A stretch of 64,000 nucleotides of DNA from Massilia sp. Se16.2.3 (GTDB lineage Bacteria; Pseudomonadota; Gammaproteobacteria; Burkholderiales; Burkholderiaceae_D), in contig NZ_CP050451.1 of NCBI RefSeq assembly GCF_014171595.1, forward strand, positions 1,302,001 to 1,366,000, in the 5' to 3' direction. The notes below the pieces were generated by a model. It was not told the DNA's origin. It saw only the letters and a list, made by a program, of their open reading frames with translations, and made no database searches. The position numbers and the translations under genes were made by a program. Each line of letters opens with the position of its first letter. The first letter of the stretch is position 1. Positions 1 through 64,000 of this stretch are shown one piece after another.

Positions 1-1077
1 CAGGAACTGGCGGAAGATCTCGCGGCGCGAGGCGCCCAGCGCGCGGCGGATGCCGACTTCGGCGGCGCGTACCGAGAATTTCGCCAGCAAGAGGCCGATC
101 GTGTTCACGAGGCACAGCAGCAGGAAGCCAAAGGCGAGCCAGGCCGACAGTTTCGTGTCCTTGCCGACCACTTCGCGCTCTTCCATCCATTCGGTGACGT
201 TGAACAGCCCGATCGGCGCGGCGCGCTTCATGCGGCCCAGTTTACGCTGCTCGGCCGCGTAACCGTCGAGGTAGTTCTTCAGCTCCGCGCGCTCGCTTGC
301 GGTGCGCGTCTCGAACCAGAACTGGAACCAGGTGCATTCCGAGCGCAGGCGGCCCTCGAAGCCCGGGTCCGAGCGCTCGGAACAGTTCATGCCGCCGTTG
401 TGGGTGGTTTCGTGGCGGATGGCGCTGGCGAGCGGAATGAAGAATTCCTCGGCGTCGCCGAACTGTTCGCCGCCGACCAGCTTGTAGTAGCGCGGCTGCG
501 GGTTCCACTTGTCGAGCACGCCGACGACCGTATAGGGAAAGCCCAGCAGGTTCAGGCGCTGGCCGACCGGATCGGCCGCGCCATACAGTTTTTCGGCGGT
601 TTCGCGGCTGAGCACGACGACGTCGGCGCCGCGCTCGTCGTCCTGGGCGCTCCAGGCCTGTCCATGCAGGAAGGGCACATCGAACATGGCGAAGAAGTCG
701 CGCGTGGGCGCCAGGCCCTGGGCCGTGAAGACCGGCAGCTCCTTGCGCGGCGGCTCGATCGGTCCGCCGACACCATACAGGCCGGTGCGCCGTACACCCT
801 GGCCGCTTTTCAGGAGGTTGACCACGTCCTTGTAGGTAACCTGGTTTTCCTGCAGTTTTTCGCCGGGGTTGTAGCCGTCGAGGGGCGCCACGTCGAAGAT
901 GGGCACGAACAGGCGGTCGCTCTTGTGCGGAATCGGGTCGCCCGACATCATGTGCAGGATCGTCAGCGTCGAGACGCTGGCGGCCACGCCGACGGCAAGC
1001 GTGAGCACCATCAGGGCGGTCAGCGCCGGGTTGCGGCGCAGGCTGCGCAGGCCGAGCTTGAAGTAGTAGCTGAACAT
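1..1077 (-). CDS. MacB/FtsX-type ABC transporter permease (partial, 3' end beyond window)
   Basis: This is the inner-membrane permease subunit of an ABC exporter; 359 residues are visible and the frame is still open at base 1. It starts MFSYYFKLGLRSLRRNPALT, followed by a transmembrane helix, and then a long extracytoplasmic region of the MacB_PCD kind. A second helix (about LSAWLAFGFLLLCLVNTIGLLL) leads into VGIRRALGASRREIFRQFL, the cytoplasmic coupling motif typical of FtsX/MacB permeases. It lies 10 bp downstream of the ATPase gene and is the third gene of a membrane fusion protein, ATPase, permease operon. In this family ATP hydrolysis drives a periplasmic mechanotransmission cycle for peptide, lipid or macrolide export; the substrate here cannot be told. 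The family is certain, the role is inferred. Confidence 0.9.
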   Translation of the reverse strand, partial: MFSYYFKLGLRSLRRNPALTALMVLTLAVGVAASVSTLTILHMMSGDPIPHKSDRLFVPIFDVAPLDGYNPGEKLQENQVTYKDVVNLLKSGQGVRRTGLYGVGGPIEPPRKELPVFTAQGLAPTRDFFAMFDVPFLHGQAWSAQDDERGADVVVLSRETAEKLYGAADPVGQRLNLLGFPYTVVGVLDKWNPQPRYYKLVGGEQFGDAEEFFIPLASAIRHETTHNGGMNCSERSDPGFEGRLRSECTWFQFWFETRTASERAELKNYLDGYAAEQRKLGRMKRAAPIGLFNVTEWMEEREVVGKDTKLSAWLAFGFLLLCLVNTIGLLLAKFSVRAAEVGIRRALGASRREIFRQFL

Positions 1078-1087
1078 GGTGCCTCCC

Positions 1088-1792
1088 TTACGCCACCGCG
1101 CCGGTGGCGAGCGACGGCCCCTTGCGCACCAGGTCCGACACCTGGCCGTCGATGATGTGCACGTTGCGGTGGGTGCGCACGGCCAGTTCCGGGTCGTGGG
1201 TCACCATCAGGATGGTGGTGCCGGCCGCGTTGATCTCTTCCAGCAGTTCCATCACGCCGCGCGCCATCTGCGTATCGAGGTTACCGGTCGGCTCGTCCGC
1301 CAGCAGCAGCTTGGGAGAGCCTGCCAGCGCACGGGCGATCGCCACGCGCTGCTGCTGGCCGCCGGAGAGCTCGGCCGGGAAGTGCTTCATGCGCGAGGCC
1401 AGGCCGACTTTCGCCAGCGCGTCTTCGATGCGTTCCTTGCGTTCGGCCGCGTTGAAGCCGCGGTAGCGCAGCGGCACGTCGACGTTGTCGAACAGGTTCA
1501 GGTCGGGAATCAGGTTGAACCCCTGGAAGATGAAGCCGAGCTTTTCGTTGCGGAGGCGACTACGCGCGTCGTCGTTCATGCCCTTCACGTTGACGCCATC
1601 GAGCACGTATTCCCCGCTGGTGAATTCCTCGAGCAGGCCGGCGATGTTCAGGAAACTGGTCTTGCCGGAGCCCGAGGGTCCGGTGACGGTCACGAATTCA
1701 CCCTGGTTGACCTGGATTTCGAAGCCGCGCAGCGCGTGGGTCTCGATCATGTGGGTGCGGTACACCTTGGAGAGCTTGGTCATGCGCAGCAT
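1088..1792 (-). CDS. ABC transporter ATP-binding protein, MacB/LolD family
   Basis: A 234-residue cytoplasmic ATPase subunit of the adjacent exporter. Every nucleotide-binding motif is intact: Walker A GPSGSGKT near residue 39, a Q-loop in FIFQGFNLIPDL, signature LSGGQQQRVAIARALA, Walker B LLLADEPTGNLD, and H-loop MVTHD. The wording of the signature and Walker B places it in the MacB/LolD/FtsE subfamily, which works with FtsX-type permeases. It sits between the membrane fusion protein gene (42 bp upstream) and the permease gene (10 bp downstream). The separate ATPase and permease differ from E. coli MacB, where the two are fused. Substrate unknown. Confidence 0.93.
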   Translation of the reverse strand: MLRMTKLSKVYRTHMIETHALRGFEIQVNQGEFVTVTGPSGSGKTSFLNIAGLLEEFTSGEYVLDGVNVKGMNDDARSRLRNEKLGFIFQGFNLIPDLNLFDNVDVPLRYRGFNAAERKERIEDALAKVGLASRMKHFPAELSGGQQQRVAIARALAGSPKLLLADEPTGNLDTQMARGVMELLEEINAAGTTILMVTHDPELAVRTHRNVHIIDGQVSDLVRKGPSLATGAVA

Positions 1793-1834
1793 GGGATGTC
1801 CTTTCAGGAGAGGTTCTTATTGACGATTGATGGC

Positions 1835-3099
1835 TTAGTTGATCGACACGCGGGCCGCGTTCTCGAAGGCGTCGGTGCCGGCGACGACGATCTTCTCGCC
1901 GGGCTTGAGGCCGTCGACGATTTCCACGGCCGAGATGCTGGTAGCGCCCAGCCGTACCGGTGTGCGTACGGCGACGCCGTCCCTGACGACATAGGCATAG
2001 CGTCCGCCTTCGCTTTCGACAAAGGGACCACGTGCCACCATCACGACGTTCGGTTTTTCCTCGATCAGCAGGCGTGCGGTGACGCGCTGGCTCTGGCGCA
2101 GGCCCTTCGGCTGGGCGCCATCGAAACGGACCCGCGCCAGCACCTGGTTTTTCACCACTTCCGGCGACAGGGCGACGAGCTTGCCGGTGGCGGTACCGGA
2201 AGGCAGGGCGATTTCGGCGGTCATGCCCAGGCCCATGTCGGACACATAGGTTTCCGGGACTTCGAGTTCGACTTCCAGGCGCGACAAATCGACCAGCGTC
2301 ATCAGAGGCGCGTTCGCGGCCACCACCATGCGGTTCTGGACGTTCAGGGTGCCGATGAAGCCGTCGACCGGGGCGCGCACGGTCAGCTCGTCCACGCGGC
2401 GCTGGGCATTCGCCATCGACAGGCGCGCGCGCTCCATCTCGTTGGTCTTGGTGCGAATCGCCAGGGCCACGTCGTCGCCTTCGAGGTTGGCCGCCTGGGC
2501 CGCGTGCTTCGCGCGGATGCCGGCCGAGTTCAGGGCGTCCTTGGCCTTCTGGTAGTCGATCTTGGCGATCACGCCCACCTGCGCCACGCTGTCGTAGCGT
2601 TCCAGCGTGCGCTGGGCCGACAGGCGCTCGATCTCGGCGACGTCGGCTTCGCGCTGGGCCAGCAGCTTCTGCTTGCGCGACAGGATCTGCTGGCGCGCCA
2701 CTTCCGCCTTCAACTGTTCGTAGGTCGACTGCTCGCGTTTCAGGGCGTCGGACAGGTCGGGCGACTCGAGGACGGCGAGGACGTCGCCCTTTTTCACCGT
2801 ATCGCCGGCGGCGACCTTCAGGTTGACGGTGGCGGGCGCGGTCGAGAACAGGGTCGGGCTGACGGCGGCGACCACGCGGCCGTTGACGGAGGCGTCGCGC
2901 ACCAGGTGCCGCGGCCGACTTCGGCGATGCGCAGGCGGCTGGCGCTGACGGCGTGTTCGCTGTCGCCCCAGCTTTTCAGCAGCAGGGCGGAGATGACGGC
3001 GAGGAGCACGACGCCACCGGCCAGCATCGCGCGGCGCTTGAATTTCTGGCCGGGTGGCGCGGCGACGACGGTGTCTTGATGGGAGGTATCGCGGATCAT
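1835..3099 (-). pseudogene. HlyD/MacA-type membrane fusion protein, frameshifted near 2905
   Basis: Periplasmic adaptor of the exporter encoded downstream. The N-terminal part (start 3099) reads MIRDTSHQDTVVAAPPGQKF, then one membrane anchor (AMLAGGVVLLAVISALLL), and ends in frame at EVGRGT near 2906. The rest, from LVRDASVNGRVVAAVSPTLF to the stop at 1835, is in another frame and holds the barrel-sandwich/lipoyl half-motifs, a coiled-coil hairpin (KAEVARQQILSRKQKLLAQRE) and the beta-barrel region. Adding one C to the ACCTGG run on the minus strand restores a single protein of about 420 residues. Sequencing error is therefore as likely as a true break. The assignment is firm and the break is visible. 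Confidence 0.85.
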
Positions 3100-3270
3100 G
3101 GTGGTTTCAATAACGACGTGGATGCTGTCGTTGTTGCACGATCCGTGCCAGGGGTTAAGTCCTTGATTTCATTGGGGCACACGAAGCGCGGACGGGTGTC
3201 CGGGTGTCCGGACGGGGAGGTGCGTACGTACGCGGACACGGGTGTGCCCACCGCCGTGTTCACGCGGTGT

Positions 3271-3483
3271 GGGGCTGTTGCCTGTGCCGTTATCGGTCCG
3301 CATCATCCGCGTGGGCACGGGGTGCCCACCCTACAGGAGACGCTGCATATCGCAGTTCCGTATGATCTCGCTGATATCAGTGACCGTAGGGGTCATTGAG
3401 GCCAGTGGCCTTGATGACAGGTTCACCGGGCACCCGTGCCCACGCGGATTGGAGAGACCACGAACGGCACAGGCAACAGCCCC
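3271..3483. repeat. Inverted pair of composite REP-like elements in the 3100-3515 intergenic region
   Basis: The 416-bp gap between the exporter and the transferase gene contains no convincing gene. It holds two copies of one composite repeat in opposite orientation. The forward copy (3271-3334) runs from GGGGCTGTTGCCTGTGC through CCGCGTGGGC to GCCCACCCTAC. The reverse copy (3425-3483) starts with a GGGCAC..GTGCCCACGCGG hairpin and ends with GCACAGGCAACAGCCCC. The same composite occurs at 20261-20562. The rest of the gap has short direct repeats (GGGTGTCCGG near 3194) but nothing I can assign. Confidence 0.75.
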
Positions 3484-3515
3484 ACGTCCGCCTGTGATCC
3501 CCAACGTCCGCCACC

Positions 3516-5303
3516 CTACCTGCGCGGCAGCGGCTTGCCCTTGTCGATCACCTCGCGGCAATCGCCGCGCATGCGCGCATTGTCGTAGTCGGCCCAGCCA
3601 TAGCTGTCGACATAGCGTTTATGCGCCGTCAGCCGGGCGCTGGCGATGCTGCGCGTGGGGTCTTCGCCGGGATAGCGGATGTCGCCCAGGTCGACCAGCG
3701 TGTGGAATACGTTCTCGGTCGACAGGCGCGCCGCCCGGTGGGCGCGCAGTTGCGCCACCTTGGCGGGAAAGCGCGCGCCATACGCATCCGAATACCAGGC
3801 AAAGGCCGGCACATGGAACTCGTACTGGCTGTTGTGGCCATGGAAAACCTGGCGGCAGCTGCCGTCGAACAGGGTCTGCCCGTGGTCGGCCACGTACATC
3901 AGGGCCGCTGCCTTGTCCGTCTCCTTCAGGCGCCCGACCAGCTGGGCCAGGAACCAGTCGGTGTACAGGACCGAATTGTCGTAGCTGTTGTTCAGTTGCG
4001 GCTCGATCGCGTCGTCGGTCAGCACCGGCTTGTCCACCCCCAGCAGCGACGGCTTCCACTGGTCGAAACGGGCCGGATAGCGGTGCGCGTAGTTCCAGTG
4101 GCTGCCGATGGTGTGCAGCACGATCAGCTTTTTCGGCGCCGGGTCGGCCAGGGCGCGGCTAAACGGGCCCAGCAGCACCTCGTCGAGGCTCGGCTTCGTG
4201 TGCAGGCTGCCCAGGTTGAAAAATTCGGTCGCGTCGGCTTCCCTGGCGAACACCGAGACCGGCGTATCGAACTTGCCGAACGAGGTCTGGTTCGACAGCC
4301 AGTACGTCTTGTAGCCGGCCTCCTTGAAGGCGCTGAGGAAGGATTTTTCGCTGAAGCCGTCTTTCAGGCTCTGCATCGCCGGTTTGCGCGAAATGATGAC
4401 CGGCACCGACAGGCGCGTTGCCGACACCGAGGTGATCAGGTCCTGCAGGGAGACCAGGTTCGTTTCCCGTGCCAGCAGCGGATTCGTCTCACGCGCATAG
4501 CCGTTCAGGCTCCAGCGATCGAAGCGGGCCGATTCGCCCAGCACCATCACGACGACCGCCGGCGCATTGCCTGGGTCGGCCTGGACGGCGTCGAAGCGGA
4601 AGGCGGCGCTGCGGCGGTCCAGCTCGGCGAGATAGACGCGTTCCTTGTAGAAGTCCTTGGCACGCGCCACCAGGCCGAAGGGCCAGGAGCGCGCGAAAGC
4701 CTCGGCCGGGAAGGGCAGCCGGGCCCAGTGCGGCAGGGGCGGCGCGGCACCGTGCACGGACGTGGCTGCGGCGGAAGCGGCACTGCCCGCCGGGTGCGCC
4801 CTGGCCGCGACCAGGTGCACGCCGGGTCGCGCCGTCCTGGCGGCGGCACGCTCGCCTGGCGCGACGCCGTAGCGCTTTCCATACGCGAACATGGCCACGG
4901 CCAGGACCAGCAGGCCCACCACCAGCCAGCGCGAGCGGTCGTTCCAGTCGAGGTCGCGCGTCGTCCAGGCTGCGCGCCAGCTGCTGCCCCACCAGGCCAG
5001 CACGCCGACGAAGACGGTCACCAGCAGCCAGGCGCGCCCACCGAGGAATTCCATCGCCTCCATCGGGCTGGTCTCGGCCAGGATGCCCAGGTGGTGGGTG
5101 GAGATGCCCTGGCCGTAATACAGGTACAGGTAGAGCTCGACCGGGAGCGCGAGGAAGGCCGGCAGCAGCAGCGGATGGAACCAGGCCGGACGCTTGAACA
5201 CGGCCCACAGTGCCATCCAGCCGATCACGGCGATGCCGGCCAGCTGTCCCGGGCGCTCCAAAGGCAGGCCGAGCGCCAGCGGCAGGAAAGCGACCGCCGA
5301 CAA
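3516..5303 (-). CDS. Phosphoethanolamine transferase-like sulfatase-fold membrane enzyme
   Basis: An inner-membrane enzyme of the EptA/CptA/OpgE group, which moves phosphoethanolamine from phosphatidylethanolamine onto lipid A or glycans at the periplasmic face. The N-terminal third has several hydrophobic helices. The catalytic domain begins at VVVMVLGESARFDRWSLNGY, with the TNP box just after, a metal-site region IVLHTIGSHWNYAHRYP, and VADHGQTLFDG toward the C-terminus. The usual nucleophile Thr (GET) is Ser here (GES), as in some OpgE-like members. The TTG start at 5303 is only the first in-frame option. Upstream the frame continues as LLRPRNLYLLLSYLALSAVA, and a natural ATG at 5404 lies in another frame, so an indel near 5340-5352 probably hides the first helix. 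Substrate uncertain. Confidence 0.8.
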   Translation of the reverse strand: MSAVAFLPLALGLPLERPGQLAGIAVIGWMALWAVFKRPAWFHPLLLPAFLALPVELYLYLYYGQGISTHHLGILAETSPMEAMEFLGGRAWLLVTVFVGVLAWWGSSWRAAWTTRDLDWNDRSRWLVVGLLVLAVAMFAYGKRYGVAPGERAAARTARPGVHLVAARAHPAGSAASAAATSVHGAAPPLPHWARLPFPAEAFARSWPFGLVARAKDFYKERVYLAELDRRSAAFRFDAVQADPGNAPAVVVMVLGESARFDRWSLNGYARETNPLLARETNLVSLQDLITSVSATRLSVPVIISRKPAMQSLKDGFSEKSFLSAFKEAGYKTYWLSNQTSFGKFDTPVSVFAREADATEFFNLGSLHTKPSLDEVLLGPFSRALADPAPKKLIVLHTIGSHWNYAHRYPARFDQWKPSLLGVDKPVLTDDAIEPQLNNSYDNSVLYTDWFLAQLVGRLKETDKAAALMYVADHGQTLFDGSCRQVFHGHNSQYEFHVPAFAWYSDAYGARFPAKVAQLRAHRAARLSTENVFHTLVDLGDIRYPGEDPTRSIASARLTAHKRYVDSYGWADYDNARMRGDCREVIDKGKPLPRR

Positions 5304-5574
5304 GGCCAGGTAGCTCAGCAGCAGGTAGAGGTTGCGGGGGCGCAGCAGGGGGCGCGCTGCGGCAGGGGCGGGCGCGACAGGGCACGGCGCGGCGGGTTGA
5401 GCATGGAGGCAGAATAGTGGGCGACAAGAGGGGCAGCCATTATCCGGCCTTTATCACCGGAAAAGCTATTCCCTAGCTGCAAGAATTCCAACTGCATGCC
5501 CGTCAATTGTGTCATGACTACCACAGGAGCCCGCCTTTTCCTCCCCTGTAGCCACTGCTGCGACAGCAAATCGG

Positions 5575-5603
5575 TTGACCGCGTTTTGCGAGGAGTCTAT
5601 ACT
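5575..5603 (+). promoter_or_regulatory. sigma70-type promoter of the str operon (rpsL)
   Basis: TTGACC at 5575-5580 and TATACT at 5598-5603 are separated by exactly 17 bp, close to consensus. They lie about 165 bp upstream of rpsL and point into the operon. This predicts a leader of roughly 155 nt, consistent with leader-based control of ribosomal protein synthesis. Confidence 0.75.
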
Positions 5604-5713
5604 CGCGAGTTCTCGATTTATTCTGCGGGTCGTATACGCATTCACAGCCGCTCCTTCGGTGAGTGGCTTTCGGCGCCTCGGCTGTCAGACCGATACGGGA
5701 CTAGGTTTCAGTC

Positions 5714-5733
5714 CCCGGGCAAGCTTGCCCGGG
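5714..5733 (+). promoter_or_regulatory. Perfect 20-bp palindrome in the rpsL leader
   Basis: The sequence is CCCGGGCAAG followed by its exact reverse complement CTTGCCCGGG, 34 bp before the rpsL ATG. In RNA it would form a stable hairpin with the ribosome binding site just downstream. It could be an attenuator, a processing site or a leader structure. There is no U-tract after it, so simple termination is unlikely. Confidence 0.5.
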
Positions 5734-5767
5734 TTATCAACTGTAGTACTTTGTTGGATTAGGAACG

Positions 5768-6154
5768 ATGCCAACCATCAATCAACTGATTCGCAAGCCG
5801 CGCGTTGCCGCGGTTGTGAAGAGCAAGTCGCCGGCACTTGAAAACTGCCCGCAAAAGCGCGGTGTGTGCACCCGTGTGTACACCACCACGCCGAAGAAGC
5901 CAAACTCGGCACTGCGTAAAGTCGCCAAAGTGCGTCTGACCAACGGTTTCGAAGTCATTTCGTACATCGGCGGTGAAGGCCACAACCTGCAGGAACACTC
6001 GGTCGTGCTGCTGCGCGGCGGTCGTGTGAAAGACTTGCCAGGTGTGCGTTACCACATGGTCCGCGGCGCACTGGATACCCAGGGCGTGAAAGACCGTAAG
6101 CAAGCTCGCTCGAAGTACGGTGCGAAGCGCGCCAAGGCCGGCGCCAAGAAGTAA
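5768..6154 (+). CDS. rpsL: 30S ribosomal protein S12
   Basis: 128 residues, normal for betaproteobacterial S12, starting [13 protein letters not shown]12 sits at the decoding centre and affects translational accuracy. The conserved loops are intact: [19 protein letters not shown], with the streptomycin-site Lys in PKKPNS, and [12 protein letters not shown]. The basic tail ends [11 protein letters not shown]. First gene of the str operon, preceded by AGGAACG. No resistance-type change is seen at the two lysine hot spots. Confidence 0.98.
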
Positions 6155-6290
6155 TCATCTGCGGTCTCGGTCATATCGAGGTCACATATAAACGTTAAGT
6201 TGAGCCGGCCGGAAGGCCGAGTAAGTGAGTGGTCATGAGGGCCCCTCGCGAGTGCGGAACAAGCACTCAACTGAAGATAAAGGAATTGAA

Positions 6291-6761
6291 ATGCCACGTC
6301 GTCGTGAAGTACCCAAGCGCGAGATCCTGCCAGATCCAAAATTCGGCAACACGGATGTCGCCAAGTTCGTCAACGTTCTGATGCTGTCCGGCAAGAAGTC
6401 GGTCGCTGAAAACATCATCTACGGTGCGTTTGAACATATCCAGCAAAAATCGGGCAAGGACCCGCTGGAAGTGTTCGCGGCCGCGATCAACAACTGCAAG
6501 CCGATGGTCGAGGTGAAATCCCGCCGTGTCGGCGGCGCCAACTACCAGGTGCCAGTGGAAGTTCGTCCGGTCCGTCGTATGGCGCTGTCCATGCGTTGGT
6601 TGCGCGAAGCCGCAAACAAGCGCAGCGAAAAATCCATGCCACAACGCCTCGGCGGTGAACTGATGGAAGCGGCTGAAATGCGCGGTGGCGCGATGAAGCG
6701 TCGTGACGAAGTCCACCGTATGGCTGAAGCGAACAAGGCGTTCTCGCACTTCCGCTTCTAA
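6291..6761 (+). CDS. rpsG: 30S ribosomal protein S7
   Basis: 156 residues, [20 protein letters not shown] onward, the usual S7 length. S7 nucleates assembly of the 30S head by binding the 3' domain of 16S rRNA. The ATG at 6291 follows AAGGAATTGAA; earlier in-frame starts lie in the intercistronic spacer and add a non-homologous tail. In E. coli S7 represses the str operon by binding the rpsL-rpsG spacer. The 136-bp spacer here could serve the same purpose, but the site cannot be proved by reading. Confidence 0.98.
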
Positions 6762-6788
6762 GCATTACGGGATAGTAGGGGTTTATTC

Positions 6789-6835
6789 CTGCAGGGTTCA
6801 CCTCATCGGGTGTCCCAGTCGGGCGAACCCTGCAG
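6789..6835 (+). terminator. Stem-loop between rpsG and fusA
   Basis: An 11-bp inverted repeat CTGCAGGGTTC (6789-6799) / GAACCCTGCAG (6825-6835) with a loop of about 25 nt, in the 152-bp spacer. There is no U-tract, so it is more likely an intercistronic attenuation or RNA-processing structure than a full terminator. Confidence 0.4.
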
Positions 6836-6913
6836 CATCAGTTGTTCAGGCCGGGCACATTTTGACTCCAAGATGCCGCCCGGTTTTGTCCATTCAAAGA
6901 TTTAGGAAAAATT

Positions 6914-9019
<2,106 letters not shown>

Positions 9020-9098
9020 TAGAAATACGTGCCGCGGCGGGTGTCTGCCGCGGCTACAATAACAACACAGTAAATCGTTCTTTTAAAGGAAGATCAAA

Positions 9099-10289
9099 AT
9101 GGCAAAAGGTAAATTCGAACGGACCAAGCCGCACGTCAACGTCGGCACCATCGGTCACGTTGACCACGGCAAAACCACCCTGACGGCTGCAATCGCAACC
9201 GTTCTGTCGAAGAAGTTCGGCGGCGAAGCTAAAGCATACGACCAGATCGATGCGGCTCCGGAAGAGAAGGCACGTGGTATTACCATCAACACCGCGCACG
9301 TCGAATACGAAACCGCGAATCGTCACTACGCGCACGTCGACTGCCCAGGCCACGCCGACTACATCAAGAACATGATTACCGGTGCTGCCCAGATGGACGG
9401 CGCGATCCTGGTGTGCTCGGCCGCTGACGGCCCGATGCCACAGACCCGCGAGCACATCCTGCTGGCGCGTCAGGTTGGCGTTCCTTACATCATCGTGTTC
9501 CTGAACAAGTGCGACCTGGTCGACGACGCGGAACTGCTGGAACTGGTCGAAATGGAAGTGCGTGAGCTCCTCTCGAAGTACGAGTTCCCAGGCGACGACC
9601 TGCCAATCATCAAGGGTTCGGCACGTATGGCGCTGGAAGGCCAGCCAGGCGAACTGGGCGAAGATTGCATCGTCAAGCTCGCTGAAGCCCTGGACACCTA
9701 CATCCCGACGCCAGAGCGCGCTGTTGACGGCGCCTTCCTGATGCCAGTCGAAGACGTGTTCTCGATCTCGGGTCGCGGCACCGTCGTCACCGGTCGTGTC
9801 GAGCGCGGCATCATCAAGGTCGGCGAAGAAATCGAAATCGTCGGCATCATCGATACCGTCAAGACCACCTGCACCGGCGTGGAAATGTTCCGCAAGCTGC
9901 TGGATCAAGGTCAAGCTGGCGACAACGTCGGCCTGCTGCTGCGCGGTACCAAGCGTGAAGACGTCCAGCGTGGTCAGGTTCTGGCAAAGCCAGGCTCGAT
10001 CAAGCCGCACAACCACTTCACCGGCGAGATCTACGTTCTGTCGAAAGATGAAGGCGGCCGCCACACCCCGTTCTTCAACAACTACCGTCCGCAGTTCTAC
10101 TTCCGTACCACCGACGTGACCGGCTCGATCGAGCTGCCAGCGGACAAGGAAATGGTTATGCCAGGCGACAACGTGTCGATCACCGTCAAGCTGATCAACC
10201 CGATCGCGATGGAAGAAGGCCTGCGCTTCGCAATCCGTGAAGGCGGCCGTACCGTCGGCGCGGGTGTCGTTGCCAAGATCATCGCCTGA
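9099..10289 (+). CDS. tuf: Elongation factor Tu
   Basis: A 396-residue GTPase that delivers aminoacyl-tRNA to the ribosome. Motifs are [14 protein letters not shown] (P-loop), [12 protein letters not shown] (switch I), [12 protein letters not shown] (switch II) and NKCDLVDD (G4); the C-terminal beta-barrel ends [14 protein letters not shown]. Preceded by AAAGGAAGATCAAA. Betaproteobacteria usually carry a second tuf near the rpoBC locus, not in this window. A 7-bp GC hairpin at about 9031-9053 lies in the fusA-tuf spacer. Confidence 0.98.
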
Positions 10290-10340
10290 TAGCGTTTGAT
10301 CGGCGCATCGGGCCGCCCGCAAGGGCGTCCTGATCGTACA

Positions 10341-10376
10341 ACAGAGGGGGCAGAATTTCGATTCTGCCCCCTCTGT
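10341..10376 (+). terminator. Strong hairpin with TTCG tetraloop after tuf
   Basis: A perfect 16-bp stem, ACAGAGGGGGCAGAAT / ATTCTGCCCCCTCTGT, closed by a TTCG tetraloop, 51 bp after the tuf stop. A clear U-tract is missing. A -10-like TATACT (10394-10399) follows just after it, suggesting the str transcript is ended or processed here and rpsJ is restarted. Confidence 0.6.
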
Positions 10377-10477
10377 TCAAGTAGGAACGGTGATATACTT
10401 CCGCTCCTTTGCAGTATGTAGCACCTGACAAATCATTGCCGGCCCCGAGCCGGTTCGCTCTTTTCTAAGGAAATCGC

Positions 10478-10795
10478 ATGTCCGCTCCAAACCAGAAAAT
10501 CCGCATCCGCCTGAAAGCGTTCGACTACAAGCTGATCGACCAGTCCGCACTGGAAATCGTCGACACCGCCAAGCGCACCGGCGCTGTGGTCAAGGGCCCG
10601 GTCCCACTGCCGACCCGCATCCAGCGTTTCGACATCCTGCGTTCCCCGCACGTCAACAAGACCTCGCGCGACCAGTTCGAAATCCGTACGCACCAGCGCC
10701 TGATGGACATCGTCGATCCTACCGACAAGACCGTTGACGCACTGATGAAGCTGGACCTGCCAGCTGGCGTCGACGTCGAAATCAAGCTGCAGTAA
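10478..10795 (+). CDS. rpsJ: 30S ribosomal protein S10
   Basis: 105 residues, starting [18 protein letters not shown] and ending [11 protein letters not shown]; conserved [20 protein letters not shown]10 is part of the 30S head and doubles as the NusE antitermination factor. Start ATG after CTAAGGAAATCGC. It is normally the first gene of the S10 operon with rplC directly behind. Here 10 kb of other genes follow before rplC, so rpsJ stands alone between two strong hairpins. Confidence 0.98.
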
Positions 10796-10837
10796 TACTT
10801 TCCACGGCCAGCGCGGAGCGATCCGCGAGGCCAGGAA

Positions 10838-10887
10838 CATCGGGGCCGGGAAGGGCCGCCATCTGGCGAAGCTTCCCGGCCCCGATG
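10838..10887 (+). terminator. 16-bp perfect hairpin after rpsJ
   Basis: CATCGGGGCCGGGAAG (10838-10853) pairs exactly with CTTCCCGGCCCCGATG (10872-10887), leaving an 18-nt loop that can itself fold. It lies 42 bp after the rpsJ stop. No U-run follows, but the stem is strong and sits where the S10 operon is interrupted, so it probably marks the 3' end of the rpsJ transcript. Confidence 0.55.
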
Positions 10888-11034
10888 CCGTTTACGTCGC
10901 CCGTTCGTGTTCGCTGTCGACGGCCAGTGCGGGCGCCAAAACCGGCCGCAACGGTGCCTGCATATTGCCAAAATGCTATACTCTCCTGGGCTGCACAGCG
11001 GCAACCTGCCGCGCGGCCCGTCAAGGAGACGTGC

Positions 11035-11959
11035 ATGCACAGTATTGAAGCCAGCTGGCGCGAATCGGCCGCCAAGCTGAACGACACCTCCTGGGTCACC
11101 CTGTTCGGCTACGCCTACGCGGCCTCCTTCACCGTCATGCTGCTGAGCATGGCCCTGCCTGCCCAGTGGCGCGAGGCCACGAAGGGGCTTCCCCTGGTGC
11201 TGCCCCTGCTGTTCCTGGTAGCCAAGGACCTGGCCCAGATTCCCGACGTCGCCATCCGCCTGCGCACGCTGCGCGCCCAGGGGGCCAACCCGCTACGCCT
11301 GCTTGCAGCCTGCCTGCCACCCGGCGTCATCGGCATGGTGCGTCTCGACCGAGCCATCTGGCGCGGTTTCTTTTTGCTGGCTGCGCCGCCAGCCGCAGCC
11401 GGCCCGCCCAGGCGGCGTCCAGCTCGGCTTCCAGGCCCAGGGCGCGTATTCGACCGTCATCGCCATCGGCCTGTTCGCCGTCCTCGTGGAGCTGCCGCTC
11501 GACGCCGCCATCCTGCCGCTGTTCCTGAAGGATCCCGACGAGTTGCGCACTATCCATCTCCTGCTCGGCCTGGGCAGCCTGTACAGCCTCGTCTGGCTGC
11601 TGGGCGATCGCTGGCTCGTGCGTGGCAGCTGCCACGTGCTCACCGACACCCATCTCGACCTGCAGGTCGGCGCGCGCGCCAGCGCCCGCATTCCGCTGGG
11701 CGGGGTGGAGCATGCGCAACTGCTGCGCGACTCCGTCGATGCGTGGCGCAAGGCCCATCCATGCCGACTGATGGAAAGGGTCTCGATCACGCCATTCGAC
11801 AAGCCGAACCTGGTCCTGACGCTGCGCGCGGATGCCGGCTGCGCGATCGTGCACCACGGCGTGGTGCGCAGCGGAGTGCGGTATGTCTTCCTGTATCTCG
11901 ACCGGCCGCAGCAACTGATTGCGGCCCTGGATGCGCGCCAGGAACCAGGAAAAAGCTGA
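11035..11959 (+). pseudogene. Predicted membrane protein of unknown function, frameshifted near 11395-11425
   Basis: The start ATG at 11035 follows TCAAGGAGACGTGC. The first part ([20 protein letters not shown]...) has a hydrophobic helix, then [20 protein letters not shown], and ends in frame around RGFFLLAAPPAAAG. The second frame resumes with GVQLGFQAQGAYSTVIAIGLFAV, more hydrophobic segments, and a soluble C-terminal domain ending ALDARQEPGKS. One extra base in the GC-rich stretch between them would explain the split. I do not recognise a family. It is the first gene past rpsJ and lies on the plus strand, opposite the ter genes, so it is not part of their operon. Confidence 0.6.
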
Positions 11960-12084
11960 CCGGTTTCCAAGGACAGCGCGCCCGCGACGACAGCTCCCGC
12001 GCAAGGAGAACGGGGCCAAGCTGGGCGCGCGCAGGAAGCGAGCACGTTTTTATTGCGAGGAAGGAAAGCTGACGGACAGCCGGC

Positions 12085-12492
12085 CTACTGCAAATGGTCC
12101 AGCACCGTCGAGAATGCCGGCAGCGCCATCGCCATCGCTTTCTGCTCGAACGCTGGCGCCGTCAGCGGACCGGTCACCGTCTCGCGAACGGCTCCCTGCG
12201 GCGACCGCGTCGCCGTATCGACGATAAAATAGCTCGTCGTGCCGCGATTGCCTTCTGGATGCTGTTTCGCTACCAGGTAACGCCCGTCCCAGCCGACCGC
12301 GAACACCGTGCTGTCGACCAGCACATCCCAACTACCTTCGCCCTCGTCGCGGGCCAGCGAGACGTTTTCCGGCGTATCGATCCAGAGCAATGCATAGGGG
12401 CCGCCGCGCCATTCGACCCCGGAATCGAACAGACTGCAGGAACTCAGGAAGCCTGCCATGACAAGCAGCAGAGCGCGGCGCCAGGCTGTCAT
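12085..12492 (-). CDS. Small lipoprotein of unknown function
   Basis: 135 residues, starting MTAWRRALLLVMAGFLSSCS. The hydrophobic stretch followed by LSSC is a lipobox, so the mature protein is expected to be lipid-anchored at Cys19. The body (EWRGGPYALLWIDTPENVSL, WDGRYLVAKQHPEG, TTSYFIVDTATRSPQG) has beta-rich character but no family I can name. The ATG at 12492 was chosen because it is the only start giving a clean signal sequence; longer frames run into the neighbouring gene. It lies 41 bp downstream of the secreted protein gene on the same strand. Confidence 0.75.
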   Translation of the reverse strand: MTAWRRALLLVMAGFLSSCSLFDSGVEWRGGPYALLWIDTPENVSLARDEGEGSWDVLVDSTVFAVGWDGRYLVAKQHPEGNRGTTSYFIVDTATRSPQGAVRETVTGPLTAPAFEQKAMAMALPAFSTVLDHLQ

Positions 12493-12533
12493 TGCCTCTC
12501 CTTTATGCGAAAGTGTCCGCCGGCCGCTTCTTC

Positions 12534-13070
12534 TTACTTTTCCCGACTGATCGTCTGCAGCAGCTTGAACGCTTCGCGTTCGATGGACGGCTCCGCAGCC
12601 GCCAGTTCCTTGCTTGCCAGGACATAGGCGGCGCGCTTGCGCTCCTTCTTCTCTTCCGGCGCTACCGATGGACGCGCGTATGGATCGACGAACTGGGCAG
12701 AGTGGTTGTAGCGCTTGTAAATGACCTGCTTGCCGTAGGGCGTGCCGTAGAAGCGCGTCATCTCGATGGCGGTATCCGCCGAAATCGCCTGTACCAGCTG
12801 CGGCGCCAGGCGCCGGTAGACCTCTGTCGCCGGCAGTTTGTCGAGCTTGGCGAACACGGCCTGGCGCTGCTCCTGGCTCGGGAAGCGGCTGCGGGCCGCG
12901 ACGCCGCGCAGCACTTTTTCGACCTGCATCGCGCCCAGCAGATCCTGCACGGCCTGCACGTGGGCGGGACCGGTAACGGCCGCCTGTGCGGCGGTCGGCA
13001 CGGAAGCGGCAAACGCAGGCGCCGCGGCAAGCAGCGACAGACCGAATACGGCGTGGACTACACACTTCAT
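12534..13070 (-). CDS. Secreted DUF2059-like protein
   Basis: 178 residues with a signal peptide, MKCVVHAVFGLSLLAAAPAF, cleaved near AFA-AS. The helical body includes VQDLLGAMQVEKVLRGVAAR and EMTRFYGTPYGKQVIYKRYN, matching the FYxxpxGk pattern of DUF2059 periplasmic proteins. No catalytic motif is visible. The start at 13070 is set by the signal peptide. Probably co-transcribed with the downstream lipoprotein; function unknown. Confidence 0.75.
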   Translation of the reverse strand: MKCVVHAVFGLSLLAAAPAFAASVPTAAQAAVTGPAHVQAVQDLLGAMQVEKVLRGVAARSRFPSQEQRQAVFAKLDKLPATEVYRRLAPQLVQAISADTAIEMTRFYGTPYGKQVIYKRYNHSAQFVDPYARPSVAPEEKKERKRAAYVLASKELAAAEPSIEREAFKLLQTISREK

Positions 13071-13273
13071 GGGTTCTTCTTTCAGGTGGGGTTGTCGTCG
13101 GCTTCCCGGCACGGATGCTCGAGTGCTCGACCGTAGCGATCATACCCTGCCGCCTCTCGACGAAAATGCGCGGAATTTCACATCTTTTGAATCCACCTCG
13201 TCGATATGGAAGAGGAAGAAAGGCAAGCGACGCGGCGCCGTTTCCCGGCGCGCAGGGCATGCCGCCCGTCCCC

Positions 13274-14530
13274 TCAATCCTTGCTGCCGGTCTTCCAGCG
13301 CAGCCCGAACTGGAAGCGCTGGTCCATCAATTCGTGCGCGCTGGTCCGGCCCTGCTGTTCGAAATATTCGGCCAGCTTCGTCACCTGCAGGCGTCCGCCC
13401 TGGTTCTCGATCATCGCGATCGCACACATCATCTGGCTGCCGCCACCGTCCAGGCGTACCTCGACCGGTGCCTGGTTCGGTACGGCGATGGTGACCACGC
13501 CATCGGTCGCTCCCCAGTTCGGCACACCCTCGTAGATGAAGGAAAAGATCAGCGCGCGGCGGATGCCGTCGAAGCGCTCGCCGTTGATGTACAGGTTTTC
13601 GCCATTGCTCGACGATCCCGTGCGGTCGTCGGCGTCGAGCTTGATATAGGGGACGTTGTCGTAGTCGCCCCAGGCATTGCCGAGCGCCTGCACCAGGCCC
13701 TTGCGGCCATCGGCCAGTTCGAACATGCAGCCCAGATCCAGGTCGATGCCACCTGAACGCCGGCGTCCGCCCGGGGCGCCACCCAGCGCGCCGCTCAGCC
13801 GGCCGAGGAAGCCCGTCTTCTCGGGCTGCGTGCTCGGGCTGACGGCGCCGGACTGGTTCCAGTTCAGGTTGACGTGGATCCGTCCGAAGCCGCCGCCGGC
13901 GCGCTTCTCGAGCGAGACCTTGTCGCCGCGCTTTTCGAGCGTGACTTTCGACAGCGAGACTTTAGGCTGGACAGAAGAAACCGGCGCGGGTGCCGGCTGT
14001 GCCGGCGTGGAAGACGGCGGTGCCGCCTCGCTTCCACCGAAATGCTTCAGCAGCGCCGACAGCCCGCCATTGAATCCCTGGCCAACCGCGCCGAAGCGCC
14101 ATTGCCCGTCGCGCCGGTACAGCTCGGCCACGATCACCGCCTTTTCGTCGCCGAAGTCCGCCCCAGACCACGGAAAGCGCAGCGCGCTGCCGACGGTGAG
14201 GCTGCTGGCACCGAGCGCGCGCATGGTTTGCGCGCCGTCGATGGCGGCCACGAACACCAGCTTGGCGATGGTCGAAGGCAGGGCGTCGAGTTTCAGGTCG
14301 AAGCGGGCCTTGCTGCCAGCCAGTTGCAGGCGCACGGCGTCGCCGGGGCTGGCGAGCTGGTTGTAGAAGACCATGTAGCGCTCGTCCGAGAGCTTGTCGG
14401 CGCCATCGAGCCCGAAGCAGGAGACGTCGAGCGTCATGCCTGGCGCCGCGATATCGATTTCGACCGGGAAGGAGGCGCCCAGGCCCAGGTCGGCCAGCTT
14501 GCCCTTCTGGCCGCGCGAGAAGATGTTCAT
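13274..14530 (-). CDS. TerD-TerA two-domain tellurium/stress resistance protein
   Basis: 418 residues. Residues 1 to about 168 form a TerD domain (DVSCFGLDGADKLSDERYMV, VIVAELYRRDGQWRFGAVGQ, GFNGGLSALLKHFGG). A proline-rich linker (SSTPAQPAPAPVSSVQP) and two TLEKR/SLEKR repeats follow. The C-terminal half matches TerA: HVNLNWNQ, GGIDLDLGCMFELADGRKGL, YIKLDADDRTG, YEGVPNWGATDGVVT. TerD domains bind calcium and belong to membrane-associated stress complexes. It is the last gene of the minus-strand ter operon and overlaps the lyase gene by an ATGA junction. The fusion of both halves in one chain is clear; the exact role is not known. Confidence 0.88.
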   Translation of the reverse strand: MNIFSRGQKGKLADLGLGASFPVEIDIAAPGMTLDVSCFGLDGADKLSDERYMVFYNQLASPGDAVRLQLAGSKARFDLKLDALPSTIAKLVFVAAIDGAQTMRALGASSLTVGSALRFPWSGADFGDEKAVIVAELYRRDGQWRFGAVGQGFNGGLSALLKHFGGSEAAPPSSTPAQPAPAPVSSVQPKVSLSKVTLEKRGDKVSLEKRAGGGFGRIHVNLNWNQSGAVSPSTQPEKTGFLGRLSGALGGAPGGRRRSGGIDLDLGCMFELADGRKGLVQALGNAWGDYDNVPYIKLDADDRTGSSSNGENLYINGERFDGIRRALIFSFIYEGVPNWGATDGVVTIAVPNQAPVEVRLDGGGSQMMCAIAMIENQGGRLQVTKLAEYFEQQGRTSAHELMDQRFQFGLRWKTGSKD

Positions 14531-15426
14531 GTGCTTTCCCTTTCAATGGAAGATGCCTCGGCGCCGAAGCGGCGCGACTGCGCGACAAGGCGCTCCGCCC
14601 AGGCGCGGTGGGTAGCCACCTCGCACATCGATTCGTGCAGCTTGAAGACGGCCGGGCTGTTCTCGTCGAGGATGGCATGGGCCGCCGCCAGGTCCTGCGG
14701 CTTCACCTTGTAATGCTGTTCGATCGGTGCGATCTGGCTCGGGTGAATGGCCGTCTTGCCGACCATGCCGTAGGCGATATCTTCCAGCACTTCCTGGTCG
14801 AGCAGGGCCGGTGCATCGAGGTGCTCGAACACGGGCGCGGTCAGCATGAAGCCCCAGGGGCGGAAGATTGTCACCAGGCGTGCGATCACGGGACCCAGAG
14901 GCGTGCGATAAATCGTCATGCCGCGCGGACGGCGCAGTCCCAGCAGGGCCAGCAGATCGTTGCCGCCGATGCGCAGCGCCAGGATGCGGTTGCGCACGCC
15001 CGGGGCCTGCAGCAGCTCGCGGAAGGCTTCCATCTCGCGCTCGCTGAACACCTCGGCCGTTTCCAGCGTCGGCATCAAGAGGTGGCGCGTGTCGCGCACC
15101 TGGCGGTAATACGATTCGAAATTCTGGCGCGTCGCTTTCGGGATCACGAAGCCGGCCAGCTTGTGCACGCCCGGCATGGCCAGCACCCGCGCCAGCACCT
15201 CGGGATTACGCACCCGCACGAAGCGCTGCGCATGCACATCGGGGTGCATGTTCTGCAGCACCACCGACAGGTTGAACAGCGCCCAGCTCAGGTCGCGGTC
15301 TGCCACCGCGTCTTCGGTACAGAAGATCAGCGAGCGCGCCTGTGGCAGCTTCTCGCCGTTGGCCACCTGCAGCAGGTCTTTGTGGTTGGCTGGCACGTAC
15401 AGCGACGCGCCCATCGATTCATGCAT
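14527..15426 (-). CDS. HpcH/HpaI/CitE-like C-C bond lyase of the ter operon
   Basis: 299 residues of TIM-barrel aldolase/citrate-lyase type, matching the C-C bond lyase family (PF15617) that accompanies ter genes. The N-terminus SLYVPANHKDLLQVANGEKL resembles CitE. Metal-site candidates are FCTEDAVAD, RIGGNDLLALLG and KTAIHPSQIAPIEQHY. The ATG at 15426 has AGGAG 8 nt upstream and overlaps the StiP gene stop by 8 bp; a GTG at 15435 is the alternative. It presumably cleaves or forms a C-C bond in making the proposed ter metabolite. Family confident, reaction inferred. Confidence 0.85.
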   Translation of the reverse strand: MHESMGASLYVPANHKDLLQVANGEKLPQARSLIFCTEDAVADRDLSWALFNLSVVLQNMHPDVHAQRFVRVRNPEVLARVLAMPGVHKLAGFVIPKATRQNFESYYRQVRDTRHLLMPTLETAEVFSEREMEAFRELLQAPGVRNRILALRIGGNDLLALLGLRRPRGMTIYRTPLGPVIARLVTIFRPWGFMLTAPVFEHLDAPALLDQEVLEDIAYGMVGKTAIHPSQIAPIEQHYKVKPQDLAAAHAILDENSPAVFKLHESMCEVATHRAWAERLVAQSRRFGAEASSIEREST

Positions 15427-16504
15427 CCGAGGCACTCCTGATCAGGGAAACAGCTTCATACGGCAGCGCCGGGTCGATCTCGACCGGTACCGCCTTTTCT
15501 TCGGCCAGCAGGCGCAGGTGCGCCGTCGCCGCGCCCTGCGCCTGGCGCAGCAGCAGCAGGCGCGGCACGCGGCGCAGCAGCACGCGGGTGGCTTCGCCGA
15601 TGCCCGGCTTGACGAGGTTGACGTCGCCGATGGCATGGCGCGCCATGGCGCCGGCAATGTAGGCGTGCGAGCGCGCGGCGGCCGCGCGGGTATCGATCGC
15701 TTCCACCTGGCCCAGCGACGGCGCCTGCGCGAGCGCGAGTTTCACCAGCAGGTCGACGAATGCGCGCGAGCGGTCCTGCGGCGCGAACGCCTCGTAGAGC
15801 ACGCAGCCGTGGAAGTCGGCCGGACCGATCGCATCGCTCAGCACCGAGCGGCTGACCAGGCCCGACACCGTCGCGTTCAGGATGCTCGAGGGGATCAGGT
15901 AGTCGTCGCAGGAGGCGGCGACGCTTGCCGCCCCGGCCAGGTCCGACAGCACGTACAGGCCGGCGTCGAGCCCCACGCCGTGTTCACGGTTGAAGCGCGC
16001 GATCGAGGCTGCCAGCTCGCGTGCGATCACGCCCTTGCCGGTCCAGCCGTCCACAAACACGATCGATTCGGGCGCGTGGCCCTGGGCCGGGATGTGGCGC
16101 AGGGCGTTCGCGTCGATGCCGCGGTCGCGCACGATCGAGACCGAATAGTGGGTGCTGGCGCGCTTGAAAACGGGGCCCAGCAGGCGTTGCAGCACCACGC
16201 CGACGGGCGTGCCGCCGCGTGCCAGCGATACCAGCGTCACCGGCCCGCTGCGGCGTGCCGCGATCAGGCTCGCCAGGCGCAGGCAGTCCAGTGCCATGCG
16301 CTCGCCATTGTCGCGGCAGGCCTGGTCGAACAAGGCCAGGTAGCGCTGCGACGGCGGCCGTTCGGGAGTCAGCATTTCGCTGTAGTGGCGGCGGCCGGAC
16401 TGGATCAACGCCTCCTTTTCGCCGATATCGACGAAATCGGCCAGCACCAGGGGCGTCAGGAGGAAGCGCACGTCCCCGCTCGCATAGCTGCCCGAAAAAC
16501 TCAC
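15419..16504 (-). CDS. StiP family protein: PRTase_1 domain with C-terminal PELOTA-like part
   Basis: 361 residues. The first two thirds are a phosphoribosyltransferase fold: SLARGGTPVGVVLQRLLG is the loop often seen in PRTases, and SIVFVDGWTGKGVIARELA is the PRPP-binding motif. The last third (AAARSHAYIAGAMARHAIGD to RLLAEEKAVPVEID) matches the small PELOTA-type RNA-binding module attached to this family. Some databases call it cysteine protease StiP, but the PRPP motif argues for nucleotide chemistry. The GTG start overlaps the HAD stop (GTGA). Second of two PRTases in the operon. Confidence 0.85.
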   Translation of the reverse strand: MSFSGSYASGDVRFLLTPLVLADFVDIGEKEALIQSGRRHYSEMLTPERPPSQRYLALFDQACRDNGERMALDCLRLASLIAARRSGPVTLVSLARGGTPVGVVLQRLLGPVFKRASTHYSVSIVRDRGIDANALRHIPAQGHAPESIVFVDGWTGKGVIARELAASIARFNREHGVGLDAGLYVLSDLAGAASVAASCDDYLIPSSILNATVSGLVSRSVLSDAIGPADFHGCVLYEAFAPQDRSRAFVDLLVKLALAQAPSLGQVEAIDTRAAAARSHAYIAGAMARHAIGDVNLVKPGIGEATRVLLRRVPRLLLLRQAQGAATAHLRLLAEEKAVPVEIDPALPYEAVSLIRSASDA

Positions 16505-17253
16505 AGGGCCTCCAGCGTCAGTCTGGAGAGCTGGGTGCCACGCGGGACGATCGCATAGTCGCAGTCGGCCATGAAGCGCGCATCCGAGCGGCTATCGCCC
16601 ATGCCGAAGGTGACGATCTCGCCGTGCTCGCGGCGCAGGCGCTCCGTCACGTGGGCCACCGCATGCGCCTTGTCCAGGCTGCGCGGCAGGATGGCCAGGT
16701 TGTTGCCGTTGCGGTGCACGCAGTAGCCGGCATGCGCATCGAGCCAGGGCTGTACGACCTCGCGCTCGATGCGCGCCAGCGTGTCGTGGTCCTTGTCCGG
16801 ATCCTTGAGCACCACGAAAACGGCGTGCCCGCGTCTTCCACCAGGCGCGCGCGGCCACGGTAGCCGCAGTCCACGGCCCAGGCGTCGACGTGGGCGGCCA
16901 GCCCCTGCAGAACCGGGCAGGGCGGTCGTCATCTGGCCGTGCATTTGCGCCTGCCATTCGCGGTCGATGGCGCCGTCCGGCAGCAGGATGACGCCGCCGA
17001 AATTCAGGATGACGTAGCTGGAAAAGCCCAGGTCGACGCGGCGGAACGCGTCCAGGCTGCGCGCCGTGGTCGGGATCACGGTCGTGCCTTCGCTGGCAAA
17101 CGCAAAAAAGGCGCGCTGCGCCGGCGTGGTGTACGAGCAGATGCTGCCATCGCTGTAATAGGCGGCCGGCTCGAGCTCCGCGCGGCCGGCGCATTTCTCG
17201 AGCGTCTGGAACAGGGTATCGTCCAGGTCAGCAAACAGGAACTTCTTCAACAT
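16501..17253 (-). CDS. HAD-superfamily phosphatase of the ter operon, with an internal out-of-frame patch
   Basis: About 250 residues, starting MLKKFLFADLDDTLFQTLEK. HAD motif I is DLDDT, motif II the Thr in TTARSLDAFRR, and motif IV GMGDSRSDARF. Between about 16829 and 16916 the reading frame gives an alien arginine-rich patch, while another frame reads VLQGLAAHVDAWAVDCGYRG and fits. Two compensating single-base indels explain this: an extra base near 16911-16917 and a missing one near 16824-16833. The N-terminus overlaps the PRTase_2 gene by 26 bp. Proposed role: dephosphorylation of a pathway intermediate. Confidence 0.82.
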   Translation of the reverse strand: MLKKFLFADLDDTLFQTLEKCAGRAELEPAAYYSDGSICSYTTPAQRAFFAFASEGTTVIPTTARSLDAFRRVDLGFSSYVILNFGGVILLPDGAIDREWQAQMHGQMTTALPGSAGAGRPRRRLGRGLRLPWPRAPGGRRGHAVFVVLKDPDKDHDTLARIEREVVQPWLDAHAGYCVHRNGNNLAILPRSLDKAHAVAHVTERLRREHGEIVTFGMGDSRSDARFMADCDYAIVPRGTQLSRLTLEAL

Positions 17254-18424
17254 CGTCTTCCAGGTGATAGTGGAACAGGCGCGCGCCGAGCTGGCGCGCC
17301 AGCGCATGCAGGGCGTCGTTCGGAGCTGTCTCGTGGCAGAGCAGCACATGCTGGTACTGGCCTGGCGCCACGTTGTACAGGTAGTTGGCAACGCCTTCGC
17401 CGTAGTTGTCGGGGAAGCGCAAGGCGTGGCTGACAGCGCCCCAGGTGAGGATGGGCGAGCGCGTGGTCGATTGCACCACGACGTCGACGCCATGGCGCTC
17501 CAGCGCCGCGCCCAGCAGCGTGGACGGGTGCATGAATTCGCCGGTGCCCAGCACCAGCACTTTCTCGCCAGGTGCGAACCCTGCGGCCAGGCGCTCTGCC
17601 AGCGCTTCGGGCGTACGCAGCGCGCGCGCCATCCCCGTGCGGCCGAAACGGGTGCTGGCGCCGCGTTCGGCTTTCGCATCGTAGCGCTGGGCCGGCGCCG
17701 CGTCGACCGGCAGGGTGCCAGGGGTGAAGCGGTAGGCGCCGCTAATGAGCGCGCCGAGGGTGGTGGGCAGGCCGAAGCGAGCGCTCAAGCCCGCGTTGGC
17801 CGCCTGGCCCATGAAATCGGTGATCACGGCCAGGTGCACGTGCTCGATGCCGGGATTGAGGCGCCGGCAGGCCTGCGTCAGGTTCAGGAAGGTGTTGCCG
17901 GTGCTGGCTTCGTCATCGACCAGCACGATGCTGCGCGCCCGGTGCAGCAGCGCCTGTTCGGCTTCTCCCTGCGGCAGGTGCAGGAACTGGCGCGGCGCGT
18001 GGCTGTGCGCCTCCTCGAATTCGAGCAGCGGGCCGCTACCGACGCGGTAGCGTGTGGTCTGCAGGAACAGGGCTTCGCGGCCCGGGTTGGCGCGCAGCCA
18101 GGCTTCGAACACGCCCTGGCCGAGGCCCACCGCGGTTTCCGCCATGGCGATGAAGAGCACCGGAGCGTCGGCCGCATTGTCAGTCACGGGAACGCCGGTA
18201 GCCAGGCGTTCGTGCACGGCCAGCATGTCGCGCGGGCGCACCGGCCAGTGCTTGCCCAGCACCTTGCTCAGGAACAGAAAACCGCGCTTGGCATTCGCGC
18301 GCGCCGCAAAGCCGAGCAGCGCGTCGAGCTCGTGCGCGCCCTCGTGCAGCGTGAGCTCGAGCAGGCCGGTCGGCAGTTCGGCGCTGCGCCCGATGGACAA
18401 GCCGTCGTCGCTGCGCGCGTTCAT
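17228..18424 (-). CDS. PRTase_2-TRSP phosphoribosyltransferase of the ter operon
   Basis: 398 residues. The N-terminal PRTase domain carries SIVLVDDEASTGNTFLNLTQ, a textbook PRPP-binding motif. FIAMAETAVGLGQGVFEAWL may be the base-recognition side. The C-terminal TRSP domain contains KVLVLGTGEFMHPSTLLGAA and TRSPILTWG. The ATG at 18424 overlaps the ATP-grasp stop by ATGA. The TRSP domain is essentially confined to ter-linked PRTases (Pfam PF12500), so the assignment is strong. It should attach or remove ribose-phosphate in a nucleoside-like product; the base is unknown. Confidence 0.88.
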   Translation of the reverse strand: MNARSDDGLSIGRSAELPTGLLELTLHEGAHELDALLGFAARANAKRGFLFLSKVLGKHWPVRPRDMLAVHERLATGVPVTDNAADAPVLFIAMAETAVGLGQGVFEAWLRANPGREALFLQTTRYRVGSGPLLEFEEAHSHAPRQFLHLPQGEAEQALLHRARSIVLVDDEASTGNTFLNLTQACRRLNPGIEHVHLAVITDFMGQAANAGLSARFGLPTTLGALISGAYRFTPGTLPVDAAPAQRYDAKAERGASTRFGRTGMARALRTPEALAERLAAGFAPGEKVLVLGTGEFMHPSTLLGAALERHGVDVVVQSTTRSPILTWGAVSHALRFPDNYGEGVANYLYNVAPGQYQHVLLCHETAPNDALHALARQLGARLFHYHLEDDVEEVPVC

Positions 18425-19439
18425 GCCAGCTCCACGGCCTGCGCCATTTCGGCAACGCGGATGCCGTTGCGTACGGCGGGCACCGCCAGTCCCTCGAACC
18501 CGTCGGCGCAGCCTTTGATGGCCAGCCAGGGCAGGTTGGGCCCGGCCACGCAGGCCATGCCGATGCCGCCCGACATGCGGGGGTTGATTTCCAGCAGACG
18601 GGGCGGCCGCCGCCTTCACGGAACTGGACATTGAACAGGCCGTTCAGTCCATAGGTGGCGGCCAGGCTGGCAGTCGCCTCGAGGATGTCGGCGCGCTGGT
18701 CGATGCGCTGGCCGGCGCCGGCGGTGCCTGACTTGCGGCGCACCACGGCGGCAACCAGGCGGCCGGCGTCGCCCACGCAATCGACGCTGTATTCGCGCCC
18801 GTCCAGGTATTCCATCAGCAGCATGCTGCGGAAGTTGCCCATGTTCGCCAGGCCGCGGCGGAAGTCGGCCAGGCTGACGTGGTATTCGGCGCCAGCCATC
18901 AGGATCTCGGCGCTGCTGCGCTCTTCGTCGAGCACGGCAAAGCCCAGGCCGTAGATCGAATGCGCCGGTTTCACGCACAGGCGCGCATGGCGGCGGCGCA
19001 GCGCGTCATGGGCTTCCTCGAAAGCGGCCGCGTTCTCGAAGTGGCGGAACTCGGCCACCGGTGCGACCGGCAGATCGGTCTCGGCGTAGAAGCGCGCCTT
19101 GTCGTGGATGAGCTGCAACGCCGCCTCCGAGGCCACGTTCAGCATGCGCGTGCCGATCGCGTCGAAGCGCGCCTGGGCGCCGGCCAGCACCGTGGCCTCG
19201 CGTCCTGGCACGAAGATGTCGACCTGCTGCGCGCGGCAAAAGTCGAGGCACCAGTCGATGTACTGCGCTGGCGTGAGGCCGGTCGGTTCGGGATGGAAGG
19301 CGTCGGCCAGCCGGGCGCCGGCGGAATGCGGGTTCGGATGGCTGTGCAGGAGGTGGAAACGCCCGCTTGAATCTGCCTGGCGGATCAGGGAGAGGGCAGT
19401 GTGGACGGAGGAAAAACCGCGGTTGAACCAGACACGCAT
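18421..19439 (-). pseudogene. ATP-grasp enzyme of the ter operon (ATPgrasp_Ter), frameshifted near 18599-18613
   Basis: The N-terminal frame reads MRVWFNRGFSSVHTALSLIR to NGLFNVQFREGGG. It includes the nucleotide-binding Lys in RLCVKPAHSIYGLGFAVL, the central MLLMEYLDGREYSVDCVGDA, and the metal-site start. The rest, LLEINPRMSGGIGMACVAGP and on to EMAQAVELA, is in a second frame, ending in TGA at 18421-18423 that overlaps the next ATG. E, N and R of EINPR are the usual Mg-ATP ligands, so the whole enzyme is present apart from one base in a GGGGCGG stretch. It likely ligates an amino acid or similar group. Probably intact in the organism. Confidence 0.82.
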
Positions 19440-19514
19440 GAAGAATCGTTCGCTAGCAGGAAGAGCAGGCCGCGCCCCCGGACAGGCGGCGGCGCGGTAT
19501 GGGGGAAGGGTGCG

Positions 19515-20090
19515 TCAGACGTTGACGCCGAACGAGCGTGCCAGCGGACCGAGGCCGCCGTTGTAGCCCTGGCCGACGGCGCGGAATTTCCAGTCGCCGC
19601 CTGCGCGATACAGTTCGCCGAAGATCATTGCCGTCTCGGTCGAGCTGTCCTCGGACAGGTCGTAGCGGGCGATTTCGCCGTTGCCGTTGGCATTGACGCA
19701 GCGGATGAAGGCCTTGCTGACCATGCCGAAGCTCTGGCGGCGCGAGTCGGCTTCGTGGATGGTCACGCAGAAGGAGATCTTGTCGATGTCGGCCGGCACG
19801 CGCGTCAGGTCGACGGTGACGGTTTCGTCGTCGCCTTCGCCCTGGCCGGTGGTGTTGTCGCCGTTGTGGACGACGGAGCCGTCGCTGGACTTCAGGTTGT
19901 TATAGAAGATGAAGTCGGCGTCGCCACGAACCTTGCCGTCGGCCTTGAGCATGAAGGCACTGCCGTCGAGGTCGAAGGCGGCGCCGTCGGTCGAGCGCGG
20001 ATCCCAGCCCAGGCCGATGATGACCTTGGTGAGGTTCGGCGCTTCCTTGCTCAGGTTGACGTTGCCGCCCTTTTGCAGACTGATTGCCAT
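19515..20090 (-). CDS. terD: TerD family protein
   Basis: 191 residues, a full-length canonical TerD/Ter[61 protein letters not shown] and [20 protein letters not shown]. The conserved acidic residues ([19 protein letters not shown]) form the two calcium sites known in this family. The ATG follows AAAGGAGCTGTA. It is the first gene of the operon, 75 bp before the ATP-grasp gene, and probably carries the operon promoter upstream. TerC, TerB and TelA are not in the window. Confidence 0.93.
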
Positions 20091-20260
20091 TACAGCTCCT
20101 TTCGTGATTGTCGCGGGTTGTCGGTGGACTCGTTGTCGCGCGGCCCCTGGAGCGGCCGCGCGGTCGCTGCCGTGAATATAGCGCTAATTGACGAATATTA
20201 CACATCGGGGCTTACGGAAGACTTAGGCGGGGGGCGGGAGGGGGGAACGCATGGGTCCAT

Positions 20261-20562
20261 GGGGCTGTTGCCTGTGCTGGCATGGGCATGCATGGTCCGC
20301 GTGGGCTCGGAGAGCCCACTCTACGAGACTCAGGCGGGGCTGCCCATGGAAGGGAGGCATGGGTAGGCGGGGCTGTTGCCTGTGCTGTTATCGGGATGCA
20401 TGATCCGCGTGGGCTCGGAGAGCCCACCCTACGGGACGCGCCAGGGGCTCCGGTCGCGAAACCCGATTTTTGCGGCCGGCAGTCAGCGGCCTCATCCGTA
20501 GGGTGGGCACCCTGTGCCCACGCGGACGAAGCCCACCCACAGCAGGGCAGGCAACAGCCCCA
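20261..20562. repeat. Cluster of three composite REP-like elements upstream of terD
   Basis: The 545-bp gap between terD and the tRNA gene holds two direct copies (20261-20325 and 20369-20433) and one inverted copy (20496-20562). Each has GGGGCTGTTGCCTGTGC at one end and a CCGCGTGGGC...GCCCACCCTACG hairpin at the other. No gene is supported here. The arrangement matches the pair at 3271-3483 and resembles bacterial BIMEs. Confidence 0.78.
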
Positions 20563-20596
20563 CCGACATCCGCGCACGCCTTTCAACACTCAGCTA

Positions 20597-20625
20597 TTGC
20601 AAACCACGGCAACCCTTGGCATAAT
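20597..20625 (+). promoter_or_regulatory. Promoter of the tRNA-Val gene
   Basis: TTGCAA (20597-20602), 17-bp spacer, CATAAT (20620-20625), ending 10 bp before the first base of the tRNA. Spacing is ideal and the position fits initiation at or just before the tRNA 5' end. Confidence 0.65.
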
Positions 20626-20635
20626 GCGGCTCCCC

Positions 20636-20712
20636 GGGCGGTTAGTTCAGTTGGTTAGAATACTTGGTCGACATCCAAGGGGTCGCAGGTTCGAATCCTG
20701 CACCGCCCACCA
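20636..20712 (+). tRNA. tRNA-Val (anticodon GAC)
   Basis: A 77-nt gene that folds into a full cloverleaf: acceptor GGGCGGT/ACCGCCC, D stem GTTC/GAAT, anticodon stem CTTGG/CCAAG, variable region GGGTC, T stem GCAGG/CCTGC, discriminator A and encoded CCA. The anticodon loop is TCGACAT, giving GAC at 34-36 and hence valine; A73 also suits valine. Position 33 is C, not the near-universal U. The body (GTTCAG...GAATAC) resembles bacterial tRNA-Asp. It lies between the ter block and rplC. Confidence 0.92.
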
Positions 20713-20756
20713 AAGACACTTCAAAGTTCGCGTCGATCCTCTTGTGATCGGCGCAG

Positions 20757-20782
20757 AGAAAAGGCGCATCGGTGCCTTTTCT
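20757..20782 (+). terminator. Terminator after the tRNA gene
   Basis: AGAAAAGGC (20757-20765) pairs with GCCTTTTCT (20774-20782) around an 8-nt loop, 45 bp after the tRNA 3' end. The T-rich 3' arm fits a small intrinsic terminator separating the tRNA from the rplC promoter. Confidence 0.55.
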
Positions 20783-20867
20783 GTGCTGGCCAGCCAGGCC
20801 AGATTCCTTCTTCTCCACGCTACTGCGAAAAACGCGCAACAGGGTCGACATACCCCCGATTATCTTG

Positions 20868-20896
20868 TTGCGTCAAGCCCTTTTGCGCGCTATACT
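20868..20896 (+). promoter_or_regulatory. Promoter of the rplC-rpsQ operon
   Basis: TTGCGT (20868-20873), 17-bp spacer, TATACT (20891-20896), about 95 bp before rplC. Because rpsJ is 10 kb away and on the far side of terminator-like hairpins, the remainder of the S10 operon needs its own promoter, and this is the best candidate. Confidence 0.7.
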
Positions 20897-20989
20897 AGCC
20901 GGCTTCGGTATGGACTCGTCGTTGCAGAGTCCGTACGTTTTTAGTAGTTCAACTACCCCCGCCCAATCGTAGGTGGGAATGGAGAAAAA

Positions 20990-21646
20990 ATGAGCTTGGG
21001 CCTTCTCGGTCGCAAGGTTGGCATGATGCGCATCTTCACGGATGACGGGGATTCGATCCCAGTTACCGTGCTCGACGTGTCGAACAACCGTGTCGCACAA
21101 ATCAAAACTCCTGAAACTGACGGCTACGCTGCAGTCCAGGTCGCATTCGGTCAACGTCGCGCTTCCCGCGTGACCAAGGCAGTTGCGGGTCACCACGCAA
21201 AAGCAGGCGTCGAAGCTGGCACCATGCTGCGCGAATTCCGCGTTGACGCTGCCAAGGCAGCTGAACTGAAAACTGGCGACGCAGTCAATGTCTCGCTGTT
21301 CGAAGTCGGCCAGAAAATCGACGTGCAAGGCACCTCGATCGGTAAGGGCTACGCCGGTACCATCAAGCGTCACAACTTCGCATCGGGCCGCCAAACCCAC
21401 GGTAACTCGCGTTCGCACAACGTTCCAGGCTCCATCGGTATGGCGCAGGATCCGGGCCGCGTGTTCCCTGGTAAGCGCATGACCGGTCACATGGGCGACG
21501 TCACTGTCACCACCCAGAACCTGGAAATCGCCCGTATCGACGCCGAGCGTCAATTGCTGCTGGTAAAAGGTGCCGTTCCTGGCGCCAAGAACGGTCAAGT
21601 GATCGTCAAGCCGGCTGTCAAAGTCAAAGCCAAGAAAGGAGCTTAA
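20990..21646 (+). CDS. rplC: 50S ribosomal protein L3
   Basis: 218 residues, [20 protein letters not shown] to KVKAKKGA. An early assembly protein near the peptidyl transferase centre. The central extension [20 protein letters not shown], with the Gln that PrmB methylates in other bacteria (MAQDPGRVF), is conserved. Start ATG after GGAATGGAGAAAAA. First gene after the accessory block and tRNA. Confidence 0.97.
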
Positions 21647-21648
21647 AT

Positions 21649-22269
21649 ATGGAACTTCAGCTCCTGAATGAGCAAGGTCAAGCTGGCGCCGCTGTTGCAG
21701 CTGCCGATACCGTGTTCGGCCGCGAATACAACGAAGCACTGATTCACCAGGTCGTCGTCGCCTACGCTGCCAACGCACGTAGCGGCAACCGCAAGCAGAA
21801 AGACCGTGAAGAAGTCAGCCACACCACGAAAAAGCCATGGCGCCAGAAAGGCACCGGCCGCGCTCGTGCTGGTATGTCGTCGTCGCCTCTGTGGCGCGGC
21901 GGTGGTCGCATTTTCCCGAACTCGCCTGACGAGAACTTCACCCACAAGGTCAACAAGAAGATGTTCCGCGCAGGTATCTGCTCGATCTTCTCGCAACTGG
22001 CACGTGAAGGCCGTCTGGTCGTTATCGAGAACCTGTCGATCGACGCTCCGAAAACCAAGCTGCTGTCGCAAAAGCTGCAGGGCATGGGTCTGGAATCGGT
22101 CCTGGTGATCACCGACACCATCGAAGAAAACCTGTTGCTGGCATCACGTAACCTGCCGAACGTGCTGGTTGTCGAGCCAAAAGCAGCTGACCCGATGTCG
22201 CTGGTGTTCTACAAGAAAGTCCTGGTCACCAAAGCTGCACTGGCCAAGATCGAGGAGATGTACGCATGA
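21649..22269 (+). CDS. rplD: 50S ribosomal protein L4
   Basis: 206 residues. Carries the internal loop [20 protein letters not shown] that reaches the exit tunnel and is the site of macrolide-resistance changes; no such change is evident. In E. coli L4 also represses the S10 operon through its leader RNA. Here any such leader would sit in front of rplC or rpsJ, not both. Two bases separate it from rplC. Confidence 0.97.
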
Positions 22270-22583
22270 GCACCGCAATCAAATTTAGCGAAGAGCGCCT
22301 GATGAAGGTGCTGATGGCTCCGGTCATTTCCGAGAAAGCTACCTTCGTCGCGGAAAAGAACGAGCAGATCGTCTTCAAGGTCTTGCCAGACGCGACCAAG
22401 CCGGAAATCAAGGCTGCCGTCGAACTGCTGTTCAAGGTCGAAGTGGAATCGGTGCAAACCGTGAACCGCGAAGGCAAACAAAAGCGTTCGGGCCGTTTCA
22501 ATGGCCGTCGCAACCACACCAAGCGCGCTTTCGTGTGCCTGAAGCCAGGCCAGGAAATCAATTTTGTCGAGGAGGCTAAATAA
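22266..22583 (+). CDS. rplW: 50S ribosomal protein L23
   Basis: 105 residues, [21 protein letters not shown]23 lies at the tunnel exit and docks trigger factor and SRP. The acidic motif [13 protein letters not shown] and the loop [20 protein letters not shown] are typical. Overlaps the rplD stop by 4 bp (ATGA), so the two are probably translationally coupled. Confidence 0.97.
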
Positions 22584-23410
22584 TGGCACTCGTTAAGATG
22601 AAGCCAACCTCCCCAGGCCGCCGCGGCATGGTGAAAGTTGTGACCGAGGGCCTGTACAAGGGTCGCCCGTTCGCAGCACTGGTTGAGAAGAAATCGAAGA
22701 CTGCTGGCCGTAACAACAACGGCCACATCACCACCCGTCACATCGGTGGTGGTCACAAGCAACACTACCGTCTGGTCGACTTCAAGCGCCAGAAGGACGG
22801 CATTCCTGCCAAGGTCGAGCGTATCGAATACGACCCGAACCGTACCGCGCACATTGCACTGCTGTGCTACGCGGACGGCGAGCGTCAGTACATCATCGCC
22901 ACCAAAGGCATGGCTGTCGGCGACAGCGTCATGAACGGCTCGGAAGCGCCGATCAAGTCGGGCAACTGCCTGCCAATCCGTAACATCCCGGTCGGTACCG
23001 TGATGAACTGCGTCGAAATGCTGCCAGGTAAGGGTGCCCAGATGGCCCGTACCGCCGGCGCCGCCGTGGTCCTGATGGCCCGCGAAGGCACCTACGCCCA
23101 GGTTCGCCTGCGCTCGGGTGAAGTCCGTCGCGTGCACATCGAGTGCCGCGCAACGGTTGGCGAAGTCGGCAATGCCGAGCACAGCCTGCGCAAGATTGGT
23201 AAAGCTGGTGCGATGCGCTGGCGCGGTGTCCGTCCGACCGTCCGCGGTGTCGTCATGAACCCGATCGACCACCCGCACGGTGGTGGTGAAGGTCGTACGG
23301 CTGCTGGTCGCCATCCGGTGTCGCCATGGGGCCAACAGACGAAGGGCAAGAAGACGCGTTCGAACAAGCGCACTTCTTCGATGATCGTCTCGCGCCGCGG
23401 CAAGAAATAA
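22583..23410 (+). CDS. rplB: 50S ribosomal protein L2
   Basis: 275 residues, the largest primary-binding L protein, needed for subunit joining and peptidyl transfer. Hallmarks: [40 protein letters not shown], and the C-terminal [17 protein letters not shown], with the conserved His thought to act near the catalytic centre. The start overlaps the last base of rplW. Confidence 0.98.
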
Positions 23411-23420
23411 GGGATAACAC

Positions 23421-23696
23421 ATGACTCGTTCATTGAAAAAAGGGCCGTTCGTTGACGCCCACCTGGTGAAAAAAGTCGAGACCGCGCAAGCGAACAAAGA
23501 CAAAAAGCCAGTGAAAACCTGGTCGCGTCGCTCGACGATCACGCCTGACTTCATCGGTCTGACGATCGCTGTTCACAACGGCAAGCTGCACGTGCCGGTG
23601 TACGTCTCCGAGAACATGGTCGGCCACAAGCTCGGCGAATTCGCGCTGACCCGTACGTTCAAGGGCCACGCCGCTGACAAGAAGGCGAAAAAATAA
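23421..23696 (+). CDS. rpsS: 30S ribosomal protein S19
   Basis: 91 residues: [61 protein letters not shown]19 binds S13 and the head of 16S rRNA near the A site. Standard length and position between rplB and rplV; preceded by AAGGGATAACAC. Confidence 0.97.
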
Positions 23697-24025
23697 TGGA
23701 AACTAAAGCTATCCTCAAAGGCGTGCGCCTGTCGGAACAAAAGGGCCGCCTCGTTGCTGACCTGATCCGCGGCAAGAAGGTTGATGCAGCACTCAACATT
23801 CTGCAGTTCAGCCCGAAGAAAGGCGCAACCATCATCAAGAAGGTTCTCGAGTCGGCAATCGCCAACGCGGAACACAACGATGGCGCCGATATCGACGAAC
23901 TGAAGATCACCCAGATCTACGTTGAAAAGGGTCCGATCCTGAAGCGCTTTACGGCTCGCGCCAAAGGCCGCGGTGATCGCATTTCGAAACAATCCTGTCA
24001 CATCTACGTGACTGTCGGTAACTAA
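23696..24025 (+). CDS. rplV: 50S ribosomal protein L22
   Basis: 109 residues. L22 lines the exit tunnel; its hairpin tip lies in [20 protein letters not shown], without the deletions linked to macrolide resistance. N-terminus [20 protein letters not shown]. The start codon overlaps the rpsS stop. Confidence 0.97.
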
Positions 24026-24036
24026 GGAGTCACACG

Positions 24037-24864
24037 ATGGGACAGAAGATTCACCCAACAGGCTTCCGCCTGTCCGTCACCCGTAACTGGGCGTCGCGCT
24101 GGTACGCCGGCAACGGCAACTTCGCTGAAATGCTCAACGAAGATCTGCAAGCCCGCGCTTTCCTGAAGAAGAAGCTGAAGAACGCTTCGGTCGGCCGCAT
24201 CGTCATCGAGCGTCCAGCCAAGAACGCGCGCTTCACCATCTACTCGTCGCGTCCAGGTGTCGTGATCGGTAAAAAAGGCGAAGACATCGAAGTGCTGAAG
24301 ACTTCGCTGGCGAAGATCATGGGCGTGCCTGTGCACGTCAATATCGAAGAGATTCGCAAGCCGGAAATCGATTCGCAGCTGATCGCCGATTCGATCTCGC
24401 AGCAGCTCGAAAAGCGCATCATGTTCCGCCGCGCGATGAAGCGCGCCATGCAAAACGCCATGCGTCTGGGTGCCGTCGGCATCAAGATCATGTCGTCGGG
24501 CCGTCTGAACGGCATCGAAATCGCCCGTACCGAATGGTACCGCGAAGGTCGTGTGCCTCTGCACACCCTGCGCGCCGATATCGACTACGGCACCAGCGAA
24601 GCATCGACCACGTACGGCATCATCGGCGTCAAGGTCTGGGTCTACAAGGGCGACCGTTCGGTCACCGGCGAAGCCCCGGTCATCGACACCCCGCCAGACG
24701 AGAAGAAGCCACGCGGCCCACGTCGTGACGACGGCAAGCCATCGCGCGGCCCACGTCCGGCCGGCGGCGCCCGTCCAGCTGCAGCCCCAACCGTGCGTGC
24801 TCGCCCAGCCGTCAAGCTGGCGACCCCGGCCGCTGCTGCACCAGCTGAGAAAGCAGGAGAATAA
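24037..24864 (+). CDS. rpsC: 30S ribosomal protein S3 with extended C-terminal tail
   Basis: 275 residues, about 40 longer than E. coli S3. The KH domain motif [20 protein letters not shown] and the C-terminal core [20 protein letters not shown] are intact; S3 forms part of the mRNA entry channel and helicase. From about residue 213 there is a low-complexity Pro/Ala/Arg tail ([20 protein letters not shown]...) probably disordered and basic. Related Burkholderiales also have longer S3 tails, so this is lineage-typical rather than damage. Confidence 0.97.
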
Positions 24865-24866
24865 GC

Positions 24867-25286
24867 ATGCTGCAACCATCGCGCAGGAAGTATCGTAAAG
24901 AGCAGAAAGGCCGTAACACCGGCATTTCGCACACCCGCGGCACCGCGGTCTCGTTCGGCGAATTCGGTCTGAAGGCAGTTGCCCGCGGCCGTATCACCGC
25001 ACGCCAGATCGAGGCGGCACGTCGCGCCATGACCCGTCACATCAAGCGTGGCGGTCGTATCTGGATCCGTATCTTCCCGGACAAGCCGATTTCGAACAAG
25101 CCGGCCGAAGTCCGTATGGGTAACGGTAAGGGTAATCCGGAGTACTACGTCGCTGAAATCCAGCCAGGCAAAGTCCTGTACGAGATGGACGGCGTCGCAG
25201 AAGAACTGGCGCGCGAAGCATTCCGCCTGGCCGCTGCCAAACTGCCACTGGCTACCACGTTCGTCGTGCGCCAAGTCGGCCAATAA
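24867..25286 (+). CDS. rplP: 50S ribosomal protein L16
   Basis: 139 residues beginning [21 protein letters not shown] late-assembling protein at the A-site cleft. The conserved arginine region ([20 protein letters not shown]), which YcfD hydroxylates in some bacteria, and [20 protein letters not shown] are present. Two bases after rpsC. Confidence 0.97.
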
Positions 25287-25298
25287 CAGGAGTTGAAT

Positions 25299-25490
25299 AT
25301 GAAAGCATCGGAACTCCGCGGCAAGGACCAGGAAGCGCTGCAAAAGGAGCTGAGTGAGCTGCTGAAGGCCCAATTCGGCCTGCGCATGCAAATCGCTACC
25401 CAGCAGCTGGGCAATACCGCGCAGCTCAAGAAAGTACGTCGCGACATCGCACGTGTGAAGACCGTGATGAACCAGAAGGAAGCCAAATGA
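25299..25490 (+). CDS. rpmC: 50S ribosomal protein L29
   Basis: 63 residues, [20 protein letters not shown] to VMNQKEAK, two antiparallel helices as usual. Lies next to L23 at the tunnel exit. The ATG at 25299 follows CAGGAGTTGAAT; a TTG two codons earlier is less likely. Overlaps rpsQ by 4 bp. Confidence 0.96.
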
Positions 25491-25759
25491 ACGACACCAC
25501 TAAAACGGCGCTGAAGCGTACGCTGGTCGGCAAGGTCGTGTCCGACAAAATGGACAAGACGGTAACCGTACTGATCGAACGTCACGTGAAGCACCCGCTG
25601 TACGGCAAAATCATCGTCCGCTCGAACAAGTACCACGCGCACGATGAGACCAACCAGGCCAAGACCGGCGACACGGTCGAGATCTCGGAAGGTCGCCCGA
25701 TCTCGAAGACGAAGGCGTGGACCGTGACCCGTGTTGTGCAGGTTGCACAGGTCATCTAA
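25487..25759 (+). CDS. rpsQ: 30S ribosomal protein S17
   Basis: 90 residues, with [20 protein letters not shown] and [21 protein letters not shown] primary 16S 5'-domain binder. Last gene of the rplC-to-rpsQ transcription unit; the next gene begins after a 231-bp spacer with its own promoter. Confidence 0.97.
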
Positions 25760-25774
25760 GCCTTAAAAATTGTC

Positions 25775-25810
25775 TTGCGTGGCCCGCTGGTATCTGGGAT
25801 ACTAGCGGGC
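25775..25810 (+). promoter_or_regulatory. spc operon promoter overlapping a hairpin
   Basis: TTGCGT (25775-25780), 17-bp spacer, GATACT (25798-25803). The spacer and -10 also form an inverted repeat, GCCCGCTGGTATC / GATACTAGCGGGC (25782-25810), with one mismatch. It may therefore terminate read-through from rpsQ as RNA while serving as promoter DNA for rplN. The remaining 180 bp to rplN, including GCCGTACCGCCCCTGC-like GC blocks, show nothing else I can name. Confidence 0.6.
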
Positions 25811-25990
25811 TTCGTTCATGTGTTGCCGCAGTTTGTCCCCCTCGGTAACTGCGGCCTGTACGAAGCAATTGGAAAGTCCAATCACCCAATCGTAGTGCTC
25901 CAGCAGGGGCGGTACGGCGGGACCAAGACTGACCGCAGGCCTACGGTTTTCCGTGGGATTTCTTCGGCTTAAGTTGGGAAAGAAAATACT

Positions 25991-26359
25991 ATGATTCAAA
26001 CTGAAAGCCGGCTCGAAGTGGCCGACAACACCGGTGCAAAAGAAGTTTTGTGCATCAAGGTGTTGGGCGGCTCCAAGCGCCGTTATGCGAGCATTGGCGA
26101 CATCATCAAGGTAACCATCAAGGTTGCCGCGCCACGTGGCCGTGTCAAAAAAGGTGAAATTTATAACGCTGTGGTTGTGCGTACCGCTAAAGGTGTGCGC
26201 CGCCAAGACGGCTCCCTGGTGAAGTTCGACGGCAATGCCGCAGTGCTGCTCAACGCCAAGCTGGAACCGATCGGCACCCGTATCTTCGGACCAGTGACCC
26301 GCGAACTGCGCACTGAAAAGTTCATGAAGATCGTGTCCCTGGCACCTGAAGTACTGTAA
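25991..26359 (+). CDS. rplN: 50S ribosomal protein L14
   Basis: 122 residues, [21 protein letters not shown]14 forms intersubunit bridge B5/B8 and is the binding site of the silencing factor RsfS. The motif [20 protein letters not shown] is conserved. First gene of the spc operon here. Confidence 0.97.
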
Positions 26360-26368
26360 GGAGTCGCA

Positions 26369-26683
26369 ATGGATAAGATTCGTAAAAACGACGAAGTCAT
26401 CGTTTTGGCCGGTAAAGACAAGGGCAAGCGTGGCGTGGTTTCGCGTCGCGTCGACGCCGAGCACGTCATCGTCGATGGCGTGAACGTTGCCAAGAAGGCC
26501 GTCAAGCCAAACCCGATGACCGGCGTACAAGGTGGTATCGTCGACAAGGCGATGCCGATTCACGTCTCCAACGTCGCGCTGTTCAACGCCGCGACCGGCA
26601 AGGCTGACCGCGTAGGCTTCAAAGACCAGGACGGTAAAAAAGTCCGCGTCTACAAGTCTTCCGGCGAAGAAGTGAAGGTGTAA
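26369..26683 (+). CDS. rplX: 50S ribosomal protein L24
   Basis: 104 residues with the KOW motif [20 protein letters not shown]. An assembly initiator at the 23S 5' end. Follows rplN by 9 bp with AAGGAGTCGCA as ribosome binding site. Confidence 0.97.
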
Positions 26684-26686
26684 GAA

Positions 26687-27226
26687 ATGGCCCGTCTCCA
26701 ACAATTCTACAAAGACAAAGTCGTCGCTGACCTGACCGAAAAATTCGGCTACAAGTCGGTGATGGAAGTGCCGCGCCTGACCAAGATCACCCTGAACATG
26801 GGTGTTGGTGAAGCGATCGCCGACAAGAAAGTGCTCGAGCACGCTGTGGGCGACCTGACCAAGATCGCCGGCCAGAAGCCAGTGACCACCAAGTCGCGCA
26901 AGGCAATCGCAGGTTTCAAGATCCGCGAAGGCTACCCGATCGGTACGATGGTGACCCTGCGCGGCGCCCGTATGTACGAGTTCCTGGACCGTTTCATCAC
27001 CGTGGCCCTGCCACGCGTGCGTGACTTCCGCGGTGTGAATGGCAAATCGTTCGACGGTCGTGGCAACTACAACATCGGTGTCAAGGAACAGATCATCTTC
27101 CCTGAAATCGACTACGACAAGATCGACGCGCTGCGTGGCATGAACATCTCGATCACCACGACCGCTAAGACCGACGATGAAGCCAAAGCGCTGCTCGCCG
27201 CCTTCAAATTCCCGTTCAGGAACTAA
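26687..27226 (+). CDS. rplE: 50S ribosomal protein L5
   Basis: 179 residues, [20 protein letters not shown]. Part of the 5S RNP with L18 and contacts the P-site tRNA. Conserved [15 protein letters not shown] and [20 protein letters not shown]. Three bases after rplX. Confidence 0.97.
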
Positions 27227-27230
27227 GAGC

Positions 27231-27536
27231 ATGGCAAAACTTGCACTGATTAACCGCGAACAGAAGCGTGCAGACCTGGTGGAGAAATTCGCCGCAAAGC
27301 GTGCAGCTCTGAAAGCAATCATCGACGACCAGTCGAAGACCGAAGAAGAGCGTTACGAAGCGCGCCTGAAACTGCAGGCACTGCCACGTAACTCGGCGCC
27401 GACCCGCCAGCGTAACCGCTGCGCCATGACCGGCCGCCCACGTGGCACCTTCCGTAAATTCGGCCTCGCCCGTACCAAACTCCGCGAATTCGCCATGAAA
27501 GGCGAAATCCCGGGTATGACCAAAGCCAGCTGGTAA
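27231..27536 (+). CDS. rpsN: 30S ribosomal protein S14 (zinc-free type)
   Basis: 101 residues, [20 protein letters not shown] to [10 protein letters not shown]. The long form without the CxxC zinc ribbon; only one Cys, in [17 protein letters not shown]. It therefore does not respond to zinc starvation the way short S14 does. The ATG at 27231 follows TAAGAGC. Confidence 0.97.
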
Positions 27537-27550
27537 TAGGAGAATAAGCA

Positions 27551-27946
27551 ATGAGTATGAGCGATCCTATCGCCGATATGCTGACCCGCATTCGCAACGC
27601 ACAAACTGTTCAGAAAACCACGGTCGCAATGCCGTCGTCCAAAGTCAAGGTTGCCATTGCCAACGTCCTGAAGGACGAGGGTTACATTGAGGATTTCGCC
27701 GTGTCCACCGAAGGTGGCAAGTCGGAACTGAAAATCGGTTTGAAGTATTACACCGGCCGTCCGGTTATCGAGCGCATCGAGCGCGTGTCCCGTCCTGGCC
27801 TGCGTGTCTACAAAGGCAAAGATGAGATCCCAACCGTCATGAACGGCCTGGGCGTTGCCATTGTGTCGACCCCGCAAGGCGTGATGACTGACCGCAAAGC
27901 CCGCGCCTCCGGCGTCGGCGGCGAAGTTATCTGCTACGTGGCTTAA
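27551..27946 (+). CDS. rpsH: 30S ribosomal protein S8
   Basis: 131 residues, [20 protein letters not shown] to [14 protein letters not shown] primary 16S central-domain binder; in E. coli it also represses the spc operon at the rplE region. Conserved [20 protein letters not shown]. Ribosome binding site AGGAGAATAAGCA. Confidence 0.97.
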
Positions 27947-27956
27947 GGAGTAGACG

Positions 27957-28490
27957 ATGTCTCGAGTAGCTAAGATGCCAATCGCAGTTCCAGCGGGCGC
28001 CGAAGTGGCGATCACTGCAGCAGCGATCACGGTCAAAGGCCCATTGGGCACCCTGGTCCAGCCGTTGAACGGCATGGTCAAGGTTGAAAACAACAACGGC
28101 ACGCTGACGTTCGACGTGGTGGACGATTCGCGTGAATCGAACGCCATGTCGGGTACCCTGCGCGCCCTGGTCAACAACATGGTTGTCGGCGTCACCAAGG
28201 GCTTCGAGAAGAAGCTGAACCTGGTCGGCGTGGGCTACAAGGCGGCAGTGCAGGGCAATGCCCTGAACCTGTCGCTGGGCTTCTCGCACCCGGTGCTGCA
28301 CGCGATGCCAGAAGGCATCACCGCAGCAACCCCGACCCCGACCGAAATCCTGATCAAGGGTATCGATCGTCAAAAGGTTGGTCAGGTTGCCGCCGAAGTG
28401 CGCGCTTACCGCTCCCCTGAGCCTTACAAAGGCAAGGGCGTCCGTTATTCGGACGAGGTGGTGAAGCTTAAAGAAACCAAGAAGAAATAA
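27957..28490 (+). CDS. rplF: 50S ribosomal protein L6
   Basis: 177 residues, two repeated RNA-binding folds; [20 protein letters not shown], and the C-terminal [20 protein letters not shown]. Lies near the sarcin-ricin loop and factor-binding site; changes here can give aminoglycoside tolerance, none evident. Confidence 0.97.
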
Positions 28491-28502
28491 TCGGAGCTGA
28501 CG

Positions 28503-28865
28503 ATGGACAAGAAAGAATCGCGTCTGCGTCGCGGACGCCAAACCCGCATCAAGATCGCGCAGTTGGGCGTGAACCGCCTGTCGGTGCACCGTACCAACCT
28601 GCACATCTATGCGAACCTGATCAGCCCGGATGCGAAGGTCCTGGTTTCGGCTTCGACGCTGGAAGCAGAAGTGCGCGCCGAACTGGCCGGTCAAAGCGGC
28701 AAGGGCGGCAACGCTGCCGCCGCTGCCCTGGTTGGCAAGCGCGTCGCAGAAAAAGCACTGAAGGCAGGAATCACCGAAGTCGCTTTCGACCGTTCGGGTT
28801 TCCGTTACCACGGCCGTGTGAAGGCGCTGGCAGAAGCCGCGCGTGAAGCCGGTCTGAAGTTCTAA
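28503..28865 (+). CDS. rplR: 50S ribosomal protein L18
   Basis: 120 residues, [20 protein letters not shown] to [13 protein letters not shown]; binds 5S rRNA with L5. Basic N-terminal arm and the [17 protein letters not shown] signature are intact. Start after CGGAGCTGACG. Confidence 0.97.
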
Positions 28866-28877
28866 GGAAGAATCGTC

Positions 28878-29396
28878 ATGGCAAAAATGCAAGCGAAAAT
28901 GGCAAGCGACAAGCCGGATGATGGCATGCGCGAAAAAATGATCGCGATCAACCGCGTGACCAAAGTGGTCAAGGGTGGTCGTATCATGGGTTTTGCAGCG
29001 CTGACCGTTGTCGGTGACGGCGATGGCCGCATCGGCATGGGTAAAGGCAAGTCGAAGGAAGTTCCAGTCGGCGTGCAAAAAGCGATGGAAGAAGCCCGCC
29101 GCAACCTGATCAAGGTGCCCCTCAAGAACGGTACGCTGCACCACACCGTTACCGGTCGTCACGGCGCCTCGCGCGTCATGATGTCGCCGGCCAAGCCAGG
29201 TACTGGCGTGATCGCTGGTGGCGCAATGCGCGCTATCTTCGAGGTGATGGGCGTGACCGACGTGGTCGCCAAGTCGACCGGTTCGTCGAACCCGTACAAC
29301 CTGGTTCGCGCCACGCTCGACGGCCTGTCGAAAATGAGCACTGCTTCCGACATCGCAGCCAAGCGCGGCAAGTCGGTCGAAGACATCCTGGGTTAA
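28878..29396 (+). CDS. rpsE: 30S ribosomal protein S5
   Basis: 172 residues; the double-stranded RNA-binding domain lies at [20 protein letters not shown], followed by [21 protein letters not shown]5 shapes the mRNA entry channel and affects fidelity and spectinomycin response. No resistance-type change in the KGGRIMGF loop. Confidence 0.97.
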
Positions 29397-29407
29397 GGGG
29401 AACAAAC

Positions 29408-29587
29408 ATGGCAAACACTGTCAAAGTCAAGCTCGTCAAGGGCCTGATCGGTACCCGTCAGGATCACCGTGCCACCGTGCGCGGCCTGGGTCTGCGTCGT
29501 GTCAACTCGGTCTCCGAGCTGCAGGACACCCCATCCGTGCGTGGCATGATCAACAAAGTCGCGTACCTCGTTAAAGTTGTATCGTAA
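29408..29587 (+). CDS. rpmD: 50S ribosomal protein L30
   Basis: 59 residues, [20 protein letters not shown] to VAYLVKVVS. The short bacterial L30 with the conserved [20 protein letters not shown] stretch. Found by reading the 217-bp space between rpsE and rplO; start after GGGGAACAAAC. Confidence 0.96.
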
Positions 29588-29613
29588 GCCTCGGCTTACG
29601 AACGGAGAAAACA

Positions 29614-30045
29614 ATGGAACTCAATACCATTCAACCAGCTGACGGCGCCAAGCACTACAAGCGCCGCGTCGGCCGCGGTATCGGCTCCGGCCTGGGCAAG
29701 ACCGCTGGTCGCGGTCACAAGGGTCAGAAGTCGCGTTCGGGCGGCTTCCACAAGGTCGGCTTCGAAGGCGGTCAGATGCCTCTGCAGCGCCGTCTGCCGA
29801 AGCGCGGCTTCAAGTCGCTCAACGCAACCTTCAAGGCTGAAGTCCGTCTGTCGGACCTGAACGCCCTGGCGGTCGGCGACATCGACATTCTGGTGCTCAA
29901 GCAAGCAGGCATCCTGCCAGTGGTGGCACGCGACGTGCGCGTCATCCTGTCGGGCGAGATCACCCGTGCGGTGAACCTCAAGGGCCTGAAGGCGACCGCG
30001 GGCGCGAAAGCGGCCATCGAAGCAGCTGGCGGTTCGGTCGCCTAA
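29614..30045 (+). CDS. rplO: 50S ribosomal protein L15
   Basis: 143 residues. The glycine-rich arginine N-terminus ([40 protein letters not shown]) threads into 23S rRNA. Late-assembly protein. Precedes secY as in most bacteria, 28 bp apart. Confidence 0.97.
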
Positions 30046-30073
30046 AGCGACCGCTGCCTGATCGGAGCAAAAA

Positions 30074-31408
30074 TTGGCGACTAATTCACAACTTGGTAAA
30101 AGCGCCGCTGCCGGCTTCCCCTGGAGTCGCTTGTGGTTTTTGCTTGGCGCATTGGTCGTGTACCGTATCGGTGCTCACATCCCGGTCCCCGGGATCGACC
30201 CGAACGAGCTGGCGGCGCTGTTCAAGCAGAACGAAGGCGGCATCCTGGGCATGTTCAACATGTTCTCGGGTGGCGCGTTGTCCCGCTTTACCGTGTTCGC
30301 ACTCGGGATCATGCCCTATATTTCGGCTTCGATCATCATGCAGCTGGCGTCGATCGTCTCGCCGCAGCTGGAAGCGCTGAAGAAGGAAGGCGAAGCAGGA
30401 CGCCGCAAGATCACCCAGTACACCCGCTACTTCACGGTGGCACTGGCTCTGTTCCAGGCGTTCGGCATCGCCGTCGCGCTCGAGGCTCAACCGAAACTCG
30501 TGATCGATCCGGGCCTGGCTTTCCGCTTCGTCACCGTCGTGACGCTGCTGACCGGCACCATGTTCCTCATGTGGCTGGGCGAGCAGATCACCGAACGTGG
30601 CCTCGGCAACGGCATCTCGATCATTATTTTCGCCGGTATCGCTGCCGGTCTGCCATCGGCACTGGGTAGCCTGTTCACCCTGGTGCAGAACGGTTCGATC
30701 GGTAATTTTGCCGCGATCTTCATCGTCATCCTGGTGGCTGTAGTGACGTTTATCGTCGTGTACGTTGAACGCGGACAGCGCAAGATCCTCGTGAATTACG
30801 CCAAGCGCCAGGTCGGCAACAAGGTGTACGGTGGCCAAACCAGCCACCTGCCTCTGAAGCTGAACATGGCCGGCGTGATTCCGCCGATCTTCGCTTCCTC
30901 GATCATCCTGTTCCCGGCGACGATCGTTGACTGGTACACCCGCGGCAAGGACGCCAATGGCCCGTTCATCGGGTTCTTGAAAGACCTGGCCGCATCCATG
31001 GGTACCGGTGAGCCGATCCACGCGTTGCTGTATGCGGTGGCGATCGTGTTTTTCTGCTTCTTCTACACCGCGCTGGTATTCAACAGCAAGGAAACGGCGG
31101 ACAACTTGAAGAAAAGCGGCGCGTTTGTACCGGGCATCCGTCCGGGCGAGCAGACCGCACGCTACATCGACAAGATCCTGATGCGCCTGACCCTGGCTGG
31201 CGCCGTGTACATCACGGCCGTGTGCCTGGTGCCGGAGTTCCTGCAGTCGATCTGGAAAGTTCCTTTCTACTTCGGCGGCACCTCGCTCCTGATCATCGTG
31301 GTAGTCACGATGGACTTCATGGCACAAGTGCAGAACTACGTCATGTCGCAGCAATACGAATCGCTGCTGCGCAAGGCTAACTTCAAGGGCGGGATTCCGA
31401 CGCGATAA
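30074..31408 (+). CDS. secY: Protein translocase subunit SecY
   Basis: 444 residues, ten transmembrane helices. The channel of the Sec translocon, with SecE and SecG elsewhere. Hallmarks: [20 protein letters not shown] at helix 1 and the plug region, [20 protein letters not shown] (pore ring), and loop [15 protein letters not shown] for ribosome and SecA contact. The start is TTG at 30074, preceded by CGGAGCAAAAA, so translation initiation may be deliberately weak. Codon use equals its ribosomal neighbours. Confidence 0.97.
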
Positions 31409-31428
31409 GCGGGGAGTGCAGATACCGA

Positions 31429-31647
31429 ATGGCAAAAGACGACGTCATCCAAATGCAAGGTGAGATTCTCGAGAATCTCCCAAATGCGACATTTCGCGTA
31501 AAGCTGGAAAACGGGCATGTGGTCCTGGGGCATATCTCGGGTAAAATGCGGATGAACTATATCCGCATTCTCCCGGGCGACAAGGTAACGGTGGAACTGA
31601 CCCCGTACGACCTGTCCCGGGCACGCATCGTATTCCGGACCAAGTAA
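31429..31647 (+). CDS. infA: Translation initiation factor IF-1
   Basis: 72 residues, a single S1/OB-fold domain: [56 protein letters not shown]. Binds the A site during initiation. Between secY and rpmJ, as is common in Burkholderiales. Confidence 0.96.
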
Positions 31648-31679
31648 AAAACATTAAGTAAACTCACCAGGAGTACAAC

Positions 31680-31793
31680 ATGAAAGTTAATGCTTCAGTC
31701 AAGCGGATCTGCCGCAACTGCAAGATCATCAAGCGCAAGGGCGTGGTCCGCGTGATCTGCGTCGAGCCGCGTCACAAGCAGCGTCAAGGTTAA
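31680..31793 (+). CDS. rpmJ: 50S ribosomal protein L36 (zinc-ribbon type)
   Basis: 37 residues, [20 protein letters not shown] to RHKQRQG. Cys11, Cys14, Cys27 and His32 make the zinc-binding form. Too short for usual ORF thresholds. The ATG follows CAGGAGTACAAC. A zinc-free paralogue, if any, lies elsewhere. Confidence 0.96.
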
Positions 31794-31805
31794 GAGGAAT
31801 AACGA

Positions 31806-32171
31806 ATGGCACGTATTGCAGGGGTTAACATCCCAAATCATCAGCACACTGTTATCGGCCTGACGGCGATCTATGGTATTGGCCGTCCACGCTCGCAGAA
31901 GATCTGCGATTCGACTGGTATCGCGACCAACAAGAAGGTCAAGGATCTCGACGATAACGAACTCGAGAAGCTGCGCGACGAAGTTGCGAAGTTTGTCGTG
32001 GAAGGCGACCTGCGCCGCGAACTGTCCATGAACATCAAGCGTCTGATGGATCTGGGCTGCTACCGCGGCATGCGTCACCGTAAGGGCCTGCCAGTGCGCG
32101 GCCAGCGTACCCGTACCAATGCACGTACCCGCAAAGGTCCGCGTAAAGCCGCTCAATCGCTGAAGAAATAA
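31806..32171 (+). CDS. rpsM: 30S ribosomal protein S13
   Basis: 121 residues, [20 protein letters not shown]; head protein contacting P-site tRNA and bridge B1. [20 protein letters not shown] is conserved. First gene of the alpha operon portion. Confidence 0.97.
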
Positions 32172-32185
32172 TCTAGGAACCGACC

Positions 32186-32590
32186 ATGGCTAAGCAACAA
32201 AGCAGCGCAGCAGCAGCACGCGTTCGTAAAAAAGTGAAGAAGAACGTGGCTGAGGGCATTGCCCACGTCCACGCTTCGTTCAACAACACCATCATCACGA
32301 TCACCGATCGCCAGGGCAACGCCCTGTCGTGGGCGACGTCGGGTGGCGCTGGCTTCAAGGGCTCGCGTAAATCGACCCCGTTCGCGGCACAGGTCGCTGC
32401 TGAAGCAGCCGGCAAGGTCGCGCAGGAAAGCGGCGTGAAGAATCTGGAAGTGCGTATCAAGGGCCCAGGCCCAGGCCGTGAATCGGCTGTGCGCGCGCTG
32501 AACAACCTGGGCATCAAGATCACCGAGATCCAGGACGTGACGCCAGTTCCGCACAACGGCTGCCGTCCTCCAAAGCGTCGTCGTATCTAA
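32186..32590 (+). CDS. rpsK: 30S ribosomal protein S11
   Basis: 134 residues; [40 protein letters not shown], and C-terminal [17 protein letters not shown] are all typical. Platform protein that lines the mRNA exit. Followed by an unusual 332-bp spacer before rpsD. Confidence 0.97.
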
Positions 32591-32713
32591 GAACCGCCGG
32601 GCGGCTTCGCTGCCCAGTTGTTTCGATACATCGCGCAAGCGATTAGCAGTATCAAAAGCCGGTGCAGTATCCCGAATTCGGGTATACTGCCCGGCTGTTG
32701 TCGCCTTGGGCCC

Positions 32714-32812
32714 AGCGCCTGACAAAACTCTCATGGCTGCGTTGCATCGTCTCGCCGTACAGGCGTACTGCCTTCGACGACGCGCCTTGCCCTGAAAGTT
32801 TTGTCAAGCGCT
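32714..32812. repeat. 99-bp inverted-repeat (MITE-like) element in the rpsK-rpsD spacer
   Basis: The 332-bp spacer 32591-32922 has no gene. Its centre is an element with near-identical ends: AGCGCCTGACAAAACTCTCA (32714-32733) against the reverse complement AGCGCTTGACAAAACTTTCA (from 32812). The interior has smaller self-complementary parts around GTACAGGCGTAC. The first 15 bases recur exactly at 63986-64000. Upstream, CCCGAATTCGGG (32671-32682) leads into a -10-like TATACT at 32683-32688, which could restart transcription for rpsD. Confidence 0.7.
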
Positions 32813-32922
32813 CCCTCGGGCATCTTTTTTCAGCCACGTCCGCTCATCTACGGGTCGGACTAGCGCCTGCCGCATCGGCAACGATGCCTCTGGGGCGTGA
32901 TTAATACATTAAAGGATTCAAC

Positions 32923-33546
32923 GTGGCACGTTATATCGGACCAAAAGCAAAACTGTCGCGCCGTGAAGGCACTGACCTGTTCCTCAAGAGCGCACGTCGC
33001 TCGCTCGATTCGAAGTGCAAGCTGGACGTCAAGCCAGGCCAGCACGGCGTGAAATCGGGTGCCCGCACCTCCGACTACGGCAACCAGCTGCGCGAAAAGC
33101 AGAAGGTCAAGCGTATGTACGGCATCCTCGAGCGCCAGTTCCGCCGCTACTTCGCTGAAGCATCGCGCCGCAAGGGCAACACCGGCGAAACGCTGCTGAA
33201 GCTGCTGGAATCGCGCCTGGACAACGTCGCTTACCGCATGGGCTTCGGCTCGACCCGCGCTGAAGCGCGTCAGCTGGTGAGCCACAAGGCCTTCACCGTC
33301 AACGGTAACGTCGTGAACATCGCTTCGTACGCTGTCAAGACCGGCGACGTCATCGCCGTGCGCGAAAAGGCGAAGAAGCAAGTGCGTATCGTCGAAGCGC
33401 TGTCGCTGGCTGAACAAGTCGGCATGCCGAGCTGGGTCTCGGTCGACAGCAAGAAGATGGAAGGCACCTTCCGTTCGTTCCCAGAGCGTAACGAGATCGC
33501 CGCCGACGTCAACGAAGCACTGATCGTCGAACTGTACTCGCGTTAA
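32923..33546 (+). CDS. rpsD: 30S ribosomal protein S4
   Basis: 207 residues: [40 protein letters not shown], and the S4 domain [20 protein letters not shown]. Binds the 16S 5' domain early and in E. coli represses the alpha operon. Zinc Cys residues of the N-terminus are absent. The start follows TAAAGGATTCAAC. Confidence 0.97.
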
Positions 33547-33693
33547 TCGTTTTTGAAGAGGCGCGCCTGCTCGGTATCCGAGGGGGCGTGCCTTCTTTGC
33601 GTTTTCGCTGCTACGCCAGATTCACCCAAGAATTCACCACATGCCATCAGCCTTATCGGTGTAACGAGCCGAGGGTATTGAAAAGGACATTTC

Positions 33694-34671
33694 ATGCAAA
33701 ATAGTTTGTTGAAGCCACGTATCATCGACGTCGAAGCCCTCGGTGCCGGTCACGCCAAAGTCGTGATGGAGCCATTCGAGCGCGGTTACGGCCACACCCT
33801 GGGCAACGCCCTGCGCCGTGTCCTGCTGTCGTCGATGATCGGCTACGCGCCGACCGAAGTGACCATCGCCGGTGTCGTGCACGAGTACTCGTCGCTGGAC
33901 GGCGTGCAGGAAGACGTTGTCGACCTGCTGCTGAACCTGAAGGGCGTCGTGTTCAAGGTGCACAACCGTGACTCCGTCACCCTGACCCTGAAGAAGGAAG
34001 GCGAAGGCGCCGTCCTGGCATCGGACATCGACCTGCCGCATGACGTCGAACTGATCAACCCGGATCACGTGATCGCTCACCTGACCGCCGGTGGCAAGCT
34101 GGACATGCAGATCAAGGTCGAGAAGGGCCGTGGCTACGTTCCTGGTAACGTGCGCCGCCTGTCGGAAGACACCAACAAGACCATCGGCCGCATCATCCTG
34201 GACGCTTCGTTCTCGCCGGTGCGCCGCGTGTCGTACGCCGTGGAATCGGCCCGTGTCGAACAGCGTACCGACCTCGACAAGCTGATCATCAACATCGAGA
34301 CCAACGGCGTCATCACCCCGGAAGAGGCGATTCGCCAGTCGGCCCGCGTGCTGGTTGACCAGCTCAACGTGTTCGCTGCCCTGGAAGGCACGGAAGCCGC
34401 CGCCGAAGCACCATCGCGTGCTCCGCTGGTCGATCCGATCCTGCTGCGTCCGGTCGACGACCTGGAACTGACCGTCCGCTCGGCAAACTGCCTGAAAGCG
34501 GAAAACATCTACTACATCGGCGACCTGATCCAGCGTTCGGAAAACGAACTGCTCAAGACGCCGAACCTGGGCCGCAAGTCGCTCAACGAAATCAAGGAAG
34601 TCCTTGCTTCGCGCGGCTTGACCCTGGGCATGAAACTCGAGAACTGGCCACCAGCCGGTTTGGAAAAGTAA
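33694..34671 (+). CDS. rpoA: DNA-directed RNA polymerase subunit alpha
   Basis: 325 residues. The N-terminal domain begins at [20 protein letters not shown] and includes [20 protein letters not shown] for dimerisation. The C-terminal domain ([40 protein letters not shown]) binds UP elements and activators. The usual alpha operon position before rplQ; ribosome binding site AAAAGGACATTTC. Confidence 0.98.
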
Positions 34672-34680
34672 TTGCACCAC

Positions 34681-34710
34681 CTGCCCGAACAATGTTGTCC
34701 GGGCAGTTTT
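34681..34710 (+). terminator. Hairpin with T-run between rpoA and rplQ
   Basis: CTGCCCG...CGGGCAG with a partly paired AT-rich top, followed by TTTT. It is a plausible weak terminator or attenuator that would lower rplQ expression relative to rpoA. Confidence 0.5.
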
Positions 34711-34791
34711 AACCCTTATGAACCGGTCCGCGGTCATGCCTTGGCATGAACGATCGAAGAACTGGAAATTAAACACTCGAAAGGAAGTACC

Positions 34792-35187
34792 ATGCGTCAC
34801 CGTCACGGCCTCCGTAAGCTGAACCGTACCTCGTCCCACCGCCTCGCCATGCTGCGCAACATGACCGTCTCGCTGCTGCGTCATGAAGCCATCAAGACCA
34901 CCGTGCCGAAAGCGAAGGAACTGCGTCGCGTCATCGAGCCGATCCTGACCCTGGGCAAGACCGACACCCTGGCAAACAAGCGCCTGGCCTTCGCTCGCCT
35001 GCGCGACCGCGAAATGGTGCAGAAGCTGTTCGCCGAACTGGGCCCACGTTACGCCAACCGCAATGGCGGCTACCTGCGCATCCTGAAAATGGGTTTCCGC
35101 GTGGGCGACAATGCGCCGATGGCCTACATCGAGCTGCTGGACCGTCCGGAAGTCACCTCGGCTGAAGAAGCACCGACCGCCGAGTAA
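34792..35187 (+). CDS. rplQ: 50S ribosomal protein L17
   Basis: 131 residues, [40 protein letters not shown] and [24 protein letters not shown] C-terminal core (read here as [20 protein letters not shown]). Last gene of the alpha operon, followed by a strong terminator. Ribosome binding site GAAAGGAAGTACC. Confidence 0.97.
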
Positions 35188-35204
35188 TTGCTCCGTTCGA
35201 CAAG

Positions 35205-35234
35205 AAAAACCAGGCCTCGCGCCTGGTTTTTTTT
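35205..35234 (+). terminator. Intrinsic terminator of the ribosomal cluster
   Basis: AAAAACCAGGC / GCCTGGTTTTT with a 5-nt loop and eight consecutive T, 17 bp after the rplQ stop. Textbook rho-independent terminator. Confidence 0.9.
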
Positions 35235-35336
35235 CGCCTGTGGCAGCCGTGATCGGCCACCTGTCACCCAGCGGTACGAAGCCGGTGTACCATTCCGCTG
35301 CGCCGTCATCATCCGAAGAAATAAGCGAAAGAAGTC

Positions 35337-37297
35337 ATGTCCCGTCTCCTGTCCCGCGCGCAGGCTTGCCTGCTTGCCATCCTGTCGCTGCTGATCCTGT
35401 TCGCCAGCCTGCCGCTGCCCGCGCGCGCGGCCCAGGACTTCCTCGACCCGGCCATGGCTTTCCGCTTCTCGGCGCGCATGGACGGCAACGACGCCGTCGT
35501 TACCTATGCGGTCGCGGACGGCTACTACATGTACCGCGAACGCTTCAAGTTCACCGCGACCGGCGCCAGGCTGGGCGAGCCCGACATCCCGCCCGGCAAG
35601 ATCAAGTTCGACGAAACCTTCGGCAAGGACGTCGAGACTTACCACGGCAACGTCACCATCCGCATCCCGGTCGAAGGCAAGGGACCGTTCACCCTGAACG
35701 CCACCAGCCAGGGCTGTGCCGACGCCGGCCTGTGCTATCCGCCGCAGCAGGCGAGCGCCCAGCTGACGGTTGGGGAAACCGCGCCGCAAACGCGCCCGGC
35801 CGCCGCGCCCGCGCATCCGTTGTCCGGCGCGGGCGGCGGCACCGGGCCCGATACCGCGGCCAGTAGCGGCGCAAATACCGGCCCCGGCGCCGGCGCCAGT
35901 GCCCGCACTGAACCCGGCGCGGCTGCGTTAGCGCCCACGGAGCCGACGGTGCGAACACCCGCGCCGGCAAGCAAGGCGGCGTCTGCCGCGACGCCGCTTG
36001 CCGTCCCGGCCGCCGCATCCACCTCCGGTACCAACGCGCCTTCGGAAATGGCGGGCATCGGGGCCATCCTCCGGGGCGGGCGCCTGCTGGCGATCGTTCC
36101 AGCCTTCGCCCTGCTGGGCCTGGGCCTGGCGTTCACGCCCTGCGTGCTGCCGATGGTGCCGATCCTGTCGTCGATCATCGTCGGGCAGGGCGGCCAGGCG
36201 CACCGCGCCCGCGGCTTCCTGCTTTCGGCCACCTATTCGCTCGGCATGGCGGTCGTGTACACCGCCCTCGGCGTCGGCGCGGGCCTGGCCGGCGAAGGCC
36301 TGTCGGCTTCGCTCCAGAACCCATGGGTGCTGGGCACGTTCGCGCTCCTGATCGTGGCGATGGCCATGTCAATGTTCGGCTTCTACGAACTGCAGATGCC
36401 CGCTGCCCTGCAGACGAAGCTCGCGGGCGCGTCGAACCGCCAGAGCCCGGGCAAACTGGCCGGCGTGTTCGCCATGGGCGCGATCTCGGCCCTGATCGTC
36501 GGTCCCTGCGTGGCCGCGCCGCTGGCCGGTGCCCGGTCTACATCAGCCAGACGCGCGACGTGGTCGTCGGCGGCGCCGCGCTGTTCTCGATGGCGGTCGG
36601 GATGAGCATTCCGCTGTTGCTGGTCGGCGTCTCGGCCGGCTGGCTGCTGCCGCGCGCAGGCCCCCGGATGGAAAACGTCAAACGCTTCTTCGGCGTGCTG
36701 ATGCTGGGCATGGCATTGTGGCTGGTGGCGCCGGTGCTGGCGAACGCCCTGCAGATGCTGCTGTGGGCGGGCTTGCTGCTGGGCTACGGCGCCTGGCTGC
36801 TGAGCCGCCGTGGCCACCCGCTGGCGATGGCCTTCGGCGTCGCGCTGGGGCTGCTGGGCGCCGTGCAGGTGGTGGGGCTGGCCAGCGGCGCGCGCGACGT
36901 CCTGGCGCCGCTCGCCACACTGACGGGTGGTGCGCACCAGGGTCTCGAGTTCCGCCGCGTGAAGACCGTCGCCGACCTCGACGCGGCCCTGGCCGCCAAT
37001 CCCGGCAAGACCGCGATGCTCGACTTCTATGCCGACTGGTGCGTGTCGTGCAAGGAGATGGAAAAACTGACCTTCGTCGACCCGGCGGTCAAGGCGAAAC
37101 TGGCGAACACGCTGCTGCTGCAGGTCGACGTCACCGCCAACGATGCCCACGACAAGGCGTTGCTCAAGCGCTTTGGCCTGTTCGGCCCTCCAGGGATCAT
37201 TTTCTTTGGCCGCGACGGCAAGGAGATCGCGGACAGCCGCGTGATCGGGTACCAGGGCACGGAGAAGTTCCTGGGCTCGCTGCAGAAGCTCGAATAG
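35337..37297 (+). pseudogene. dsbD: Thiol:disulfide interchange protein DsbD, frameshifted near 36531-36537
   Basis: DsbD passes electrons from cytoplasmic thioredoxin across the inner membrane to periplasmic thiol proteins. A signal peptide (residues 1-31) precedes the alpha domain with its active pair Cys127 and Cys133 (QGCADAGLCYP). A long Ala/Pro/Thr linker follows, then the membrane domain with TPCVLPMVP and GPCVAAPLAGA. There the frame is lost. It resumes as VYISQTRDVVVGGAALFSMA with more helices and the C-terminal thioredoxin domain (DWCVSCKEMEKLTF), ending at 37297. One missing base in GCCCGGTC would restore it. All six catalytic Cys are encoded, so error is likely. Confidence 0.88.
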
Positions 37298-37304
37298 CGG
37301 CGTC

Positions 37305-37443
37305 CGTAGGGTGGAGTCCCGACTCCACGCGGTACGGCGCGTGACCGCTCGCAACGCGATGGCGGCACGCACGCGATGGCGATGTCGCCCAGTTGTTCGT
37401 CAAGCAAACACCGCACCGCGTGGGCTCGAGAGCCCACCCTGCG
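37305..37443. repeat. Inverted pair of short REP-like elements after dsbD
   Basis: CGTAGGGTGGAGTCCCGACTCCACGCGG (37305-37332; described in two halves GTAGGGTGGAGTC / GACTCCACGCGG) and the opposite-strand form CCGCGTGGGC...GCCCACCCTGCG (37416-37443). The loop centres differ while the outer sequence is kept, indicating compensatory change. Confidence 0.75.
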
Positions 37444-37474
37444 AAAACATCGGCGGCCCGGCCGCCAGCGCAAA

Positions 37475-37500
37475 AAAAGGGATGCCGCGGCATCCCTTTT
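37475..37500. terminator. Bidirectional terminator between dsbD and the Spy-like gene
   Basis: AAAAGGGATGCC / GGCATCCCTTTT, 12-bp stem with a GC loop, A-run on one side and T-run on the other. It serves two convergent genes. Confidence 0.85.
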
Positions 37501-37518
37501 CCTCATCGGCTGAACGGT

Positions 37519-38070
37519 TCAGCTTTGCAGCGCCGCACCGCGCTCGCCGCCACGGCCGCCGTGGCCACGATGACCATGGTGACGGCCGCCGAAGCGCGTG
37601 GCTTTGCTATCGAGCACCTGCTTCTGTTCCGGCGTCAGCACGGCGTACAGGTTGTTCAGGGCAGCCAGGCGTGCTTCCATGCGCGCGGTACGCTGCTTCT
37701 GGCGCTCGATGTGCTGCTGCAGGCGCTGCGGTGCCGGCAGGGCGGCAAGCTTGCCACGCTCGCCTCCAACGCGCGCGTCGGCACGCTGGGCCGGCTTGCC
37801 TGCGGCAACGAAGGCGGAGAAGGCTGGTTCCTGCTGCGGCGTCAGCTTCAGTTCGGCGCGCAGCCTGGCGACGCGCTGCTCCCGGCGTTCGACCCGCTTC
37901 GCCTGGCGCTCGGCCTTGTGCGCTGCGCGCTGCTCGGCGCTGACGGCGTGGCCATGGCGGCCTTCCGACGCCGGCACGGTCGCCGTCACGGCTGCCGTCT
38001 GCGCGAGGGCGGTACCGGCGATACCAAGCGCGGTCAGGGCGATGAAGATGTTCTTGCGGAGGGTGTTCAT
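37519..38070 (-). CDS. Spy/CpxP-family periplasmic protein
   Basis: 183 residues, signal peptide MNTLRKNIFIALTALGIAGT ending ALA-QT. The mature protein is helical and very basic, with two LTxxQ-type motifs (LTPQQEPAFSAFV and LTPEQKQVLDSKA) that define the Spy/CpxP family. The C-terminus is His/Gly-rich (GGRHHGHRGHGG), suggesting metal binding. The family includes ATP-independent chaperones and stress sensors induced by envelope stress. The ATG at 38070 follows AAGGACATCAC. Divergent from a two-component regulator gene, 199 bp apart. Confidence 0.82.
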   Translation of the reverse strand: MNTLRKNIFIALTALGIAGTALAQTAAVTATVPASEGRHGHAVSAEQRAAHKAERQAKRVERREQRVARLRAELKLTPQQEPAFSAFVAAGKPAQRADARVGGERGKLAALPAPQRLQQHIERQKQRTARMEARLAALNNLYAVLTPEQKQVLDSKATRFGGRHHGHRGHGGRGGERGAALQS

Positions 38071-38179
38071 GTGATGTCCTTGGATGTGTAAGTGGATCAG
38101 TTTGTGCATCCGAACCTCTCGCTGCACAGGACCTATCTTCTCTAAAAACTGTAACCCCAGCGTGTCCCCTGCCACGTAC

Positions 38180-38228
38180 TTTGTATCAATATGTTTCCTT
38201 CCTGAATCCATATACATACCGATACAAA
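38180..38228. promoter_or_regulatory. Inverted repeat in the divergent Spy-like/response regulator promoter region
   Basis: TTTGTATC (38180-38187) and GATACAAA (38221-38228), exact inverted octamers 33 bp apart, in the only AT-rich patch of this neighbourhood. It is a candidate operator for the adjacent OmpR-type regulator. The spacing is long for one dimer, so it may be two half-sites. Confidence 0.45.
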
Positions 38229-38269
38229 TGGTCTGTGCAGGCTCGGATGAAGCAGGGATAATTGCGTTC

Positions 38270-38998
38270 ATGGACAATCCCTCTACCATCCTCATCGTCG
38301 ACGACGACCGCGACATCCGCCAGCTGCTGGCCGACTACCTCGAGTCGAACGGCTACCGCGCACTGGCCGCCGGCGACGGCACTGCGATGTGGAAAATCCT
38401 CGACGAGTCGCGTCCCGAACTGATCGTGCTCGACCTGAACCTGCCAGGCGACGACGGCCTCACGCTATGCCGCAAGCTGCGCGCCAGCTCGAGCCTGCCG
38501 GTCATCATGCTGACCGCCCGCAACGAGCCGCTCGACCGCATCCTCGGCCTGGAGATGGGTGCCGACGACTACCTGCCGAAACCCTTCGAGCCGCGCGAAC
38601 TGCTGGCGCGCATCCGCAGCGTACTGCGCCGCTCGCATGCCATGCCTTCGAATGCGCCGGCCGAGAACGTGCAGCAGATGCGTTTTTCGAACTGGACGCT
38701 CGACCTCACCGCACGCCACCTGGTCAACCCGGACGGGCTCGTGATCATGCTGTCGGGCGCCGAGTTCCGGCTGCTGCGCGTTTTCCTCGAGCACCCGAAC
38801 CGGGTACTGAACCGCGACCAGCTACTGAACCTCACGCAGGGGCGCGACGCCGACCCCTTCGATCGCTCGATCGACATCCAGATCAGCCGCCTGCGCCAGA
38901 AGCTGGGCGAGGACGCGCGCATGCCGCAGATCATCAAGACCGTGCGCAACGGCGGCTACGTGCTGGCCGGCCAGGTGACCGTGGAGCCAGCCGCGTGA
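38270..38998 (+). CDS. OmpR-family response regulator
   Basis: 242 residues. The receiver domain has the acid pair DDD (11-13), phospho-acceptor Asp55 in IVLDLNLPGDDG, Thr in MLTARNE and Lys in LPKPFEPREL. The winged-helix DNA-binding domain ends RLRQKLGEDARMPQIIKTVR, NGGYVLAG. The ATG at 38270 is the start that gives a normal N-terminus (MDNPSTILIVDDDRDIRQLL). The kinase gene follows with a GTGA overlap. It likely regulates the divergent Spy-like gene and perhaps the RND pump. Confidence 0.94.
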   Translation: MDNPSTILIVDDDRDIRQLLADYLESNGYRALAAGDGTAMWKILDESRPELIVLDLNLPGDDGLTLCRKLRASSSLPVIMLTARNEPLDRILGLEMGADDYLPKPFEPRELLARIRSVLRRSHAMPSNAPAENVQQMRFSNWTLDLTARHLVNPDGLVIMLSGAEFRLLRVFLEHPNRVLNRDQLLNLTQGRDADPFDRSIDIQISRLRQKLGEDARMPQIIKTVRNGGYVLAGQVTVEPAA

Positions 38999-40353
38999 GG
39001 GCTTTCATCGGCTCGATGACGGGCCGTGTCTTCGCCACCCTGCTGCTGGGGATCCCGGTATCGGCCGCGCTGACCCAGTGGCTGGCCGACGTCGAGCGCC
39101 AGCGCGTGCTCGAGCGCCAGCGCGACCAGACCCTGATCGAGCGCGCCGAGCAGCTGATCATGGCCACCGAGATCGTGCCGGCATCGACGCGGCGCGCCTA
39201 CCTGGCCGTCGCCAACCGTCCGGGGCTGCTGCTCGCGGTCGGTTCGCCGCATCCGAGTGCAGCCCAGCCCACGGGCTTTTCGAAGACCCTGTCCGAGCGG
39301 CTCGGCAAGGACTACCAGATCGTCCCCGCGGCCGCCGCGCCCGACGCCTGCGCGCATCCGCCGCGCATGCCCATCCTGTACGGCCTGCTCAGCGCGGAGT
39401 GGCGCGGCGCCTGCGAAAACCTCAACGTGCGCCTGCGCGATGGCGAGCAGCTGCACTTGGCCGTGCTGCCGCCGCGGGCGCTCGCTCCGGCCGATACCGA
39501 CTACCGCGCCGTGCTCGCGCTGTTTTTCGTCAGCACCGCTTTTCTGGCCTACCCGGTGGCGCGCATGACGACGCGTCCCCTGAAACAGCTGGCGCAGGCC
39601 GCGCAAGACCTCGGCAACGACATCAACCGCGCGCCGCTCGACCTGACCGGTGCCAGCGAGATTCGCCAGGCCAGCGCCGCCTTCAACGCGATGCAGGCGC
39701 GCATCCGCCAGTACATCTTCCAGCGCACGCAAATGCTGGCGGCGATCACCCACGACCTGCAGACGCCGCTCACGCGCATGCGCCTGCGCCTGGAAAAGGT
39801 GGACGACCGCGAACTGCAGGAACGCCTTATCGGCGACCTCTCGGCCATGCAGGCGATGGTGCGCGAGGGCCTGGACCTGGCACGCAGCATGGACGCGACC
39901 GAGAGCATGCAGATGCTCGACCTGGACTCGCTGCTGGCCTCGAGCTGCGACGATGCCGCCGATGCCAACCTGCCCGTCACGCTGGCCGGCCGTTCGAACA
40001 TGGCCCTGCTGGGCCGCCCGCTCGACCTGCAGCGTTGCCTCGGCAACCTGATCGACAACGCCGTCAAGTATGGCCAGCAGGCCCAGGTCGTGGTCGACCG
40101 CGTGAACGGCGCCGCGCGCATCCGCGTGCGCGACAACAGGCCCGGCATTCCGCAGGCCGAGCTGACCCGCGTGTTCGATCCGTTCTACAGGGTGGAAACC
40201 TCGCGTTCGCGCGAATCGGGCGGTACCGGCCTCGGGCTGACCATCGCCCGCAACATCGCCGAACAGCATGGCGGCAGCATCGCGCTGGCGAACCCCCCGG
40301 ACGGCGGCCTGGAAGTCACGCTGATGCTACCGGCGTATTATCCGGGAAAGTAG
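38995..40353 (+). CDS. Sensor histidine kinase
   Basis: 452 residues. Helix 1 is RVFATLLLGIPVSAALTQWL. A periplasmic sensor of about 130 residues (with three Cys, including DACAHPP) comes next, then helix 2 AVLALFFVSTAFLAYPVARM and a HAMP linker. The HisKA domain has phospho-accepting His253 (AAITHDLQTPLTRMRLRL). The ATPase domain has N-box LIDNAVKYG and F/G2 boxes FDPFYRVE and GGTGLGLTIARN. The G1 box reads DNRPGIP where DNGPGIP is usual. The GTG start overlaps the regulator stop; an ATG seven codons on is possible. Confidence 0.9.
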   Translation: MRAFIGSMTGRVFATLLLGIPVSAALTQWLADVERQRVLERQRDQTLIERAEQLIMATEIVPASTRRAYLAVANRPGLLLAVGSPHPSAAQPTGFSKTLSERLGKDYQIVPAAAAPDACAHPPRMPILYGLLSAEWRGACENLNVRLRDGEQLHLAVLPPRALAPADTDYRAVLALFFVSTAFLAYPVARMTTRPLKQLAQAAQDLGNDINRAPLDLTGASEIRQASAAFNAMQARIRQYIFQRTQMLAAITHDLQTPLTRMRLRLEKVDDRELQERLIGDLSAMQAMVREGLDLARSMDATESMQMLDLDSLLASSCDDAADANLPVTLAGRSNMALLGRPLDLQRCLGNLIDNAVKYGQQAQVVVDRVNGAARIRVRDNRPGIPQAELTRVFDPFYRVETSRSRESGGTGLGLTIARNIAEQHGGSIALANPPDGGLEVTLMLPAYYPGK

Positions 40354-40437
40354 GCGCCTTACACGCAGGCGTCATAATGTCGGTCTTGCTGGATTAATGA
40401 TTGAGGAAGCCGCCGGGACGCGCGGCAAGGGAATCGA

Positions 40438-41620
40438 ATGAAAAAGAATACGCTCGCTGTGATCGCCATCGTCGTTGCCGCCGGAGCCGGCGCTGCCTGG
40501 ACCATGAAGGGGACAGGCCAGGCCCACGAGGAAACCGGCAAGGGCGGAGGCCGCGGCGGCGCCGGGGCCGACCACGGTGAACGTGGTGACCCCGCAGCGC
40601 CAGGACGTCGGCGTCGACGTCGCTTCGAATGGCACCGTCACGCCGCAACGCACGGTGGACCTGCGTCCGCAAACGACCAGCACGATCCGCCAGGTGCACA
40701 TCAAGGAAGGCCAGTTCGTGAAGGCCGGCCAATTGATGTTCTCGCTCGACGACCGCAGCGACCGCGCCAGCGTGGCCCAGGCCCAGGCGGAAGTGGCACG
40801 CGGCCGCGCCACCCTGGCCGACCTCGAGCGCCAGTACAAGCGCAGCGGGGAACTGTTTGCACAGAAATTTATTGCCCAGAGCGCCGTCGACACCCTGCAC
40901 AGCCAGGTCGACGCCGCGCGCGCCGCGCTGGCCGCGAATTCGGCCGCCGTGCAGGCCAGCCAGGTCAATGCCAGCTACACCGCCATCCGCGCGCCAATGG
41001 CGGGCCGGGTCGGTGCCATCAATGTCTATCCGGGTTCGCTGGTGCAACCCGCCACCTCGCTCACCACGGTGACCCAGCTTGCCCCGATCGACGTCGCCTT
41101 CACGCTGCCTGAGTCAAACCTGGCTTCGCTGCTGGCGGCCCAGAAGCAGGGCACGGTACCGGTCGAGGCCAGCACCGGCGGGGACGCCAAGCCGGTGACG
41201 GGCCAGCTGAGCTTTGTCGACAACACGGTCGACCCGACCAGCGGCACCATTCGCGTGAAAGCCCAGTTCGGCAACGGCGACGGCCTGCTGTGGCCGGGCC
41301 AGTACGTGAACACCCGCGTCACGGTGCGCACGATCAAGGATGCGGTGGTGATTCCACAAAGTGCGATCATCATCAACGCGGAAGGCACCTTCGTCTACGT
41401 GGCCGAGCACGATGGGACGGCGCGCATGGTGCCGATCACGCGCCTGCACGCCTTCGGCCTGAACGCGGCGGTCACTGGCCTGGCCGGCAACGAGCAGGTG
41501 ATCACGGAAGGCAAGCAGAACCTGCGTCCGGGCGGCAAGGTGCGATTGGCTGGTGCCAGGCAACAAGGCAAGCCCGGCGCGCAGGATGCGCCTGCGGCAC
41601 GAAAGGATAAAGCGGCATGA
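40438..41620 (+). pseudogene. RND efflux periplasmic adaptor (HlyD family), frameshifted near 40561-40571
   Basis: Start MKKNTLAVIAIVVAAGAGAA (anchor or signal), then a Gly-rich stretch GKGGGRGGAG, where the frame changes in a GGGG run. The second frame reads TTVNVVTPQRQDVGVDVASN and continues as a full adaptor: lipoyl halves (RQVHIKEGQFVKAGQLMFSL), coiled coil, ASYTAIRAPMAGRVGAINVY, beta-barrel and C-terminal domain, ending KDKAA. Removing one G joins the two. It links an RND pump to an outer-membrane channel. Overlaps the pump gene by 4 bp; follows the two-component genes by 84 bp. Confidence 0.85.
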
Positions 41621-44600
41621 ATTTGTCCGAACTGTGTATCCGCCGCCCGGTCATGGTGGTGCTGCTGTCGATCAGCCTGGTGCTGGTCGGCATCCTCGCC
41701 TACATGCACATCCCGGTCGCGGCACTTCCCAGCTATAACACCCCGGTCATCAACGTCAGCGCCAACCTGCCCGGCGCCAGCCCGGAGACGATGGCGTCAT
41801 CGGTGGCCCTGCCGCTGGAGAAGCAATTCTCGACGATTGCCGGCATCAAGCTCATCACGTCCACCAGTACCCAGGGCAGCACCTCGCTGACGCTGGAATT
41901 CGCCACCGAGATCGACGTCGACAAGGCTGCCGTCGACGTCCAGGCGGCCCTGCTCGGCGCCCAGCGCCAGCTGCCGCTGGAAATGACCGACCTGCCGTCC
42001 TACCGCAAGGTCAACCCGGCCGACTCGCCGATCCTGTTCATGCACATGACCTCGCCGTCGATGAACCTGTCGGAGCTGAACGACTACGCCGAAAACGTGG
42101 TCTCGCCGGCAATCTCGACCCTGCCGGGCATCGCGCAGGTCTCGGTCAATGGCGGCAAGCGCTTTGCCGTGCGCGTGCGGGCCCGCTCCGACATGATGAA
42201 CGCCCGCAACATCTCGATGGATGAGCTGGCAGCGGCCCTGCGCGCGGCCAACTCGAACGCGCCGCTGGGCGTGCTCGACGGTCCGGCCCAGACGCTCACC
42301 ATCCAGGGCGGCGGCCAGCTGATGAAGGCGGCCGATTTCGCCAAACTGATCGTTGCCACGCGTGACGGCCTGCCCGTGCACCTGCAGGACGTGGCGCAGG
42401 TGGAAGACAGCTACCAGTCGGTCAAGTCCGCGGCCAGCCTGAACGGCGAGCGATCGATCGTCCTGGTGGTGCAGCGCCAGCCGAACGCGAACACCGTGCA
42501 GGTGGTCGACTCGGTGCGCGCGCTGCTGCCGAAATTCGAAACGCAGCTGCCGGCCTCGATCAAGATCCACCTGGTGAACGACCGCTCGGTGTCGATCCGC
42601 GAAGCGATCCACGACGTCAACCTCACCCTCGCCGGCACCGTCGTGCTGGTCATCCTGGTGATCTTCCTGTTCCTGCACCGCCTGACCGCCACGCTCATTC
42701 CGGCGGTCACCGTGCCGATCTCGCTGCTGGGTGCATTGTCGCTGCTGTATGCCTTCGGCTATAGCCTCGACAATATCTCGCTGCTCGGCATTACACTGGC
42801 TGTCGGCCTCGTGGTCGACGATGCCATCGTGGTGCTGGAAAACATCGTGCGCCACATGGAGCTGGGCAAGAAACCCTTCCATGCGGCCCTGGTCGGCTCG
42901 CGCGAGATGGGTTTCACCATCGTCTCGATTTCGATCTCGCTGGTCGCCGTGTTCATCCCGATCTTCTTCATGCCGGGCGTGATCGGCCTGCTGTTCCGCG
43001 AATTCGCCGTGGTCGTCGGCCTGGCGGTGCTGGTCTCGGCCGCGGTGTCGCTGACACTCGTGCCGATGCTGTGCTCGCGCCTGATCAAGGACGGCGGCCA
43101 CGTCGAGCCGCACGAGATGTCGTGGATCGGACGCCGCTTCGAGGCCATGTTCACCCGCGTGCGCAACGCCTATGCCCGCACCCTCGACGGCGCGCTGCGC
43201 CACCGCTTCCTGGTGCTCATGCTGGCGCTCGGCACCCTGGTGCTGACGGGGCTGCTGTACTCGACCATGCCGAAAGGCTTTTTCCCTGAGGAAGACCTGG
43301 GCCAGCTGCGGGTGACCGTCGAAGCCTCGGAAGACACCTCGTCGGCCGCGCTGCTGGCCTTGCAGGACAAGACCGTCGAGGCCATCCGCGCCAACAAGCA
43401 CGTGCAGAGCGTGACCGCGTTCACCGGCGGCGGCAATACCGGCCGCATGTTCCTGGTGCTCGTGCCGCGCAAGCAGCGCCCGGCGATGCCGGAAGTGCTC
43501 GACGAACTGCGCAAGGCCACGCGCAACATCGCCGGCGTGCAAGTCTACATGGCACCGGTGCAGAACCTGCAGCTGGGCGGACGCCCGAGCAAGAGCCGCT
43601 ACCAGTATTCGCTGCAGAGCGTATCGGGCGGGGAGATCGGCAACTGGGCCGACCAGTTCCTCGAGCGCATGCGCGCCAATCCGATCTTCCGCGACGTCAC
43701 CAGCGATTCGCAGAACCGCGGCTTGCAGGCCACCCTCGACATCGACCGCGACAAGGCGGCGCTGCTCGGCGTCGACATGGCCGCCGTGCGCACCGTGCTG
43801 TATGCCACCTTCGGCGAGCGCCAGGTCTCGACCATCTATTCGAGCGCGGCGAGTTACTACGTGATCCTCGAAGCGGCCGAGGCCGACCGTCATTACGACG
43901 ATGCGCTGTCGAAAGTATCGGTGCGTTCGAAATCGGGCGAACTGGTCAAGCTGTCGAGCTTTGCGAACGTGCGCCGCACGGTCGGCCCGATCGCCATCAA
44001 CCACCAGGGACAATTGCAGGCGATCACGCTCGCGTTCAACCTGGCACCGGGCGTGCCGCTGGGCGACGCCACCGCCGCCATCGACGAGATGGGGCGCGAC
44101 ATGAAACTGCCGGCCTCGATCATCACGCAATATGGCGGCGACGCCGCGGTGTTCCAGGACACGCAGTCGAGCCAGCTGATCCTGATCATCACGGCCATCG
44201 GCGTCATCTACGTGCTGCTCGGCGTCCTGTACGAAAGCTATATCCACCCGCTGACCATCCTTGCCGGCTTGCCGTCGGCGGCGGTCGGGGCGCTGCTGAC
44301 CCTGTGGCTGTTCGACATGGACCTGACGCTGATTGCCATGATCGGCATCCTGATGCTCATCGGTATCGTCAAGAAGAACGCCATCATGATGATCGACTTC
44401 GCCCTCGACGCGCAGAGGAATGCCGGCATGACCCCGGTCGAGGCGATCCGCGAGGCCTGTATCCTGCGCTTCCGGCCGATCCTGATGACGACCCTGGCCG
44501 CGATGATGGGCGCACTGCCGATCGCGCTGGGCATCGGCGCTGGCGCGGAACTGCGCCAGCCGCTGGGCCTGGCCGTGGTGGGCGGCCTGATCTTCTCGCA

Positions 44601-44757
44601 GGTCATCACGCTCTACATCACGCCGGTGATCTACCTCTACCTCGACAAGTACAGCGGCACCGGGCCGATGACGGACGACGACGTGGCGGCCGCGGAAAGC
44701 GCGCATGCCGGGCATGCCGCCCACGAGGCCGCCAAGCACCCGCTCCAGGCCCGCTGA
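41617..44757 (+). CDS. RND multidrug efflux transporter, MdtB/MdtC-like (HAE1)
   Basis: 1046 residues, twelve transmembrane helices and two large periplasmic loops. N-terminus MNLSELCIRRPVMVVLLSIS. The proton relay lies in helix 4, GITLAVGLVVDDAIVVLENI, with the two Asp conserved. The second half has GIVKKNAIMMIDFAL and FRPILMTTLAAMMGALPIAL. The pattern is closest to MdtB/MdtC-type pumps. No outer-membrane TolC-type gene follows, so it must use one from elsewhere. The C-terminus is rich in Ala/His. Substrate unknown; its placement after a regulator pair suggests stress induction. Confidence 0.93.
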   Translation: MNLSELCIRRPVMVVLLSISLVLVGILAYMHIPVAALPSYNTPVINVSANLPGASPETMASSVALPLEKQFSTIAGIKLITSTSTQGSTSLTLEFATEIDVDKAAVDVQAALLGAQRQLPLEMTDLPSYRKVNPADSPILFMHMTSPSMNLSELNDYAENVVSPAISTLPGIAQVSVNGGKRFAVRVRARSDMMNARNISMDELAAALRAANSNAPLGVLDGPAQTLTIQGGGQLMKAADFAKLIVATRDGLPVHLQDVAQVEDSYQSVKSAASLNGERSIVLVVQRQPNANTVQVVDSVRALLPKFETQLPASIKIHLVNDRSVSIREAIHDVNLTLAGTVVLVILVIFLFLHRLTATLIPAVTVPISLLGALSLLYAFGYSLDNISLLGITLAVGLVVDDAIVVLENIVRHMELGKKPFHAALVGSREMGFTIVSISISLVAVFIPIFFMPGVIGLLFREFAVVVGLAVLVSAAVSLTLVPMLCSRLIKDGGHVEPHEMSWIGRRFEAMFTRVRNAYARTLDGALRHRFLVLMLALGTLVLTGLLYSTMPKGFFPEEDLGQLRVTVEASEDTSSAALLALQDKTVEAIRANKHVQSVTAFTGGGNTGRMFLVLVPRKQRPAMPEVLDELRKATRNIAGVQVYMAPVQNLQLGGRPSKSRYQYSLQSVSGGEIGNWADQFLERMRANPIFRDVTSDSQNRGLQATLDIDRDKAALLGVDMAAVRTVLYATFGERQVSTIYSSAASYYVILEAAEADRHYDDALSKVSVRSKSGELVKLSSFANVRRTVGPIAINHQGQLQAITLAFNLAPGVPLGDATAAIDEMGRDMKLPASIITQYGGDAAVFQDTQSSQLILIITAIGVIYVLLGVLYESYIHPLTILAGLPSAAVGALLTLWLFDMDLTLIAMIGILMLIGIVKKNAIMMIDFALDAQRNAGMTPVEAIREACILRFRPILMTTLAAMMGALPIALGIGAGAELRQPLGLAVVGGLIFSQVITLYITPVIYLYLDKYSGTGPMTDDDVAAAESAHAGHAAHEAAKHPLQAR

Positions 44758-44903
44758 AACAAGTTGTAACAACCATCAGGATAGCCTGCCTGTAAGCTGA
44801 GCCAGGAAATATTGCTTCGGAACGCGGCCGTGCGTGGAAGACCCAAACCGGGTAGACTCCGCATTGGCCGCCTTTCGCTTATTTGGCTACCTGGAAAGTG
44901 CTA

Positions 44904-45815
44904 TTGAACTTGCGTGACAATCTCCATACCTGCAGCAACGACAGCGATGTCTGCGCACATTGCGGCCAGCCTCTGTCCGCACGCCCGGCGCTCCAGTATG
45001 GCGAGCGCCGCGCCAGCCGCACGGGCCTGGCCGTCACCATCCTGCTGCACCTGCTGCTGGTCGCGCTGTACTTTTACCAGCCCGATCGCCCCGAGAAGAA
45101 AGCCCGGCCGAGCGGCGGCAGCGAAATCGTCTACGTCGCGCCGCTGAGCAAGCCGCCGCCGCAAAAGTCGTCCACGCCGACCACCACACCCTCGAAGAAG
45201 ACGCCGAAAACGCAGCCAACGCGCCCGCGCGTGGAACGCCTGCCGGACACCATCACCTTGCCGGACGAGAAGCCGGTCGAGGTGGCGAAGGAGCCGACGC
45301 CGGAACCCAAGCCCGAAGCCAAGCGCGAAGAAATTCCGCCAGAAATGGACATGGCCGCCTACATCGCCAGGCGCCGCCAGGCCCGCGGCGCGGTCGACCC
45401 CAGCACCAGTACCGAGGAAAGCGAAGCCGCGCGCGGCACCCGCAATGCGCTGGCGAACATTGCCGCCATCAACAACCGCGGCCGCGACGATGCGAACGAA
45501 ACCGGCGGCGTGTTCTCGATATCGAACCGGACCTTCCACAGCCTCGACCTGAAGTTCCGCGGCTGGAACCCGAACTTCAAGCGCCGCTGGCTGACCTCGG
45601 TGACGGTGGAGCAGGGCAGCGAGTCCGATCTGGAAACGGCCGTGGTCAAGAAGATGATCGAGCTGATCCGCCGTGAAAAGACCGGCGACTTCGACTGGGA
45701 CTCGCACCGCCTGGGACGGGTCGTGACGATGAGCGCGCGCGTCAAGGATACCGAGGAACTGCAAGCCTTCTTGTTGAAGGAAATGTTCCCGGACTACAAG
45801 CCCCCAGTGAAATAA
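44904..45815 (+). CDS. Zinc-ribbon/TonB-like single-pass membrane protein of unknown function
   Basis: About 303 residues. Just after the start comes HTCSNDSDVCAHCGQPLS, with Cys spaced as in a small metal-binding ribbon. A single helix follows (GLAVTILLHLLLVALYFYQP). Then come a Pro/Lys/Thr-rich region like the TonB stalk (PLSKPPPQKSS, KKTPKTQPTRPRVE), an acidic Pro-Glu stretch, and a folded C-terminal domain (FHSLDLKFRGWNPNFKRRWL to EMFPDYKPPVK). Start choice is uncertain: TTG 44904 has GGAAAG 5 bp upstream, while TTG 44883 and GTG 44898 are alternatives. No TonB YP motif is seen, so a true TonB role is doubtful. Confidence 0.65.
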   Translation: MNLRDNLHTCSNDSDVCAHCGQPLSARPALQYGERRASRTGLAVTILLHLLLVALYFYQPDRPEKKARPSGGSEIVYVAPLSKPPPQKSSTPTTTPSKKTPKTQPTRPRVERLPDTITLPDEKPVEVAKEPTPEPKPEAKREEIPPEMDMAAYIARRRQARGAVDPSTSTEESEAARGTRNALANIAAINNRGRDDANETGGVFSISNRTFHSLDLKFRGWNPNFKRRWLTSVTVEQGSESDLETAVVKKMIELIRREKTGDFDWDSHRLGRVVTMSARVKDTEELQAFLLKEMFPDYKPPVK

Positions 45816-45838
45816 GTTCACGGCCAGCGCCTCGATTT

Positions 45839-45951
45839 CGTAGGGTGGAGTCCTGACTCCACGCGGTGTCACGGTATGTGTTCAAGCGCCATGAGCGGCA
45901 TCGGCATGCTTTGCTCAAATCGTAGGGTGGGCTCTTGAGCCCACGCGGTGT
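45839..45951 (+). repeat. Two direct REP-like elements in the 45816-46184 spacer
   Basis: CGTAGGGTGGAGTC-GACTCCACGCGGTGTCA (45839-45870) and CGTAGGGTGGGCTC-GAGCCCACGCGGTGTCA (45921-45952). Both share the flank CGGTGTCA, which suggests duplication of a larger unit. The rest of the spacer has GC hairpins GCCGGCG/CGCCGGC and GCGCACC/GGTGCGC near 46050-46084 but no gene. Confidence 0.75.
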
Positions 45952-45987
45952 CATCCCGTGCATACAGGGCGACACGACCGATAACGG

Positions 45988-46030
45988 CACACTTTGCGCG
46001 GCGCTAGACCCTTGCCGCAGCGTGTTTTTT
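45988..46030 (+). terminator. Possible terminator upstream of the tyrosinase gene
   Basis: ACACTTTGCGCGGC pairs imperfectly with GCCGCAGCGTGT, followed by seven T. It is a likely end for the preceding plus-strand transcript, although it lies 170 bp past the stop. Confidence 0.45.
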
Positions 46031-46184
46031 TACCGGGAATGGCTGCGAACGGCCGGCGCCTCCGCCGGCGCGCACCTTTGCGGTGCGCCAGTTATCCCGC
46101 ATACGGACGAGCTAGGCTGATTCCAAGCCCAGCCGGTTCGTGCCCACCCCGGGCGCAGGCGGGCGGTCCTCCACGGAGCGTCCC

Positions 46185-47891
46185 ATGAGCAAGAAGCCAC
46201 ACACTGCCTTCAGCCCGTCACGTCGCGCAACCCTGTTCAAGACCGGCGCGGTGCTCGCCACGAGCATGCTGCCCTTCGGCCTGCCCTCGGCGCAGCCGGT
46301 CATTCCGACACCCTATTTCCGTGCCTTCCGCCGCTATAACGCCTCCGCTTCCAAGGCGGGCGAACGCATGCTCAAGAGCTATGCGAAAGCCGTGCGCGCC
46401 ATGCTGGCGCTGCCGCCCGAGGACCCGCGCAACTGGTACCGCCACGCCATCGTCCACACGCTCGACTGCCCGCACGGCAACTGGTGGTTCCTGCCCTGGC
46501 ACCGCGGCTACCTCGGCTGGTTCGAGCAGATCTGCCGCGAACTCTCCGGCGACCCGCGCTTCGCGCTGCCGTACTGGGACTGGACCGCCGAACCGAAGAT
46601 CCCCGATGGCATGTTCTACGACGTGCTGGACCCCAATCACGAGGCCTATATCCCGACCGCAGCCGACTTCGACAACCGCCTGCGCACGGCGATTGCCAAT
46701 TCCGGCTACTGGACCTCCCCGGGCGGCACCTTCACCCGCCGCAGCCAATACGGCCAGCTGCTCGCGCGCGGCGTGCGCTTCGAGCAGGACCTGATGTTCG
46801 ACATCATCACCGATCCGTCCGGCCGCCTGTTCTACGAGCAGCCGGGCGCGCGCGGACTGCGGCGCGAACGTCCGCAATTGAATGCCGCCACAGGCGACTC
46901 GGTTTCGATCGCCACCATCCGCGCCGCGCTCGACGCACCCGACTTTCCCACCTTCGCCAGCCCGAAGAGTTCGAACCACGGCACGCCGGCCGGCTTCGGC
47001 ATCCTGGAAGCGAAGCCGCACAACTCCGTCCACCGCTGCGTCGGCTCGCGCGACTGCAACTTCGTCGAGGGCCAGGGCTTCATGGCCGACATGCTCTCGC
47101 CCGTCGACCCCGTCTTCTTCCTGCACCACGCCAACATGGACCGCCTGTGGGACGTGTGGGAACGCAAGCAGAAGCGCCTCGGCCTGCCTACCCTGCCGGC
47201 AGGCGTGGAACTGCGTACCGACCTGCCGGACAACCAGAAATCGCCCGAGGAAAAGGCGACCGATTACTACCGCTGGGCGCGCGAACCGATGCTGTTTTTC
47301 GTCGACAAGAATGGCGCGCCGGTCACGAAGACCGAGGCCGGCGACTATGCCTCGGTGGCCGCGTTCAACTACGACTACGAGCCCGGTTCCGGCGAGGACT
47401 CGGTCCCGCGTACCACGTCGCAGCCGCGCGCACGCTCGGCTGGCCGGCGCGTCTTCCCCGGCACGGTACAAACCCGGCAGGTGCATGGCGAGCAGCCCGC
47501 CAGCGCCACCGTCGCGGTGCCAGCAGCCACGCTGGCCTCCGCCGCTGCATCCGGCGTCACGCTGGTAGCAAACATCACGCTGAACTTCGCCGGCATGGCG
47601 CACGATCCGTATGTCGTCGTGCTCAACGGCCCCGACGACTTATCAAACATCGACGCCACCAGCCCGTTTTACCTGGCGACCATCGTCATGTTCGGCCACC
47701 ACGCCAACTGCGGCGCGCTGACCTATGCGCTGCCGCTGGGCGAGAAACTGGCCTCGTCAGGCACGTCCGGCCCGCGCAGCGACGGTACGCTGCGCGTGCG
47801 CGTGGTGCCGCTGCACACGGCAATGGGGCACCACGGGATGGGGGAGGCGAGTGCGGTGGAACTGCTGGCGGTGAATGTCGAGGCCTATTGA
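46185..47891 (+). CDS. Tyrosinase (type-3 copper monooxygenase), Tat-exported
   Basis: 568 residues. The N-terminus has a twin-arginine signal, SPSRRATLFKTGAVLATSML. CuA ligands are among His87/His91, His97 and His106 (HTLDCPHGNWWFLPWHRGY); Cys95 lies two before His97, as in tyrosinases with a Cys-His thioether. CuB ligands are His279, His283 (KPHNSVHRCVG) and His314/315 (VFFLHHANMDRLW). A C-terminal domain of about 150 residues (from VAKTFATR-free region near 430 on) probably covers the active site or aids folding. It oxidises monophenols and diphenols to quinones, hence melanin. The ATG at 46185 follows CGGAGCGTCCC. Assignment firm. Confidence 0.92.
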   Translation: MSKKPHTAFSPSRRATLFKTGAVLATSMLPFGLPSAQPVIPTPYFRAFRRYNASASKAGERMLKSYAKAVRAMLALPPEDPRNWYRHAIVHTLDCPHGNWWFLPWHRGYLGWFEQICRELSGDPRFALPYWDWTAEPKIPDGMFYDVLDPNHEAYIPTAADFDNRLRTAIANSGYWTSPGGTFTRRSQYGQLLARGVRFEQDLMFDIITDPSGRLFYEQPGARGLRRERPQLNAATGDSVSIATIRAALDAPDFPTFASPKSSNHGTPAGFGILEAKPHNSVHRCVGSRDCNFVEGQGFMADMLSPVDPVFFLHHANMDRLWDVWERKQKRLGLPTLPAGVELRTDLPDNQKSPEEKATDYYRWAREPMLFFVDKNGAPVTKTEAGDYASVAAFNYDYEPGSGEDSVPRTTSQPRARSAGRRVFPGTVQTRQVHGEQPASATVAVPAATLASAAASGVTLVANITLNFAGMAHDPYVVVLNGPDDLSNIDATSPFYLATIVMFGHHANCGALTYALPLGEKLASSGTSGPRSDGTLRVRVVPLHTAMGHHGMGEASAVELLAVNVEAY

Positions 47892-47968
47892 ACCGGAGCC
47901 GACAAGCCAGCACCAGACACACCGCGTCCCGGCATGGTGTGTCTTGAATGTGTGCTTGTTGGCATCCC

Positions 47969-48001
47969 GGCAGGAGGAGGCCGACCTCCGGCCTCCCTGC
48001 C
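47969..48001 (+). terminator. Hairpin after the tyrosinase gene
   Basis: GGCAGGAGGAGGCCG pairs with CGGCCTCCCTGCC, leaving a 2-nt bulge and a 5-nt loop. No T-run. It is the most structured part of the 235-bp spacer before the next small gene. Confidence 0.45.
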
Positions 48002-48126
48002 ATATGGGCGCACTTGCAACAGCGCCTTACGCAGGAGAAATTTGCTTTCTGTATTGACGAAACTTCCGGTAGTCTTTCCAGTACATACCGTCCGGTACGA
48101 TCACCTGCTGTCACACTGGAAGCGAG

Positions 48127-48597
48127 ATGCCTACCTACATACTGAACGGCCCCGTGGGCCAGCGCGGCCCCGGCAAAAAAGTCTGCACCTTCACTGGCGG
48201 GACGCTGCAAGATCCGAGCATGAAACTGGGACCGGACGGGGCGCACTGGGCCGTGCTCACTGCCGACGAGGTCGTAACGCTGACGACGGAGCACGTCCGT
48301 TACCAGCACGTCGCGGCTGTGCCGATCAGGCACCTGTGCGCACAGAAGAGCGGGTGGGCATTCACGGTATTCGGCTCTTCCTTGCCCCACGCCGTCGCCT
48401 TCCTGCACATCCGCCCGCCGGTAGCACTCGTCGCGGCAATGGGGGATGCCCCGAACCGGATGGAGTTCTCGGGCGCCGATCTTCTCAGGTGTTACCTGCG
48501 CGCGGCCGACGGCGTGCGCAGCCCGCGCGTGTGGCGGCGCGAGATGCCTGGCTGGGATGAGATCGCAGTCAATTTCTGCGTCGACCGGGCGGCATAG
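48127..48597 (+). CDS. Hypothetical protein, no recognised family
   Basis: 156 residues, MPTYILNGPVGQRGPGKKVC to EIAVNFCVDRAA. No signal peptide or membrane helix. It reads like a small alpha/beta cytosolic protein, with a Gly/Lys-rich first 35 residues and four Cys in all. Codon use resembles the surrounding genes, supporting a real gene. Start ATG after GGAAGCGAG. Flanked by tyrosinase upstream and a convergent DUF3592 gene. Function not known. Confidence 0.6.
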   Translation: MPTYILNGPVGQRGPGKKVCTFTGGTLQDPSMKLGPDGAHWAVLTADEVVTLTTEHVRYQHVAAVPIRHLCAQKSGWAFTVFGSSLPHAVAFLHIRPPVALVAAMGDAPNRMEFSGADLLRCYLRAADGVRSPRVWRREMPGWDEIAVNFCVDRAA

Positions 48598-48656
48598 GGG
48601 GCGGCCCAGATTGGAAGCGACGCGACCGGAAACCCTGCCCCGGCACGGCTTCTATT

Positions 48657-49094
48657 TTATCGCTGCACCAGCCAGAACGGCAGCGCAATAAAGCCCAGTC
48701 CGAAGATCACCACCAGCCAGAGCCAGCGATGGGCGCCGGGGCGGATGGTGCTGCGATGCGGATTACGCGGGTTGAAGGCGACAGGGAGCCGCTGGCCGGA
48801 ACTGTATCCGCTGCCGGACTCAGCGGCATTGGCGCGGCTGGACACCCCGGAACCGAGGCTGCTCTTGCCCCGGTAGACTTTACCGTCGACGACGTATCGG
48901 TAATGCAGGACAGGGTAGTAGAAGACCGCGTTCTGGCTGCTGCCGATGTCGCCCCGGGTCTTCACCACCGCCACTTCGACGACCGTTCCCGCTACTTGCG
49001 GCCAGCTGGCCGACCCGCGGTACCTGTACAGGCCGGCCGCGCCAACTGCTGCAATAGCAACGCCCACCAGCACCGGTACCCATTCGCCGGCCAC
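48657..49094 (-). CDS. DUF3592-type membrane protein
   Basis: 145 residues with a hydrophobic helix at each end (VLVGVAIAAVGAAGLYRYRG and WLWLVVIFGLGFIALPFWLV) around a soluble beta-rich core (YPVLHYRYVVDGKVYRGKSS, PVAFNPRNPHRSTIRPG). This matches DUF3592, where the core tends to carry such YxYxVxGxxY and YNPxxP-type motifs. The GTG start is 3 bp after the hemB stop, so it is probably co-translated with hemB. Function unknown. Confidence 0.78.
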   Translation of the reverse strand: MAGEWVPVLVGVAIAAVGAAGLYRYRGSASWPQVAGTVVEVAVVKTRGDIGSSQNAVFYYPVLHYRYVVDGKVYRGKSSLGSGVSSRANAAESGSGYSSGQRLPVAFNPRNPHRSTIRPGAHRWLWLVVIFGLGFIALPFWLVQR

Positions 49095-49097
49095 CGC

Positions 49098-50854
<1,757 letters not shown>

Positions 50855-50902
50855 GGGGAGAGGTGAAAAAGGCAATGAATTGAAGCAATGAAAAAACAAA
50901 GC

Positions 50903-50914
50903 TATTGTACAATA
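50903..50914. promoter_or_regulatory. Palindromic TATTGTACAATA between engB and cytochrome c4
   Basis: A perfect 12-bp palindrome containing TACAAT on both strands, about 50 bp from the engB start. It may be the -10 of the engB promoter, and potentially works in both directions or as an operator. Confidence 0.4.
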
Positions 50915-50929
50915 AGGGGTTGGTGGTTG

Positions 50930-51066
50930 GACCTCGATCAACCTACTGCGCGTCGGATTGGCGTCCTGCGATGCTCCGCAACGGCGGACCGGCTGTACTC
51001 CTCGTACAGCTGCGCTTCTCGGACACCACTCCTTCCGCTCGCTACGGTTGCTCGAGGCCCCGTTAC
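50930..51066. other. Noncoding structured segment between engB and the cytochrome c4 gene
   Basis: No gene is supported in 50855-51128. The middle holds several hairpins, the clearest being GCTGTAC/GTACAGC around a 5-nt loop near 50990-51010. Its style (CCTGCGATGCTCCGCAACGG, then a GTAC hairpin, then GCGCTTCTCGG) resembles the element at 32714-32812 in layout though not in sequence. It may be a second dispersed element. Confidence 0.4.
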
Positions 51067-51128
51067 GCTGTCGGTGGGGGCCGCTTTAGTTCTTTACAAT
51101 CTGTTGTCGACTTTTTCAGGGTGCTCGA

Positions 51129-51809
51129 ATGAATCGTGTGTCTGTATCGTCCGCTGCTGCGGTGTTCGTGAAATCGTTGTTGGTTGCAAGCCTGGCGTTC
51201 GCCGGCGCTGCCCATGCACAGCACGCCGCCGCCCCGGCTGCCGCCAAGCCCGACGCCGCCAAGGGCGCCACCCTGTACGACGGCGGCGACAACGTTAGAG
51301 GCCTGCCGGCCTGCGTATCCTGCCACGGCGCCAACGGCAATTCGAGCATTGCCGTCAATCCGAAACTGTCGTCGCAGATCGAAGCCTACACCCACAAGCA
51401 GCTGGTCGACTTCACCACGCCGAACCGCCAGCACCCGGTCATGACCACCTACGCCAAGATGCTCACCGAGGAAGAAAAGCGCAACATCGCCGCCTACCTC
51501 GCTACCCAGAAAACCAAACCGGGCGCCGCCAAGAACAAGGACACGGTCGAACTGGGCCGCAAGATCTATCGCGGCGGCATTGCCGAGAAAGGCGTTGCTG
51601 CCTGCGCCAGCTGCCACGGCGCCGCCGGTGCCGGCATCCCGGTGCAGTATCCGCGCCTGGCCGGCCAGCAGCAGGACTACACGCTGGCCCAGCTGGTCTC
51701 GTTCAAGAACGGCACCCGCAACAACAGCCCGCAGATGACGGCGCTGTCGCAGCGCATGTCGGAAGCGGAGATGAAGGCGGTGGCCGACTATATCGCCGGC
51801 CTGCGCTGA
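51129..51809 (+). CDS. Dihaem cytochrome c4-like protein
   Basis: 226 residues, signal peptide to AHA-QH at about residue 30. Two c-type haem sites: CVSCH (62-66) and CASCH (159-163), with Met ligands likely in HPVMTTYAKML and MTALSQRMSEAE. This is the tandem-domain cytochrome c4 pattern, a periplasmic electron carrier to terminal oxidases. Followed by the ResB/CcsB pair that attaches haem to such proteins. Family firm, partner inferred. Confidence 0.92.
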   Translation: MNRVSVSSAAAVFVKSLLVASLAFAGAAHAQHAAAPAAAKPDAAKGATLYDGGDNVRGLPACVSCHGANGNSSIAVNPKLSSQIEAYTHKQLVDFTTPNRQHPVMTTYAKMLTEEEKRNIAAYLATQKTKPGAAKNKDTVELGRKIYRGGIAEKGVAACASCHGAAGAGIPVQYPRLAGQQQDYTLAQLVSFKNGTRNNSPQMTALSQRMSEAEMKAVADYIAGLR

Positions 51810-51926
51810 TTTGCCAGGCGCTTCGAGTCGGACAGAACTGTGAGGGAAGGGCGGCAGCGCAAGCTGGCGCCCTTTTTGCTGTAAGCTCGCGGCGAACCGT
51901 GCCGCAAGAGGAAGTTTGGTAGAACA

Positions 51927-54014
51927 ATGAGCACCACCGGAATTGAACTGAAGTCGCGCCGCGGCGCATTGGCCGAGGCCGTCGAGCTGGTGTCGTCGAT
52001 GCGCTTTGCCATCAGCCTGCTGGTGCTGGTGTCGATTGCCGCCATCATCGGCACCGTGGTGCGCCAGAGCGACATCATGCCGAACTACGTCAACCAGTTC
52101 GGTCCCTTCTGGTACGAGGTGTTCCGCAAGTTCGGCATCTATACCGTCTATACCAGCTGGTGGTTCCTCCTCATCCTGCTGGTCCTGATCGTCTCGACCA
52201 CGCTCTGCGTCGTGCGCAATGCGCCGAAGATGATGCGCGACATGCGCAGCTGGCGCGAGAGCGTACGCGAAGACTCGCTGCGCAATTTTCACCACAAGAG
52301 CGAGTGGCACGCGGACCTGGCCCCGGCCGCGCTGGCGGCGCAGAGTGCGGCGCGCCTGCAGCATGCCGGCTATGCGGTGAAGATCATCGAGAAGGACACG
52401 GGCACGCTGGTGGCGGCGAAAAAAGGCGCCGGCAACAAGTTCGGCTACATCTTCGCGCACACGGCCATCATCGTCATCCTGCTGGGCGGCATGCTCGATT
52501 CCGAATTGCCCATCCGCTTGCAGCAATGGATATACGGCAAGACTCCGTACAGTGGTGGCGGCCTGATCGCCCAGATTCCCGAGCAGCACCGCCTGAGCGT
52601 GTCGAACCCGACCTACCGCGGCAATATCCTGCTGGCCGAAGGGCAGGTCGGCCGCATCGCCACGATCGCGCAGTCGGGCGGCTCGTTGCTGCAGGAACTG
52701 CCCTTCGAGATCGAACTGAAGAAATTCCACATCGATTTCTACTCGACCGGCATGCCGAAACTGTTCGCCAGCGACGTCATCGTGCACGACCGCGAAGCGA
52801 ACACCACCTTCCCGGCGACGATCAAGGTCAACCAGCCGCTGATCTACAAGGGCGTGGCCGTCTACCAGTCGAGCTTCGAGGATGGTGGCAGCAAACTGAA
52901 GCTGACGGGCTTCCCGATGGCGGGCGCCGACGCGAAGGCTTTTACCATCGCCGGCGAAGTCAACGGCAGCACGGAACTGAAAGCGGGCGGCGCCACCTTC
53001 TCGGTCGAGTGGTCGGGCTTCCGCCCCTTCAATGTCGAGAACACCGCGGCCGGCAACGACGTGCGCGCGGTCGCGACCGGTAAATCCTTCAACGAGCAGT
53101 TCGCCGCGACGCTGGGCAAGGCCTCCGGTTCGGCAGCCAAGAACAGCGCCAACAAGGACCTGAAGAATGTGGGTCCGAGCGTGCAGTACAAGCTGCGCGA
53201 CCAGACCGGGCAGGCGCGAGAATTCCTGAACTACATGCAGCCGGTGACGCTCGATGGCGTGCAGGTCTACCTGGCCGGCGTGCGATCCAGCCCGGCCGAG
53301 GAATTCCGCTTCCTGCGCATTCCCGCCGACGACGAATACAGCGTGCGCGAATGGATGCGCCTGCGCGCCGCCCTGCACGACCCCGCCCTGCGCGCGCAGG
53401 CGGCGCGCAGCTATGCCGCCCGTGCACTGGCGCCCGGCCAGGCCGCGGGCTTTGCCGGGCAGCTCGAGCAGTCGGCTGCGCGTACGCTGGGCATGTTCGC
53501 CGGCGAGGGCACGCCGGGCGGTTTCGTCGCCGTGGCCCAGTTCCTGGAAAAGATCCCGCAGGCCGAGCAGGAAAAGGCGACGGGCGTGGTCATGAAGATG
53601 CTGAACGGCGTGCTGTGGGAATTGTGGCAGGCTGCCCGCGCGCAAGCGGGGCTGGCGCCGATCGAACCGAGCGAACAGCATGGCCGCTTCCTGCAACTGG
53701 CGACCAATACCCTGTCGGACAGCTTCTTCTACGGCGCCCCGGTCTACCTGCAGCTCGACGAATTCAACGAAGTGAAAGCTTCGGTGCTGCAGGTGACGCG
53801 CTCGCCGGGCAAGAAAATCGTCTACCTCGGCTGCGCGCTGCTGATTGCCGGCATCTTCGCGATGTTTTACATCCGCGACCGCCGCATCTGGATCTGGGTA
53901 CGGGGCGACGCGGGCAGGGCGCATGCGCTGTTCGCCATGAGCACCCAGCGCAAGACACTCGATTTCGAAAAAGAGTTCGCCGAACTGGCCACCACATTGC
54001 CGCAATCGGCGTAA
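51927..54014 (+). CDS. resB: Cytochrome c biogenesis protein ResB (Ccs1)
   Basis: 695 residues. Three N-terminal helices (SMRFAISLLVLVSIAAIIGT, TSWWFLLILLVLIVSTTLCV, KFGYIFAHTAIIVILLGGML), a large periplasmic domain, and a final helix (KIVYLGCALLIAGIFAMFYI). ResB works with CcsA/CcsB as System II cytochrome c synthetase, bringing haem and reduced apocytochrome together outside the membrane. Conserved QSDIMPNYVNQFGPFWYEVF. It has the long betaproteobacterial form. The ccsB gene follows 40 bp later. Confidence 0.95.
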   Translation: MSTTGIELKSRRGALAEAVELVSSMRFAISLLVLVSIAAIIGTVVRQSDIMPNYVNQFGPFWYEVFRKFGIYTVYTSWWFLLILLVLIVSTTLCVVRNAPKMMRDMRSWRESVREDSLRNFHHKSEWHADLAPAALAAQSAARLQHAGYAVKIIEKDTGTLVAAKKGAGNKFGYIFAHTAIIVILLGGMLDSELPIRLQQWIYGKTPYSGGGLIAQIPEQHRLSVSNPTYRGNILLAEGQVGRIATIAQSGGSLLQELPFEIELKKFHIDFYSTGMPKLFASDVIVHDREANTTFPATIKVNQPLIYKGVAVYQSSFEDGGSKLKLTGFPMAGADAKAFTIAGEVNGSTELKAGGATFSVEWSGFRPFNVENTAAGNDVRAVATGKSFNEQFAATLGKASGSAAKNSANKDLKNVGPSVQYKLRDQTGQAREFLNYMQPVTLDGVQVYLAGVRSSPAEEFRFLRIPADDEYSVREWMRLRAALHDPALRAQAARSYAARALAPGQAAGFAGQLEQSAARTLGMFAGEGTPGGFVAVAQFLEKIPQAEQEKATGVVMKMLNGVLWELWQAARAQAGLAPIEPSEQHGRFLQLATNTLSDSFFYGAPVYLQLDEFNEVKASVLQVTRSPGKKIVYLGCALLIAGIFAMFYIRDRRIWIWVRGDAGRAHALFAMSTQRKTLDFEKEFAELATTLPQSA

Positions 54015-54054
54015 TCTGAACAAGTTGCACAAGATACAGGCACTGGAGACAACG

Positions 54055-55215
54055 ATGGAAGCATCCCACCTGAAAACGCCCGTCACCTACACCCAAGCGC
54101 CGGGCTATTTCCGCCGCCTCACAGCCTTCGACTGGGTCTATGGCGCCGCGCTGCTGGCCGCCGCCCTGTTCGCATTGAACCGCTACGCCGGCTTCATGGA
54201 CATCTACGAGCGCGCCATCCTGCTGCTGGCCGCGCCCACCTTTGCCGCGCTGGGCTGGCACTGGAAGCCGGTGCGCTGGCTGATTCCCCTGATCGCGCTG
54301 CTGTCGCTGTGGGCGATCGGGCTGTACGACGGCAACCTGGCAGCGGCCGACGGGCGCTTCTTCCTGAAATACATGCTGTCGAGCCAGTCCGCCATCCTGT
54401 GGATGAGCGCCTTGTTCGTGTTCTCGACCGTGTTCTACTGGATTGGGCTCCTGAGCCGTTCGCCCTCCGGTGCCGTGCTCGGTTCGCGCCTGTGCTGGGC
54501 TGCCGTGGTGCTGGGCTTTACCGGCATGATGGTGCGCTGGTTCGAGTCCTACCTGGTCGGTGCCGACGTCGGCCACATCCCGGTGTCCAATTTGTACGAG
54601 GTGTTCATCCTGTTCGCGATGATCACGGCCCTGTTCTACCTGTACTACGAAGACCGCTATGCCACCCGGCAACTGGGCGCCTTCGTCCTCTTGATCATCG
54701 CCGCGGCGGTGGGCTTCCTGCTCTGGTATACCGTCTCCCGCGACGCCGCGACGATCCAGCCGTTGGTGCCCGCCCTGCAGAGCTGGTGGATGAAGATCCA
54801 CGTGCCGGCCAATTTCATCGGCTACGGCACCTTCGCGCTGGCCGCGATGGTCGGCACCGCCTACCTGCTGAAATCGCATGGCATCCTGGCCGACCGCTTA
54901 CCAAGCCTCGAAGTGCTCGACGACGTCATGTACAAGGCCATTTCCGTCGGTTTCGCCTTCTTCACCGTCGCCACCGTGCTCGGCGCGCTGTGGGCGGCCG
55001 AGGCCTGGGGCGGCTACTGGTCGTGGGATCCGAAGGAAACCTGGGCGCTGATCGTCTGGCTGAACTACGCGGCCTGGCTGCACATGCGCCTGATGGCGGG
55101 CCTGCGCGGGCGGATGGCGGCCTGGTGGGCGGTGGTGGGTTTGCTGGTGACGACCTTTGCCTTCCTGGGCGTGAATATGTTTTTGTCGGGGTTGCATTCG
55201 TACGGGGAACTGTAA
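54055..55215 (+). CDS. ccsB: Cytochrome c biogenesis protein CcsB/CcsA (haem handling)
   Basis: 386 residues, about eight helices. The tryptophan-rich haem-binding motif WGGYWSWDPKETWALIVWLN is intact, and His residues for haem axial ligation lie in helices (KIHVPANFIGYGT, WLHMRLMAGL). It channels haem across the membrane to ResB for attachment to cytochrome c. ATG 54055 follows CTGGAGACAACG. Forms a two-gene unit with resB. Confidence 0.95.
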   Translation: MEASHLKTPVTYTQAPGYFRRLTAFDWVYGAALLAAALFALNRYAGFMDIYERAILLLAAPTFAALGWHWKPVRWLIPLIALLSLWAIGLYDGNLAAADGRFFLKYMLSSQSAILWMSALFVFSTVFYWIGLLSRSPSGAVLGSRLCWAAVVLGFTGMMVRWFESYLVGADVGHIPVSNLYEVFILFAMITALFYLYYEDRYATRQLGAFVLLIIAAAVGFLLWYTVSRDAATIQPLVPALQSWWMKIHVPANFIGYGTFALAAMVGTAYLLKSHGILADRLPSLEVLDDVMYKAISVGFAFFTVATVLGALWAAEAWGGYWSWDPKETWALIVWLNYAAWLHMRLMAGLRGRMAAWWAVVGLLVTTFAFLGVNMFLSGLHSYGEL

Positions 55216-55245
55216 GCCGGCGAGGGTGTGCCATCGTTCGTTGAA

Positions 55246-55275
55246 CGCGTGGGCGGGGGACCCGCCCACGCTACG
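55246..55275. repeat. REP-like element between ccsB and msrP
   Basis: CGCGTGGGCGGG-GA-CCCGCCCACGCTACG, a single hairpin of the same family as those at 3271 and 37305, with the last bases CGCTACG instead of CCCTACG. Confidence 0.7.
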
Positions 55276-55344
55276 AACATCCATCGTGGCAAAGCGATTT
55301 GACGAAATCGTGTACAGTCAGGATTCAATTGCCTGGAGTTAGCG

Positions 55345-56325
55345 ATGCTCATCAAATCCTCCCGCGACGGCCTCAATCCGCCGTCGTCTTCCGAGATCAC
55401 GCCGCGCGCCGTGTACGAAGAGCGGCGCCGCTTCATCGCGAAAATGGCGGCCGGCGCCGCCGTCGGCAGCGCGCTCTGGGAAATGGCCAACCGCGAAGCC
55501 TTCGCCCAGACGGCGCCTGGCCAGAAGCTCGCCGCCCGCGCCAACCCAAGCATGTCGACCACCGAGCCGCGCACCGCCTTCAAGGATGCGACGGGCTACA
55601 ACAATTTCTATGAGTTCGGCCTCGACAAGAGCGACCCGGCCGAGAACGCCCACACCCTGAAAACGCGGCCCTGGACGGTGGCCATCGAAGGCGAAGTGAA
55701 AAAGCCGCTGCGCCTCGACATCGATAGCCTGACCAAGCTCGCGCCGCTGGAAGAGCGCGTCTACCGGCTGCGCTGCGTAGAGGGCTGGTCGATGGTGATT
55801 CCCTGGGTCGGCTATTCGCTGTCGAATTTGATCCGCCACGTGGAACCGAACGGCAACGCCAAATTCGTCGAATTCACGACCCTGGCCGACAGCCGCCAGA
55901 TGCCGGGCCTGCGCTCCGGCGTGCTCGACTGGCCGTATGTGGAAGGCCTGCGCCTGGACGAAGCCATGCATCCGCTGGCGCTGCTCACCGTCGGCATGTA
56001 CGGCCAGGTGCTGCCGAACCAGAACGGTGCGCCGGTGCGCGTGGTCCTGCCCTGGAAATACGGCTTCAAGTCCGCCAAGTCGATCGTACGCATCCGTTTT
56101 ACACGCGAGCAGCCGAAGACGGCCTGGAACGTGTCGGCGCCCTCCGAATACGGTTTCTACTCGAACGTGAACCCGAAGGTGGACCACCCGCGCTGGTCGC
56201 AGGCCACCGAGCGCCGCATCGGCGAAGACGGCTTCTTCAAGAAGAAACGCGACACCCTGATGTTCAACGGCTATCCCGAGGTCGCCTCGCTGTACGCCGG
56301 CATGGACCTGAAAAAGTTCTTCTAA
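55345..56325 (+). CDS. msrP: Protein-methionine-sulfoxide reductase catalytic subunit MsrP (YedY)
   Basis: 326 residues. The twin-arginine signal [20 protein letters not shown] directs the folded molybdoenzyme to the periplasm. Cys144 in [16 protein letters not shown] is the molybdenum ligand. The C-terminal part ([20 protein letters not shown]) also fits. It repairs oxidised methionines of envelope proteins, using electrons from MsrQ, whose gene follows 2 bp later. System complete here. Confidence 0.96.
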
Positions 56326-56327
56326 CC

Positions 56328-56951
56328 GTGGCGTTCGCTCCAGCCCCGAAGCAGCTCTCGCTCATCAAGACGCTCCTCTTCGTCGCGGCGCTGCTGCCCT
56401 TCATTCGCATCGCCTGGCTCGTGTTCCGGCAGGTGCCGGTCGATCCGCTCGAATTCATCACCCACGAGACGGGCGACTGGGCCCTGTACCTGTTGACCAT
56501 CACGCTGGCGGTGACGCCGTTGCGGCGCCTGACCGGCTGGAACTGGTTAATTAAACTGCGGCGCATGCTCGGCCTGTTCGCGTTTTTCTACGCGCTGCTG
56601 CATTTCATTGCTTTTTTCTGGTTCGATCATTTCTTCGACGTGGGCGCCATGCTGCGCGACGTCGGCAAGCGGCCCTTCATCCTGGTCGGTTTCACCGCCT
56701 TCGTGCTGCTGATTCCGCTGGCGGCCACGAGCACGAACGGCATGATCCGCCGGCTGGGCGGCAAGCGCTGGCAATGGCTGCACCGCCTGATCTACCTGGT
56801 CGCGCCGCTGGCGGTGCTGCATTACTGGTGGATGAAGGCGGCCAAGAACAACCTGGCGCAGCCGATGCTGTTCGCGGGGATCGTCGCGCTGCTGCTGGGA
56901 CTGCGCGTGTTGTGGAGCCGCGGCAAGGCGCGCACGGGGGCGCGCGCCTGA
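56328..56951 (+). CDS. msrQ: Haem-binding membrane subunit MsrQ (YedZ)
   Basis: 207 residues, six helices, beginning at GTG 56328. Haem ligand His residues are seen in LLHFIAFFWFDHF and WLHRLIYLVAPLAVLHYWWM. Passes electrons from the quinone pool or a flavin reductase to MsrP. The conserved EFITHETGDWALYLLTITLA and TPLRRLTGWNWLIKLRRMLG match the ferric-reductase-like YedZ family. Confidence 0.95.
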   Translation: MAFAPAPKQLSLIKTLLFVAALLPFIRIAWLVFRQVPVDPLEFITHETGDWALYLLTITLAVTPLRRLTGWNWLIKLRRMLGLFAFFYALLHFIAFFWFDHFFDVGAMLRDVGKRPFILVGFTAFVLLIPLAATSTNGMIRRLGGKRWQWLHRLIYLVAPLAVLHYWWMKAAKNNLAQPMLFAGIVALLLGLRVLWSRGKARTGARA

Positions 56952-56955
56952 GCTT

Positions 56956-58765
56956 CTAATCGACGTTGCAGGTGGTGTCGCTGTCCACGACAGGGATCAG
57001 CCGCAGGCGCTTGCCGGCAAAGGCGATGTCCGACAGGCGCGGCGGCACGGCGCGCGGCAACTCCCCGGCGGCCTGCGCATCGGGAATACATTCGCGCTCG
57101 TTGCCCGTGCTGCCGATGACGCGCCACTTGCCCGCTTCCTGTTCGCCGAACACCAGCGTGCGCTTCTCGGCGCTGCCGACCACCAGGATTTCCGCCTTGC
57201 CGTCGCCGCTCACGTCGAGCTGGTAGACCTCGCAAGGCTCGCCTGCCTTGCTCAGGCAGTTCGGCGGAAACGGATAGCCCGGCAGCGTCGTCCAGTCGGT
57301 ATGCAGGAAACTGTCCGGCAGGCGCATGCCCTGCGGACGGGGATGCAGGTTCGCGGCGATCACATCGCCCACCGGCGCCAGCTCTTTTTTGTCCCAAGCG
57401 TGCTGCATCTTGCGCACGGCCGCGATCCGCTCGCGCACCCTGCTTCCCGGGTAGTTGCCGGCCCGCGCTTCGAGCTGGTCCAAAGCCGCGTTACCAAAAC
57501 GCTTGCCGTCGAAGCGCAGGTAGGCAAAGTCGAATTTCTCGAGCGTGATCCGTCCCGCTTGCAGCCGCGCCATCTGGTCGTTCACCGACAGCCGCGCCGG
57601 GTCGAGCAGCGGCGAAAACAGCGCCAGCATCACGCCGAGCACGACGAAGGCAGTGGCGACGTTGACTGGCGCCAGCCCATTCAACCAGCCGCGGCGCAGG
57701 GGCCGCCGCGCCATAGCCGAGCGCGTAGCAGAGCGCCACCAGCGTGCAGGCGGCGGCGACGATGCGGTCGTGCGTCCAGCCGTAGTCGCCCACGCGCAGC
57801 GCCAGCGCGTAGACCGCAATGGCCACCACCGGCGCCAGCAGCAGGGCCGCCACGCGTGCGCTGAGGCGTACGGGACGCGCGACCGGGGCGCTGCCGTTCT
57901 GCCAGGCCGCATTGATCAGGACGACGAGGGCGGCCGCGGCGAGCAGCAGCACGGTGGCGGCCTGGCGCGTCGCCCACAGCGGCGCCAGTCCCGTGAACGG
58001 CAGGCTGAGCAGGAAGGCGCCGACGAATACCGTCAGCACCGGCAGGATCCACGAGGCCAGCATCAACAGCAGGCCGCGGATGCCCTGCACGATGGCAGGG
58101 CGCACGTCGGTCAGGTGGAGGGCGCAGGCATAGGCGAAGGACGTTACCGGAATCGAGAACCAGGGTTCCCGGATCAGTTCCGCGAAGAAGGTGAGCTTCA
58201 CCAGCTTGAAGAGCTCGGCGCCGAGCTGTAGTGCCAGCCAGGTGATGCCGACGAAAAGGCCGCTGAAGGCCAGTTGCACGCCCAGCTTCCAGGCGATGTC
58301 GAAATAGGTGGCGTAGCTGGCGATGCGGCGGCGGTCGCGCGCGCCGGACAGCACCAGCGCATGCGCGATGAACAGGCCGACAACCAGCATCCCCCAGAGT
58401 GCCGGCGAGGGCATGGCCACGTGCGGATTGCGTTCGAAATCCAGCTGGCTGCCCCTGCGCCAGATATCGTACAGCGCCAGGCCGGCGACCGCGACGGCGG
58501 CGCCCGCGACCCACAGCAGCGCCTGGCGCCGCGTCAACTGGCCGAGGCCGCTCACCAGCAGCAGCGGACAAAACAGGGCCACCAGCAGCATCGGCGCGTA
58601 CAGCAGGGGTTCGATGGCCGGCCAGACATCGTAGGCGCCTACCAGGTAGAGCAGGTAGAGCGCGATACCCTGGAGCAGGCCGATGCCCAGGCGCAGGAAG
58701 GCAATGCGTCGCGGAATGGGGGATTCCGTTGTCGGCAGGGTGCCTGAAGAAGCCGCTGGCTGCAT
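56956..58765 (-). pseudogene. DUF4153 membrane protein, frameshifted near 57690-57710
   Basis: The N-terminal frame (from 58765) has about ten hydrophobic helices: AFLRLGIGLLQGIALYLLYL through IVAAACTLVALCYALGYGAA. At that point the frame is lost in a GGCCGCCGCG stretch and resumes as RRGWLNGLAPVNVATAFVVL. The C-terminal part is soluble and ends DSDTTCNVD. The order, helices first and then KFDFAYLRFDGKRFGNAALD, matches DUF4153 proteins of Burkholderiales. Function unknown. One indel would restore about 600 residues. Confidence 0.75.
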
Positions 58766-58967
58766 GAACGATGCTCCGGGTTGTTGAACTGGAGCATCTT
58801 ATCATTCTACCAAGCGTTGTCGACCGGTCTTTTCAGTATGGTCGAGTTGTATTTACCCTCTGAAACGTTTGGTCACTTTCCTTACCGGTTTGGTTCACCT
58901 GCCCGGTCCGATTCGCGGTGTAATGGCTTCACTGACGCAGTCCAGCGTACATCGAAAGGAACGACAA

Positions 58968-59414
58968 ATGAAAACCAAACTGATCGCATCCGCACTGATC
59001 GCCTTGAGCATGGCTGCCAGCGGCAGCGCGTTTGCCCAGCGCGGTGACTATGGCAATGATCGTTACGACCACGACCGCAACGGCCGGACCGAGCAAAGGC
59101 ATGACAACCGCTACGACCGCCATGACAACAGCTATAACCGTCACGATGACCGTTATGACCGCCATGACGGCCGCCGCGACAACGACGCGCGCCGCTATGA
59201 TCGCGACGACTACCGTGGCGGTTCCCGCCATGACTTCCGCCGCGGCGAGCGCCTGAGCCAGGAATACCGCAGCGACCGCTACGTCGTCAGCGACTGGCGC
59301 GCCCGCCGCCTCAGCGCGCCGCCTTATGGCCACCATTGGGTCCGCGCCGGTAACGACTACGTGCTGGCCGCGATCGCCACCGGGATCATTGCCCAGGTCC
59401 TGCTGAACAATTAA
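58968..59414 (+). CDS. RcnB-family periplasmic protein with His/Asp/Arg repeats
   Basis: 148 residues, signal peptide MKTKLIASALIALSMAASGS to FAQ. The middle is a tandem of short RYDRHD-type units, very rich in His, Asp and Arg, probably disordered and metal-binding. The C-terminal YVVSDWRARRLSAPPYGHHW VRAGNDYVL block matches RcnB, a periplasmic protein tied to nickel/cobalt homeostasis in E. coli. The repeats here are much longer than in E. coli RcnB. Start after GAAAGGAACGACAA. Confidence 0.85.
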   Translation: MKTKLIASALIALSMAASGSAFAQRGDYGNDRYDHDRNGRTEQRHDNRYDRHDNSYNRHDDRYDRHDGRRDNDARRYDRDDYRGGSRHDFRRGERLSQEYRSDRYVVSDWRARRLSAPPYGHHWVRAGNDYVLAAIATGIIAQVLLNN

Positions 59415-59429
59415 GCGGGTTCGAAGAAC

Positions 59430-59468
59430 AAAAAAGCCGCGTCCCTGAAGAAGGGCGCGGCTTTTTTT
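59430..59468. terminator. Bidirectional terminator between the RcnB-like gene and lysA
   Basis: AAAAAAGCCGCG...CGCGGCTTTTTTT, with an extra CCCT/AGGG extension and short loop. Serves both convergent genes. Confidence 0.9.
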
Positions 59469-59487
59469 CGTCCAGACGGGAGGCGTC

Positions 59488-60764
59488 CTATTTCAGCGTC
59501 GTCTCGCGTGCGAACAGCTCCGCCGGATTTTCACGCTGGCGAATCACGTGGACCTGGTCGCCATCGACCATGATCTCGGCCGGACGGCCGCGCGTGTTGT
59601 AGTTCGATGCCATCGTCATGCCATAGGCACCGGCGCTCATCATCGCCAGCAGGTCGCCCGGCTGCACCGCCAGTTCGCGCTCGCGCGCCAGCCAGTCGCC
59701 CGACTCGCACACGGGGCCGACGATGTCATAGACGGCCGTTTCGCCCGCGCGTGCGGTGACCGGCTTCATGTCCATCCAGGCGCCATACAGGGTCGGGCGC
59801 ATCATGTCGTTCATGGCGGCGTCGATGATGCAGAAGTTCTTTTCCACGCCCGGCTTGATGAATTCGACGCGGGTCAGCAGCACGCCGGTGTTGGCGACGA
59901 TCGAACGGCCCGGCTCGAAGATGACCTTGATCGGGCGGCCTGCATGGCGTTCGGCGCGCCAGGCGTCGATGCGGGCGAACAGGCGCGCGAGATAGTCGCC
60001 CACCGGCACCGGCGGCTTGTCGCCAGCCGCGCCGTAGTCGACGCCGATGCCGCCGCCGATGTCGAGGTGGTGCAAGTGGATGCCTTCGCCATCGAGCGTA
60101 TCGATCAGCTCGATCAGCTTGTCCAGCGCTTCGAGCAGGGGCGCATCGTCGAGCAGCTGCGAGCCGATGTGGCAGTCGATGCCGACCACGTCGAGGTGGG
60201 GCAGGCTGGCGGCTGTGCGGTAGGTGGCCAGCGCATCGTCGAAGGCCACGCCGAACTTGTTCGCCTTCAGGCCGGTGGCGATGTAGGGGTGGGTCTTGGC
60301 ATCGACGTTCGGGTTCACGCGCAGCGACACGCGCGCGCGCTTGCCCATGCTGCCGGCCACTTCGTCGAGGCGGTGCAGTTCGGGAATCGATTCGACGTTG
60401 AAGCACAGGATGTCGTGTTCGAGGGCCAGCTGCATTTCGGGCACCGTCTTGCCGACGCCAGAGAAGATCACTTTCTGCGGGTCGCCGCCGACGGCCAGCA
60501 CGCGCTGCAGTTCGCCGCCCGAGACGATGTCGAAGCCGGCGCCTGCGCGCGCCAGCAGGTCGAGGATCGCCAGGTTCGAATTCGCCTTCATCGCATAGCA
60601 GACCGGGCGTCGCGGCCGGCGCAGGCATCGGCGTAGGCCGCGAAGTTCCGCAGCAGCGCCGACTTCGCGTAGACATAGGTCGGCGTGCCGAACGCATCGG
60701 CAATGGCGGACAAGGGAGTGCGTTCGGCGTGCAGGACGCCGTCTTGGTACGAGAAATGCGACAT
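59488..60764 (-). pseudogene. lysA: Diaminopimelate decarboxylase, frameshifted near 60603-60611
   Basis: PLP enzyme of the last step of lysine synthesis. The N-terminal frame (MSHFSYQDGVLHAERTPLSA, TYVYAKSALLRNFAAYADAC) breaks in GACGCCCGG. The second frame resumes CYAMKANSNLAILDLLARAG, with the PLP lysine in YAMKAN. It carries HIGSQLLD, LDIGGGIGVDY, EPGRSIVANTGVLL and CESGDWLARERE (active-site Cys), and stops at 59488. A single missing base explains the split and all catalytic residues are there. The gene is probably intact in the living organism. Confidence 0.9.
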
Positions 60765-60770
60765 GGATCT

Positions 60771-60962
60771 TATTGGGTCGAGGCGGGGACGGTTCGGCGT
60801 GACAGGCTTGGCGGGCGCCGGTGCCGGGGTCTGCGCCGCAGGCGGCGTCGGCGCACCGGCGCGGGCAGGCGGCTTCGGCATGTACAGCGGGCCGGTCTGG
60901 CCGCAGCCTGCGAGAACGAGGGCGAGCGCGGAGGCGAAGGAAAGCGCGATGGGTGACTTCAC
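60771..60962 (-). CDS. lptM: LPS-assembly lipoprotein LptM (YifL)
   Basis: A small lipoprotein, starting at GTG 60962. KSPIALSFASALALVLAGCG ends in the lipobox LAGC, and GCGQTGPLYMPKPP is the LptM hallmark. LptM helps LptD disulfide oxidation in the LPS exporter. The tail is Pro/Ala-rich. In the sequence as given the frame does not stop before lysA; a stop (TAA near 60772-60774) sits in another frame that would end VPASTQ. The end of this entry is therefore inferred. Directly upstream of lysA, as usual. Confidence 0.72.
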
Positions 60963-61001
60963 GATTAGAATCACGGTTTGATTAAGACCTTGGAGTGTAG
61001 C

Positions 61002-61331
61002 ATGACCGATTCCGAATTTTTGGCGCTGGCCAAAGAGACGCTGGACCGTATCGAAACCTGTTTCGACAACCTGAACGACCAGGACGTCGTCGACGTCGAG
61101 TGCAAGCGCAACGGCAACGTGCTGGAGATCGAGTTCATCGACAACGGAACCAAGATCATCGTCAACAGCCAGGCGCCGCTGCAGGAAATGTGGATGGCGG
61201 CCCGCGCCGGCGGCTACCACTACAAGCGCGTCGGCGACGAGTGGCGCAACACGCGCGACAACACCGAGTTTTTTACGGCGCTGTCGGAAGTGGCCACGCA
61301 GCAGGGCGGGGCGCCGGTGAAGCTGGGGTAA
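61002..61331 (+). CDS. cyaY: Iron-sulfur cluster assembly regulator CyaY (frataxin)
   Basis: 109 residues: MTDSEFLALAKETLDRIETC, VVDVECKRNGNVLEIEFIDN, and GGYHYKRVGDEWRNTRDNTE. The acidic first helix binds iron; the beta-sheet face touches IscS and slows cluster synthesis. Start ATG 61002 rather than the TTG/ATA-type upstream options. Divergent from lptM, 39 bp apart. Confidence 0.95.
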   Translation: MTDSEFLALAKETLDRIETCFDNLNDQDVVDVECKRNGNVLEIEFIDNGTKIIVNSQAPLQEMWMAARAGGYHYKRVGDEWRNTRDNTEFFTALSEVATQQGGAPVKLG

Positions 61332-61384
61332 ACACCGCTGCCCGGAGACGAACCGGGTACGGTGCGCGTGCGGTAGGGTAGAAA

Positions 61385-61531
61385 CGTAGGGTGGGCACTC
61401 CGTGCCCACGCGGTACCCGGCATGTCGAGACCTTGGACGAAGCGCGCTTCCTGGGCGCAGCGGTACCTTCCGAAAATATTTCGTGCCACTTGCGAACGCC
61501 ATCCCGCGTGGGCTCAAGAGCCCACCCTACG
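61385..61531. repeat. Inverted pair of short REP-like elements after cyaY
   Basis: CGTAGGGTGGGCAC...GTGCCCACGCGG (61385-61413) and the opposite CCGCGTGGGCTC...GAGCCCACCCTACG (61504-61531), with 90 bp between. Same family as the other intergenic copies. Confidence 0.78.
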
Positions 61532-61545
61532 GTGGCGTCAACCAT

Positions 61546-61588
61546 GAAAGGATATTTCAACTAGGTGCCGCCAGTGAAATATCCTTTC
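61546..61588. terminator. Hairpin between cyaY and mrcA
   Basis: GAAAGGATATTTCA and TGAAATATCCTTTC, a perfect 14-bp stem with a 15-nt loop, 10 bp past the mrcA stop on the minus strand. AT-rich for this genome. Likely ends the two convergent transcripts, though there is no T-run. Confidence 0.5.
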
Positions 61589-61598
61589 ACCCCACCCT

Positions 61599-63938
61599 TT
61601 AGAACAACTCATTCCTCACCGCGTCCTGCGCCTTCTGCTGCGCCGGCGGCGGCGTCGTGCCGACGTCGAGCGAGGTCACCCCGGTGCCTGGCGGGTTCTC
61701 GGTGTAGTAGTACTCGCCATTGGCCAGGATCAGCCCCGGCGGCGCCGGGCGTTCCTCGACCGGCATGCCCTTGAGCACGGTCTGCATGTAGCCGATCCAG
61801 ATCGGCAGTGCCAGGCCGCCGCCGGTTTCCTTGTTGCCCAGGTTCTTGGGCTGGTCGTAGCCCATCCAGGCAATGCCCACCACCTTCGGCTGGTAGCCGG
61901 CGAACCAGGCGTCGATCGAGTCGTTGGTGGTGCCGGTCTTGCCGGCGATGTCAGGACGCTTGAGCACCTGCGAGGCCTTGGCCGCGGTGCCGTAGCGCGC
62001 CACGTCCTTGAGCATGCTGTCCATCAGCCAGGCGTTGCGTGCATCGATGACGCGGTTGGCGTCGACGCCGGCGCGTTCGGGCCGCGCTTCCGACAGCACC
62101 TTGCCCGAGCTGTCCGTCACCTTCGAGATCAGGTAGGGGCTGATGCGGTAGCCGCCGTTGGCGAATACGGCGTAGGCCCCCGCCATCTGCAGCGGCGTGG
62201 TCGCGCCCGCGCCCAGGGCCAGGGTGAGGTAGGGCGGGTTCTTCTCAGCGTCGAAGCCGAAGCGCGTCGCGTATTCCTGGCCGTAGCGCGCGCCGATGCG
62301 GTTCAGGATGCGGATCGAGACCATGTTTTTGGATTTGGTCAGGCCGCGGCGCATCGTCATCGGGCCTTCGTATTTCGCGTCGTAGTTCTTCGGTTCCCAG
62401 GCCTGGCCCCCGGTCTGGCCGGCGTCGAAGGAGATCGGCGCGTCGTTGACCAGGGTCGAGGGCGACAGGCCGCGCTCGAGCGAAGCGGAATAAATGAAGG
62501 GCTTGAACGAGGAACCCGGCTGGCGCCAGGCCTGGGTCACGTGGTTGAATTTATTCCGGTTGTAGTCGAAGCCGCCGACCAGCGCGCGGATCGCGCCATC
62601 CTCGGTATTGGCCGACACGAAGGCCGATTCCACTTCCGGCATCTGCGTGATCTTCCAGGCGGCGCCGCCTTCCTGGGTGACGCGGATCAGGGCGCCGCGG
62701 CGGATGCGGCGGTTCGGCGCCGCCTTGCTCGACAACCAGTTTGATGCGAACGACAGGCCCGGGCCGCTGATCTTGATCTCTTCGCCCGAGGCCAGCACCG
62801 CCGTCACGGCGGTCGGCGAGGCCGACAGCACGACGGCGGCCACGATGTCGTCGCTGTCGGGCTTTTCGGCCAGTTCCGCTTCGATGGCCTCGTCGGCTTC
62901 GGTCTTGTCCTTCGGGATGTCGATATACGACTCCGGGCCGCGGTAGGGGTGGCGCCGCTCGTAGTCCATCACGCCGCGGCGCACCGCGAGGTAGGCCGCG
63001 TCCTGGTCCGCCTTGGTGATCGTGGTGAACACGTTCAGGCCGCGCGTGTAGGTGTCTTCCTTGAACTGTTCATACACCAGCTGGCGCGCCATCTCGGCCA
63101 CGTATTCCGCGTGCACGCCAAAGGCGGTGCTGTCGGACTTGATCTTCAGTTCCTCGTTCTTCGCGGTCTCGAACTGCGCGTCGGTGATGTAGCCGAGCGA
63201 ATGCATGCGCTGCAGGATGTACTGCTGGCGGGTGCGGGCGCGCGTCGGGTTGACCACCGGGTTGTAGGCCGACGGCGCTTTCGGCAGGCCGGCCAGCATG
63301 GCCGCTTCGGCCACCGTGATGTCTCGTAAATCCTTGCCGAAATAGATCTGGGCGGCCGACTGGAAGCCGAAGGCGCGCTGGCCCAGGTAGATCTGGTTCA
63401 TGTAGACCTCGAGGATCTGGTCCTTGCTCAGGTTCTTCTCGATCTTCCAGGCCAGCAGCGCCTCATACGCCTTGCGTTTCAGGGTCTGTTCGGACGAGAG
63501 GAAGAAGTTGCGCGCCACCTGCTGGGTGATGGTGGAAGCGCCCTGGCGCGAGCCGCCAGTGGCGTTGTGCAGGGCCGCGCGCAGCACGCCCCAGTAATCG
63601 ACGCCGCCGTGCTGGTAGAAGCGGTCGTCCTCGATCGACAGCACCGCTTTCTTCATGACGTCGGGGATGTCCTTGAAGCGCACCAGGGTCCTGCGTTCCT
63701 CGCCGAACTCGCCGATGAGGACGTTATCGGCCGTGAAGATCCGCAGCGGCATCTTGGGGCGGTAGTCGGTGATGGTGTCGAGCGCCGGCAGGTTCGGGTA
63801 GGCCATCGCCAGTGCGAACACGACCAGCAGCACGCCGACCAGGGCCAGGCCGGCCAGCGCGGCCAGCGCCATCAGGATGAGCCGTTTCGGGCTGTATTTG
63901 TTCGGGGCCGGAGAATTCGATGATTGGGAAGATTTCAT
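61599..63938 (-). CDS. mrcA: Penicillin-binding protein 1A (class A, bifunctional)
   Basis: About 779 residues. A short cytoplasmic end and helix (LILMALAALAGLALVGVLLV) precede the glycosyltransferase domain, with catalytic Glu in SIEDDRFYQHGGVDYWGVLR and GASTITQQVARNFFLS. Next come an OB-like insert and the transpeptidase with active Ser in PGSSFKPFIYSASLERG, SKN in LTKSKNMVSIRIL, and KTGT in IAGKTGTTNDSID. It polymerises and cross-links peptidoglycan in the periplasm. I chose ATG 63938 (MKSSQSSNSPAPNKY). The ATG ten codons upstream sits inside a TATAAT box and is unlikely to be translated. Confidence 0.93.
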   Translation of the reverse strand: MKSSQSSNSPAPNKYSPKRLILMALAALAGLALVGVLLVVFALAMAYPNLPALDTITDYRPKMPLRIFTADNVLIGEFGEERRTLVRFKDIPDVMKKAVLSIEDDRFYQHGGVDYWGVLRAALHNATGGSRQGASTITQQVARNFFLSSEQTLKRKAYEALLAWKIEKNLSKDQILEVYMNQIYLGQRAFGFQSAAQIYFGKDLRDITVAEAAMLAGLPKAPSAYNPVVNPTRARTRQQYILQRMHSLGYITDAQFETAKNEELKIKSDSTAFGVHAEYVAEMARQLVYEQFKEDTYTRGLNVFTTITKADQDAAYLAVRRGVMDYERRHPYRGPESYIDIPKDKTEADEAIEAELAEKPDSDDIVAAVVLSASPTAVTAVLASGEEIKISGPGLSFASNWLSSKAAPNRRIRRGALIRVTQEGGAAWKITQMPEVESAFVSANTEDGAIRALVGGFDYNRNKFNHVTQAWRQPGSSFKPFIYSASLERGLSPSTLVNDAPISFDAGQTGGQAWEPKNYDAKYEGPMTMRRGLTKSKNMVSIRILNRIGARYGQEYATRFGFDAEKNPPYLTLALGAGATTPLQMAGAYAVFANGGYRISPYLISKVTDSSGKVLSEARPERAGVDANRVIDARNAWLMDSMLKDVARYGTAAKASQVLKRPDIAGKTGTTNDSIDAWFAGYQPKVVGIAWMGYDQPKNLGNKETGGGLALPIWIGYMQTVLKGMPVEERPAPPGLILANGEYYYTENPPGTGVTSLDVGTTPPPAQQKAQDAVRNELF

Positions 63939-63966
63939 GCTGGGGTTCACAGTGTTGAGCCGCCTC

Positions 63967-63997
63967 ATTATAAGGCACGCCTTGGAGCGCCTGACAA
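63967..63997 (-). promoter_or_regulatory. Promoter of mrcA, sharing bases with a repeat element
   Basis: TATAAT (63972-63967 on the minus strand) with TTGTCA (63997-63992) 19 bp upstream; the spacing is a little long. The TTGTCA comes from the end of the inverted-repeat element that begins at 63986, so the insertion may have supplied the -35. Confidence 0.45.
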
Positions 63998-64000
63998 AAC
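63986..64000. repeat. Start of a second copy of the 99-bp inverted-repeat element
   Basis: AGCGCCTGACAAAAC, identical over all 15 visible bases to the left end of the element at 32714. The rest lies beyond the window. Confidence 0.6.

Follow-up and report, generated by a model that had tools for sequence, protein, structure and literature searches.

Background

The ribosomal protein genes rpsJ and rplC are a textbook pair of neighbours, and in E. coli the S10 leader sits upstream of rpsJ. This E. coli leader is L4-regulated (PMC10931766). In PMC8046335, the bfd-bfr and ilv-leu genes enter the space that separates the str and S10 operons; the selective pressure to keep synteny weakens, and the operons can drift apart. 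Gene turnover within a fixed interval is described in Oliveira 2017 (PMC5635113), which reports hotspots of horizontal gene transfer (HGT) without recognizable mobile elements in 80 species, with recombination at the flanks shown.

In Massilia sp. Se16.2.3 and its relatives, rpsJ and rplC are split by other genes. The split can be read as an insertion-driven operon disconnection, which is a known kind of event, here together with a candidate new rplC leader. As in PMC8046335, extra genes lie between ancestral neighbours. However, the break described there precedes S10 and separates operons, whereas the Massilia-clade break is one gene further in, after rpsJ, and the main text of that paper does not mention Betaproteobacteria, Burkholderia, Neisseria or rpsJ. 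Unlike the case described there, the Massilia-clade joint carries a promoter-like site and a leader for rplC, both of which are also present in unsplit relatives. The rpsJ-rplC gap resembles the hotspots of PMC5635113 in that gene turnover is high within a single interval between core genes, and no mobility gene was met in the 60 cargo proteins scanned; it differs in that turnover affects one and the same interval in several genera and that this interval lies between two r-protein genes, and recombination at its flanks is a proposed route. A search of open-access PMC by title and start of abstract found no paper on a Massilia/Janthinobacterium rpsJ-rplC split or on an rplC leader. Quite probably, the rpsJ/rplC junction is an old, clade-wide landing site for genes, at a unit boundary that predates the insertion and with cargo that has since been swapped, rather than a recent island.

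The split locus in Massilia sp. Se16.2.3

The window, a 64,000-nt stretch of this genome, carries both genes on the plus strand, and by its ORF coordinates 10,194 bp separate the rpsJ stop from the rplC start (Table 1). An earlier note on this DNA had described the S10 operon as interrupted between these genes, and it is: the gap holds a seven-gene ter module and tRNA-Val(GAC). The 16-bp hairpin that it placed at the end of rpsJ is present, with 16-nt arms at 10838-10853 and 10872-10887, and its TTGCGT-N17-TATACT promoter for rplC is confirmed as a promoter-like match (20868-20873, a 17-nt spacer, 20891-20896). Its "DUF2059-like" secreted protein finds no support in Pfam or NCBIfam, the sole NCBIfam match being sub-threshold (E 0.0094). 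An assembly join as the source of the gap is ruled out by the genome itself (G000), which is assembled as a single contig (5,351,291 bp) and carries one rplC, and by 46 more split genomes of the family.

Table 1. Features in and around the rpsJ-rplC gap (window coordinates)
Feature	Position	Strand	Basis or remark
Hairpin downstream of tuf (~10341-10378) and TATACT-like -10 (10394-10399), ahead of rpsJ	10341..10399	+	sequence reading
rpsJ (S10)	10478..10795	+	
Terminator-like hairpin 3' of rpsJ	10838..10887	+	16-nt arms
Membrane-protein gene	11035..11959	+	frame-disrupted near 11373 relative to homologues
Small ORF	12085..12492	-	"lipoprotein-like" is the earlier note's label only
Secreted-looking protein	12534..13070	-	family not assigned
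TerD-domain protein (TerA-like)	13274..14530	-	PF02342 E 3.7e-29
C-C bond lyase of ter module	14527..15435	-	PF15617 E 1e-92
StiP + PELOTA_1	15419..16504	-	PF11202 E 8.9e-96, PF15608 E 2e-28
HAD-like phosphatase (weak)	16501..17253	-	PF08282 E 3.8e-4, just under Pfam cut-off; start from translation
PRTase_2 + TRSP	17228..18424	-	PF15609 E 6.1e-62, PF12500 E 9.7e-22; start from homologue alignment
ATP-grasp (ATPgrasp_Ter)	18427..19439	-	PF15632 E 1e-23 (partial); frame-disrupted near 18600
TerD	19515..20090	-	similarity only
REP-like palindromes	20244..20567	.	
tRNA-Val(GAC)	20636..20712	+	second copy in genome
Promoter-like site of rplC, TTGCGT-N17-TATACT	20868..20896	+	consensus match; similar site in unsplit relatives
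Leader hairpin P1 of rplC	20908..20936	+	mean z -2.1 over 110 distinct regions
Leader hairpin P2 of rplC	20958..20977	+	loop CAATCGYA; motif and covariation
rplC (L3)	20990..21646	+	

Known ter biosynthetic modules are made up of TerD, ATPgrasp_Ter, PRTase_2/TRSP, StiP/PELOTA, C-C lyase and HAD components. The same domain types adjoin in the window, with the HAD match falling below the Pfam cut-off, in seven genes that all lie on the minus strand and span 13274-20090; the place alone is unusual, although the ATP-grasp gene here reads as frame-disrupted. The TerD at 19515-20090 has no NCBIfam match and shows 37% identity to the module's TerD-domain gene and 82-93% to homologues in three relatives. 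Both the ATP-grasp and the membrane-protein gene align with homologues in two frames, and neither piece of the latter has a Pfam match. Family matches to the small ORF are absent in Pfam and NCBIfam. Ahead of rpsJ, the layout of tuf hairpin and TATACT-like element looks similar by eye in some of 18 printed upstream regions.

Distribution and age of the split

Spacing was taken from 126 of 195 genomes, in which the matches listed place both genes on one contig and strand. Among these listed matches 47 genomes are split (2,326-42,021 bp) and 79 compact (136-385 bp), with none between; in G113, G149, G091 and G155 the two genes are on different contigs. On a ribosomal-gene tree (7 of 118 rows, L150, L153, L158, L161, L164, L177 and L214, were omitted as gene-poor, and 5 identical rows were merged), all 66 split rows fall into one clade with support 1.0, a single change. 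The clade's sister, G001, is compact at 217 bp, and so are all 40 rows outside the clade. Its members are Massilia, Pseudoduganella, Duganella, Rugamonas and Janthinobacterium; G rows carry genus-code labels (assumed for G113 and G155), and the genus names of these codes come from position among the named rows of the tree. For the split rows L105, L110, L135 and L142, contigs stop 1.4-5.3 kb upstream of rplC and do not reach rpsJ. By this tree, the split has a single origin in the host's family. An old rearrangement, one of the origins suggested earlier, is what the comparison of spacing across relatives bears out: the change happened once, at the root of the Massilia-Duganella-Janthinobacterium clade, and this single basal event rules out a recent insertion.

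The joint is also broken in another family: in family f4 two genomes are split at the same rpsJ/rplC junction (~5.3 and 27.7 kb), with the rplC leader hairpin retained.

In the compact genome G019, the sequence ahead of rplC closely resembles that of the split clade, yet the tree places this genome elsewhere. The compact record L125 (206 bp) bears a Duganella name, and the tree sets it beside Herbaspirillum lusitanum.

The region upstream of rplC

A promoter-like site is found upstream of rplC in split and unsplit genomes alike. Of the distinct upstream regions, 55 of the 63 split and 56 of the 57 compact ones have a site that no more than 2 of their own 25 shuffles equal or better (L177 taken as split); the median distance to rplC is 96 bp and 97 bp, respectively. 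The presence of this site in unsplit relatives rules it out as a consequence of the insertion. At the other end of the gap, a hairpin with a T-run follows rpsJ in 54 of 55 distinct split gaps versus 14 of 55 shuffles. In compact gaps, where a shorter stretch was searched, a terminator-like site is seen in 17 of 57 versus 6 of 57 shuffles. In the remaining 40 of 57 none was found, so in unsplit relatives transcription may ordinarily run on from rpsJ into rplC. Promoter-like and terminator-like sites alike are consensus matches.

Downstream of the promoter-like site, a conserved, covarying structure stands ahead of rplC, as in r-protein leader RNAs. The P2 motif is present in 139 of 139 leaders (some genomes counted twice). 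In an alignment of 58 chosen sequences (58 of 81 leaders differing from each other by >10%), 100% of cells pair, compared with 32-50% in slid controls, and 3 of the 6 pairs change on both sides. The covariation score and the both-side-changed cells were matched by 0 of 500 shuffles, and the number of such pairs by 11 of 500. Outside the host's family the leader model has 27 matches; 20 were fetched, all of which lie within ~30 nt of an aligned rplC start. A promoter-like site and a predicted leader hairpin are both present upstream of rplC in unsplit relatives.

At the window's rplC leader, no Rfam family reaches its gathering score; STnc450, the only Rfam match at E up to 1 (E 0.38), was taken as chance. 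The R1 match in G533 (E 0.009), where neither rplC nor rpsJ lies, was likewise taken as chance.

The rplC leader is therefore described here as a candidate new leader RNA. It lies upstream of rplC, whereas that of E. coli lies upstream of rpsJ. Both are structured leaders ahead of the L3, L4, L23 and L2 genes. It can be proposed, tentatively, that S10 control in Burkholderiales has moved one gene downstream: the two-hairpin rplC leader would bind L4 (or L3) and govern rplC onwards, rpsJ would be a separate unit, and the shift would have made rpsJ/rplC a breakable joint, broken at least twice, within a gene order that is among the most conserved in bacteria.

Cargo of the gap

Genes called in the gaps form 157 families over 76 loci, of which 105 are confined to one locus and the widest occurs in 33; the calls rest on a codon-bias heuristic and include some antisense shadows of ter genes, so these counts are rough. 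The 76 loci include genomes fetched twice and 16 incomplete loci, and gene calling left out the longest gaps (G056, G111, G148, G160 and G170). As judged from these predicted genes, cargo has turned over within the gap. Among it are genes with osmotic and envelope roles (trehalose-phosphate synthase/phosphatase, MscS, and CreD with a response regulator), and in other gaps TonB receptors, a tryptophan halogenase and sugar catabolism. No integrase, transposase or phage family was found by Pfam in 60 scanned cargo proteins, which represent 20 of 52 shared families plus 40 of 54 unique proteins with a length of >=200 aa; 12 of the 60 have no Pfam family at all. The window's own scanned genes likewise gave no mobility gene.

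Origin of the split

The rpsJ/rplC joint was probably already a boundary between two transcription units, because unsplit Burkholderiales, too, have a covarying leader hairpin and a promoter-like site upstream of rplC, which would thus have its own promoter and structured leader there. A break at such a boundary was likely tolerated for this reason. DNA would have been inserted downstream of rpsJ but ahead of the rplC promoter in the ancestor of the genera that make up the split clade. Because both ribosomal units would have kept working, the break would have been nearly neutral, and in none of the 66 split rows has it closed again. Accessory modules would later have been gained, lost and swapped, with recombination between the conserved sequences on either side as the simplest route. 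The ter module would count among these cargoes and may have been the earliest. It is inferred that the two ribosomal units are transcribed separately, that the break was close to neutral, that cargo is exchanged by way of the flanks, and that ter has no functional tie to the ribosomal genes.

It is a real possibility, if somewhat short of probable, that the split was created by the ter module, which then persisted in the Massilia lineages and disappeared from the gap in the Pseudoduganella-Janthinobacterium-Duganella branch. When ter was searched at other loci of relatives, the gap was found to house it in 18 of the 41 family genomes with StiP (for G149 and G181 this placement rests on contig ends), always in the same orientation. 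The other 23 have no gap placement, and since four of these (G009, G064, G095 and G105) have no rplC match, a location elsewhere is unproven for them. Gap ter is present on both sides of the split clade's deepest fork, which favours a founding role; none was seen in the gaps of sampled Duganella- and Janthinobacterium-type genomes. A tree of four ter proteins (rows with too few of the four omitted; three of the four genomes just named included) sets 20 gap copies apart from 13 others by one change, with two well supported groups that match organism groups. However, the branch uniting the gap copies is poorly supported (67/20; 70% of bootstrap trees), and an arrangement joining the g1 gap copies with those of G089 and G144 is not rejected (p-AU 0.231). 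Moreover, two separate entries are at least as parsimonious as a single entry followed by a loss.

Under the SNAP model, proposed for this gene cluster in PMC8046335, a duplicated stretch ending in rpsJ would have undergone asymmetric loss, in which each gene lost one of its copies, leaving foreign neighbours between rpsJ and rplC. G170 has two complete rpsJ copies ~2.8 kb apart at the gap edge, G149 has a 26-residue rpsJ fragment, and the gap tRNA-Val is a second copy, as such a history would allow. It is unlikely, however: a second full rpsJ occurs in only 1 of 47 split genomes and could be a later local duplication.

It is very improbable that ter and stress genes were placed beside ribosomal genes as an adaptation, tied to growth rate or to replication-linked dosage. 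The constant orientation of gap ter and the further osmotic and envelope cargo would fit such a tie. However, ter lies on the strand opposite to the ribosomal genes, it was not seen in the gap of the 23 StiP genomes mentioned above, and the cargo of other gaps is unrelated. The suggestion in the earlier note that the ter response is linked to growth rate is thus not borne out, and its other suggestion, acquisition next to a tRNA, fares no better.

Least credible of all is an integrative element that entered at tRNA-Val and brought ter, since, for all that the tRNA sits between ter and rplC with REP-like repeats alongside, this extra tRNA copy is present in only 23 of 76 gap loci and at differing places (<= ~0.3 kb from rplC in most Massilia, adjoining rpsJ in L047 and L048, 1.4-1.8 kb from rpsJ in L078 and L079), the window's ter block is on the 5' side of the tRNA rather than at its 3' end, and no integrase family was found in the window's scanned genes or the scanned cargo of other gaps. 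The REP-like pattern has 73 forward and 63 reverse matches genome-wide (it is palindromic, so these places overlap) and 0 in the control; the repeats are ruled out as island ends by this dispersal. No repeat of the tRNA 3' end was found among the largest 20 of 50 direct-repeat families.

Implications

An old landing site at a probably pre-existing unit boundary, with changing cargo, bears on why ribosomal gene order is conserved. Several genera with an rpsJ-rplC split and unrelated cargo amount to a natural experiment on this question, and the result suggests that selection keeps shared transcription units, not neighbourhood itself. With its covarying structure, the rplC leader is a concrete candidate for a new element of r-protein control in Burkholderiales, and the gap may be a well-defined place in the chromosomes of Massilia, Duganella and Janthinobacterium where added DNA is tolerated.

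Organization of the rpsJ-rplC interval

In the window, rpsJ ends at position 10795 and rplC, the only copy in this single-contig genome, starts at 20990 on the same strand. The earlier note was right that the S10 operon is interrupted here, by a gap of 10,194 bp (Table). Within the ter module, Pfam supports TerD, C-C bond lyase, StiP+PELOTA, PRTase_2+TRSP and ATPgrasp_Ter domains, and a HAD match falls slightly under the Pfam cut-off. Two-frame alignment to homologues reveals frame breaks in the membrane-protein gene and in the ter ATP-grasp gene (18427-19439, near 18600), which may be real decay or assembly indels alike. The REP-like palindrome GTGGGCTCGGAGAGCCCAC and its variants have 73 forward and 63 reverse matches genome-wide (≤3 mismatches; the pattern is palindromic, and the places overlap) versus 0 for the control. 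The window genome also has a second TerD pair, at G000:C1:1878266-1880167, sharing 77% and 46% identity with the gap TerD.

Features between rpsJ and rplC in the window
Feature	Position	Strand	Remark
Terminator-like hairpin	10838-10887		3' of rpsJ
Membrane-protein gene, frame-disrupted	11035-11959	+	frame break near 11373
Small gene	12085-12492	-	no family matches
Small gene	12534-13070	-	no family matches
ter module	13274-20090	-	seven genes
Second TerD	19515-20090		named from similarity
REP-like palindromes	20244-20567
tRNA-Val(GAC)	20636-20712
Promoter-like site	20868-20896		between tRNA-Val(GAC) and rplC

Age and distribution of the split

Searches for rplC and rpsJ in 195 genomes of the family yielded 126, among the matches listed, in which the two genes share a contig and a strand. 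The gap is kilobases long ("split", 2,326-42,021 bp) in 47 of these 126 and a few hundred bp ("compact", 136-385 bp) in 79, from 19 other genera; no gap between 385 and 2,326 bp was found among them. Every assessable genome, among the matches listed, of five genera is split (11 of g1, 3 of g4, 12 of g6, 11 of g12 and 10 of g40). Named contigs place Massilia, Pseudoduganella, Duganella, Rugamonas and Janthinobacterium (g6, from tree placement) among the split genera and Collimonas, Herbaspirillum, Undibacterium, Noviherbaspirillum, Oxalicibacterium, Burkholderia, Paraburkholderia and Pandoraea among the compact ones. On a FastTree of ten concatenated genes, rplC to rplN (106 distinct rows, 66 split and 40 compact), the split rows form one clade (support 1.0) and only one change is needed; the sister, G001, is compact (217 bp), and in 0 of the 66 split rows has the gap closed again. 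Judged from this tree, the split is one event, and the alternative that the earlier note had allowed, an old layout, proved right; the layout is also clade-wide. A compact metagenome-assembled genome named Duganella (L125) adjoins Herbaspirillum lusitanum on the tree. G019 (L062), with a compact 294-bp gap, has an rplC promoter region much like that of the split clade, but the tree groups it with other compact genera.

In another family of the order (f4), two genomes among 20 fetched leader-model matches, G396 and G366, lack a nearby rpsJ; theirs is farther upstream, at ~5.3 and 27.7 kb, still on the contig and strand of rplC but with other genes between. The gap is compact in three further f4 genomes (289, 450 and 494 bp). 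Counting the window family's own split clade, the joint has thus come apart two or more times within the order.

The promoter-like site and leader of rplC

The region upstream of rplC is similar in split and compact genomes. The -10 of the promoter-like site ends at a median distance of 96 bp ahead of rplC in split genomes and 97 bp in compact ones; no more than 2 of the site's 25 shuffles equal or exceed it in 55/63 split and 56/57 compact distinct regions, and the spacing from the -10 to a downstream GGC is fixed in 63/63 and 53/57, locus L177 being classed as split in both counts. Two hairpins follow downstream. The first, P1, is variable (mean z -2.1 across 110 distinct regions, with 81% of them under -1); the second, P2, near-invariant and present in 139/139 leaders, sits immediately 5' of the ribosome-binding site. 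P2 pairing holds in 100% of cells in 58 chosen sequences (32-50% in slid controls), and three of its six pairs have changed on both sides, e.g. C-G to U-A in Undibacterium and C-G to A-U in Burkholderia. Its covariation score was reached by 0/500 shuffles, the number of both-side-changed pairs by 11/500. The rplC leader in the window has no Rfam match at gathering score.

A search model built on P2, R1, matched 35/250 genomes of the order at one place each (8 of the 35 from the window's own family) and 3/229 of the class, two of which belong to the order, one being the window genome; its filters are strict, so absences carry little meaning. Outside the family, 20 of 27 matches were fetched, and each of the 20 maps no farther than ~30 nt from where the aligned rplC begins. 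The third class match, in G533, was rejected as an rplC leader, there being no rplC at that place. L177 carries the P2 leader on rplC with no rpsJ match within 10 kb upstream or elsewhere in its genome, G663; it may represent another split, or G663 may be incomplete.

The rpsJ side

Of 55 distinct split cases, 54 have a hairpin followed by a T-run no more than 140 nt from rpsJ (14/55 after shuffling), versus 17/57 compact genomes (6/57 shuffled), where a shorter stretch, to 100 bp before rplC, was searched. That such a terminator-like site is common in the split clade only is the main point against full separation of the genes before the break. In the window, a hairpin also follows tuf and a TATACT-like -10 precedes rpsJ; given these flanking hairpins and the -10, rpsJ may be a one-gene unit. 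At 10438-10477, a short hairpin that appears to belong to rpsJ itself precedes a TTCGYTCTTT..AAGGA-like stretch, as in several of 18 Burkholderiales regions. At the edge of its 38.8-kb gap, G170 (L304) carries two complete rpsJ copies (4779-5096 and 1689-2003; identity to the rpsJ of the window 98% and 97%), with ~2.8 kb between them. In G149, a 26-residue 3' rpsJ fragment (C19:4406-4483), ~2.3 kb from the full gene, hints at local duplication.

Cargo of the gap

Gene calling covered 76 gap loci, of which 60 are closed and 16 are truncated at a contig end or by the 10-kb flank (some genomes are represented twice). It gave 519 genes, which fall into 157 families; 105 families are confined to a single locus and the widest spans 33/76. 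These counts are rough because the codon-bias caller includes some antisense shadows of ter genes, and the longest gaps lie outside gene calling. Pfam-named cargo includes CreD, a response regulator, TonB receptors, Cupin_8, MscS, trehalose-phosphate synthase/phosphatase, DUF817, DUF2784, ROK and LacI regulators, transporters, glycoside hydrolases, tryptophan halogenase and a Tle3 effector, among others. Among 60 cargo proteins scanned with Pfam, none belongs to integrase, transposase or phage families, and 12 have no family at the thresholds used. The Pseudoduganella umbonata gap (L101) encodes a Tle3-type T6SS effector and a VasE-type T6SS component (4039-6330 and 7350-8714).

The tRNA-Val(GAC) was rejected as an attachment site: the window genome has another tRNA-Val(GAC)-like copy, 96% identical (C1:3993272-3993348), and a gap copy was found in 23/76 loci, at differing positions. 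It is cargo. Matches outside the gap also occur in other family genomes, often as two tandem copies ~110-170 bp apart in g6 and g40, and as four copies in G111 (g12).

StiP, part of the ter module, was found in 41/195 family genomes. In 18, all of g1, g4 and g12, it lies within the gap, always on the strand opposite the ribosomal genes (placement in G149 and G181 is from contig ends). It was not seen there in 23 (all 12 g6, G125, 4 g40, 3 g13, 2 g33 and 1 g10), of which G009, G064, G095 and G105 gave no ribosomal-gene match, so that their gap is not judgeable. A tree of four ter proteins sets the 20 gap copies apart from the others by one change and resolves them into two well supported groups, matching g1 and g12/g4. 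Support is low for the branch uniting these groups (67/20; 70% of bootstrap trees), and an alternative topology is not rejected (p-AU 0.231); it is therefore only possible that the ter module was the founding insert. The earlier proposal that ter is tied to growth rate found no support.

A probable permissive joint

The L4-bound S10 leader of E. coli sits ahead of rpsJ, whereas the candidate Burkholderiales leader lies upstream of rplC; by analogy, the latter would be a counterpart of the E. coli element, shifted by one gene. In E. coli, S10 is controlled by L4, which binds a structured 5' UTR (PMC10931766). Brandis 2021 reports that small insertions between str and S10 relax selection on synteny, and Oliveira 2017 (PMC5635113) that hotspots without recognizable mobile elements show recombination at flanking core genes. 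The rpsJ-rplC split appears to combine the two patterns, and it lies one gene into the classical S10 operon. The break would have been tolerated because the promoter-like site and leader are present upstream of rplC in compact genomes too. The most useful new point is this pairing, the promoter-like site with the covarying leader of rplC, which would mark a permissive joint.
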